Notes under the pieces: generated by a model
The model's input: only the letters and a program-made list of their open reading frames with translations
Told to the model about the DNA's origin: nothing
Database searches by the model: none
From: a virus
Strand: one strand, 5' to 3'
IMG/VR virus record: IMGVR_UViG_3300042906_000319
Coordinates: 1 to 29,205 of that record
DNA length: 29,205 nt
Program-made: the position numbers and the translations under genes
In this document: positions 1 to 29,205 of the stretch, one piece after another
Numbering within the stretch: position 1 is the stretch's first letter
Layout of the letters: the number at the start of each line of letters is the position of its first letter

Positions 1-319
1 CTGCCCACCAATTACCTGGATCTTGAACCCAAAATGCTATGCCTGCACCAGCACTATCTAATGACATATTTGCTGTTATATTTTGAGATCTTAGGTCAAA
101 ACTGGTTAATAATGGATATGATGAAGATGAGGTTGATGTAGATAAAGTAGTTCCATTAGTGGTCCATGTTCCGCTTAGTGGATCCCAAGCATTTAATACT
201 TCAAATTCTTCAGTAATAGATGGGTTAAAATTTTTAAAATTATTTGGAATAATACCTTTTATGGTATTTTTCTTAGACATAGTCTTGCTTTGATTTAAAG
301 TTGAAGATCCTATTCTCAT
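1..319 (-). CDS. Structural protein, N-terminal part (runs off the window)
   Basis: Minus-strand reading frame open from an ATG at 319 to the window edge (106 codons, no stop). The start is preceded by AAGAGGTAAT, a fair ribosome binding site. After a polar N-terminus (MRIGSSTLNQ) it reads FEVLNAW, GTWTTNGTTL and, near the edge, AFWVQDPGNWWA. This spacing of aromatic and Gly residues resembles the LamG/concanavalin-like beta-sandwich domains of phage minor structural proteins, but it is too short to name with certainty. It lies behind the holin terminator, so it is probably transcribed separately or by read-through. Confidence 0.6.
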   Translation of the reverse strand, partial: MRIGSSTLNQSKTMSKKNTIKGIIPNNFKNFNPSITEEFEVLNAWDPLSGTWTTNGTTLSTSTSSSSYPLLTSFDLRSQNITANMSLDSAGAGIAFWVQDPGNWWA

Positions 320-351
320 TATTACCTCTTTATAATTTTATCACAATAAAA

Positions 352-378
352 AAGAGGGTAGATTATCTCTACCCCCTT
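352..378 (-). terminator. Intrinsic terminator behind the holin-like gene
   Basis: GGGTAGA (356-362) pairs with TCTACCC (368-374) around a 5-nt loop, and AAG/CTT extends the stem across one mismatch. On the minus strand the stem is followed by TTTTTTATT. It lies just behind the stop of the gene at 394-642 and before the next start at 319. Confidence 0.8.
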
Positions 379-393
379 AATTTTATTAAATAG

Positions 394-642
394 TTATTTC
401 TTTGCTGCCTTTTTAGCAGGTGCTTCTAACTTTGCACCAATACCAAATTTTGTATCTTTTGGATTAACGGCACGGATTACTACCCATGCTGCTGCTGCAA
501 CTGCTGAATTTAGGATTGTGCTTAAAGCATCTCCTGTTAGAGCAGACACATCTGCACCAGAATCAACGAATTGTGTTACTAGTGCAATTACAAAGGCGTT
601 CAATGCTGAACTTAAAACCTTTTTATTTAGTACTGTTTCCAT
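394..642 (-). CDS. Holin-like small membrane protein
   Basis: 82 residues if started at METVLNKK (642), which is preceded by GGAGGACAAT at ideal spacing; an in-frame ATG 21 bases upstream has no site of its own. Two hydrophobic stretches (about residues 10-27 and 42-61) flank a loop with DSGADVSALTGD. Next come NPKD and FG, and a Lys/Ala-rich tail (PAKKAAKK). Two membrane segments with a charged C-terminus and a place at the end of the tail-fibre region fit a phage holin, which would permeabilise the cytoplasmic membrane for release of the lysin. No lysin is visible in the window. It has its own promoter (671-699) and terminator (352-378), which suits separately timed lysis. Function is inferred from architecture and position. 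Confidence 0.6.
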   Translation of the reverse strand: METVLNKKVLSSALNAFVIALVTQFVDSGADVSALTGDALSTILNSAVAAAAWVVIRAVNPKDTKFGIGAKLEAPAKKAAKK

Positions 643-670
643 ATTGTCCTCCTTCAAGAACATGTATATA

Positions 671-699
671 ATTGTACACCCCTAGAATGGTGGTGTCAA
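671..699 (-). promoter_or_regulatory. Consensus promoter for the holin-like gene
   Basis: On the minus strand TTGACA (699-694) and TACAAT (676-671) are separated by exactly 17 bp. Transcription would start near 664, about 20 bases before the GGAGG site and ATG of the holin-like gene. This is the best sigma70-type promoter inside the structural region. Confidence 0.7.
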
Positions 700-702
700 T
701 AC

Positions 703-1020
703 TTATGGTGTTATTTCTAAGCCAGTTACGTGAAAACTTACAGCAGCATTACTTGCTACTAATCTTAGTGTATTACCAGTAACCATAACTTGCTTTGCAT
801 CAATAATTACTGAATCTCTTGCTGGAACTGTAGATTCTACAGCCAAGCCTATATTGTTTAAATAAATTGCATAGGTTCTAGCACTAGTATCAGAATTGCT
901 TACAACTATATTTGTTATTAAAGTTGTGGTTGAGGCTGGCACAGTATATACTGTACTAGCACTGGTTGGTGAAACAACTGGGGTTGCACCTCTATAAAGA
1001 ACTGTAAATGTATTTGCCAT
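703..1020 (-). CDS. Small beta-rich phage structural protein
   Basis: 105 residues, ATG at 1020 after AGGAGA. The sequence is Ser/Thr/Val-rich with regular beta-strand alternation (for example TTLITNIVVSNSD and TYAIYLNNIGLA). It is a paralog of the 111-residue protein at 13804-14139: both run MA..., then Y.V.A....T.I..I.V.N...S..TY.I, then a central ...I....V...DV.... block, ending in GLEIT or GSEIT. Small one-domain proteins of this type occur next to tail fibres in many marine phages and probably are accessory fibre or decoration proteins. No catalytic motif is seen. It is the last gene of the fibre series before the holin unit. Confidence 0.75.
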   Translation of the reverse strand: MANTFTVLYRGATPVVSPTSASTVYTVPASTTTLITNIVVSNSDTSARTYAIYLNNIGLAVESTVPARDSVIIDAKQVMVTGNTLRLVASNAAVSFHVTGLEITP

Positions 1021-1027
1021 TTTTCTC

Positions 1028-1591
1028 CTATAACCCTAAAAGGGCCAAAACTTCTGTATTATCTATTTTAGCACCTAATGTCCCATGATTTTCTATTCCT
1101 ACCCAAGCAGTTCCAGAATATATGGTTTGTTGATTTGTATCTTGTAAGTATGCTAAAGTTCCTTCTACTGGAGAAGTTAGTGATGAATTTCTAGCACTAG
1201 AATTAGCAAACACGTTTATTCCAACATTTGCTCTAACTGGACCAACTATGCTTAAATCTCCACCTACGGTAAGATCATCTGTTATCGTAACATCATCAGG
1301 TAGCCCTATTGTTACATATCCAGTAGATCCAGATAATGTTATTTCATTAGCAGTTCCAGATAAACTTAAAACAGCACTAGCAGCAATGCCTTCTAGTAAA
1401 TCTTTAAATGCTTTAATATGAGAATGAATACTGTCTGAAGATGGGGTATCTGTTGATCCGTCAAAATTAGAAACACCAAAGTGGTAGGCTAAGAAAGCCT
1501 CTCTAATATCAGCAGGATCTGTAAGTTGAGGTATTAAGGTATCAAACTCAGTTGCTGGGTAGTTGGAAGCAATACTAATTAATTCAGCCAT
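1028..1591 (-). CDS. Tail-fibre-like protein with beta-helical repeats
   Basis: 187 residues, ATG at 1591; GATGAGGTAT, overlapping the upstream gene's stop, serves as ribosome binding site. The N-terminal half contains AYHFGVSNFDGSTDTPSSDSI, a motif of phage fibre adaptors. The middle has GTANEITLSGSTGYVTIGLPDDVTITDDLTVGGDL, the regular ITL/VTIGLP/DLTVGG pattern of beta-helical fibre shafts, which also occurs in the 343-residue protein at 19420-20451. The C-terminus reads SPVEGTLAYLQDTNQQTIYSGTAWVGI, the common phage motif in which a short peptide precedes a YxGTxW turn. Probable fibre shaft or adaptor; receptor unknown. Confidence 0.75.
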   Translation of the reverse strand: MAELISIASNYPATEFDTLIPQLTDPADIREAFLAYHFGVSNFDGSTDTPSSDSIHSHIKAFKDLLEGIAASAVLSLSGTANEITLSGSTGYVTIGLPDDVTITDDLTVGGDLSIVGPVRANVGINVFANSSARNSSLTSPVEGTLAYLQDTNQQTIYSGTAWVGIENHGTLGAKIDNTEVLALLGL

Positions 1592-1600
1592 TTATATACC

Positions 1601-2920
1601 TCATCTTAGAACTTTATCCTTTAATGAAACTTTTACCGTTGCTGGATATGTTGAAGCATTATTAACACTAAGACCTATTACTGCATAAGTAATACCAGCA
1701 AGTTGAGAAAATTCTTCTTCAACTGTACCAACATAAGCATTAAATGTATTAGTAATAGATCCAGAAGATACTGTTCCTATTTCTTGCAAATTTACAGTAC
1801 TATCATTATGAATTAATAATACTAAACTATGCTTATAGTTTCCATTTTGTTCTATTTGAACATTTATATCAGCACTTCTGTAAACTGCGGTATCCAATAA
1901 TCCTATTTGTACAGATCCTGAAGAATTTATTATATACTCTTCTAAATCAAAACTTTCATAATTAAATTCAGTAATACTGTCTCCAATGTTAAAAACTAAT
2001 TGCATAGTTTTTTCATTATCAGATATAAGGTATAAATTATTTGGTGCATCAAATGGAACTTTTATAATTATATCTCCATTGTCTTCACCATTATTTTCTA
2101 CACCCTCATTATATATAGAACTTGCAGAAGTAGTATAAAAACTTCTAATATATGCAGGATTTCCAGGGGTATTTATAGAAATTTTATATAAATTACCTCT
2201 TATTAAATTTAAATTATTTCCTTGTGCTCCATTTATATAATATACTTCTGGATAAGATGTACTAGTTACAAAAGATATCAAGTCTTGATCAAAATATGTA
2301 AATGATGCTGATGTTGCTGAAGCACTTGTAAATTCATATACATTATAATAACTTGCTTCATTTATTGGACCCTGTGCACCTGTTGCACCAGTAGCACCAG
2401 TTAGTCCAGTATTACCAACGGGACCTGGAGGTCCAGCAGGACCAGTAGGACCTGTTGCTCCAGCGGCTCCTGTAGGGCCTGTAGGGCCTTGTGGAAGCAC
2501 TAAATTAAGGACTTGGCTAGGTGCGGTACCAGTTATGTAAGCACTAGCAGTAGCGCCTGTAGAAACAGTTCCAATATCTAAATCGGCAGCGGGACCAGCG
2601 GGTCCAATTTCGCCTTGTAGTCCTCTTAGTCCTGATTCAATAATAAATGTCCAAGTATCTGGATTTCCAGGAACGGCGGTACGTTGATAAATAGATCCAT
2701 AATCTAAACTATTAGTATCATTATTAATAAATAAGTCACCTAGTTTTGGAGATTCATTTATAAATGCTACGCTACCCGAAACACTTGTTGGTTCTCCTGG
2801 TGCAGCAAAAATTAAACTTCCGCGTTCACCTTTAGGTCCAATGTCGACTTGTAAATCAATAGATGCTGGAGGACCAAGAACTGTAATTTCATCAGTATTT
2901 ACAACAGTGGTAATTGCCAT
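1601..2920 (-). CDS. Collagen-like tail-fibre protein with a degenerate cupredoxin-like domain
   Basis: 439 residues. From about residue 100 to 190 it carries Gly-X-Y triplets (GPTGPTGAAGATGPTGP and continuing), interrupted once, which would form a collagen-like triple helix and trimerise the fibre. Residues about 240-312 align with the cupredoxin-like insertion of the 960-residue protein (16238-19120): NLIRGNLYKISI, GNPAYI, EDNGDIIIKVPFDAPNNLYLI, TMQL. Of the four type-1 copper ligands of that copy, only the Met position is kept (Met306); the others are Asn254, Ser300 and Glu303, so metal binding is unlikely. The C-terminal part resembles other fibre beta-domains. It starts four bases after the stop of the ATC-start gene (2925-3281), so coupled translation is likely. 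Confidence 0.8.
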   Translation of the reverse strand: MAITTVVNTDEITVLGPPASIDLQVDIGPKGERGSLIFAAPGEPTSVSGSVAFINESPKLGDLFINNDTNSLDYGSIYQRTAVPGNPDTWTFIIESGLRGLQGEIGPAGPAADLDIGTVSTGATASAYITGTAPSQVLNLVLPQGPTGPTGAAGATGPTGPAGPPGPVGNTGLTGATGATGAQGPINEASYYNVYEFTSASATSASFTYFDQDLISFVTSTSYPEVYYINGAQGNNLNLIRGNLYKISINTPGNPAYIRSFYTTSASSIYNEGVENNGEDNGDIIIKVPFDAPNNLYLISDNEKTMQLVFNIGDSITEFNYESFDLEEYIINSSGSVQIGLLDTAVYRSADINVQIEQNGNYKHSLVLLIHNDSTVNLQEIGTVSSGSITNTFNAYVGTVEEEFSQLAGITYAVIGLSVNNASTYPATVKVSLKDKVLR

Positions 2921-2924
2921 TTAA

Positions 2925-3281
2925 CTACCCTTGCCCTGTACGGCTTACATCCTGTGTGACGGAAATATTTCCTGTTAATAAAGTATAGGTTGCAGATGTT
3001 GAAGTTTTTCTAATTTCTATGTCATAAACATACGATGTTCCTGAAAGTTGTGATCCTAATGCAGGTGAAATTTTACAAGTAACTGTATCATCTGAAGCAT
3101 CTACTGAAGCGGATGCATAGCCAACAAAGGCTGCTGAATTTCCACGTTCTGTTGCTATTGTAAATAAACTAGTATAACCAGTTAAGTCAAAGGCTGCTCC
3201 GTTAGGATTTTTAGGGTTTATAACAAAATCGTATTGGTCGCCACGGTAGTAAGCAATATTATAGGTACCTGGAAAAGCGAT
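2925..3281 (-). CDS. BppU-N-like baseplate/fibre adaptor protein with an apparent ATC start
   Basis: A full frame of 118 codons on the minus strand begins (M/I)AFPGTYNIAYYRGDQYDF and ends TQDVSRTGQG. No ATG, GTG or TTG lies in frame near the beginning. The only codon at the right distance (8 nt) from a perfect AGGAGG is ATC at 3281. The protein is clearly coding: it is a paralog of the 116-residue protein at 20835-21185, sharing the order YRGD/CPQGST, DLTGYTSLF/NITGYTSRL, TERG/RETH, YVYDIEI/WVYDLEV and a final ISVTQDV/FIITPEV strand. This pattern resembles the N-terminal domain of baseplate upper proteins (BppU-N type), which joins receptor-binding proteins to the baseplate. MAFPGTYN would be a natural start, so either ATC is used as a rare initiator or the third base is a mutation or sequencing error. 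Confidence 0.75.
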   Translation of the reverse strand: MAFPGTYNIAYYRGDQYDFVINPKNPNGAAFDLTGYTSLFTIATERGNSAAFVGYASASVDASDDTVTCKISPALGSQLSGTSYVYDIEIRKTSTSATYTLLTGNISVTQDVSRTGQG

Positions 3282-3303
3282 GTTAATCTCCTCCTAAAGA
3301 GCG

Positions 3304-3341
3304 GGGTATAAAAATAAATATACCCTCTTTATTATAGCATT
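3304..3341 (-). promoter_or_regulatory. Extended -10 promoter and leader hairpin before the ATC-start gene
   Basis: On the minus strand TGCTATAAT (extended -10; TATAAT at 3336-3331) is followed by a hairpin GGGTATA/TATACCC (arms 3319-3325 and 3304-3310, 8-nt loop) and then the AGGAGG site. The same AATGCTATAAT string precedes the TTG-start gene at 11065. No convincing -35 box is seen. Confidence 0.45.
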
Positions 3342-3372
3342 AAGGATAGTTTTATATACCCTCTGGGTTCCA

Positions 3373-3534
3373 TTATTCTACTTCCTCTACTTCTGCTTCG
3401 TTGCCTTCAGCAACCCATTCAAGGTATTGTTTATAATCTGTGTTTGCTTCATCTAACGGAATTGACCAGCCATCAGAACGATTAACTGCCATATTTTTAT
3501 TTTTTGAAACACTAAATATTAATTTATATTCCAT
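3373..3534 (-). CDS. Small partner protein of the GDMQ fibre, copy 1
   Basis: 53 residues, ATG at 3534, one base after the stop of the 389-residue fibre. The C-terminal half, IPLDEANTDYKQYLEWVAEGNEAE, is shared with two other tiny genes (6628-6786 and 14992-15156), each sitting directly behind a fibre of the same GDMQ/GAMQ family. The motif IPxDExNxDYxxYLxWVxEGN is known from short phage proteins beside tail fibres and recalls the C-terminus of tail-fibre assembly chaperones. A role as a dedicated folding or capping partner of the preceding fibre is inferred from the three-fold linkage. There is no strong ribosome binding site, so translation is probably coupled. Confidence 0.7.
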   Translation of the reverse strand: MEYKLIFSVSKNKNMAVNRSDGWSIPLDEANTDYKQYLEWVAEGNEAEVEEVE

Positions 3535-3535
3535 A

Positions 3536-4705
3536 TTATAACTCCGAACTTGCATCAATATAATCAGTACCAGAAGTATTAACTAAATCTCGAACAAATG
3601 CATAAAATCTACCACTAAAACTTCCACTAGCAGTAAACGTTGCACCAACCCATTTAGTTGAACCTTCCCAATATGTTATACCTGTAATAGAATAACCATT
3701 TGTCCAATAATCATTTATTTGACAACCACTACGAGCAAGTGATGGGATTGTTCTCATTTCTGTCATTAAAGTTGCACCTATTGTTCCATTATTTAAACTT
3801 GTTCCAACAGCACCAACCCAACCATATCCACCATTAAATCTTTGAAAATATCTTTGACATTGTTCTAAATCTTGTGCAAAAGGTTTAAACTCAAAAGGTG
3901 TAGCAGTAGCACCAACCTCAAGTTGAACACCAGTTATTTGCCAGTAGTTGTTAGTTGCTGATGCAAGGTTAACTTGACCAACAGAAGAATTAGCATCAGA
4001 ATAAGTAGCCCAAGTAGTTTGCAAAGTACCAGAACTATAGTTACTTCCTACACCTAATCTAAATATTAATATTAAAGAAGCCTCATTATCGTTATCAAAA
4101 GCACCAGTAGTATCAGCAGGGAAAGTAATAGTTTTATATTCCCAAGTTGCTGAAGCATTAATAGTATATGATTTTGATACAACACGATTATTGTCAACAT
4201 CATAAAGACTAACAATGTAAGTACCAGTAACGTTTGCTTTAACCCAAAAAGAAATAGTTAATTGTTCTGCAGCAGCAGTTCCTTTTTTAACTACTTGAAG
4301 ATTTTGTCCTTCAATACGTTGGTCTAAACGAACATAATCCGCACCTCCAGGAGATGCATCAGCAGTAGTACAAAGAACTTTTGTAGACTTTCTAAAACCT
4401 GAACCTGTTGGTGCATCGTTTTCAACACTCATAGTCCAAGTACCTTGAGAACTTGGTAATAATCTCCATCTATCAGTTGTTGCATAGGTATCTGAAGTTA
4501 TAGATGCTGTTGATGTACCACGTTGGGCAACCTGCATAGCACCATTAATAATCAGATTCTTAAAAGCAGTTCTATTATTTGCTTGTGTTAAATAAGTAGT
4601 AGACGCAGAAGCCTGCGTTAAATAAGTAGCAGCAACTTCTGCATCAGTTGAATATATAGAAGGCGGGGTAGAAATAATCTCCGCTACATCTCTTGCTTTA
4701 CTCAT
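3536..4705 (-). CDS. Tail fibre/adhesin of the GDMQ family, copy 1
   Basis: 389 residues, ATG at 4705 after AAGGAG. Order: N-terminal tag MSKARDVAEIIS; Ala/Ser/Thr linker with YLTQASAS repeats; a domain from about residue 48 (FKNLIINGAMQVAQRGTS) to about 285 (FEFKPFAQDLEQCQRYF); then a C-terminal region unique to this copy. The central domain contains WTMSVENDAPTGSGF, EQLTISFWVKANVTGTY, WEYKTITFPADTTGAFD and NYWQITGVQLEVG, a jelly-roll/carbohydrate-binding-like pattern common in marine phage fibres. It is nearly identical to the copies at 6789-7994 and 15156-16238, while the C-termini differ as expected for receptor-binding tips. The usual GDMQ reads GAMQ here. Receptor unknown. Confidence 0.8.
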   Translation of the reverse strand: MSKARDVAEIISTPPSIYSTDAEVAATYLTQASASTTYLTQANNRTAFKNLIINGAMQVAQRGTSTASITSDTYATTDRWRLLPSSQGTWTMSVENDAPTGSGFRKSTKVLCTTADASPGGADYVRLDQRIEGQNLQVVKKGTAAAEQLTISFWVKANVTGTYIVSLYDVDNNRVVSKSYTINASATWEYKTITFPADTTGAFDNDNEASLILIFRLGVGSNYSSGTLQTTWATYSDANSSVGQVNLASATNNYWQITGVQLEVGATATPFEFKPFAQDLEQCQRYFQRFNGGYGWVGAVGTSLNNGTIGATLMTEMRTIPSLARSGCQINDYWTNGYSITGITYWEGSTKWVGATFTASGSFSGRFYAFVRDLVNTSGTDYIDASSEL

Positions 4706-4743
4706 ATATTAATTATATCTCCTTTTAATTTTATATACCCGCA

Positions 4744-5415
4744 TTATTTGTTGTAACCGTAAACTGAAACTGTACCTGTTATGGTTCCACTACTAGGAAA
4801 TAATGAAAAACCTGTAAATGAAGTAGTACTACCAAAACCTCCACCACCAACAAACCAACTTGCTTCATTAGTATTATTTATTCCAACACCATTATTTACA
4901 ATAGTTGTTTGAGCAGTTTGAAATGGTGAACTAATATTTAAACTTACTAATGCATTATTATTACCAGTTGTTCCAATTCTATAACTTGTTGTTGGGTCAG
5001 CGTTTTCGTTATTGATTGTTGATAAAGATGAATCTTTAGAAATTGCTGCACGATAGTAATCATTATTTGAGTTATCTGAACCACTAACTCTAAATCTTAA
5101 ACTTATTAATGATTGAGCAGCAGTAGCATTAAAATTTAATACTACGTGATAATTTTCATAATTTGTACTAAACACATCATTTAAAGATATTGCACTAGCA
5201 CTAGAAAAAGATACAGTACCATTTGTTCCAATTGAAGCAGTTCCTCCTGTATTTGTAATTGAAGCAGGTGTAAGAAGTGTTAATCCAGCAGTAGCCTTAG
5301 TTTGATATACAGTTGAGGCACTAGCAGTAGTTAAATAACTAGCAGCCACCTCAGCGTCAGTAGCCAGGGTAGTATTAGAAGATAAAACCTTTGATATATC
5401 TCTTGATCTAGCCAT
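4744..5415 (-). CDS. Tail-fibre protein with RxRD tag and SVYGYNK-type beta domain
   Basis: 223 residues; ATG at 5415 overlaps the stop of the upstream gene (TAATG). It begins MARSRDISKVLSSN, the tag shared by seven proteins in this window, then has the YLTTASASTVYQTKA linker. The globular part runs from LLTPASITNTGGTASIG to the terminal strand SGTITGTVSVYGYNK. The core includes FSSASAISLNDVF..NYENYHVVLNF. Close relatives are at 8013-8642, 8931-9533 and 14310-14990, which keep the order 'GLxxLTPxSIxxTGGSGSI', 'VSFTSxxxxSLNxxFSSxYxNYxI' and the final SVYGYNK. Likely a short fibre whose loops face the host; no enzymatic motif seen. Confidence 0.78.
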   Translation of the reverse strand: MARSRDISKVLSSNTTLATDAEVAASYLTTASASTVYQTKATAGLTLLTPASITNTGGTASIGTNGTVSFSSASAISLNDVFSTNYENYHVVLNFNATAAQSLISLRFRVSGSDNSNNDYYRAAISKDSSLSTINNENADPTTSYRIGTTGNNNALVSLNISSPFQTAQTTIVNNGVGINNTNEASWFVGGGGFGSTTSFTGFSLFPSSGTITGTVSVYGYNK

Positions 5416-6620
5416 TATATTTCCCCATAAACTTTAATAGTTCCACCAGACATAGAATACTGTGCAAAAACTTCAATAGAAGTAATAGCAGTATTTGATT
5501 CATACACAGCAGAACCAGTGCCCATAAACCTTGCACTAGAACCATTTAAAAATGCTGTATCGTGTGTAAAAATTTTGTAACTAGTAGTAGAAGTATAATT
5601 AGGAAACTTAACAATAGTAATATTTGTTGTATCAGCAGCCTTCAAAGAAGTACCAGCATCAAGAGATAAATCAGTACCAGAGTTAGTACCATAAGATGTA
5701 CCAACAACACGAGACTGCCAACCACGAGTTGAACCAGAAGCATTAGGTCTAACAAGCCAGTAACCTGAGGTAGCAATGTTAGCGTTTTCAATAACAGCAA
5801 CAAGGTTTTTATATGCTTGGCTGATACTTGAAACAACAGTTGATGTTCCAGATAAAGTTGCTGATGCTAACAATACTAAACCACCAGCCGCAATAGGAGC
5901 ATATGTAGCAGAAGCCGTTGCTGCAGTAATTCCAGCAGCCTGCGTTAAATATGTGCTACTAGCACTAGTTTTAGTTAAAAATTGATCATCAGTTTGTGCA
6001 ATAGTATAAGTATTAGGAACTCTAAAATTCTTTAAGGTATAAATTTGAATTACGTCTCCAGATACCGCCGCTTCTGAGAGCACGACACTGGATCCGCTTG
6101 TCGCGGTATATTCAGAAGGTAATAATAAAATTCCATTAACATATACTTGTTCTAAACCAGGGGTATAAGAAAGAGTAGTAGAATTATCATCTAATCCACT
6201 TAATACCGTTGCAGAAGCACTTAATGTATCTATCCATCTAGTAAATGTATTAGCAATCTTATTATCTATTTGTCCTTGTGTATATGTATTTCCTACATTT
6301 ATATTGTTATAGGCTATGATTTCTACTATATGCCCCGCAGTTAAGGCTGTAAGGCCTGTTATAGTCGTTCCTGTGGTTGCTGTATAGTCAGCATCTCTTG
6401 CTAGTAGAACACCATTAAGATATACCTGCTCATATCCAGGGGTATAAATTAAAGACTCTCCACTATCATCATTACCAGATAGAGATGTTTCTCCACCTGT
6501 CATAACTTTTTGCCAGCGGGTAGAATTAACTAAATTCCCAGTAGTATTTAAAGGTACCCATTCTGTACCATTATAAGCATATAAGGCTTTACCATTTGTT
6601 AATATTTGTGCTGATGCCAT
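5415..6620 (-). CDS. Tail fibre with two TRW-repeats and a beta-sandwich tip
   Basis: 401 residues, ATG at 6620, with GGAGG 12 bases upstream inside the end of the preceding small gene. The N-terminus (LTNGKALYAYNGTEWVPLN) is the common fibre motif ending in a Y-NGTxW turn. Two tandem ~90-residue repeats follow: TRWQKVMTGGETSLSGNDD and TRWIDTLSASATVLSGLDD, each continuing with TPGxEQVYxNGxLL, YTATxG and a NTYT..Q linker. The same unit occurs three times in 9533-11065 and twice in 16238-19120. The C-terminal ~170 residues form a Ser/Thr-rich beta domain ending GGTIKVYGEI, related to the SVYGYNK domains. Probable extended fibre with a receptor-facing tip. Confidence 0.78.
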   Translation of the reverse strand: MASAQILTNGKALYAYNGTEWVPLNTTGNLVNSTRWQKVMTGGETSLSGNDDSGESLIYTPGYEQVYLNGVLLARDADYTATTGTTITGLTALTAGHIVEIIAYNNINVGNTYTQGQIDNKIANTFTRWIDTLSASATVLSGLDDNSTTLSYTPGLEQVYVNGILLLPSEYTATSGSSVVLSEAAVSGDVIQIYTLKNFRVPNTYTIAQTDDQFLTKTSASSTYLTQAAGITAATASATYAPIAAGGLVLLASATLSGTSTVVSSISQAYKNLVAVIENANIATSGYWLVRPNASGSTRGWQSRVVGTSYGTNSGTDLSLDAGTSLKAADTTNITIVKFPNYTSTTSYKIFTHDTAFLNGSSARFMGTGSAVYESNTAITSIEVFAQYSMSGGTIKVYGEI

Positions 6621-6627
6621 ATTTTAA

Positions 6628-6786
6628 TTATACCTCCTCTGGAATATATTCTTCTGCTGTGTTGCCTTTGGCAACCCACTCTAAATATTCTTTGTAATCA
6701 TTGTTTGCTTCATCAAAAGGAATAGAAGCACTATCTGATATTCTTTGTAATATTTTTCTGTTGTTTACTAATAATATTTTATACAT
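6628..6786 (-). CDS. Small partner protein of the GDMQ fibre, copy 2
   Basis: 52 residues (MYKILLVNNRKILQ...), ATG at 6786, two bases after the stop of the 401-residue fibre at 6789-7994. The C-terminal half, SIPFDEANNDYKEYLEWVAKGN, matches copies at 3373-3534 and 14992-15156; the N-terminal strand MYKI is shared with the third copy. Its end carries the GGAGG site of the next fibre gene. Repeated pairing with the same fibre family suggests a dedicated assembly or capping partner (inference). Confidence 0.7.
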   Translation of the reverse strand: MYKILLVNNRKILQRISDSASIPFDEANNDYKEYLEWVAKGNTAEEYIPEEV

Positions 6787-6788
6787 AA

Positions 6789-7994
6789 TTATAACTCTAT
6801 CTGTGCTACGTAGTTAGCACCAATTAAATATCCAGCAGGAGATTGCGTTGCTGTTGCATACATTGAAAAACTATTTTGATTAATATAATCAGCAATACCA
6901 CTAAAACTATTTGCAGCACTAAGACCATAAATGCTTCCACTAGCACCAGTTGATGGGTTATAAATAGTTACAGTTGGGGCTGCTCTCATAGGTACTTTAA
7001 GGAAAACAGGTATTGCACTTCCGTAACCACCTGTTGTTACTGAAGACCATATTACTGCTTGTGCTTCAGTTCCTGTGGCTCCAGCAAAAACTGATTGATT
7101 GTAAGATTTTTGATAATATCTTTGACATTTACGCAATGTTGTTTCAAAAGGCTCAAACTCAAAAGGTGTAGCGGTAGCACTAATTTCTAATTGAACACCA
7201 GTAATTTGCCAGTAGTTGCTGGTTGCTGATGCAAGGTTAACCTGACCAACAACACGATTAGCAGTAGTTGGTGAAACCCAAGAAGAACTATTTAAAGTAC
7301 CAGAAGTAAGGTTACTTCCAGCACCAAGAAACCATTGAATAAAAACAGAAGCATCATTATCATTATCAAAAGCACCAGTAGTATCTGCAGGAATAGTAAT
7401 TGTTTTATATTCCCAAACACCAGATGCAGATATTGTGTAAGATTTAGATATTGCTCTTGTATTATCAGCATCATATATTTCAAATATATATGTACCAGTA
7501 ACATTTGATTTAACCCAAAAAGAAACAGTTAATTGTTCGGCTGCTGCTGTACCCTTTTTGATTTGTTGAAGGTTTTGTCCTTCTATAGTTTGACTTAAAA
7601 GTACAACATCTCCAGCGGCAGGTGAAGCATCAGCAGTAGTACATAAAACTTTAGTTGATTTTCTAAAACCAGAACCTGTAGGTGCATCATTTTCAACACT
7701 CATAGTCCAAGTACCTTGGGTAGTTATTTGAAACTGCCATCTATCTGCAGTTCTATAGCCAGTAGTTGTTAAAGAAGAAGCAGATGTACCACGTTGGGCA
7801 ACCTGCATATCACCATTAATAATCAAGTTACGAAAATTAGACCCTTTATATATAGTAGAAGCAGATGCTTGTGTTAAGTAGGAAGAAGAGGCAGAAGCAT
7901 TAGTTAAATACCCTGCTGATGAAGTTTCTGTGTCAGTTGCATAAATATTTGGCGGGGTAGTAACTAATCTACTCACATCTCTTGCTCTAGTCAT
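6789..7994 (-). CDS. Tail fibre/adhesin of the GDMQ family, copy 2
   Basis: 401 residues, ATG at 7994 after GGGAGGTATGATTAATAT. Order: tag MTRARDVSRLVTTPPNIYATD (close to the start of copy 1, also PPSIY), YLTQASAS linker, then the central domain FRNLIINGDMQVAQRGTS ... WTMSVENDAPTGSGF ... EQLTVSFWVKSNVTGTY ... WEYKTITIPADTTGAFD ... NYWQITGVQLEIS ... FEFEPFETTLRKCQRYYQ, and a unique ~110-residue C-terminus ending IGANYVAQIEL. The central part is very similar to copy 1 even at DNA level (for example around 7679-7718 against 4408-4447), which points to recent duplication or gene conversion. The end AQIEL resembles SAEL of copy 3 and DASSEL of copy 1. Confidence 0.8.
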   Translation of the reverse strand: MTRARDVSRLVTTPPNIYATDTETSSAGYLTNASASSSYLTQASASTIYKGSNFRNLIINGDMQVAQRGTSASSLTTTGYRTADRWQFQITTQGTWTMSVENDAPTGSGFRKSTKVLCTTADASPAAGDVVLLSQTIEGQNLQQIKKGTAAAEQLTVSFWVKSNVTGTYIFEIYDADNTRAISKSYTISASGVWEYKTITIPADTTGAFDNDNDASVFIQWFLGAGSNLTSGTLNSSSWVSPTTANRVVGQVNLASATSNYWQITGVQLEISATATPFEFEPFETTLRKCQRYYQKSYNQSVFAGATGTEAQAVIWSSVTTGGYGSAIPVFLKVPMRAAPTVTIYNPSTGASGSIYGLSAANSFSGIADYINQNSFSMYATATQSPAGYLIGANYVAQIEL

Positions 7995-8012
7995 ATATTA
8001 ATCATACCTCCC

Positions 8013-8642
8013 TTATTTGTTGTATCCATAGACTGAAATTGTACCTGTAATAGTTCCAGCATCTGGAAATATTGTAAAACCTGTATAAGAAGTATTTTGA
8101 TTATGAGTAGCCAAATTTAACTGAGATTGGGCACCATCACTTGAAGTTAAAGCAGTTGCATATAATCCAGTTGAGGTAGCCAAAAATGGATTATATACAT
8201 CCATACTAATAGTGTTTACTAAAGTAGTATTCCAATAACCTAAAAGATACATTGTTGTAGTATCCCTAAAACCACTAATTGTTGTATTGTTTGAGTTAGT
8301 TCTTTGTCTTACATAAGCATTTGTTGTTGAATCATCACTACTAGAAACTCTATATCTAAATTGAAATTGTGCCGCTGTACTTGGTAGTCCTGTTACTACA
8401 ATTCTATAATTGTCATAAGTTGAACTAAATACATTATTCAAAGAAACTGCTGAAGCACTTGTAAAGGATACAGCACCAGTTGTACTAATTGATCCACTAC
8501 CACCAGTAACAGATATTGTTAATGGAGTAAGTTCTATTAATCCTGTTTTAGCAATAGTTTGATAAGTAGAACTAGCAGACGCAAGACTTAAAATCGAGGT
8601 ATTCGAAGTTAAAATCTTACTTACATCTCTAGTTCTACCCAT
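8013..8642 (-). CDS. Tail-fibre protein with RxRD tag and SVYGYNK-type beta domain
   Basis: 209 residues, ATG at 8642 after AAAGGAG. N-terminal tag MGRTRDVSKILTSN, short SLASASSTYQT linker, then the beta domain LIELTPLTISVTGGSGSIS ... VSFTSASAVSLNNVFSSTYDNYRIVV ... YTGFTIFPDAGTITGTISVYGYNK. It belongs with 4744-5415, 8931-9533 and 14310-14990. Conserved ends and a variable middle are what one expects of receptor-binding domains that diverge under host selection. No other function is suggested by the sequence. Confidence 0.78.
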   Translation of the reverse strand: MGRTRDVSKILTSNTSILSLASASSTYQTIAKTGLIELTPLTISVTGGSGSISTTGAVSFTSASAVSLNNVFSSTYDNYRIVVTGLPSTAAQFQFRYRVSSSDDSTTNAYVRQRTNSNNTTISGFRDTTTMYLLGYWNTTLVNTISMDVYNPFLATSTGLYATALTSSDGAQSQLNLATHNQNTSYTGFTIFPDAGTITGTISVYGYNK

Positions 8643-8689
8643 GATAATCTCCTTTAATTATATCTTAATTCTATTTATACCGTGGAAAA

Positions 8690-8914
8690 TTATGAAAGAA
8701 CTGTTGCTAGTTCTTCTTCTGTTAATCCAAGTCTTTCTAGAATCGCTGCTTTTGCTACAGCCTTTTCTGCTGCTGCTTCTTCTCTTGCTTCTTGTTCTGC
8801 TTGCATTGCTGCACGATCAGCCAAGAACGCTTCAAGTTCAGCACCTTCTAACACTCTAACAACTGTTTCTCCAGTTGCTGCGTTAGTTTCAGATACTCTG
8901 ATTTCTTCTGACAT
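8690..8914 (-). CDS. Conserved small phage protein, helical
   Basis: 74 residues, ATG at 8914 after a perfect AAAGGAGG. It starts with a short beta part (IRVSETNAATGETVVRVLEG), continues as an Ala/Glu-rich helix (about residues 27-58, likely coiled coil) and ends with LERLGLTEEELATVLS, a short helical motif found at the C-terminus of many small phage proteins near tail genes. No specific function is known to me; in this setting it could be a fibre-assembly helper. It is one of the few genes of the region without Ser/Thr-rich beta composition. Confidence 0.7.
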   Translation of the reverse strand: MSEEIRVSETNAATGETVVRVLEGAELEAFLADRAAMQAEQEAREEAAAEKAVAKAAILERLGLTEEELATVLS

Positions 8915-8930
8915 AATTTACCTCCTTTTC

Positions 8931-9533
8931 CTATTTTCTATATCCGTAAATTGATAATGATCCAGTAAAAGTTCCGCCACTCCAACTAAAACCATCATAA
9001 GAATCTGTTGTTACATGAAAACCATTTACAATCCCCATTTCATTATTGGTACTTGCTACAGCGGTATAGTTTGAATAATAGTTTGTTCTGCTTGCGGATA
9101 CAAAAGGTTCAACAATTTCATAAATGTTAGAACTAAAATAATCTCCCATTGCACCAGAAGACCATTGTGCTGCCGAACCAGCATAACTTCTAGATGGACC
9201 AGCGGAATTACCTGCATAAATATATGTATAAAAATAATTACTAGATGATTCAACTGTATTTTTTACAAATTTAATACTACACCCAGCAACAGAAGTAGAT
9301 GTGTTAGTTCCAGCAATAATAATTTTATAGTTATCATAAGAACTTGAAAAGCATCCATTAACTTTAACTGCAGTAGCACTTGTTAAAGAAATTTTACCAG
9401 TTGAAGATATAGTTCCACTACCACCAGTAACAGTGAAAGAAGTCGGGGTAATTAAAGACAATCCTAATTCACTATCCAAAGCAACATTACCACTACTAGA
9501 TAATATGTTTGCTAGATCTCTTGCTCTACCCAT
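8931..9533 (-). CDS. Tail-fibre protein with RxRD tag and SIYGYRK-type beta domain
   Basis: 200 residues; ATG at 9533 overlaps the preceding stop (TAATG). Tag MGRARDLANILSSSGN, almost no linker, then LSLITPTSFTVTGGSGTIS ... AVKVNGCFSSSYDNYKIIIAG ... YDGFSWSGGTFTGSLSIYGYRK. It is the shortest and most divergent of the four full RxRD/YGY proteins; two Cys (CFSS and GCSIKF) are unusual for this family. Presumed short receptor-binding fibre. Confidence 0.78.
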   Translation of the reverse strand: MGRARDLANILSSSGNVALDSELGLSLITPTSFTVTGGSGTISSTGKISLTSATAVKVNGCFSSSYDNYKIIIAGTNTSTSVAGCSIKFVKNTVESSSNYFYTYIYAGNSAGPSRSYAGSAAQWSSGAMGDYFSSNIYEIVEPFVSASRTNYYSNYTAVASTNNEMGIVNGFHVTTDSYDGFSWSGGTFTGSLSIYGYRK

Positions 9534-11065
9534 TATATTTTATGCCCCCAAAAATTAGCATGAGGTGAATAAAGGGTTGCATTAGAACCACGATTATGAT
9601 AAACCATAGCCTCAATATAATCACCAGCATTTAAACTTACTAATTTTGACCAGGTTCCAGCAACTACATCTGAACCACTATCACGCCATAAAATAGCGTT
9701 ATTTTCTAAATTAGATCCATTTTTATAAAAACCAAATTGAAATTGGTGAGCCGCACTATAGATACCCCAAGCAACATCCATACCAAGCAAATATACTCCA
9801 CCTTGACCAGATGGTACAGTAAAGCGATAGTTTGTTACTGGATCATAAACTCCCGCACTATCAAAAACTTCTGTATCAAATTGAACCTTAGTCCAAGTAA
9901 TGGTTGCAATTGATTGATTAGTAGAAATTCTTGCAGAAAAACCTATTCTTGTATTTTGATTAACATATGTGCTACTAGCACTAGATTGTGTTAAAAATCT
10001 ATTATCTGCTTGAGTAGTAGTATAAGTATCAGCCACATTAAATGGTTGAGTATTTACTATTTCTATAATATCGCTTGTTACTACCGCGGATCCTAGGGTA
10101 ATTACTGAAGCAGAAGTTCTTGCATAATCAGTAATCGGGGTAAGTAAAATTCCATTTAAATAAACTTCTTCATATCCAGCAGTATATAATAAAGATAATG
10201 CATTATCGTCTACCCCGCTAATTACGGTAGCAGAAGCAGAGAAAGTTTTTGTCCATCTAGTTCTAGTATTATATTTAGCATCTATTTGTGCGATGGTATA
10301 AGTGTTTGCTACTTCAAATGCTTTAGGTATAATTAAATCTACAACATCTCCAGATACAATTGCTTCGTCAGGTGTGATCACTGATGCACTTGTGCGGGTA
10401 TATTCAGAAGGATCTACTAATACACCGTTAATATAAAGAGATTCTAATCCAGAAGTATATAATAGGGATTCAGAATAATCATCTACCCCAGTAATTGTTG
10501 TTGCACTTGCTGAGTAAGTTTTTGTCCAACGATCTATTCTAGATTCGTCTATTGCAAAGAATTTTGCGTCTGCTGCAGCCTGTGTATAGGTATCTGCAAT
10601 TTGGAATGATTCGTAAGAGTGAACCTCAACGGCATCTCCACTTTCTGCTGCTGTTGTTAAAACAATTGTGTTCCCAGTTGTCGCGGTATAGTCAGAACCT
10701 CTTACTAATAAAGTACCATTTATAAATACTTTTTCATATCCTGCTGTATAAATTAAAGATAAAGCATTGTCATCTAATCCTGATAATGTTGTTGCACTAG
10801 CACTTAATACTGAAATCCAACGAGTAAATGTTGCTGGTAATAATCCTGAAATTGCGTCTTCATCGCTATCGATCCATAATGCACCAGCATCTAAAGATGC
10901 AGTGTCTGGTTGATCTACTTGAAATGCTACGGTAGCGTCTCCGCCACCACCTACTGTGCCTACACCACTGAAAAAAGTCCAAGCAGATCCGTTCCACTTC
11001 CAAGTGGTACCGTCTGATTTAAATGTATCATTTACGGCGGGGGATGCAGGAAAAATTGTAGCCAA
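9533..11065 (-). CDS. Tail fibre with three TRW-repeats and a C1q-like tip
   Basis: 510 residues with a TTG start at 11065 (GAGGTGATATAAC upstream). Residues 1-32, MATIFPASPAVNDTFKSDGTTWKWNGSAWTF in part, are the common fibre N-terminal motif. Three tandem repeats lie at about 79-170, 177-266 and 268-360, each with RW.......SAT..(S/T)G.DD, a G.E..(Y/F).NG.L(L/V) strand and a (D/N)TYT..Q.D..(Y/F) linker. Residues about 373-510 (IGFSARISTNQ, TWTKVQFDTEVFD, FTVPSGQGGVYLLGMDVAW, FGFYKNGS, LVSLNAGDYIEAMVY) follow the order of the C1q/TNF-like trimeric fold, a common receptor-binding tip. A TGCTATAAT promoter-like box lies 20 bases upstream. Confidence 0.8.
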   Translation of the reverse strand: MATIFPASPAVNDTFKSDGTTWKWNGSAWTFFSGVGTVGGGGDATVAFQVDQPDTASLDAGALWIDSDEDAISGLLPATFTRWISVLSASATTLSGLDDNALSLIYTAGYEKVFINGTLLVRGSDYTATTGNTIVLTTAAESGDAVEVHSYESFQIADTYTQAAADAKFFAIDESRIDRWTKTYSASATTITGVDDYSESLLYTSGLESLYINGVLVDPSEYTRTSASVITPDEAIVSGDVVDLIIPKAFEVANTYTIAQIDAKYNTRTRWTKTFSASATVISGVDDNALSLLYTAGYEEVYLNGILLTPITDYARTSASVITLGSAVVTSDIIEIVNTQPFNVADTYTTTQADNRFLTQSSASSTYVNQNTRIGFSARISTNQSIATITWTKVQFDTEVFDSAGVYDPVTNYRFTVPSGQGGVYLLGMDVAWGIYSAAHQFQFGFYKNGSNLENNAILWRDSGSDVVAGTWSKLVSLNAGDYIEAMVYHNRGSNATLYSPHANFWGHKI

Positions 11066-11082
11066 GTTATATCACCTCTCTC

Positions 11083-11093
11083 ATTATAGCATT
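11083..11093 (-). promoter_or_regulatory. Extended -10 promoter candidate before the TTG-start fibre
   Basis: On the minus strand AATGCTATAAT, identical to the string at 3331-3341, lies 18 bases before the TTG start at 11065. TG-N-TATAAT is an extended -10 element; no -35 is evident. It may boost expression of this fibre inside the long operon. Confidence 0.4.
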
Positions 11094-11099
11094 ACGTAA

Positions 11100-11375
11100 T
11101 TAATTTACTTCTTCCCATAAACAAGTTTCTTCGTTTAAGTTCCATTCACCAATTTCTGGTTTTGGCGGTATAAAAGCATCTAACTCTTCATCATATTTAT
11201 ATCCAATACCAGCATAATTTTTTCTAATTCTATTATTATAAGAAGTTTGAATCCATACTCCACCTAAATTTAAATCATTTGCAAGATATTGTTGTCCTCT
11301 ATGTTCTTGAAAATCAGGAATAACTAATACTTGTAAAACAATATTATTATTATCTATTTGTGCAAAATGTGACAT
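11100..11375 (-). CDS. Conserved phage structural-region protein (FAQIDxNNxV / RKNYAGIGYxYD family)
   Basis: 91 residues, ATG at 11375. It shows the full pattern of a family widespread in marine phages, including cyanophages: MSHFAQIDNNNIVLQVLVI at the start, GGVWIQTSYNNRIRKNYAGIGYKYDEELDAFIPPKP in the middle and a W.L.EETC.W end. Its function is unknown; it is nearly always found beside tail-fibre genes. It starts directly behind the glycine-rich adhesin (TAA, one base, ATG), so the two may act together. Confidence 0.85.
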   Translation of the reverse strand: MSHFAQIDNNNIVLQVLVIPDFQEHRGQQYLANDLNLGGVWIQTSYNNRIRKNYAGIGYKYDEELDAFIPPKPEIGEWNLNEETCLWEEVN

Positions 11376-11376
11376 A

Positions 11377-12723
11377 TTATCTTAGATACCTCACTATTAC
11401 TATACCTGATCCACCAGCAGCACCATCTCCACCAGTAGATTTACCGCCACCACCACCACCAGTAAACGCAGTTCCAGCAACGGGAGAAGTATTTGAACCA
11501 GCACCACCACCGCCAGTTCCACCAGCAGCGCCTGTACCATTTCCAGCACCGCCACCACCACCAGCGTATGCTGTTGATATACCAAAAATAGATGTTGTTA
11601 CACCATTTCCACCAATACCAGGAACTGTTCCGTTACCTGCTGTACCCACACCACCTGCACCGCCACCACCACCAGCAGTTAAATTAGTTGAATTACCTAC
11701 TCCACCAGCATATCCTTGATTTGCTGTTCCACTTCCTGCAGGAGTTGATTGAGCACTATTGGTACCACCACCACCACCTGAACCACCTGTTTTACCAGGA
11801 ACGTCAGGACCTGCATCGTAAGCACCACCACCACCACCACCAATAGAAGTTATAGTTGAAAATGAAGAATTGCTTCCATTGGCACCTTGACCATTACTTG
11901 TTCCGCCTATGCCACCTGCACCAACAGTTACTGTATAACTTGTGCTAGCAGTTAAACTTAGTGGGGTTTCAAGTGAACCTCCGCCGCCTGTTGCTCCGAC
12001 TGTGCAACGCAATCCTCCTGCTCCACCACCTGCACCATTTCCTGCACCACCGCCGCCACCACCTGCAACTACTAGGTAGTCAACAGTTAAATTCTGATTA
12101 GGAATAAATACATGAGATGATGTAAAAGTATGATATACATATGTGCTATCAGTTGTAATCATTCCACCTACTGCTTTTGCAAATTTAGATGGAACATCAC
12201 CTATACCGTATAAAGTGGCGGTAGTGTGTTGGGAAAACCCTGTTCCAATATGATTAGTAATTGTAATTTTTGTTATTGCAGAAGTGTCAGACCATAAACC
12301 AGCACTTATTGTTAAATATCCGTAGTTCGCTGTTCCACTATTATTTTCAGTAACAATATCTGATGAAATAGATTTAAAATTAGAACTTGTATAATTTGAT
12401 ATATAAATTTCATTATTACTAAATACGTTTGCAGTTGCTGATGATGCAGGGCTAAAACCTTGAGGTAAATACGATGAGGCTCCAGAACTTGATGAGGAAT
12501 ATGCTGCTGTGTAGTCACCATAAAGATCACGTCTAGAATAGTTTGAATTAGAATCATTAAATGTAATTCGGGCTAAATCAACCTGCTCTCCTGAACGATT
12601 GGCCCTAGTAGAAAAAACTATTTTTAAATCAGTAAAAGTTTGGGGTATAGAAGTAAAATTAATAGCAGAAGTACCACCAGATCCTACTACTACACTTGCT
12701 ATTTTTTTATATGTATTAGGCAT
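11377..12723 (-). CDS. Polyglycine-rich tail adhesin
   Basis: 448 residues; ATG at 12723 overlaps the preceding stop. Residues 1-160 form a beta domain (SIPQTFTDLKIVFSTR ... ITNHIGTGFSQHTTATLYGIGDVP) shared with the next two upstream genes. From about residue 215 (VDYLVVAGGGGGGAG) to the end (GGSGIVIVRYLR) the protein is dominated by Gly runs (repeated GGGGGGAG and GAGGVG) broken by short Ser/Thr/Asn loops. Such domains fold as bundles of polyglycine-II helices in known phage adhesins, for example gp38 of phage S16, with receptor specificity in the loops. The proline-rich frame on the other strand is only its shadow. Confidence 0.85.
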   Translation of the reverse strand: MPNTYKKIASVVVGSGGTSAINFTSIPQTFTDLKIVFSTRANRSGEQVDLARITFNDSNSNYSRRDLYGDYTAAYSSSSSGASSYLPQGFSPASSATANVFSNNEIYISNYTSSNFKSISSDIVTENNSGTANYGYLTISAGLWSDTSAITKITITNHIGTGFSQHTTATLYGIGDVPSKFAKAVGGMITTDSTYVYHTFTSSHVFIPNQNLTVDYLVVAGGGGGGAGNGAGGGAGGLRCTVGATGGGGSLETPLSLTASTSYTVTVGAGGIGGTSNGQGANGSNSSFSTITSIGGGGGGAYDAGPDVPGKTGGSGGGGGTNSAQSTPAGSGTANQGYAGGVGNSTNLTAGGGGGAGGVGTAGNGTVPGIGGNGVTTSIFGISTAYAGGGGGAGNGTGAAGGTGGGGAGSNTSPVAGTAFTGGGGGGKSTGGDGAAGGSGIVIVRYLR

Positions 12724-13214
12724 TATGCATTACCTGCTTGTATACCGTAGAGATTAAAAGTTGTACCTGATAAAAAGGTTGTAGAATCAGCCTTAATGGT
12801 TATTGCAGAAACTGCTTCCATACTACGTCTAATTCCAGCCCTTAGTTGAACATAAGTACTGTTGTTTGCTCTGCTAATAACAGTTTTATTTGTTGTCGTG
12901 TTAGCGTAATTAAAAATTTGAACAATAACAGTTCCTTGCTCATCAGAACCAGAGGAAATACCACCTAAGCCAATTGAACTAACATTACTATCTCGGTTTG
13001 ATGTAACAGTTGAACCATTACCATACAAAGCAGTAACAGAATAATTATTAGTTGTATCAGAATTAAACTGAAGATTTGTATTTTCGTCTCCGTCAGTTCT
13101 GCCATTAAATATAACAATTAAATCAGTATATGTTTGTGGAATAGAACTAAAAGTAATAGAAGAAGCATTTACCCCTAGTATTGTTGATGCTATCGGTGTG
13201 TACGTTGCAGCCAT
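12723..13214 (-). CDS. One-domain fibre protein (IPQTYTDL family)
   Basis: 163 residues, ATG at 13214 after AAGGGA. It matches the first 160 residues of the glycine-rich adhesin and the next protein (13217-13804): TPIASTILGVNASSITFSSIPQTYTDLIVIFNGR, NLQFNSDTTNNYSVTALYGNGS, and a terminal TTFNLYGIQ strand. This looks like a free-standing copy of the adhesin's N-terminal domain, arisen by duplication. Probable structural/adhesion role. Confidence 0.75.
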   Translation of the reverse strand: MAATYTPIASTILGVNASSITFSSIPQTYTDLIVIFNGRTDGDENTNLQFNSDTTNNYSVTALYGNGSTVTSNRDSNVSSIGLGGISSGSDEQGTVIVQIFNYANTTTNKTVISRANNSTYVQLRAGIRRSMEAVSAITIKADSTTFLSGTTFNLYGIQAGNA

Positions 13215-13216
13215 TA

Positions 13217-13804
13217 TTATCCCTTAATTCCGTATAGAGCAAAAGAAGAATATTGTGCAAAATTATTTTGATTTGGCAATAAAATAATTGATGTTACAGA
13301 ACTTGTTGAACGCCAATGACCAGACCACAAACCAGTAATACCACTACCATTAGCATCCCAACCTGACAAAGTTGCTACAGTCTTAAATTTGTTAGTATTT
13401 GAATAATCTAAAATGTTTATAGCACAAGCCTCAAAAGAATTAGCAAGAGAAGTAGAAGCAATCACTGCACCAGTATAAATATAAGTAGAACTAGTTTCGT
13501 TACCTGATATACCAGAACTACCATTTCCTGTTAAATAATGACTAGCATAATTTGCTCCAGTATCACTATTAAATCTTAAAATAGTATTAACAGATGAAGC
13601 AGCAGTGGTTGAACGAGCAATACCTCTAATATGCAAATGGGTATAATCTTGTGGAATGTTAGAAAAAGTAATGCTAGAAGCAGCAACATTTAATGTAGTA
13701 GTAGCAATCTGAAAAAATCCATCGGTAGTAGCAGTTTGATCCCAAACTCTTCTACGCTTAACACCAGAAACCAATGATGATGTAGATAAACTAGTAATTG
13801 CCAT
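13217..13804 (-). CDS. One-domain fibre protein (IPQDYTHL family)
   Basis: 195 residues; ATG at 13804 overlaps the preceding stop. A 30-residue N-terminal extension (MAITSLSTSSLVSGVKRRRVWDQ) precedes the same domain: TLNVAASSITFSNIPQDYTHLHIRGIAR, LRFNSDTGANYASHYLTGNGS, ILLPNQNNFAQYSSFALYGIKG. The conserved features are RFNSD/QFNSD followed by NY and a final ALYGI/NLYGI strand. Paralog of the two neighbouring genes; receptor-binding or accessory fibre. Confidence 0.75.
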   Translation of the reverse strand: MAITSLSTSSLVSGVKRRRVWDQTATTDGFFQIATTTLNVAASSITFSNIPQDYTHLHIRGIARSTTAASSVNTILRFNSDTGANYASHYLTGNGSSGISGNETSSTYIYTGAVIASTSLANSFEACAINILDYSNTNKFKTVATLSGWDANGSGITGLWSGHWRSTSSVTSIILLPNQNNFAQYSSFALYGIKG

Positions 13805-14139
13805 TATGCAGTTATCTCCGATCCAAAAATGTTGAATGAAGTATCTGCAGTAGCGGCATAAACTGTTATAACATCAGATGCATCTAAGGTTGCACCTATG
13901 GTTATGGCAGTAGTATCATTTGCAGCCAATGCAACATCATATGCAATATAGTGCTTATTTGCTAATGTTTCAGCATTAGGTCTAATTGCAATACGATATG
14001 TAGTAGCGCTTGTAGATCTATTACAAACAGTAATAGTAGATACAATTGTTTGTACCCCTGCTCCAACGGTATAAATATCAGTATTGCTTGTTGCACTAGG
14101 TGCATTTTGTGCTAATACTTTATATGTTTTTGTAGCCAT
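13804..14139 (-). CDS. Small beta-rich phage structural protein
   Basis: 111 residues, ATG at 14139; its AGGAGG lies in the last codons of the preceding small gene. Paralog of 703-1020: YKVLAQNAPSAT..TDIYTVGAGVQTIVSTITVCNRSTSATTYRIAI, ...ATLDASDVITVYAA, ending FGSEITA. Single-domain beta protein of unknown precise function, typical for fibre gene clusters of aquatic phages. Confidence 0.75.
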   Translation of the reverse strand: MATKTYKVLAQNAPSATSNTDIYTVGAGVQTIVSTITVCNRSTSATTYRIAIRPNAETLANKHYIAYDVALAANDTTAITIGATLDASDVITVYAATADTSFNIFGSEITA

Positions 14140-14140
14140 T

Positions 14141-14281
14141 TTAACCTCCTAGTTGCATTAATATATCTGGATTATTATCAGCGTCAATAGTGTCTAATTC
14201 TGCTACCGTTGCTAATTCATCGAGGGTAGAAATAGTAACACTATCATTCAATAACTTACTTATATCTCTTGTTCTTGACAT
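14141..14281 (-). CDS. Free-standing RxRD tag protein, 46 residues
   Basis: ATG at 14281 with AAGGAG upstream (13-base spacing, like the fibre at 4705). The sequence begins MSRTRDISKLLNDSVTIS, the same tag that opens six fibres, followed by TLDELATVAELDTIDADNNPDILMQLGG and a stop. There is no fibre body: the protein ends where others begin their linker and adhesion domain. It is either a remnant of a fibre that lost its C-terminal part or a functional docking or plug peptide. Its intact frame, start signals and acidic helix-like tail argue against random decay. Confidence 0.65.
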   Translation of the reverse strand: MSRTRDISKLLNDSVTISTLDELATVAELDTIDADNNPDILMQLGG

Positions 14282-14309
14282 AGTTATATTATATCTCCTT
14301 TATACCCGA

Positions 14310-14990
14310 TCATTTATTGTATCCGTAAACTGAAATAGAACCAGTAATGTTTCCATTTTCACTAATTAAACTAAAGCCATCATATGAAGAAGAAACATCA
14401 TGTACTCCTCCACCAGCAAATCCTTGAACTACTGATGAATCAGTTATTGCTGAACCGTAGTGTCCCATTTTTGTTTTATTTGCAGTAAAGGGGTCAATAA
14501 GGTCTATAAAATAACCTTGGTATCCAGTTGCAGAGTTATCCATTTGACCTACTTTAAAACTTGAAACATTGTTTCCTTGTTGTGATACGTCAAATCCTGC
14601 ATGAGTTCTTGCCCAAAAAGCATAGTAATACGTAGTGCTTGCGTCAGTTGTACCTGAACGAAGTTTTAAAAAATGCCATCCATCATTAGCACTATTTGAT
14701 GTTATATCTACTAATATTCTATAATTATTATATGATGAATTAAATATAGTATTTAAAGATATTGAAGATGTAGATGTAAAACTAACAGTTCCATTTGTTC
14801 CTATTGATCCACTTCCGCCTGTAGCAGTTATTGAAGTTGGGGTTAGTAAAATCAATCCTGTAGCAGACTTAGTTTGATATACAGTTGAGGCACTAGCCTG
14901 TGTTAAATAATTAAATGCAGAAATTTCACTATCCGTAGCCAACGCGGTATTTGTAGAAAATACTTTTGATATATCTCTTGCTCTACCCAT
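14310..14990 (-). CDS. Tail-fibre protein with RxRD tag and SVYGYNK-type beta domain
   Basis: 226 residues, ATG at 14990. Tag MGRARDISKVFSTNTALATDSEI, YLTQASASTVYQTKSATG linker, then LILLTPTSITATGGSGSIG ... VSFTSTSSISLNTIFNSSYNNYRILVD ... YDGFSLISENGNITGSISVYGYNK. It is very close to 4744-5415 in tag and linker (both with LATD and STVYQTKA/S) but differs in the middle, as expected for receptor-facing loops. It lies two bases after the stop of the small partner gene copy 3. Confidence 0.78.
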   Translation of the reverse strand: MGRARDISKVFSTNTALATDSEISAFNYLTQASASTVYQTKSATGLILLTPTSITATGGSGSIGTNGTVSFTSTSSISLNTIFNSSYNNYRILVDITSNSANDGWHFLKLRSGTTDASTTYYYAFWARTHAGFDVSQQGNNVSSFKVGQMDNSATGYQGYFIDLIDPFTANKTKMGHYGSAITDSSVVQGFAGGGVHDVSSSYDGFSLISENGNITGSISVYGYNK

Positions 14991-14991
14991 A

Positions 14992-15156
14992 TTATTCTGC
15001 CACCCATTCTTCTGCTGTGTTGCCTTCAGAAACCCATTTTAAATATTCTTGATATTCATTAAGTGATTCATTTAAAGGAATCCATAATGTTTTATCAGAT
15101 TCTATTTTAATAATAAATGATTGATTAAGTTCATCACCTGTTTTTATTTTATACAT
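14992..15156 (-). CDS. Small partner protein of the GDMQ fibre, copy 3
   Basis: 54 residues (MYKIKTGDELNQ...), ATG at 15156 overlapping the fibre stop by one base (TAATG). The C-terminal half, WIPLNESLNEYQEYLKWVSEGN, aligns with copies 1 and 2. Being the third case of this gene directly behind a GDMQ-family fibre, it makes the pairing unlikely to be chance. The overlap implies coupled translation and similar amounts of both proteins. Confidence 0.7.
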   Translation of the reverse strand: MYKIKTGDELNQSFIIKIESDKTLWIPLNESLNEYQEYLKWVSEGNTAEEWVAE

Positions 15157-16238
15157 TATAACTCCGCACTAAAGGAAATAGTGGTTATGTCTCCACCCCA
15201 ACGATATATTGCACCGTGAGCCGTGGTAGCACTAGACATTCCTTGTAAATGAATTACTTGACCAGCAACACCTGCGTAGTTTGCAGATATACTTGTAGGT
15301 GTTCTTAATGCCACACCAGTTTGTTCTATCATATCCGTATATGTTGCAGATTTTACAGTCATAACTGCATCCGTTCTCATAGGAACTGGATTAGTAAAAC
15401 TAACTTTACATTGAGTTGTACTATAAAATGAACCTACTGCACCGTATGGGTAAAGATTTGTATAATATCTTTGACATTGTGCAAGTTCTTGTTGTGCAGG
15501 AAGAAACTCAAAGGGTGTAGCAGTATCACCAACCTCAAGTTGAACACCAGTAACCTGCCAGTAGTTATTAATTGCTGATGCAACGTTAACCTGACCAACG
15601 TGTGAATTAGCATCAGTATATGAACCCCAAGTACTTTGTAAAGTACCAGAAGTAAAATTACTTCCAAAACCAAGACCAAAAATTAAACCTAAAGAAGCAG
15701 CATTATCGTTATCAAATGCACCAGTGGTATCAGCGGGGAACGTAATAGTTTTCTTTTCCCAAGTTCCTGAAACACTAATAGTGTAAGAAGCAGAGTCACC
15801 TCTAGTGTTGTCGTAATCAACTAATCTAACAGTGTGAGTACCAGTAACATTTGATTTAACCCAAAAAGAAAGAGTTAACTGTTCTGCAGCAGCGGTCCCT
15901 TTTTTAATATGTTGAAGGTTTTGACCTTCTAAATAAGTATCTAATCTAACTTGATCACTTGCAGCAGGAGAAGCATCAGCAGTTGTGCAAAGAATTTTTA
16001 CTGATTTACGAAAACCTGAACCTGTTGGTGCATCGTTTTCTTGAGACATTGTCCAAGTTCCCATACTTCCTACAGTAAAGTTAAATCTATCTACTGTGTA
16101 ATAGTTACTTGTAGTAATAGATGCTGTGGATGTACCACGTTGGGCAATCTGCATATCACCATTAATAATTAAGTTCTTAAAATTATCAGAAGGACCTTGA
16201 GAACTTCTAGTAGTTAAAATATTACTTAATTTTGCCAT
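15156..16238 (-). CDS. Tail fibre/adhesin of the GDMQ family, copy 3
   Basis: 360 residues if started at MAKLSNILTT (16238), which has GGAGG 8 bases upstream and overlaps the preceding stop by one base; an ATG 15 bases upstream is less likely. It lacks the RxRD tag and long linker, going almost directly into FKNLIINGDMQIAQRGTS. The central domain follows copies 1 and 2 (WTMSQENDAPTGSGF, EQLTLSFWVKSNVTGTH, WEKKTITFPADTTGAFD, NYWQVTGVQLEVG, FEFLPAQQELAQCQRYY). The C-terminal ~105 residues are unique and end TTISFSAEL. Putative receptor-binding protein; partner gene directly downstream. Confidence 0.8.
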   Translation of the reverse strand: MAKLSNILTTRSSQGPSDNFKNLIINGDMQIAQRGTSTASITTSNYYTVDRFNFTVGSMGTWTMSQENDAPTGSGFRKSVKILCTTADASPAASDQVRLDTYLEGQNLQHIKKGTAAAEQLTLSFWVKSNVTGTHTVRLVDYDNTRGDSASYTISVSGTWEKKTITFPADTTGAFDNDNAASLGLIFGLGFGSNFTSGTLQSTWGSYTDANSHVGQVNVASAINNYWQVTGVQLEVGDTATPFEFLPAQQELAQCQRYYTNLYPYGAVGSFYSTTQCKVSFTNPVPMRTDAVMTVKSATYTDMIEQTGVALRTPTSISANYAGVAGQVIHLQGMSSATTAHGAIYRWGGDITTISFSAEL

Positions 16239-19120
16239 TATATAGTCCTCCATCCATAAGTAGTATTAGTATATATAAATTCTACACTACCATTGTTTAC
16301 ATCTATAGTGAAATTTTCTTCTACCCCGTCAATTTTTTCACTATTTCTACCAACAGTAATATTATTAATATTAGCATTATTAGATAAGTCGGAAATAAGC
16401 ACTTTATGACCCAATATAGGAGTAGCAGGTAGTGTTATAGTATGTGCACTAGCCGAGGTATTTACAAAAATAACATCATTAATACTTGCAGTATAAGGAC
16501 CATTAACTATATAAGTATTTCTTTTTATTTCATATCTAGCATCTGCTTGAGTTTGAGTATATAGATTTCCTACGTTTAATATTTCATGAGATTTAATTTC
16601 TACTATATCCCCCGAAGATACCGCTTCAACTAGAAGTACGGTGCTGCCACTTGTTGCAGTATAGTCAGTGGTTCTTGTTAATAAAATACCGTTTACAAAT
16701 ATTTCTTCATTACCAACTGTATAAGATAGGGTAAGAGAACTGTCGTCTAAGCCAGAAATTGTTGTAGCACTTGCACCCATTGTTTTTGTCCAGCGGGTAT
16801 AGTTAGAAACCTTTTGATCTATTTCTGCTTTAGTATATGCATCTGCAAAATTAAATGATTGTACTGCTATAACTTCTACTACGTCATTATTAACTACCGC
16901 TTCATTTAGAACTATAGTACTGCCACTTGTGGCGGTATAGTTAGAAATATCTTGTAAAATACCATTAATAAATACTTGTTCTAATCCTGGAGTATAATTT
17001 AAACTAAATAAATCATCATCTGTACCCGAAATTAATGTTGCACTTCCACTATAAGTCTTAGACCATCTTGTAAAACTTCCACCATCGGTGCTTCCAGAGC
17101 CTTCAGGGGCTGTTTCTACCCAGAAAGTGCCGTCATACACATAAAATGACCCATCAGTATTATCAAACCAGGCATCACCCTCTACGGCCCCTACAGGAGC
17201 ACTTGCTGAAACAATAATGCTTGCTCCACCACTACTAGCAGATCCACCACCACCTGCAGAGCCAACTAATATAACTTGATTATTAGCATCATCATATGTT
17301 GCTGTTATATTTGTATGATTTGAGTGAATAAATAAACTTGATGATTGATCTTGAATATATTCTATACCGTCTGCATTTTTTGCAACATAGTTTGCTGAAG
17401 CATTTGCTTGAGTTAAATAAGTTGCTGATGCTGATGAAGCATCTAGTTTTGCTGCTAAAGAATTTGTTACTGTAGTTGCAAAACTTGAGTCATCATTTAA
17501 TGCTGCTGCTAGTTCATTGAGGGTATCTAGTGCACCAGGTGCACCGTCTAACACCGCTGTTACTGCTGCGGCAGAAGCACTGTTAATGATTGATTGTTGA
17601 CTTGATAATGGTATAAAAGTTACACTTGCTGCATTAATTGCTCTTTCGTGAGTAAAGTATAAATTACCAGGATCAACAAGATTGATTGTTCCTTGCATTG
17701 ATGAATGAAATTGACAAGCGTAATATAAAGTATTCGGAGCATTTAATGGGATTGTCCAAGTTATTGTTCCGTTATCTGTACCAAGATTTGTTGTTCCAGT
17801 TGAATAAATATTCCCAGAACTATATCCTCCAGATGCTGACTGAATCCAAAATGGATGTCCACTTGCATTTATAACAAATGTATAAGTATTTCCCTTTACT
17901 AAATTAAATGTTGGATTGTTTACGGCAGCAACAACGTATGCACCAGTTCCACTATTTGTTACGGTAAATGTTTCATTTCCAGCAACAGTAGGTTCTGGAA
18001 TATCGTTAGTAGTTAAAGCGTTTATTTCAGAATTTGTATAAGCGCTTGCGCTTGCATATGCTGTGGCAGATGCGCTATTGATTATTCCTTGTTGGCTTGA
18101 CTGTAATATGTAAGTTGCTGATCCTGCGTTAACTGCTCTTTCATTTGTGAAGTATAGGTTTGTGTTTTCTGCAATGTCTGCTGTTGTTAGTGCATCTGCG
18201 TATACTACTGCGGCTGCTGAGGCTGTTACGATTGCTGAAGCAAGTTCTGCGTCTGTTGCAAAGTTTGGTGACGCTGAAGCATAGTCTGCTTGAGTTAAGT
18301 ATGTTGCTGAGGCGGTATTTGAAGTAATAAATGTAGATAGAATATCTGGATTATCTCCTAATGCTGCTGCTAATTCGTTAAGGGTATCTAGTGCACCTGG
18401 TGCACCGTCTAGTACTGCAGTTACTGCGGCTGCAGAAGCAGTATTAATAATTGACTGTTGGCTTGTTTGAAGAATGTATGTAGCACTTGCTGCATCAATT
18501 GCTCTTTGGTTTGTAAAGTATTTATTAGTTCCTTCTTCAATGTCTGTAGTTGTTAAAGCATTTATTTGAGACAAAGTGTTAGCACTTGCTGAAGCATAAG
18601 CCGCAGCCGATGCGGAGTTTGAGTATGAGTTTGCTTGAGAAAGTGCATAAGCAGATGCAGACGAAGTGGCTCCCGCTGTTGCATCTAAGGCTCTTTGGTT
18701 TGTAAAATAAAGCCTACTTCCTTCTTCTATGTCAGAAGTAGTTAAAGCATTAATTTGAGCATTTGTATATGCTGAGGCTGATGCGTAGGCCGTTGCTGAA
18801 GCAGAATTTATGGTAGTAGCAATATTGCTAAAGAATGATGGATCATCACCAATTGCTGCTGCTAGTTCGTTTAGTGTGTCAAGGAGTGCAGGTGCTGAAT
18901 CAATCAGGTCACCAATTTCAGAATTTATGTAGGCTATAATTGAGGCTGAAGCAGCATATACGTCTGCAAAATAATCTAGTTCGGTCCAATTAGAAGAACC
19001 ATCACCAATTTTTATTTTATTAGTGTCAGTTTCTACTCCAACTTCGCCAGATGCTAAGATTGGATTGGAACTAGTCCAAGAAGAAGCGATACCTCTTCTT
19101 AACTGAATTCTTGTTGCCAC
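16238..19120 (-). CDS. Long tail fibre with Mtd-type N-terminus, cupredoxin-like insertion and TRW-repeats
   Basis: 960 residues, GTG start at 19120. Residues 1-50 (IQLRRGIASSWTSSNPILASGEVGVETD, KIGDGSSNW) match the N-terminal domain of the major tropism determinant and many other fibres. Then come three LDTLNELAAA(I/L) units and four ALTT.DI.E...YFT..RA units in an Ala/Ser-rich, probably coiled or beta-helical shaft. Residues about 395-485 are a cupredoxin-like domain with His422, Cys469, His472 and Met475 (C-x2-H-x2-M), the complete ligand set of a type-1 copper site. Two TRW-repeats (TRWSKTYSGSAT, TRWTKTMGASAT) and a C-terminal VNTSASAHTITLP domain ending GWRTI follow. GGGGGTATAATCTCT precedes the start, so the site could serve as ribosome binding site or -10 box. 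Confidence 0.85.
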   Translation of the reverse strand: MATRIQLRRGIASSWTSSNPILASGEVGVETDTNKIKIGDGSSNWTELDYFADVYAASASIIAYINSEIGDLIDSAPALLDTLNELAAAIGDDPSFFSNIATTINSASATAYASASAYTNAQINALTTSDIEEGSRLYFTNQRALDATAGATSSASAYALSQANSYSNSASAAAYASASANTLSQINALTTTDIEEGTNKYFTNQRAIDAASATYILQTSQQSIINTASAAAVTAVLDGAPGALDTLNELAAALGDNPDILSTFITSNTASATYLTQADYASASPNFATDAELASAIVTASAAAVVYADALTTADIAENTNLYFTNERAVNAGSATYILQSSQQGIINSASATAYASASAYTNSEINALTTNDIPEPTVAGNETFTVTNSGTGAYVVAAVNNPTFNLVKGNTYTFVINASGHPFWIQSASGGYSSGNIYSTGTTNLGTDNGTITWTIPLNAPNTLYYACQFHSSMQGTINLVDPGNLYFTHERAINAASVTFIPLSSQQSIINSASAAAVTAVLDGAPGALDTLNELAAALNDDSSFATTVTNSLAAKLDASSASATYLTQANASANYVAKNADGIEYIQDQSSSLFIHSNHTNITATYDDANNQVILVGSAGGGGSASSGGASIIVSASAPVGAVEGDAWFDNTDGSFYVYDGTFWVETAPEGSGSTDGGSFTRWSKTYSGSATLISGTDDDLFSLNYTPGLEQVFINGILQDISNYTATSGSTIVLNEAVVNNDVVEVIAVQSFNFADAYTKAEIDQKVSNYTRWTKTMGASATTISGLDDSSLTLSYTVGNEEIFVNGILLTRTTDYTATSGSTVLLVEAVSSGDIVEIKSHEILNVGNLYTQTQADARYEIKRNTYIVNGPYTASINDVIFVNTSASAHTITLPATPILGHKVLISDLSNNANINNITVGRNSEKIDGVEENFTIDVNNGSVEFIYTNTTYGWRTI

Positions 19121-19176
19121 AGAGATTATACCCCCAAAATTAATTATACACTATCGCATACAACTAAATTTTATTT

Positions 19177-19371
19177 TTAGAAGACCGTTGAAGGCCCTCC
19201 CCCATCAATTATTCCTGCTGAAGCCGAGGTATTTAAAAAAATCCAGACTCCATCAGAATATACTTTTATAGCATTATTAACAGTATTAAAATATAGTTCT
19301 CCTTCAGAGCCACTTGCAGGATCTGAAGATAAATTTGCTAGTTCTATACTAGTTAAAAATTTCTTTGCCAT
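19177..19371 (-). CDS. Free-standing fibre N-terminal domain, 64 residues
   Basis: ATG at 19371 after AGAGAGAAT. MAKKFLTSIELANLSSDPASGSEGELYFNTVNNAIKVYSDGVWIFL parallels the start of the next gene upstream (MARKFLTPINL ... NPETGVEGQLYYNSNANELRVYDGSSWLPV). The EGxLYxNxxxNxxxVYxxxxW pattern is a widespread fibre N-terminal motif. Unlike its neighbour it stops after a Gly-rich tail (IIDGGGPSTVF), so it is either a truncated copy or a small adaptor. A terminator-like hairpin separates the two. Confidence 0.65.
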   Translation of the reverse strand: MAKKFLTSIELANLSSDPASGSEGELYFNTVNNAIKVYSDGVWIFLNTSASAGIIDGGGPSTVF

Positions 19372-19385
19372 ATTCTCTCTTTACT

Positions 19386-19415
19386 AAAAAGGGATATTTT
19401 TTTCTACCCCTTTTT
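19386..19415 (-). terminator. Terminator-like hairpin between fibre genes
   Basis: AAAAAGGG (19386-19393) and CCCTTTTT (19408-19415) form an 8-bp stem with a 14-nt loop, immediately behind the stop of the 343-residue fibre. On the minus strand the stem ends in CCCTTTTTAG. It may terminate or attenuate transcription between the first fibre genes and the rest of the array; the stem would also work on the plus strand. Confidence 0.55.
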
Positions 19416-19419
19416 AAAT

Positions 19420-20451
19420 TTACCCTGTTATTACTACTCTATATGCATTGCTTGATGGTGCAACAGCAAATGTTACTGTTGTTACCGTTGTTGATGTTCT
19501 TGCGATATCAACTTCTACTGTTTCATATGTTGAGTTGTCAAATACTTGAACTGTTACGTCACGAGTTCCTAAATTGTGAGTAAGAGCAAATACAGTACTT
19601 GCACTATTTCCAACATTTTCTACATATTTTCTTGCTAGTGCATGGTAGTTAGTTCCATCATTTGTTGCAGACCAAGAGTCTGTTGATTCATTCCAAATAA
19701 GTGAGGTATTTGGAGAATCTCCTCTTTCTATTTCTAGTCCAGCATTAGTTGATGGTACTCCCGTTACTCCAGAATTTAATAGAACAATATTATCTTCTAC
19801 TGTTAATGTTTCAGTATTAAGATAAGTTGTGCTACCACTTACTGTTAGATTTCCAGATACAACTAAGTTTCCACCTAGTGTTACGTTGTCGGGAAGACCA
19901 ATTGTAATAGCAGCAGACTCGCTACCAGATCCAGAAACTTCTACTTCGTTTGCTGTTCCTGTTATTGTTGCTACATAGTTTCCTGTTGTATCAGTACCTA
20001 AAGCAACAGAATTTGCTGCTACAGCATTTGCTGTTCCAGCAGTTGTTGCAAAAGTTGCTGATGCTGCAGTTCCAGTAAGATTTGCAACGATTGTGTCGGG
20101 CAATCCTATTGTTACAGCACCTGCTGATGCAGATACAGTCACTTCACTTGCAGTTCCAGTTAAACTTGTTACTCCAGTATTGGTTATAGTTAGAGTTCCA
20201 GCACCATCATTATATGATGTTGAAATTCCTGTACCGTCAACAATAATATTATCTAAGGCATCGCCAATTGCTTCAGTTGAACCAACTGGAAGCCAACTTG
20301 AACCGTCATAAACACGAAGTTCATTAGCATTACTATTGTAATATAATTGACCTTCTACGCCAGTCTCGGGATTACTACCAAGATTTTGAATAACGGCATT
20401 TTGCAATTCCAATTGATTTAAGTTAATTGGTGTTAAAAATTTTCTAGCCAT
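19420..20451 (-). CDS. Tail-fibre protein with beta-helical shaft and HNLG-type tip
   Basis: 343 residues, ATG at 20451 after AAGGAGG. Residues 1-60 are the EGQLYYN...VYDGSSW motif of fibre N-termini. The shaft contains several TGTA.EV.VS units followed by ITIGLPD, then LGGNLVVSGNLTVSGSTTYLNTETLTVEDNIVLL (split here by a Gly-rich turn), a pattern shared by fibres of T4-like cyanophages. The C-terminal ~65 residues (VENVGNSASTVFALTHNLGTRDVTVQVFD ... YRVVITG) form a tip domain related to that of the next gene (HGLGFIPNITVID). Likely a structural fibre. Confidence 0.8.
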   Translation of the reverse strand: MARKFLTPINLNQLELQNAVIQNLGSNPETGVEGQLYYNSNANELRVYDGSSWLPVGSTEAIGDALDNIIVDGTGISTSYNDGAGTLTITNTGVTSLTGTASEVTVSASAGAVTIGLPDTIVANLTGTAASATFATTAGTANAVAANSVALGTDTTGNYVATITGTANEVEVSGSGSESAAITIGLPDNVTLGGNLVVSGNLTVSGSTTYLNTETLTVEDNIVLLNSGVTGVPSTNAGLEIERGDSPNTSLIWNESTDSWSATNDGTNYHALARKYVENVGNSASTVFALTHNLGTRDVTVQVFDNSTYETVEVDIARTSTTVTTVTFAVAPSSNAYRVVITG

Positions 20452-20463
20452 TTTTCTACCTCC

Positions 20464-20835
20464 TTATGATAGATATGCCTTTCCCGAGAATGGACTCGAA
20501 AAAGATAAAGTTACAGTATTGCCATCTTCAGAATAAGTGTATGACCCCTCAACCACTGATCCTGCAGAATCTATTACTGTAATATTGGGAATAAATCCCA
20601 AGCCATGAGTTACGCTCCATGATGAGGATGCAACATTTTGTGTATGAACATAAGATAAGTCTTCAACCTGTACATCGCCATTATCACCCTTATCACCTTT
20701 AGGACCTTGTGGTCCAGAAAAACCTATTGTTACTTCAACTGGTTGTTCAGTTACGGATACTATTACGTTTTCTTCAGTTACATCTAATGTTATAGGATTT
20801 TCAATTAATTCAACTGTTACTCTTCCATCAGTCAT
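20464..20835 (-). CDS. Short collagen-like fibre protein
   Basis: 123 residues; ATG at 20835 overlaps the preceding stop, with AGAGGTAACTAGATA before it. An N-terminal Val/Thr/Glu-rich strand region (VTVELIENPITLDVTEENV) is followed by a short collagen-like stretch, GPQGPKGDKGDNGD, then the common tip YVHTQNVASSSWSVTHGLGFIPNITVID ... VTLSFSSPFSGKAYLS. The latter is a widespread phage domain at fibre or baseplate-spike ends. The collagen part probably trimerises the protein. It is coupled to the BppU-N-like gene upstream, suggesting they sit together near the baseplate. Confidence 0.8.
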   Translation of the reverse strand: MTDGRVTVELIENPITLDVTEENVIVSVTEQPVEVTIGFSGPQGPKGDKGDNGDVQVEDLSYVHTQNVASSSWSVTHGLGFIPNITVIDSAGSVVEGSYTYSEDGNTVTLSFSSPFSGKAYLS

Positions 20836-21185
20836 TATCTAGTTACCTCTGGGGTAATTATAAAAGATCCTTCAATAAGTCTATCTACTATTCCACTACT
20901 AGATTGTACTTCTAAGTCATATACCCAATTTCCTGGATCAAATGCTGCAGTAGCACTTGCTGATATTAATATGTCAATTGTTCCCGCACTACCACCAAGG
21001 GTTATGCCACTTCCAGAAGTTAAGGATGTAATTGTGTCTGTGCTATAGTGTGTTTCTCTTACTTGTAGTCTTGATGTATATCCAGTTATATTTACTGGAA
21101 CATCGTCTATTTTATATGTAACGGTTTTGCGAAAGGTACTTCCTTGCGGACATACAAAGTTTACTCGTCCTGGGGTCAAGGACAT
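20835..21185 (-). CDS. BppU-N-like baseplate/fibre adaptor protein
   Basis: 116 residues, ATG at 21185 with TAGGAG upstream. Order: VNFVCPQGSTFRKTVTYKIDDVPVNITGYTSRLQVRE, then a Gly/Thr-rich turn, SGITL..SAGTIDILISASATAAF, and WVYDLEVQSSSGIVDRLIEGSFIITPEVT. This all-beta pattern matches the N-terminal domain of baseplate upper proteins and related phage adaptors, which attach fibres to the tail tip. Paralog of the ATC-start gene at 2925-3281. As one of the first genes of the structural operon it may dock the array. Confidence 0.75.
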   Translation of the reverse strand: MSLTPGRVNFVCPQGSTFRKTVTYKIDDVPVNITGYTSRLQVRETHYSTDTITSLTSGSGITLGGSAGTIDILISASATAAFDPGNWVYDLEVQSSSGIVDRLIEGSFIITPEVTR

Positions 21186-21197
21186 ATGGACACACTC

Positions 21198-21230
21198 CTA
21201 GAGAAAGGGTTCTCTAGTTTCATTATACCA
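21198..21230 (-). promoter_or_regulatory. Extended -10 promoter and perfect leader hairpin before the adaptor gene
   Basis: On the minus strand TGGTATAAT (21230-21222) is followed by a perfect 8-bp hairpin (CTAGAGAA/TTCTCTAG, 21198-21217, 4-nt loop) that abuts the ribosome binding site of the gene starting at 21185. The hairpin could protect the 5' end of the mRNA or modulate access to the site. TTGACA lies only 11 bp before TATAAT, too close for a normal -35. Confidence 0.5.
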
Positions 21231-21233
21231 AAT

Positions 21234-21545
21234 CTATTTGTCAACTATTACAGTAACAATGCCTTTAATTACTTCTAATTCTCCAGAAATTTGAGAAAGT
21301 TCATTCTTCATTTTGTTTTGGTCTCGGCGGATATAATCTATTTTATCTGACATGGATGAGCCACCATTAGGCATTATATGTCTTTCGATTTTTTCTAATC
21401 TTTCTACTACGGTATCACCTTTTTTATTTTTACCAAGTAGTCCTTCAAATTTTCTAGCGGTAGCATAACCTACGCTTATTGCAACTCCGATAATTGCTAA
21501 GGTTTGCCAAGTTTCGGCGAGGGTAGACAAAAGATTCATTTCCAT
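21234..21545 (-). CDS. Membrane-anchored coiled-coil protein, first gene of the structural strand
   Basis: 103 residues (ATG at 21545, or MNLL six bases on). Residues about 13-30 (WQTLAIIGVAISVGYATA) form one membrane segment, followed by a Lys-rich patch (GKNKKGD) and a long charged helix (VERLEKIERHI ... KNELSQISGELEVIKGIV) with heptad-like hydrophobic spacing. One membrane anchor plus coiled coil is common for small phage proteins of the DUF2746 or lysis-accessory type; I cannot choose between them. There is no ribosome binding site; a TATAAT lies 10 bases upstream, so the message may be nearly leaderless. Confidence 0.7.
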   Translation of the reverse strand: MEMNLLSTLAETWQTLAIIGVAISVGYATARKFEGLLGKNKKGDTVVERLEKIERHIMPNGGSSMSDKIDYIRRDQNKMKNELSQISGELEVIKGIVTVIVDK

Positions 21546-21555
21546 TGTAATAACA

Positions 21556-21561
21556 ATTATA
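21556..21561 (-). promoter_or_regulatory. -10 box of the leftward promoter
   Basis: Minus-strand TATAAT ends 10 bases before the ATG at 21545; transcription would begin 3-4 bases before it. The -35 region (TTATAA at 17 bp) is weak. It overlaps the rightward promoter at 21565-21593. Confidence 0.45.
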
Positions 21562-21564
21562 ACA

Positions 21565-21593
21565 TTGACTTATCTTATTTATAACGATATAAT
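21565..21593 (+). promoter_or_regulatory. Rightward promoter for a leaderless gene
   Basis: TTGACT (21565-21570), 17-bp spacer, TATAAT (21588-21593). Only six bases separate the -10 box from the ATG at 21600, so the A of the ATG is the expected transcription start. Leaderless messages are frequent in Actinobacteria. Confidence 0.8.
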
Positions 21594-21599
21594 TAGAAT

Positions 21600-21806
21600 A
21601 TGCCTAAAACTAAAGAAGAAATTCAATATTATTTAACAGCAGTCGACAGGTGTGACCGTTGTTCGGCACAGGCCTACGTTCGCGCCACTGGAGTAAGCGG
21701 CGAGTTATATTTCTGCGGGCATCACTTCGCGGGTATGGAAGAAAGCGTTTCTAAATGGGCATTCGAAATTATAGATGAACGAGATAGACTCAATAAAGTA
21801 AATTAA
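21600..21806 (+). CDS. DUF7455-like small zinc-binding protein, leaderless
   Basis: 68 residues. LTAVDRCDRCSAQAYVRATGVSGELYFCGHHF is the hallmark of the small actinobacterial family DUF7455: Cys18-x2-Cys21 and Cys39-x2-His42 form a probable zinc knuckle around a short beta hairpin. The C-terminal part is a charged helix (MEESVSKWAFEIIDERDRLNKV). The family's role is unknown, but it is almost confined to Actinobacteria and their phages, which is the best host clue in the window. No ribosome binding site exists; the promoter geometry implies initiation at the very 5' end of the mRNA. It has more C/G-ending codons than its neighbours (GAC CGT, TAC GTT CGC GCC), which hints at acquisition from a host genome. 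Confidence 0.85.
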   Translation: MPKTKEEIQYYLTAVDRCDRCSAQAYVRATGVSGELYFCGHHFAGMEESVSKWAFEIIDERDRLNKVN

Positions 21807-21835
21807 TTGACTGATGAGTAATATTCGTATATAAT
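21807..21835 (+). promoter_or_regulatory. Promoter of the structured RNA
   Basis: TTGACT (21807-21812), 17-bp spacer, TATAAT (21830-21835), the same boxes and spacing as the leaderless-gene promoter 240 bp earlier. It begins directly behind the stop of that gene; no coding frame of note follows. Start expected near 21842. Confidence 0.75.
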
Positions 21836-21841
21836 TGTTTT

Positions 21842-21951
21842 AGGGTTCGCCCAAGACACAAAAGTGTGTCATTCTGATCGGTTTCATATCCGAGTGGGTA
21901 ACCAGGGCAGTGGCGTCCACACCAAACACCTCGCTACTGCCCACTTAATTT
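21842..21951 (+). ncRNA. Candidate structured small RNA, about 110 nt
   Basis: Between a strong promoter and a terminator-like stem lie four consecutive hairpins: GGG-ttcg-CCC (21843-21852), GACACA-aaag-TGTGTC (21855-21870), CGG/CCG (21879-21892), and an 11-bp stem GGGCAGTGGCG/CGCTACTGCCC with one G-U pair (21905-21915 with 21932-21942). The last is followed by ACTTAATTTT, as in an intrinsic terminator. AGTGGG (21893-21898) could alternatively pair with CCCACT (21940-21945), giving a switch. GC content is clearly higher than in the flanking DNA. It lacks the T-loop and acceptor pattern of a tRNA and I do not recognise a known RNA family. Confidence 0.6.
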
Positions 21952-22147
21952 TGGCGACAATGTACACCCTATATCTCCCCCATATCCATGCATCCATAGC
22001 ACCAAAAGCCAGGTGTTATATGCTATAAATATATAAATATAATATGAAGGGTATAAAGATATCTACATATGATCTATCTTATATGCTTATAGGCTATATA
22101 AATTATAATTGATGCTACGCATAGGTTTAAATATAAATAATCAAGGA
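21952..22147. other. AT-rich non-coding stretch
   Basis: Nearly pure A/T in 22017-22135 with many TATA steps; only very short frames occur (a 22-codon frame from 22044 lacks a start signal). A small CACC/GGTG hairpin lies near 22000-22016. It separates the convergent RNA gene and the minus-strand zinc-ribbon unit. Nothing definite is seen. Confidence 0.5.
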
Positions 22148-22282
22148 TCATTTTCTACCCGATTTTTTAGATATATTTATGCATGTATTGCATTGAGATC
22201 TATATCCATCAGTGGATTTGCTATATTTACTAAAATCTGAAATATTTTTTATTTGCATACACCATATGCATTTTTTAGTCAT
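22148..22282 (-). CDS. Zinc-ribbon mini-protein, HNH-like start motif
   Basis: 44 residues, ATG at 22282 overlapping the upstream stop by four bases (ATGA). MTKKCIWCMQIKNISDFSKYSKSTDGYRSQCNTCINISKK, with Cys5-x2-Cys8 and Cys31-x2-Cys34, has the layout of the widespread K.C..C...K....F......DG....C..C family, often found alone in phages or ahead of HNH nuclease domains. No HNH part is present here, so nuclease activity is not expected; nucleic-acid or protein binding is more likely. A long frame on the opposite strand (22212-22466) has no ribosome binding site and is taken as its shadow. Confidence 0.75.
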   Translation of the reverse strand: MTKKCIWCMQIKNISDFSKYSKSTDGYRSQCNTCINISKKSGRK

Positions 22283-22350
22283 CTATAGATATATAATGTT
22301 ATTGCAAATACTAACATTGTTCCTAATAGTAAATAATCAAGAGGATTCAT
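22279..22350 (-). CDS. Tiny membrane protein coupled to the zinc-ribbon gene
   Basis: 23 residues, MNPLDYLLLGTMLVFAITLYIYR: a single membrane helix with acidic N-terminus and Arg at the end. Start at 22350 lacks a clear ribosome binding site; TATAAT eight bases upstream could give a near-leaderless message, or the mRNA may start at the -10 box near 22408. Its stop overlaps the next ATG. Role unknown; similar single-helix genes recur at 25617 and 26361. Confidence 0.5.
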   Translation of the reverse strand: MNPLDYLLLGTMLVFAITLYIYR

Positions 22351-22407
22351 TTATACCCATTATATTACTTTATTTTGTAGGAGTATTTTTATTTCTTTTT
22401 AGTTGGT

Positions 22408-22429
22408 ATTATACCCCCCCTACCCCCCC
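22408..22429 (-). promoter_or_regulatory. -10 box preceded by paired G7 tracts
   Basis: On the minus strand two runs of seven G separated by TA (from + 22414-22429) directly precede TATAAT (22413-22408). It would transcribe the two small genes ending at 22148. The position of the G tracts, within the promoter spacer, is unusual. Confidence 0.4.
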
Positions 22430-22477
22430 AATTATACACAGGTTTAATATTGTTGTCAAACTATGAGGGAATTAAAT

Positions 22478-22570
22478 AACCCCACCGTGCCAATGGCAGA
22501 GGATGGGGTCTTGGTTCTAAGGGAGCGTATCCCCTACTAGATCCTAAGATCTATTGTAAACCCATTTTTA
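22478..22570 (+). ncRNA. Second candidate structured RNA
   Basis: Hairpins in a row: ACCCCA/TGGGGT (22479-22484 with 22504-22509) enclosing TGCC-aat-GGCA; AGGG/CCCT (22520-22535); and TAGATC-ctaa-GATCTA (22538-22553), then CCATTTTTAAC. The block is GC-richer than its surroundings and lies in a gene-free gap. TTGTCA occurs just upstream at 22454. A 25-codon frame from 22463 (MRELNNPTVP...) overlaps it without a ribosome binding site. Strand and boundaries are uncertain. Confidence 0.35.
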
Positions 22571-22635
22571 ACAAAATCTGAATATTTTGCTGATTTGTAT
22601 GATGCGTACTTTTAAAAATTATTTCATAAATAATT

Positions 22636-22676
22636 AGTGAGCACATAAGACTTTTGTTTTATCCTATGCACTCACT
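22636..22676 (-). terminator. Probable terminator of the leftward mini-gene operon
   Basis: AGTGAG/CTCACT and CATA/TATG form a stem with an internal loop (22636-22676), 33 bases behind the stop at 22709. A further AT-only stem (AATTATTT/AAATAATT) and T-runs follow on the minus strand. Confidence 0.4.
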
Positions 22677-22708
22677 TAATTCTATTTAATAGAGTTAGTT
22701 AATTCTAT

Positions 22709-22981
22709 TTATACTAGCCCTTCGTTTTTTAAACAAGGGAATAGAATTTCTACCTCGCCTAATTCGTTAATGTTTTCCCAGCCACCATTGTTGTAGATTG
22801 CTGTTAGTGCTCTGTCTACATCTATTCCTTGACCATAAAGAAATTGAGTAGCAAGAATATCGGCCGTGTACTTATCAACACAATCGACATCATACTTTTG
22901 CCATACTAGTGTTAGCAATAAAGTCATCACCATAGTGTAAAGAATAACGACTACATATTTTCCTCGTTGTGTTAATCTCAT
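22709..22981 (-). CDS. Small membrane-anchored protein, unknown function
   Basis: 90 residues from MRLTQRGKYVV (22981), the ATG that overlaps the preceding stop as TAATG; a longer frame upstream merely runs into the neighbouring gene. One membrane segment (about residues 9-27, VVVILYTMVMTLLLTLVW) leads to a soluble part CVDKYTADILATQFLYGQGIDVDRALTAIYNNGGWENINELGEVEILFPCL. Two Cys could form a disulfide outside the membrane. Not a family I recognise; last gene of the operon from 23791. Confidence 0.65.
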   Translation of the reverse strand: MRLTQRGKYVVVILYTMVMTLLLTLVWQKYDVDCVDKYTADILATQFLYGQGIDVDRALTAIYNNGGWENINELGEVEILFPCLKNEGLV

Positions 22982-23175
22982 TAGTTCACACTCGCAATCC
23001 ATGCACATAGTACCCATGTAGTAACTAATGCTAGTGCTGCCCACTTATCATCATCAGCGTATCTAATTGCATCTACTATATTTGATGCATGATACTTAAC
23101 ACTATCCCATGCATTTGATAGGTGATACTTAATAGTTTCTATTCTGTAATATGTCTTAGAGTAAATAGATATCAT
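22981..23175 (-). CDS. Small membrane protein, unknown function
   Basis: 64 residues, ATG at 23175 overlapping the upstream stop (ATGA). An N-terminal amphipathic part with repeated K/R-YH/YA motifs (IKYHLSN, VKYHASN, IRYADDD) is followed by one membrane segment, WAALALVTTWVLCAWIASV, near the C-terminus. No known domain. Both neighbours overlap it, indicating a coupled operon. Confidence 0.65.
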   Translation of the reverse strand: MISIYSKTYYRIETIKYHLSNAWDSVKYHASNIVDAIRYADDDKWAALALVTTWVLCAWIASVN

Positions 23176-23255
23176 TTATCTACCGACCTTTCATATGCTA
23201 AGTCAATTTCAAGATTTAGAAATTGTTCTAATTCCCATTGTTCTTGCTCTGTCAT
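23172..23255 (-). CDS. Very short acidic protein
   Basis: 27 residues, MTEQEQWELEQFLNLEIDLAYERSVDK, ATG at 23255 after TAGGAAAATAAA. Predicted helix, strongly acidic. It overlaps the next gene by four bases. Unknown function. Confidence 0.55.
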   Translation of the reverse strand: MTEQEQWELEQFLNLEIDLAYERSVDK

Positions 23256-23264
23256 TTTATTTTC

Positions 23265-23366
23265 CTACCTATCATTTTCGCTAATGTAAAATTCATCACA
23301 ATCATAGCACAACATCTTCATATTGTTAAAGGGTATTTCTTCATGGCACTTATAGCATTTACTCAT
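23265..23366 (-). CDS. Mini zinc-ribbon protein
   Basis: 33 residues, MSKCYKCHEEIPFNNMKMLCYDCDEFYISENDR, ATG at 23366. Cys4-x2-Cys7 and Cys20-x2-Cys23 make a minimal zinc ribbon. The LCYDC knuckle is shared with the upstream gene (23367-23486) and with the plus-strand gene at 25002-25112. The ATG directly follows the preceding TAA. Confidence 0.65.
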   Translation of the reverse strand: MSKCYKCHEEIPFNNMKMLCYDCDEFYISENDR

Positions 23367-23486
23367 TTAGTACCCTGCCTTATCCATAGCACAATCGTAG
23401 CATAGTGCAGGTGCAGAATACCATTTAGCCAATATATCAAATTGTATTTGGCATTTGTAACATGTAGCCTCTACTAGGTTACTCAT
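23367..23486 (-). CDS. Mini zinc-ribbon protein (LCYDCAMDK)
   Basis: 39 residues, MSNLVEATCYKCQIQFDILAKWYSAPALCYDCAMDKAGY, ATG at 23486 overlapping the previous stop (ATGA). Cys9-x2-Cys12 and Cys29-x2-Cys32. The C-terminal LCYDCAMDK is identical to that of the 36-residue protein at 25002-25112 in the opposite operon, so the two are paralogs. Probably binds zinc; target unknown. Confidence 0.65.
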   Translation of the reverse strand: MSNLVEATCYKCQIQFDILAKWYSAPALCYDCAMDKAGY

Positions 23487-23629
23487 TTAATTTCTACCCC
23501 CGTAATTTCTGCACCTAGGTCTATTGTATTTTGGATAATCTCTAGAGCCTTTTGGATAGAGTCTATCTCGTAAATAAACGGCACTTCTAATCCGTCATTT
23601 AATTTGCTAGTTATAGATATTGTATTCAT
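23483..23629 (-). CDS. Small protein, unknown function
   Basis: 48 residues, MNTISITSKLNDGLEVPFIYEIDSIQKALEIIQNTIDLGAEITGVEIK, ATG at 23629. The pattern beta strand, helix (SIQKALEIIQNTIDLG), beta strand suggests a compact fold resembling a half ferredoxin-like or ligand-recognition unit, but no family is recognised. Overlaps the following gene by four bases. Confidence 0.6.
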   Translation of the reverse strand: MNTISITSKLNDGLEVPFIYEIDSIQKALEIIQNTIDLGAEITGVEIK

Positions 23630-23791
23630 TTATTTAACCTCAATTTCTTGAACTTGATATTCATCTGCGTAATCTTCTTTACCAGAATCTTTTAGCATTT
23701 CAATTAGATACATTTCTGCATCTTGTTTATTTATAAAGAAATTATCAAAATCAAATCCTTCATAATCTCTTACTATTCCGTATATCTTCAT
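23630..23791 (-). CDS. Small acidic protein, first gene of the leftward operon
   Basis: 53 residues, MKIYGIVRDYEGFDFDNFFINKQDAEMYLIEMLKDSG ... YQVQEIEVK, ATG at 23791 after AAAGG. Strand-helix-strand layout (a DAEMYLIEML helix between KIYGIV and YQVQEIEV) is common in small phage regulators or inhibitors. Function not recognised. The shared promoter/operator motif lies about 33 bases upstream (23824-23841). Confidence 0.65.
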   Translation of the reverse strand: MKIYGIVRDYEGFDFDNFFINKQDAEMYLIEMLKDSGKEDYADEYQVQEIEVK

Positions 23792-23823
23792 TTTATTGCC
23801 TTTCGTTTGTATAACTTAAACCT

Positions 23824-23841
23824 ATCATATACCCCCGACAT
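23824..23841 (-). promoter_or_regulatory. Shared early promoter/operator motif, site 2
   Basis: Minus-strand (A)TGTCG-N6-TATGATAGG, with TAAGTT 17 bases after the first box as possible -10. It precedes the operon starting at 23791. Confidence 0.55.
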
Positions 23842-23924
23842 ATTTGCTAGGTGGGGGAGGTGTCTCTAGGTTATTTGCTAGGCTCATACCCTTTCGGGTC
23901 TTATTTGCTAGGCTCACTAGAGAC
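23841..23924. repeat. Three TATTTGCTAGG repeats inside a long inverted structure
   Basis: TATTTGCTAGG occurs at 23841-23851, 23872-23882 and 23902-23912, spaced 31 and 30 bp. GTCTCTAG (23862-23869) pairs with CTAGAGAC (23917-23924), enclosing two of the copies and an inner ACCC-tttc-GGGT hairpin. CCCCC/GGGGG near 23832-23856 could form a further stem. It lies between the stop at 23930 and the promoter of the next operon, so it may act as terminator, as a protein-binding site array, or both. Confidence 0.65.
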
Positions 23925-23929
23925 TTTTG

Positions 23930-24037
23930 CTATTTAGAGTCGCCTCTAAACCATTTGTCGAACTTATCGTAATCGACCTCAACGCCTGCAGGTAAATCCT
24001 GTTCGTAAGCCTCTAGGGCCTCAACGTATCCTCTCAT
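23930..24037 (-). CDS. Small acidic protein, unknown function
   Basis: 35 residues, MRGYVEALEAYEQDLPAGVEVDYDKFDKWFRGDSK, ATG at 24037 with a perfect AAAGGAGG, so translation should be strong despite the small size. Helical, no Cys. Preceded by the shared promoter motif (24070-24087). Not recognised. Confidence 0.65.
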   Translation of the reverse strand: MRGYVEALEAYEQDLPAGVEVDYDKFDKWFRGDSK

Positions 24038-24069
24038 TTGGATACCTCCTTTCTATATATCTTCAATCT

Positions 24070-24087
24070 ATAATAGGGGTCTGACAA
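24070..24087 (-). promoter_or_regulatory. Shared early promoter/operator motif, site 3
   Basis: Minus-strand TTGTCA-GACCCC-TATTATAG; CTAT-T-ATAG is a perfect palindrome. GAAGAT lies 17 bp after TTGTCA as candidate -10. It drives the gene at 24037. Confidence 0.6.
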
Positions 24088-24100
24088 TTTTGACCTATTT

Positions 24101-24206
24101 AGATGAACGGAAGATGAACAGAAGATGAACAAATTTAGGGTTATCAACAAGCAACACGCCGTATATGTTAATAAAGTTATCCACATTGTTAGTAACCTGT
24201 GGATAA
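24101..24206. other. Candidate replication origin: iterons and DnaA boxes
   Basis: Three direct AGATGAAC repeats at an 11-bp period (24101, 24112, 24123) are followed by TTATCAACA (24141-24149, one mismatch to a DnaA box), and by two perfect DnaA boxes facing each other: TTATCCACA (24177-24185) and TGTGGATAA (24198-24206). One-turn-spaced iterons next to DnaA boxes are a classical theta-origin layout. The block lies in a gene-free gap between leftward mini-genes. Phage initiator and helicase genes are not in this window. Confidence 0.6.
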
Positions 24207-24271
24207 CGCGGGCGCCCCGATCGGGCGTGTCGCACCTTTAAGTTAAGATGCGACTATCCCAGATGCAGGTT
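24207..24271. repeat. GGCGCCCC intergenic element, copy A
   Basis: GGGCGCCCCGATCGGGCG, then GTCGCA-(14 nt)-TGCGAC, then TCCCAGATGCAGGTT. The 60 nt from GCGCCCC to CAGGTT are identical to copy B; the left arm of the outer hairpin is missing here. It abuts the DnaA boxes. Confidence 0.8.
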
Positions 24272-24278
24272 GCAGCGA

Positions 24279-24341
24279 TTAGTTATAATCTCGAGCACAT
24301 GAACGACACATATAGCCACTATCGCAAGAGCAGTTATTCAT
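24279..24341 (-). CDS. Twenty-residue Cys-rich micro-protein
   Basis: MNNCSCDSGYMCRSCARDYN, ATG at 24341 with AAAGGA seven bases upstream and a shared promoter motif (24370-24387) before it. Cys-x-Cys and Cys-x2-Cys could chelate one zinc ion. It is isolated between two copies of the GC-rich repeat. Very short, but start signals and composition match the other mini zinc-ribbons. Confidence 0.45.
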   Translation of the reverse strand: MNNCSCDSGYMCRSCARDYN

Positions 24342-24369
24342 TTTATATCCTTTCATTTAATTAAAGACT

Positions 24370-24387
24370 ATCATGAGCCTATGACAA
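24370..24387 (-). promoter_or_regulatory. Shared early promoter/operator motif, site 7
   Basis: Minus-strand TTGTCA-TAGGCT-CATGATAG, with TTAATT 17 bp after TTGTCA. It precedes the micro-protein gene at 24341. Confidence 0.5.
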
Positions 24388-24394
24388 AAGCAAG

Positions 24395-24466
24395 ACGACA
24401 CGCGGGGCGCCCCGATCGGGCGTGTCGCACCTTTAAGTTAAGATGCGACTATCCCAGATGCAGGTT
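24395..24466. repeat. GGCGCCCC intergenic element, copy B
   Basis: CGACACGC and GCGTGTCG pair around GGGGCGCCCCGATCG. GTCGCA/TGCGAC further on is a competing stem sharing bases with the right arm. On the minus strand the first stem is followed by TCTTGCTTTT, so it could terminate transcription of 24467-24658. Confidence 0.85.
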
Positions 24467-24658
24467 TTACAACCTCACAAACGTAGGCCAAGTAATTCCA
24501 CATGCCTCTTGAAATTTAGCGTCATTGAATCTTTCATTTTCTGCTAAAAATAAATCTCCAAATTCTAAAACTATTTCTTCAAAAGTAGTTTGAGGAATTT
24601 CATCTCTAAATTCTTTTAGTAAAGAAGCAACCTTTTCAAAGTGTTGTCTAGTCATCAT
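24467..24658 (-). CDS. Conserved small phage protein (MTRxHFExVA type)
   Basis: 63 residues, ATG at 24658 (a second ATG follows directly), AAAGGA eight bases upstream. MTRQHFEKVASLLKEF ... FGDLFLAENERFNDAKFQEACG follows a family of short phage and plasmid proteins that begin MTR.HFE.IA and end F....FN...F..ACG. Function unknown; all-helical. It is a one-gene unit between a shared promoter motif (24694-24711) and repeat copy B. Confidence 0.75.
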   Translation of the reverse strand: MMTRQHFEKVASLLKEFRDEIPQTTFEEIVLEFGDLFLAENERFNDAKFQEACGITWPTFVRL

Positions 24659-24693
24659 TTTTTATTTCCTTTGTTTGTAGTTAGTTTTACCTT

Positions 24694-24711
24694 ATCATGT
24701 ACCCCCGACAA
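24694..24711 (-). promoter_or_regulatory. Shared early promoter/operator motif, site 1
   Basis: Minus-strand TTGTCG-GGGGTA-CATGATAAGG upstream of the gene at 24658; the candidate -10 at 17 bp (AAAACT) is poor. Confidence 0.5.
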
Positions 24712-24719
24712 AAACAAAC

Positions 24720-24790
24720 CGACACGCGGGGCGCCCCGATCGGGCGTGTCGCACCTTTAAGTTAAGACACACCTAACCCCAATGCAGGTT
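24720..24790. repeat. GGCGCCCC intergenic element, copy C
   Basis: Shares 48 nt with copy B through GTTAAGA, then diverges and rejoins at ATGCAGGTTTT. The outer hairpin CGACACGC/GCGTGTCG is intact and followed on the minus strand by GTTTGTTTTT; the second stem is lost. It lies between divergent units and just ahead of the rightward promoter. Confidence 0.85.
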
Positions 24791-24819
24791 TTGTCAGCCC
24801 CCTATGTTAGTATTTTAAT
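24791..24819 (+). promoter_or_regulatory. Shared early promoter/operator motif, site 4
   Basis: TTGTCA (24791-24796), 17-bp spacer with CTATGTTAG, TTTAAT (24814-24819). It drives the eleven-gene operon starting at 24844. Confidence 0.65.
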
Positions 24820-24843
24820 ACGATAAAAGATAAGGATATAAAA

Positions 24844-25002
24844 ATGGATAAAGAAACAATGCTAGATTTAATTCATAGCGAATTAAGTGCACAATATAAC
24901 GATAATACCCTTGCAGACTACGCTCTGCTTGGAACACTAAAGTCATTAGTAACTCATGACGCTTTAATTGGATACATAAATAGAAATGGTTGGAATAAAT
25001 AA
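24844..25002 (+). CDS. Small protein, first gene of the rightward operon
   Basis: 52 residues, MDKETMLDLIHSELSAQYNDNTLADYALLGTLKSLVTHDALIGYINRNGWNK, ATG at 24844 with AAGGA eight bases upstream. Mostly helical, acidic N-terminus. Its TAA shares a base with the next ATG. Not recognised; conserved start signals and coupling make it a confident gene. Confidence 0.7.
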   Translation: MDKETMLDLIHSELSAQYNDNTLADYALLGTLKSLVTHDALIGYINRNGWNK

Positions 25003-25112
25003 TGAGTCTAGTATGTTGGAGATGTGAAACAGATATTCCTATGAATACCCCTGTTCACGATAATAAATATGCCCTTTGCTATGATTGTGCCATGGATAAG
25101 GTTATGGCATGA
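25002..25112 (+). CDS. Mini zinc-ribbon protein (LCYDCAMDK)
   Basis: 36 residues, MSLVCWRCETDIPMNTPVHDNKYALCYDCAMDKVMA. Cys5-x2-Cys8 and Cys26-x2-Cys29. LCYDCAMDK is identical to the end of the protein at 23367-23486 on the other strand. Start overlaps the preceding stop (TAATG) and its own stop overlaps the next ATG (ATGA). Confidence 0.7.
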   Translation: MSLVCWRCETDIPMNTPVHDNKYALCYDCAMDKVMA

Positions 25113-25237
25113 AAGGTATCAAGTGTTTATTCTGTGATGAATACCAAGTTGTTACATCATCAGAAAAAGATTGGTTTCTTTGTCTGCCATGTGGGCTAGA
25201 CTTTGAGTTAATAGTAAAGGAGAAAATAAATGGCTAA
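25109..25237 (+). CDS. Mini zinc-ribbon protein
   Basis: 42 residues, MKGIKCLFCDEYQVVTSSEKDWFLCLPCGLDFELIVKEKING; Cys6-x2-Cys9 and Cys25-x2-Cys28 around a 15-residue turn. The end of the gene carries AAGGAG for the next one, whose ATG overlaps it. Confidence 0.7.
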   Translation: MKGIKCLFCDEYQVVTSSEKDWFLCLPCGLDFELIVKEKING

Positions 25238-25379
25238 TTGGGCTAAATGCGAAATATGCAATAACGATAAAAAATTCTTTCAAGTAGTGTGTGAGGTGTG
25301 TTGGTCAAGAAGAAATCACCCTGCCTACTATGATAAGATAAGCGAAATAGAAAATAGAAAGGACTATCAAAGTGTCTAA
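25230..25379 (+). CDS. Mini zinc-ribbon protein with helical tail
   Basis: 49 residues, MANWAKCEICNNDKKFFQVVCEVCWSRRN ... DYQSV. Cys7-x2-Cys10 and Cys21-x2-Cys24 form the knuckle; a basic SRRNH patch and a charged helix (YDKISEIENRKDY) follow. ATG at 25230 with AAAGGAG eight bases upstream. Overlaps both neighbours. Confidence 0.7.
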   Translation: MANWAKCEICNNDKKFFQVVCEVCWSRRNHPAYYDKISEIENRKDYQSV

Positions 25380-25617
25380 TTCAACTCAACTATGGTGGGC
25401 TGGAACAATAACACAATTTGGCGACATGCAAAAATTCTATGATGTCAATTTGTGGACAATGGAAAGCAAAGACGGAAAGTATGCTAGTGTAATCCTTGAC
25501 GGCGAAATGATAAAAAGTTGGCGTTGTGATGGTGCATGGGATTTGGCTAGAAAACTAGCAGAGTCTCACTTACTTAAAAGAGAACAACTAGAGCAAGAGG
25601 GCTGGGTGACAGCATAA
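25372..25617 (+). CDS. Small conserved-looking phage protein, unknown function
   Basis: 81 residues with a GTG start at 25372 (AAAGGA nine bases upstream, inside the previous gene). LWWAGTITQFGDMQKFYDVNLWTMESKDGKYASVILDGEMIKSW reads as an all-beta domain, followed by a helix WDLARKLAESHLLKREQLEQEGW. No metal motif. It interrupts the run of zinc-ribbons and is the second largest protein of this operon. Confidence 0.75.
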   Translation: MSNSTQLWWAGTITQFGDMQKFYDVNLWTMESKDGKYASVILDGEMIKSWRCDGAWDLARKLAESHLLKREQLEQEGWVTA

Positions 25618-25706
25618 TGTTACTATGGACAGATTGGCTAGCAATCGCTATACTCGTAAGTGTTTCAATGTTCTTATTTGGATTTATTTATGGAGGTAGA
25701 AAATAA
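25617..25706 (+). CDS. Tiny single-helix membrane protein
   Basis: 29 residues, MLLWTDWLAIAILVSVSMFLFGFIYGGRK: one membrane helix with a basic end. TAATG overlaps on both sides. GGAGG near its end serves the next gene. Unknown function. Confidence 0.55.
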   Translation: MLLWTDWLAIAILVSVSMFLFGFIYGGRK

Positions 25707-25804
25707 TGAAAGCAACATGTGGAGAGTGTAATAAGTCATTTGATTTATTATTTGAAGAAGATGCGTCAGAATTATTAGACGGACACGATTGCATGGCATA
25801 CTAA
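25706..25804 (+). CDS. Mini zinc-finger-like protein
   Basis: 32 residues, MKATCGECNKSFDLLFEEDASELLDGHDCMAY, preceded by GGAGGTAGAAAATA. Cys5-x2-Cys8 with His27 and Cys29 as possible further ligands; acidic middle. Overlaps neighbours by TAATG. Confidence 0.65.
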   Translation: MKATCGECNKSFDLLFEEDASELLDGHDCMAY

Positions 25805-25911
25805 TGACTATTTGCATAAATTGTCTTAGTGAGATAAACTATGAAGAAGATGGTGGACACATATATCCAGACGGATGTGTAGTGTGTGCTGATTGCGAGG
25901 GAGCAAACTAA
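25804..25911 (+). CDS. Mini zinc-ribbon protein, five Cys
   Basis: 35 residues, MTICINCLSEINYEEDGGHIYPDGCVVCADCEGAN: Cys4-x2-Cys7 and Cys25-x2-Cys28-x2-Cys31. Start and stop overlap neighbours. GAGGGAG near the end serves the next gene. Confidence 0.65.
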   Translation: MTICINCLSEINYEEDGGHIYPDGCVVCADCEGAN

Positions 25912-26099
25912 TGCAAGCACAATGGATAGATTTACTTAAAACAATTCAAGGCAAACTAAAAACATCTGGATACCAATTGCAAGAAGTTGCAACTTATTCA
26001 GAAACTAACTATAATGAAGAAATAATGAGATTGTCAGAGCATTGTGACAAAATGGTTAGAAACATAGACCTACTACTATCGGGAGAAAAAAGTGCCTAA
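25911..26099 (+). CDS. Small helical protein, unknown function
   Basis: 62 residues from MQAQWIDLLKTIQGKLKTSG (25911), where TAATG overlaps the previous stop and GAGG lies about ten bases upstream; a TTG-like start 18 bases earlier is less plausible. The remainder, VATYSETNYNEEIMRLSEHCDKMVRNIDLLL, is amphipathic helix, probably coiled coil. Overlaps the next gene by eight bases. Confidence 0.65.
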   Translation: MQAQWIDLLKTIQGKLKTSGYQLQEVATYSETNYNEEIMRLSEHCDKMVRNIDLLLSGEKSA

Positions 26100-26361
26100 A
26101 GAAAAGCCAATTCACAAAATGGTTGAAGAAGTATTTGATAAAGATGTAACTCAAGATTTAATAGATGAGTTAGCAGAAGAAAAAACTTTCATAGTTAATA
26201 CAATGAAAAAATTTGTAGAGACAGATGAAATATGGGAACAACTATTAGATAACAAGGAAGCCAGAAAAGCATTTCTAAATAACCTACAAATGTTATTTCT
26301 AAATGATATAGAGAATAGCACTTTAATTGAATTAGCAACTACTAAATGGGGGAACGACTAA
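26092..26361 (+). CDS. Small acidic helical protein, unknown function
   Basis: 89 residues with GTG start at 26092 after GGGAG. MPKEKPIHKMVEEVFDKDVTQDLIDELAEEKTFIVNTMKKFVETDEIWEQLL and the rest are helical and strongly acidic. It overlaps the preceding stop and its own stop overlaps the next ATG. Acidic helical early proteins are often inhibitors or DNA mimics, but nothing specific supports that here. Confidence 0.7.
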   Translation: MPKEKPIHKMVEEVFDKDVTQDLIDELAEEKTFIVNTMKKFVETDEIWEQLLDNKEARKAFLNNLQMLFLNDIENSTLIELATTKWGND

Positions 26362-26435
26362 TGGAAATGTTTATTATTGGATTTATATTCCTGGGTGTAG
26401 TATGGTATTTAATTTATAAAGAGAAACTTTTGTAA
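26361..26435 (+). CDS. Tiny single-helix membrane protein, last gene of the operon
   Basis: 24 residues, MEMFIIGFIFLGVVWYLIYKEKLL: one membrane helix and basic end, comparable with the 29-residue protein at 25617. TAATG overlap. Followed by repeat copy D and a terminator. Confidence 0.5.
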   Translation: MEMFIIGFIFLGVVWYLIYKEKLL

Positions 26436-26450
26436 TTACCCCGAAATTTG

Positions 26451-26510
26451 GGGGCGCCCCGCGGATCGTAGCGGACCTATTAAGTTTAAGAAAAAGATTT
26501 CCCAGTCTAG
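26451..26510. repeat. GGCGCCCC intergenic element, copy D (diverged)
   Basis: GGGGCGCCCC, a CCGC/GCGG inverted repeat, GACCTATTAAGTTTAAGA and TCCCAGTCTAGG follow in the same order as in copies A-C and F, with changed stem sequence but conserved blocks. Confidence 0.65.
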
Positions 26511-26538
26511 GAAAAATGAATTAAACCTAAACTGGGAA
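26499..26538. terminator. Bidirectional terminator between convergent units
   Basis: TTCCCAGTCTAGG pairs with CCTAAACTGGGAA (13 bp, one C-A mismatch). Plus strand continues GTTTTATTT, minus strand ATCTTTTTCTT. It serves the operon ending at 26435 and the leftward gene ending at 26546. Confidence 0.8.
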
Positions 26539-26545
26539 GTTTTAT

Positions 26546-26722
26546 TTAGATTGCTACTTGAACAATCTTATATTCAGGCTTGACTGTTGTCCAGCGTTCT
26601 TTGCCTTTGACATCAAGACGAACTCTCACCGAGCCAGATGAGTTTTGCACAATTTCTTGCACAACGCCTTTAACCCCACTATTTTTTGTAGTGAGTTCTT
26701 GACCTAATTGGATTAGTGTCAT
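26546..26722 (-). CDS. Small basic SH3/KOW-like protein, unknown function
   Basis: 58 residues from MTLIQLGQELTTKNSGVKGVVQEIVQ (26722), with AAAGGAAG seven bases upstream; the longer open frame would run through the promoter. The sequence alternates strands: GVKGVVQEIVQ, GSVRVRLDVKGKERWTTVKPEYKIVQV. A short five-strand barrel with Gly turn and Lys/Arg-rich face resembles KOW or SH3-like nucleic-acid-binding domains; this is by pattern only. Single-gene unit with its own promoter (26756-26784). Confidence 0.65.
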   Translation of the reverse strand: MTLIQLGQELTTKNSGVKGVVQEIVQNSSGSVRVRLDVKGKERWTTVKPEYKIVQVAI

Positions 26723-26755
26723 TTTGCTTCCTTTCGTTGTTGTTGATACCAATTT

Positions 26756-26784
26756 ATCATACACGACTGACAAGTGCAAGTCAA
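26756..26784 (-). promoter_or_regulatory. Shared early promoter/operator motif, site 6, with a full promoter
   Basis: Minus-strand TTGACT (26784-26779), 17-bp spacer, TATGAT (26761-26756). Within the spacer TTGTCA-GTCGTG precedes TATGATAA, so the shared motif and a normal promoter coincide. Confidence 0.65.
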
Positions 26785-26790
26785 TAGGCA

Positions 26791-26846
26791 TGTGACCTTG
26801 GTCACACCTGGGGCGCCCCCTGTCCGATCTGTCCCTTTTAAGATCG
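26791..26846. repeat. GTGACC palindrome and GGCGCCCC element, copy E
   Basis: TGTGACC-tt-GGTCACA (26791-26806) is a perfect inverted repeat between the divergent promoters of 26722 and 26882, well placed for an operator. GGGGCGCCCC (26811-26820) and CCCTTTTAAGATC follow, a diverged repeat copy. Confidence 0.6.
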
Positions 26847-26875
26847 TTGACTTTGTCAGCCCGATATGATAGGTT
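26847..26875 (+). promoter_or_regulatory. Promoter for a leaderless gene, with shared motif site 5
   Basis: TTGACT (26847-26852), 17-bp spacer, TAGGTT (26870-26875), six bases, ATG at 26882: the same geometry as at 21565-21600. The spacer contains TTGTCA-GCCCGA-TATGATAGG. Confidence 0.65.
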
Positions 26876-26881
26876 TAAGAT

Positions 26882-27037
26882 ATGAGTAACACATACAAGG
26901 ATAGAAAAGTAGCCCATGTGCAAGGACTAAGGCGTTCGGGTGCTAGTGGCATACATAAAAATAAAGTTAAAGATAGACAGAAACGACTATCTAATGCTAA
27001 GATATGGAAAGACTACTTAAAGGATGAAAATGAATAA
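26882..27037 (+). CDS. Small basic protein, probably leaderless
   Basis: 51 residues, MSNTYKDRKVAHVQGLRRSGASGIHKNKVKDRQKRLSNAKIWKDYLKDENE. About one third is Lys/Arg in the first 40 residues, suggesting nucleic-acid binding. There is no ribosome binding site; the promoter predicts transcription starting at or next to the ATG. Overlaps the GP88-like gene by eight bases. Not recognised. Confidence 0.6.
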   Translation: MSNTYKDRKVAHVQGLRRSGASGIHKNKVKDRQKRLSNAKIWKDYLKDENE

Positions 27038-27752
27038 GTTAAAACGCTCACACGATAGAAAAGTTACTAACCTAGTTAATAATGCTGGTAATGGTAGTTT
27101 AATTCAAAATACATTTGGTCTACCTGCTGGAAAAAATTATTCATGCCCTAGTGCTACATCCATATGTGAGAAAGTATGTTATGCAGGAAAACTAGAAAAA
27201 TTATACAAGGCAGTCAAGGCTAATCTATTGCATAATTGGGAATTACTAAAAGACGCTGACAGAATAACTATGTTCGATTTATTGTCCGACATGGTAGCAG
27301 ATTTCAAAAAAGATTGTGTTAAGCGTAATGCTGAAATGTTATTTCGTATTCACTGGGATGGCGATTTCTTTAATGATGACTACACACACGCATGGCGTTC
27401 AGTTATTGAGGAACAACCTGACATAAAATTTTGGGTATATACAAGAGTAAAGTCTGCTGCTTTAATTCTTAAAGACTTACCTAATCTAAGTTTATATTAT
27501 TCTACTGATAGTGAAAATGTTGATAATGCTAAAGTGCTATCTGTTGAGCATGGAATAAAATTAGCATATCTTGCAGATACATTCGCTATGGGTAAAGAAC
27601 AATTACTATCCCTAGTTAATGCCAAGGGTATTCCATGTCCTGAGAATAATAAGAAAATTCCTCTTATTGACAAAGGTGGCTCTGCATGTGTAAAATGTAG
27701 TCAATGCGTAGTGGGTCGCAACAATATCCTATTCTCTGCTACTAAAAAATAA
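27030..27752 (+). CDS. GP88-like cysteine-rich protein of unknown function
   Basis: 240 residues from the ATG at 27030 (AAAGGA five bases upstream); an ATG six bases earlier is possible. FGLPAGKNYSCPSATSICEKVCYAG gives Cys39, Cys46 and Cys50, followed by LLHNWELL, MLFRIHWDGDFFNDDYTHAW and IKFWVYTRVK; these blocks in this order characterise the actinophage 'gene product 88' family. The C-terminus adds Cys203 and Cys220-x2-Cys223-x2-Cys226. Such sets suggest bound iron-sulfur or zinc. The family's reaction is unknown; the Cys spacing is not the CX3CX2C of radical SAM enzymes. It follows the small basic gene in one operon. Confidence 0.8.
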   Translation: MNKLKRSHDRKVTNLVNNAGNGSLIQNTFGLPAGKNYSCPSATSICEKVCYAGKLEKLYKAVKANLLHNWELLKDADRITMFDLLSDMVADFKKDCVKRNAEMLFRIHWDGDFFNDDYTHAWRSVIEEQPDIKFWVYTRVKSAALILKDLPNLSLYYSTDSENVDNAKVLSVEHGIKLAYLADTFAMGKEQLLSLVNAKGIPCPENNKKIPLIDKGGSACVKCSQCVVGRNNILFSATKK

Positions 27753-27760
27753 GGGGTATA

Positions 27761-27916
27761 TTGAAAACTTTATTCTGGATATTCGTAATACTATTCCTAA
27801 TAATCTTTTTTGCATTACCTATAATAGGTTTAATTATGGGATTTATTCAAGGTATAAAAGTAGATAGTAAATGGGAAAAAGAAAATAGGGACGCTAATAT
27901 AATTAGAAAAAATTAA
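27761..27916 (+). CDS. Small membrane protein
   Basis: 51 residues with a TTG start at 27761, AGGGG five bases upstream. LFWIFVILFLIIFFALPIIGLIMGFI is one long or two short membrane segments, followed by a charged tail (KVDSKWEKENRDANIIRKN). Eight bases separate it from the GP88-like gene, so it is probably in the same operon. Function unknown. Confidence 0.6.
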   Translation: MKTLFWIFVILFLIIFFALPIIGLIMGFIQGIKVDSKWEKENRDANIIRKN

Positions 27917-27939
27917 TTTCCTACCCCGTTTCCTGGATC

Positions 27940-27990
27940 GGCGGGCGCCCCGTGTGACGAACATCACACCTATTAAGGTTAAGAGGGGTC
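27940..27990. repeat. GGCGCCCC intergenic element, copy F
   Basis: GGGCGCCCC, GTGTGA-(6 nt)-TCACAC inverted repeat (27952-27969), CACCTATTAAGGTTAAGA, then TCCCAGACTTATG inside the following promoter spacer. Same block order as copies A-D. Confidence 0.7.
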
Positions 27991-28019
27991 TTGCCCAAAT
28001 CCCAGACTTATGCTATGTT
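27991..28019 (+). promoter_or_regulatory. Promoter of the 152-residue protein
   Basis: TTGCCC, 17-bp spacer, TATGTT with TGC directly before it (extended -10). The conserved TCCCAGA block of the repeat lies in the spacer. Confidence 0.6.
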
Positions 28020-28053
28020 TAGATTGTAAAACCCTACTAACAAAGGAAATCAA

Positions 28054-28512
28054 ATGGCAGGAAAAGCGATAAATGTTAAGGTAGCCAGAACTAAGGTTAT
28101 CAAAGCATTAGAAGTAAAAGTAGAAGAAATGAAAAACCAACAAATGAACTATGAGTTGCTATTAAGTAAGCATGAAACAGACTACGCTGAGTGGAAAAAC
28201 AAAGTAGCCAAAATTGCTTATGCTCATCTTGACTCAGTAAAAGATAAACAAAAAACTATATCTATTAGAAATGCTTGGCACAATGACGACAATATCAGAG
28301 TTGATGTTGAAGTAGAAGTTCCAAGAGATAAGATGCCAGTAGAACCAGAAGCACCTAAGCCACCCTTTCAATCACAAGGATATGGTCGCAACTATATTGG
28401 TGGCTTTGAGGACAGACTTGCAGAAATACAAAATGCAATTCGTGTTCTTAGCATGTCAGATGAGGAAGTAGTCTCAACCTCAACTTACCAATCTGTAAGT
28501 AGATACTTATAG
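28054..28512 (+). CDS. Phage protein of unknown function, coiled coil
   Basis: 152 residues, ATG at 28054 with AAAGGA seven bases upstream. Residues about 12-50 (KVIKALEVKVEEMKNQQMNYELLLSKHETDYAEWKNKVAKIA) form a long charged helix. Then a beta part (TISIRNAWHNDDNIRVDVEVEVP), a Pro-rich linker (PVEPEAPKPPF) and a terminal helix FEDRLAEIQNAIRVLSMSDEEVV. I do not recognise a family with a known role. Single-gene unit behind promoter 27991-28019. Confidence 0.75.
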   Translation: MAGKAINVKVARTKVIKALEVKVEEMKNQQMNYELLLSKHETDYAEWKNKVAKIAYAHLDSVKDKQKTISIRNAWHNDDNIRVDVEVEVPRDKMPVEPEAPKPPFQSQGYGRNYIGGFEDRLAEIQNAIRVLSMSDEEVVSTSTYQSVSRYL

Positions 28513-28603
28513 ATTTGGCACAACCATACACATGGATATTATTTCCATATACATGGTAGCCAAAGGCAAGGGTCGGGGCTTGCAAATCGCCTAGCCCCCA
28601 CTC
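28513..28603. other. Intergenic stretch with strong hairpin
   Basis: GGGGCT (28575-28580) pairs with AGCCCC (28593-28598). It lies in the position that the GGCGCCCC element takes before other early promoters but lacks that sequence. An ATGG/CCAT stem lies near 28532. Confidence 0.5.
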
Positions 28604-28631
28604 TTGACAACCCCCTGAGCATGGGTATAAA
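28604..28631 (+). promoter_or_regulatory. Promoter of the MGLDMYL protein
   Basis: TTGACA (28604-28609), 16-bp spacer starting ACCCCCT as in shared motif sites 3 and 4, TATAAA (28626-28631). No CTATGATAG here. Confidence 0.65.
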
Positions 28632-28664
28632 CTGCTCACCAACCCTACTAGAAAAGGAAAATAA

Positions 28665-29102
28665 ATGGGATTAGATATGTATCTAACAGCAAGACAAATG
28701 GCTTTCAATGGTTTTAAAAATCAAGAACTATATAATAAACTAGTTCAAGAGGCACCGTTTGCACTTGATACTGCAACACTAGAAGTTCAAGTTGCTTATT
28801 GGAGAAAAGCAAATCAAATACATAAATGGTTTGTGGACCACGTTCAAAATGGTAAGGACGACTGTGGTGACTACTACGTGTCACGAGAACAACTACAATT
28901 ATTATTAGATACTTGTAAGATTGTATTAATAGATAGAGAAGAGGCCTCTCAGTTATTACCAGTCCAAGAGGGATTCTTCTTTGGTTCATATGAATACAAT
29001 GAATACTATTTTAGTGATATTCAAGATACTATAGAACAATTAGAAAAGGTTTTAACTGAATACCCCGAAGAGTGGGCGTTCAAATATCAATCTAGTTGGT
29101 AG
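28665..29102 (+). CDS. Conserved phage protein (MGLDMYL / YWRKANQIHKWF family)
   Basis: 145 residues, ATG at 28665 after AAAAGGAAAATAA. The blocks MGLDMYLTARQ, VAYWRKANQIHKWFVDHVQNGKDDCGDYYVSREQL, LLPVQEGFFFGSYEYNEYYFSDIQDTIEQLEKVL are typical of a family found in many phages and some bacteria. Its biochemical function is not known to me. The conserved H-W-F, DDC and GFFFG patches suggest a defined binding site. Complete in the window. Confidence 0.85.
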   Translation: MGLDMYLTARQMAFNGFKNQELYNKLVQEAPFALDTATLEVQVAYWRKANQIHKWFVDHVQNGKDDCGDYYVSREQLQLLLDTCKIVLIDREEASQLLPVQEGFFFGSYEYNEYYFSDIQDTIEQLEKVLTEYPEEWAFKYQSSW

Positions 29103-29111
29103 ACAATAGAA

Positions 29112-29172
29112 TTCTAAATGCCGCTGTGGTTTGAACTGTGTAATCACCTAGGTTCCACAACGGTATTTAGAA
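29112..29172 (+). other. Long 18-bp RNA hairpin behind the last gene
   Basis: TTCTAAATGCCGCTGTGG (29112-29129) pairs with CCACAACGGTATTTAGAA (29155-29172): 16 Watson-Crick pairs, one G-U, one mismatch; GAAC/GTTC may extend it inward. It starts 10 bases behind the stop at 29102. No T-run follows, so it is not a simple terminator. Confidence 0.65.
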
Positions 29173-29177
29173 CCTGG

Positions 29178-29202
29178 CCCCGCATCCGTAGGGTTTGCGG
29201 GG
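29178..29202 (+). other. Second hairpin at the window end
   Basis: CCCCGCA (29178-29184) pairs with TGCGGGG (29196-29202), 11-nt loop. The sequence ends three bases later, so whether this is a terminator or part of a structured RNA cannot be decided. Confidence 0.5.
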
Positions 29203-29205
29203 ATC

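Follow-up and report, generated by a model that had tools for sequence, protein, structure and literature searches.

A fixed-spacing box promoter class in the putative early-gene region of a freshwater phage family

In a window of 29,205 nucleotides of viral DNA (the whole stretch analysed, IMG/VR record IMGVR_UViG_3300042906_000319), a short pattern recurs ahead of small genes on both strands. This raises the question of whether the sites form one promoter class, where their −10 elements lie, and what would read them. A preliminary description, made from the letters of the window, had placed a −35 and a −10 at seven such sites, had pointed to a near-palindrome (CTATGATAG) between them, and had suggested control by a phage repressor or activator or a non-standard sigma factor. 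Its observation was partly confirmed and its interpretation partly supported.

Sites in the window and promoter register

The window was scanned for the pattern TTGTC[AG]-N6-[TC]AT[GT][AT]TA. Six exact matches were obtained (24069, 24369, 24693 and 26755 on the minus strand, 24791 and 26853 on the plus strand); the seventh site (23823, minus strand) carries one mismatch (ATGTCG). In 300 dinucleotide shuffles of the window the pattern was found 0.067 times on average and twice at most. The spacing of 6 accounted for six matches, whereas 25 other spacings together yielded one, and a small gene was located downstream on the same strand at all seven sites. The recurring family with identical spacing is thus real. 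The positions originally given were correct within one base, except that three ranges (24791-24819, 26756-26784 and 26853-26881) blended in an alternative −35/−10 reading with 17-bp spacing.

The register was set on 224 non-redundant promoters from relatives. Among 423 non-redundant [AT]TGTC[AG]G boxes, TANNNT was present at offset 17 in 223 cases, at offset 16 in 2 and at offset 18 in 8. One-base mutants of the box were mostly devoid of an offset peak, and boxes lacking an accompanying −10 occurred at background level only. A small-gene start was located not more than 150 nt downstream of 210 of the 224 promoters, and in 14 of the 224 an ATG lay exactly on the putative +1, forming a start-codon peak. 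The −10 was assigned to TANNNT because of the 224 promoters, this peak and the phase of the CRP-type sites described below; this register and the +1 positions are predictions from sequence. The conserved unit in relatives consists of W-TGTC[A/G]-G, exactly 10 bp and TANNNT, often with a TGn extended −10 and with A at +1. In its fuller form, W-TGTCRG-WSS, the box is asymmetric and extends from about −29 to −20, the A at +1 being seven bases past the −10. A host-type, TATAAT-like −10 (TANNNT) is retained. The element [TC]AT[GT][AT]TA, previously taken as the −10, was in the wrong register, its last TA being the first bases of the real −10.

The features of the window are listed in Table 1. The 63-aa protein encoded behind box promoter 4 was present in all nine genomes compared. 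Box promoter 6 is overlapped by a canonical TTGACT-N17-TATGAT reading. Box promoter 7 is preceded immediately by a TTGACT −35 with a 17-bp spacer and would be leaderless, its putative +1 being the A of the ATG.

Table 1. Box promoters, CRP-type palindromes and selected gene products of the window
Feature	Position	Strand	Sequence or character	Inferred +1	Gene or promoter served
Box promoter 1	23819..23841	−	ATGTCGG-N10-TAGGTT	23812	53-aa ORF 23630-23791
Box promoter 2	24065..24087	−	TTGTCAG-N10-TAGATT	24058	ATG 24037, 35-aa ORF
Box promoter 3	24365..24387	−	TTGTCAT-N10-TAGTCT (weakest)	24358	ATG 24341
ORF behind box promoter 3	24279-24341	−	20 aa, Cys-rich		
Box promoter 4	24689..24711	−	TTGTCGG-N10-TAAGGT	24682	63-aa ORF 24467-24658
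Box promoter 5	24791..24813	+	TTGTCAG-N10-TAGTAT	24820	52-aa ORF 24844-25002
Box promoter 6	26751..26773	−	TTGTCAG-N10-TAAATT	26744	58-aa gene 26546-26722
Box promoter 7	26853..26875	+	TTGTCAG-N10-TAGGTT	26882	51-aa ORF 26882-27037
58-aa protein	26546..26722	−	small beta-barrel (SH3/Tudor-like), predicted fold		
Perfect CRP-type palindrome	26791..26806	.	TGTGACCTTGGTCACA		between divergent promoters 6 and 7
Second perfect CRP-type palindrome	27953..27968	.	TGTGACGAACATCACA		about −65.5 from box-less promoter
152-aa protein	28054..28512	+	largely helical, conserved in box phages		

Distribution, branches and CRP-type sites

The motif was present in every relative examined, and a shared promoter class, as the preliminary description had proposed for phage early genes, was borne out there. 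The promoter unit was detected in 80 of 80 related loci and in 44 of 44 larger records searched. In these 44 records WTGTCRGN7TGNTANNNT was always matched, backward controls gave only a handful of matches, and a spacer of N8 instead of N7 gave three altogether. In scans of the collection, TTGTCAGTGGN4TGNTATAAT was found in at least 120 viral contigs vs one with a gap shorter by one base, and AATGTCAGTGGTN6TATAAT in at least 120 stretches vs three with a gap longer by one base. A spacing change of a single base therefore abolishes the motif.

Seven box promoters were counted in the 29-kb window fragment and 7 to 25 per genome in relatives. They are confined to one compact region per genome, the genes of which are presumably early genes. 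In one genome of 116.5 kb (G030) all sites except one weak one were located within 69-81 kb, mostly ahead of a small gene. Virtually all box-bearing contigs were from one phage family, which comprises large freshwater phages with genomes of about 100-116 kb, distantly related to the Streptomyces Stanwilliamsviridae; their hosts are probably actinobacteria. Three box promoters were detected in an unrelated phage contig with 46% GC (L126), and no box was found in its relative, the Actinomycetia phage DSL-LC01. Seven matches were obtained in 257 Gb of bacterial genomes, which corresponds to chance level; they were from unrelated phyla, none of them actinobacterial. The class is thus phage-specific within the genomes scanned. 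Neither the box motif nor phage early promoters with phased CRP sites were reported in the literature collection searched.

Two branches of the family were distinguished. Among the 56 promoters of branch B, TTGACA with at least five of six bases at a 17-bp spacer was present in one, and TGn in 11. The box of this branch, AATGTCAGTGGT, comprises 12 bp and ends 6 bp from the −10. Since it stands with the −10 and nothing else, it most likely replaces the −35. In branch A, to which the window belongs, an added −35 at 17-18 bp is carried by about one third of the promoters and TGn by over half, so that replacement of the −35 by the phage box was seen only partly. One genome (G038) reads TGTCGG in 14 of its 18 boxes vs about 6% elsewhere, a concerted shift as would be expected of a co-evolving trans factor.

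Upstream of 155 of 307 branch A promoters a TGTGAN6TCACA site was present, vs 1-2 for permuted palindromes, and in 136 of the 307 the palindrome centre lay between −100 and −48. Preferred centres were at about −54, −64, −74 and −84 from the putative +1, with a period of 10.3 bp (R = 0.74, n = 144). Of the 43 perfect palindromes, 31 fell within the zone that precedes a box promoter by 45-105 bp, which makes up about 1% of the genome. In the window, TGTGACCTTGGTCACA is centred at −54.5 relative to the +1 of one flanking promoter and at −83.5 relative to that of its neighbour, two positions preferred in relatives; the box-less promoter near TGTGACGAACATCACA (TTGCCC-N17-TATGTT) serves the conserved gene 28054-28512. 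No CRP-type HTH was detected in 20 phage records, which implies the CRP of the host as the protein acting at these sites, and their layout has the geometry of a class I activator.

Proposed mechanism and alternatives

The box promoters are probably early promoters in which the box substitutes for the −35 and is read by a DNA-binding factor, itself probably encoded by the phage. Recognition of the −10 would most likely stay with host RNA polymerase carrying the main sigma factor, while the factor would read the box from a constant docking position on the enzyme, comparable to T4 MotA at middle promoters. In branch A, a host CRP-family regulator would bind to one face of the helix, about 54, 64, 74 or 84 bp upstream, and would boost many of the promoters as a class I activator. 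Somewhat less probable than not is a bolder reading, in which this abundant family encodes a new specificity factor, unrelated to MotA or known sigma factors, that shifts upstream recognition by actinobacterial RNA polymerase to a −25 box at a rigid distance from the −10, and in which one branch is gated by cAMP-CRP. The anatomy of the promoters, their constant spacing and confinement to one region, their phage specificity, the missing −35 of branch B and the phasing of the CRP-type sites follow directly from the sequences, whereas an activating rather than repressing box, a phage-encoded reader, the host origin of CRP and the early timing of the genes are inferred.

A reader from the host, either a separate protein or its own polymerase or sigma factor, with the box as an unusual spacer element exploited by the phages, is unlikely. 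Such a reader would suit a promoter class of apparent immediate-early genes, the transcription of which commonly relies on host polymerase in unmodified form; in the Streptomyces relatives the corresponding region is served by ordinary TTGCNN-N17-TAGACT promoters, and the three box promoters of L126, which speak against a phage-encoded reader, would fit a host factor too. Against it stand the chance-level matches in bacterial genomes, with no actinobacterial match among the seven, and the near-restriction of the box to a single phage family. It is quite improbable that a phage repressor uses the box as its operator in the promoter spacer, for late shut-off of early genes or for superinfection immunity, in the manner of the asymmetric operators of cluster A mycobacteriophages. 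In favour of this reading, the box lacks symmetry and lies across part of the core promoter, and monomeric phage repressors acting on asymmetric sites are known (PMC9283540); many branch A promoters with −35 and TGn could fire without the box, which there could be a repressor site, contrary to the proposed mechanism. However, a gap held constant to the base pair is not required of an operator, and branch B keeps the box yet has no −35 and seldom TGn. Boxes without a −10 were at background, therefore stoperator-like sites away from the −10 are absent; the cluster A site GGTGGMTGTCAAG was found in none of nine genomes. A repressor-only model was rejected on the branch B promoters, which consist of box and −10 without −35.

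The version of the preliminary description, in which TATGAT 6 bp past TTGTCA is the −10 and CTATGATAG an operator, is highly improbable. TATGAT is indeed present in the sub-clade of the window, and TTGACT-N17-TATGAT can be drawn at 26756-26784. However, offset 17 exceeds offset 12 by 223 to 64 across relatives, and start codons peak at the +1 given by offset 17. The near-palindrome is nowhere matched exactly in the window, and its one-mismatch copies (15) were close to chance level (9.9 +/- 3.1), so that it is not enriched; it is incidental, is not conserved and does not lie between −35 and −10. Control through a symmetric site is likewise unsupported, as the conserved box is asymmetric. Of the suggestion of a promoter class read by a non-standard sigma factor, the unusual class remains and fits best with a phage activator or other specificity factor, whereas the sigma factor was unsupported in the 14 records searched.

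Candidates for the factor favoured here were sought among phage proteins. A phage sigma factor was rejected, TIGR02937 giving no hit over cut-off in 14 records while control genomes rang; a highly diverged sigma factor would escape this search. PF09158 and PF09010 (MotA, AsiA) gave no hit in 17 records, in searches in which no positive control rang. WhiB was rejected as a specific reader, being universal in the fuller box phages but also present in box-less Streptomyces relatives. The 152-aa protein, like the 58-aa one specific to the box phages, was modelled as a long helix, with no recognisable DNA-binding fold and no significant PDB match. The 58-aa protein was kept in all box phages compared and was not found in Streptomyces phages; its model is a small beta barrel, again with neither a DNA-binding fold nor a significant PDB match, and it may, as a weak candidate, be a transcription accessory factor.

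Comparison with known systems

The best-known case of phage promoters trading the −35 for a phage box is T4, the middle promoters of which carry a MotA box and depend on sigma appropriation by MotA and AsiA (PMC2988021). As there, the host −10 is kept, an asymmetric phage box stands for the −35, many promoters belong to one temporal class, and TGn occurs in about half of them. The systems differ in box sequence (TGTCRG vs TGCTTtA in wwwTGCTTtA), in the gap to the −10 (fixed at 10 bp from WTGTCRG vs 12 +/- 1 bp) and in the box centre (about −25 vs −30). With the centre at about −25, a −35 can therefore coexist with the box. A second, differently built case in actinobacterial phages would open a new way into the question of polymerase retargeting, and the motif could serve as a marker for early genes, and for genes that probably act against the host, across many contigs of uncultivated phages.

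Class I CRP promoters, known for E. coli CRP and actinobacterial GlxR/Crp, share the upstream TGTGA-N6-TCACA, the single helix face and the 10.3-bp period. Their site centres are −61.5/−71.5/−82.5, compared with about −54/−64/−74/−84 from the putative +1 here. Unlike them, the present sites are phage-borne, precede much of the early-gene set and are paired with a phage-specific box. The phasing suggests that the phage may read the cAMP state of the host directly at early genes; if true, early expression in one branch would be gated by the carbon or energy state of the host.

The operators and stoperators of cluster A mycobacteriophages resemble the box as short, asymmetric, TGTCA-containing sites with many copies per genome. 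Their 13-mer consensus, GGTGGMTGTCAAG, is different and, unlike the box, not tied to a −10. In the Streptomyces phages LukeCage and BillNye (Stanwilliamsviridae), both related to the box phages, the first 20 kb of each genome contained neither a TGTCRG box nor a perfect CRP palindrome. The genome of LukeCage contains a matching small-gene region, in which many genes have their own promoter; by inspection these are of the ordinary TTGCNN-N17-TAGACT type, unlike those of the box phages. A DUF932 gene is shared between this region and the box phages, and WhiB is encoded elsewhere.

The promoter unit and its spacing

The preliminary description of the window, a single-contig virus record of 29,205 bases, had listed seven sites of the form TTGTC[AG]-N6-[TC]AT[GT][AT]TA with a CTATGATAG palindrome in the spacer. 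Six exact matches and a seventh with a single mismatch were recovered, all inside 23.8-26.9 kb, and the identical spacing was confirmed, only spacing 6 being occupied in the window. The pattern is far above chance (mean of 0.067 over 300 dinucleotide shuffles). The palindrome was not found (zero exact occurrences in the window, no enrichment), and the -10 had been misplaced, its final two letters being the first two of the real -10.

The window's GP88 protein (27024-27752) served to collect 80 related loci. In these loci, TTGTC[AG] was followed by TATAAT-like -10s at a spacing unlike that described previously. A spacing scan placed TANNNT at offset 17 after 223 of 423 non-redundant [AT]TGTC[AG]G boxes, with 2 and 8 at the neighbouring offsets. 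This spike was the only one, and most one-base box mutants gave nothing. Redundancy was lowered by sequence distance; the promoters counted are still related, and the IMG/VR records may be fragments. The consensus reads W TGTC R G W S S, followed in most cases by TG n TA n n n T, which would place +1 at an A seven bases past the -10. The register holds for each of the seven sites in the window.

In full-collection scans of viral contigs, TTGTCAGTGGN4TGNTATAAT was found in at least 120 stretches and its form shortened by one base once; AATGTCAGTGGTN6TATAAT gave at least 120 matches and the form one base longer 3. Bacterial and archaeal genomes (257 Gb) gave 7 scattered matches to the first pattern, close to what chance predicts for 18 specified bases. 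Presence in relatives, proposed earlier as a test of the motif, was observed for a degenerate form in 44 of 44 larger records; backward controls gave only a handful, and a spacer one base longer 3 matches.

In 210 of 224 non-redundant sites, an ORF began no more than 150 nt from the predicted +1, mostly at 18-40 nt and with a ribosome-binding site ahead of the ORF. At 14 sites, and likewise at window position 26882, the ATG fell exactly on the predicted +1. Leaderless genes are common in actinobacteria. All 15 strong weight-matrix sites of a 116.5-kb record (G030) were located within 68.9-80.9 kb; Markov sequences gave one to two hits with the same matrix. The box region is called early by analogy, because a corresponding small-gene set containing DUF932 is situated in the terminal repeats of Streptomyces phage LukeCage. 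Outside the early region of records G018, G030 and G038 (L215-L220, L234-L245), genes were often preceded by canonical TTGACA-N17/18-TATAAT sequences, and in several of these the ATG coincided with the inferred +1, as in leaderless genes; by sequence, this is a putative second promoter class within the same phages.

Role of the box and its candidate readers

A second group of seven records, branch B (loci L276, L277, L280, L289, L292, L302 and L304), carries up to 25 box promoters per record. Among these, 56 are non-redundant; they share the form AATGTCAGTGGT-N6-TATAAT, and 85% have A at +1. TGn was present in only 11 of them, CRP palindromes were nearly absent, and a -35 with five of six matches at a 17-bp spacer occurred in one of 56. 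Since branch B has the box and the -10 alone, the box must, judging from these sequences, supply the usual -35 role. A mere operator would not explain promoters lacking a -35, and it would leave the gap, fixed to the base pair, unaccounted for. By analogy, box promoters with the box in the -35 role would work most like T4 middle promoters. There, the -35 gives way to a MotA box whose centre is at -30 and which is separated from the -10 by 12 +/- 1 bp; TGn is present in roughly half of the T4 promoters (PMC2988021). The box promoters do not belong to that class, as box sequence and distance to the -10 differ from those of the MotA box. MotA and AsiA profile searches, both run without a positive control, gave no match. 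No report of the box promoter motif in phages was found in the non-subscription papers searched.

A factor acting in trans is suggested by G038 (L240-L245), where G replaces A at the sixth box position in 14 of 18 boxes; in this record and its near relative G029, most promoters read TGTCGG instead of TGTCAG at once. No sigma factor exceeded the cut-off in 14 records. WhiB exceeded it in 19 of 20 records of branch A, the group including the window; it was rejected as box-specific reader, being present also in the Streptomyces relatives LukeCage and BillNye. Families shared by both branches and absent from the Streptomyces relatives include the 63-aa, 58-aa and 152-aa early proteins of the window; a link between these proteins and the box is no more than a lead. 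The 58-aa protein is predicted as a small beta barrel (pLDDT 77) and the 152-aa protein as a long-helix protein (pLDDT 81); neither model had a significant structural match.

CRP-type palindromes upstream of branch A promoters

TGTGA-N6-TCACA with at most one mismatch was present upstream of 155 of 307 non-redundant branch A promoters (permuted palindromes, 1 or 2; random windows of the same loci, 22). The centres cluster near -54, -64, -74 and -84, and a Rayleigh scan gave a period of 10.3 bp (R = 0.74), with a p value that is merely indicative because the promoters are related. The stretches 45-105 bp ahead of box promoters, about 1% of the sequence of eight records, held 31 of their 43 perfect palindromes. 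To judge by position, the palindromes have the geometry expected of class I activation. A CRP-type HTH was encoded in none of 20 phage records (14 of 14 control genomes positive), so the palindromes are likely bound by a host protein of the CRP/GlxR type. In Corynebacterium, GlxR acts as a global regulator (PMC3917453). CRP-phased phage early promoters were not found reported in the non-subscription papers searched.

Phage family, inferred host and neighbouring elements

The full records fetched have genes in common. Identity to Streptomyces phages of the Stanwilliamsviridae is 47% for the portal protein and 55% for the DnaE-type polymerase, while GP88 and its mycobacteriophage homologues share about 55% identity; from these identities we infer a freshwater actinobacterium as host. 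The box is unused in the Streptomyces relatives checked. LukeCage has TTGCNN-N17-TAGACT promoters (by inspection) at its early genes, where no perfect CRP palindromes were found. Almost all contigs with the box have genes in common with the box-phage family. A 7.6-kb contig (46% GC), L126, is the only clear exception: it comes from a different phage and has three perfect box promoters ahead of small genes (5650-6300), and one of its proteins is 60% identical to Actinomycetia phage DSL-LC01; the promoter class may thus cross phage families.

Further elements of the window are listed in the table. A repeated GC-rich intergenic element with inverted arms CGACACGC/GCGTGTCG adjoins the promoters. 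Of 307 box promoters in relatives, 82 have GACACGC or GCGTGTC upstream, preferentially centred near -50 or -42, and 42 have TTATCCACA upstream at no fixed position. The arms of a 32-nt inverted repeat fall in two small reading frames rich in Cys, one on each strand, which look like divergent paralogues.

Sequence elements of the window
Feature	Position	Remark
Perfect CRP-type palindrome	26791-26806	between two divergent promoters, -54.5 and -83.5
Perfect CRP-type palindrome	27953-27968	about -65.5 from box-less promoter
GC-rich element GGGGCGCCCCGATCGGGCGTGTCGCACCTTTAAGTTAAGA	24203-24263	
GC-rich element GGGGCGCCCCGATCGGGCGTGTCGCACCTTTAAGTTAAGA	24395-24468	
GC-rich element GGGGCGCCCCGATCGGGCGTGTCGCACCTTTAAGTTAAGA	24719-24792	
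GC-rich element GGGGCGCCCCGATCGGGCGTGTCGCACCTTTAAGTTAAGA	26445-26491	
GC-rich element GGGGCGCCCCGATCGGGCGTGTCGCACCTTTAAGTTAAGA	26804-26845	
GC-rich element GGGGCGCCCCGATCGGGCGTGTCGCACCTTTAAGTTAAGA	27936-27984	
Two inverted DnaA-box-like sequences	24177-24206	TTATCCACA and TGTGGATAA
32-nt inverted repeat	23378-23409 and 25070-25101	88% complementary
Module repeated about three times	3373-16253	structural region; 52-54-aa ORF, tail-fibre-like protein (PHROG 4492) and 200-226-aa ORF
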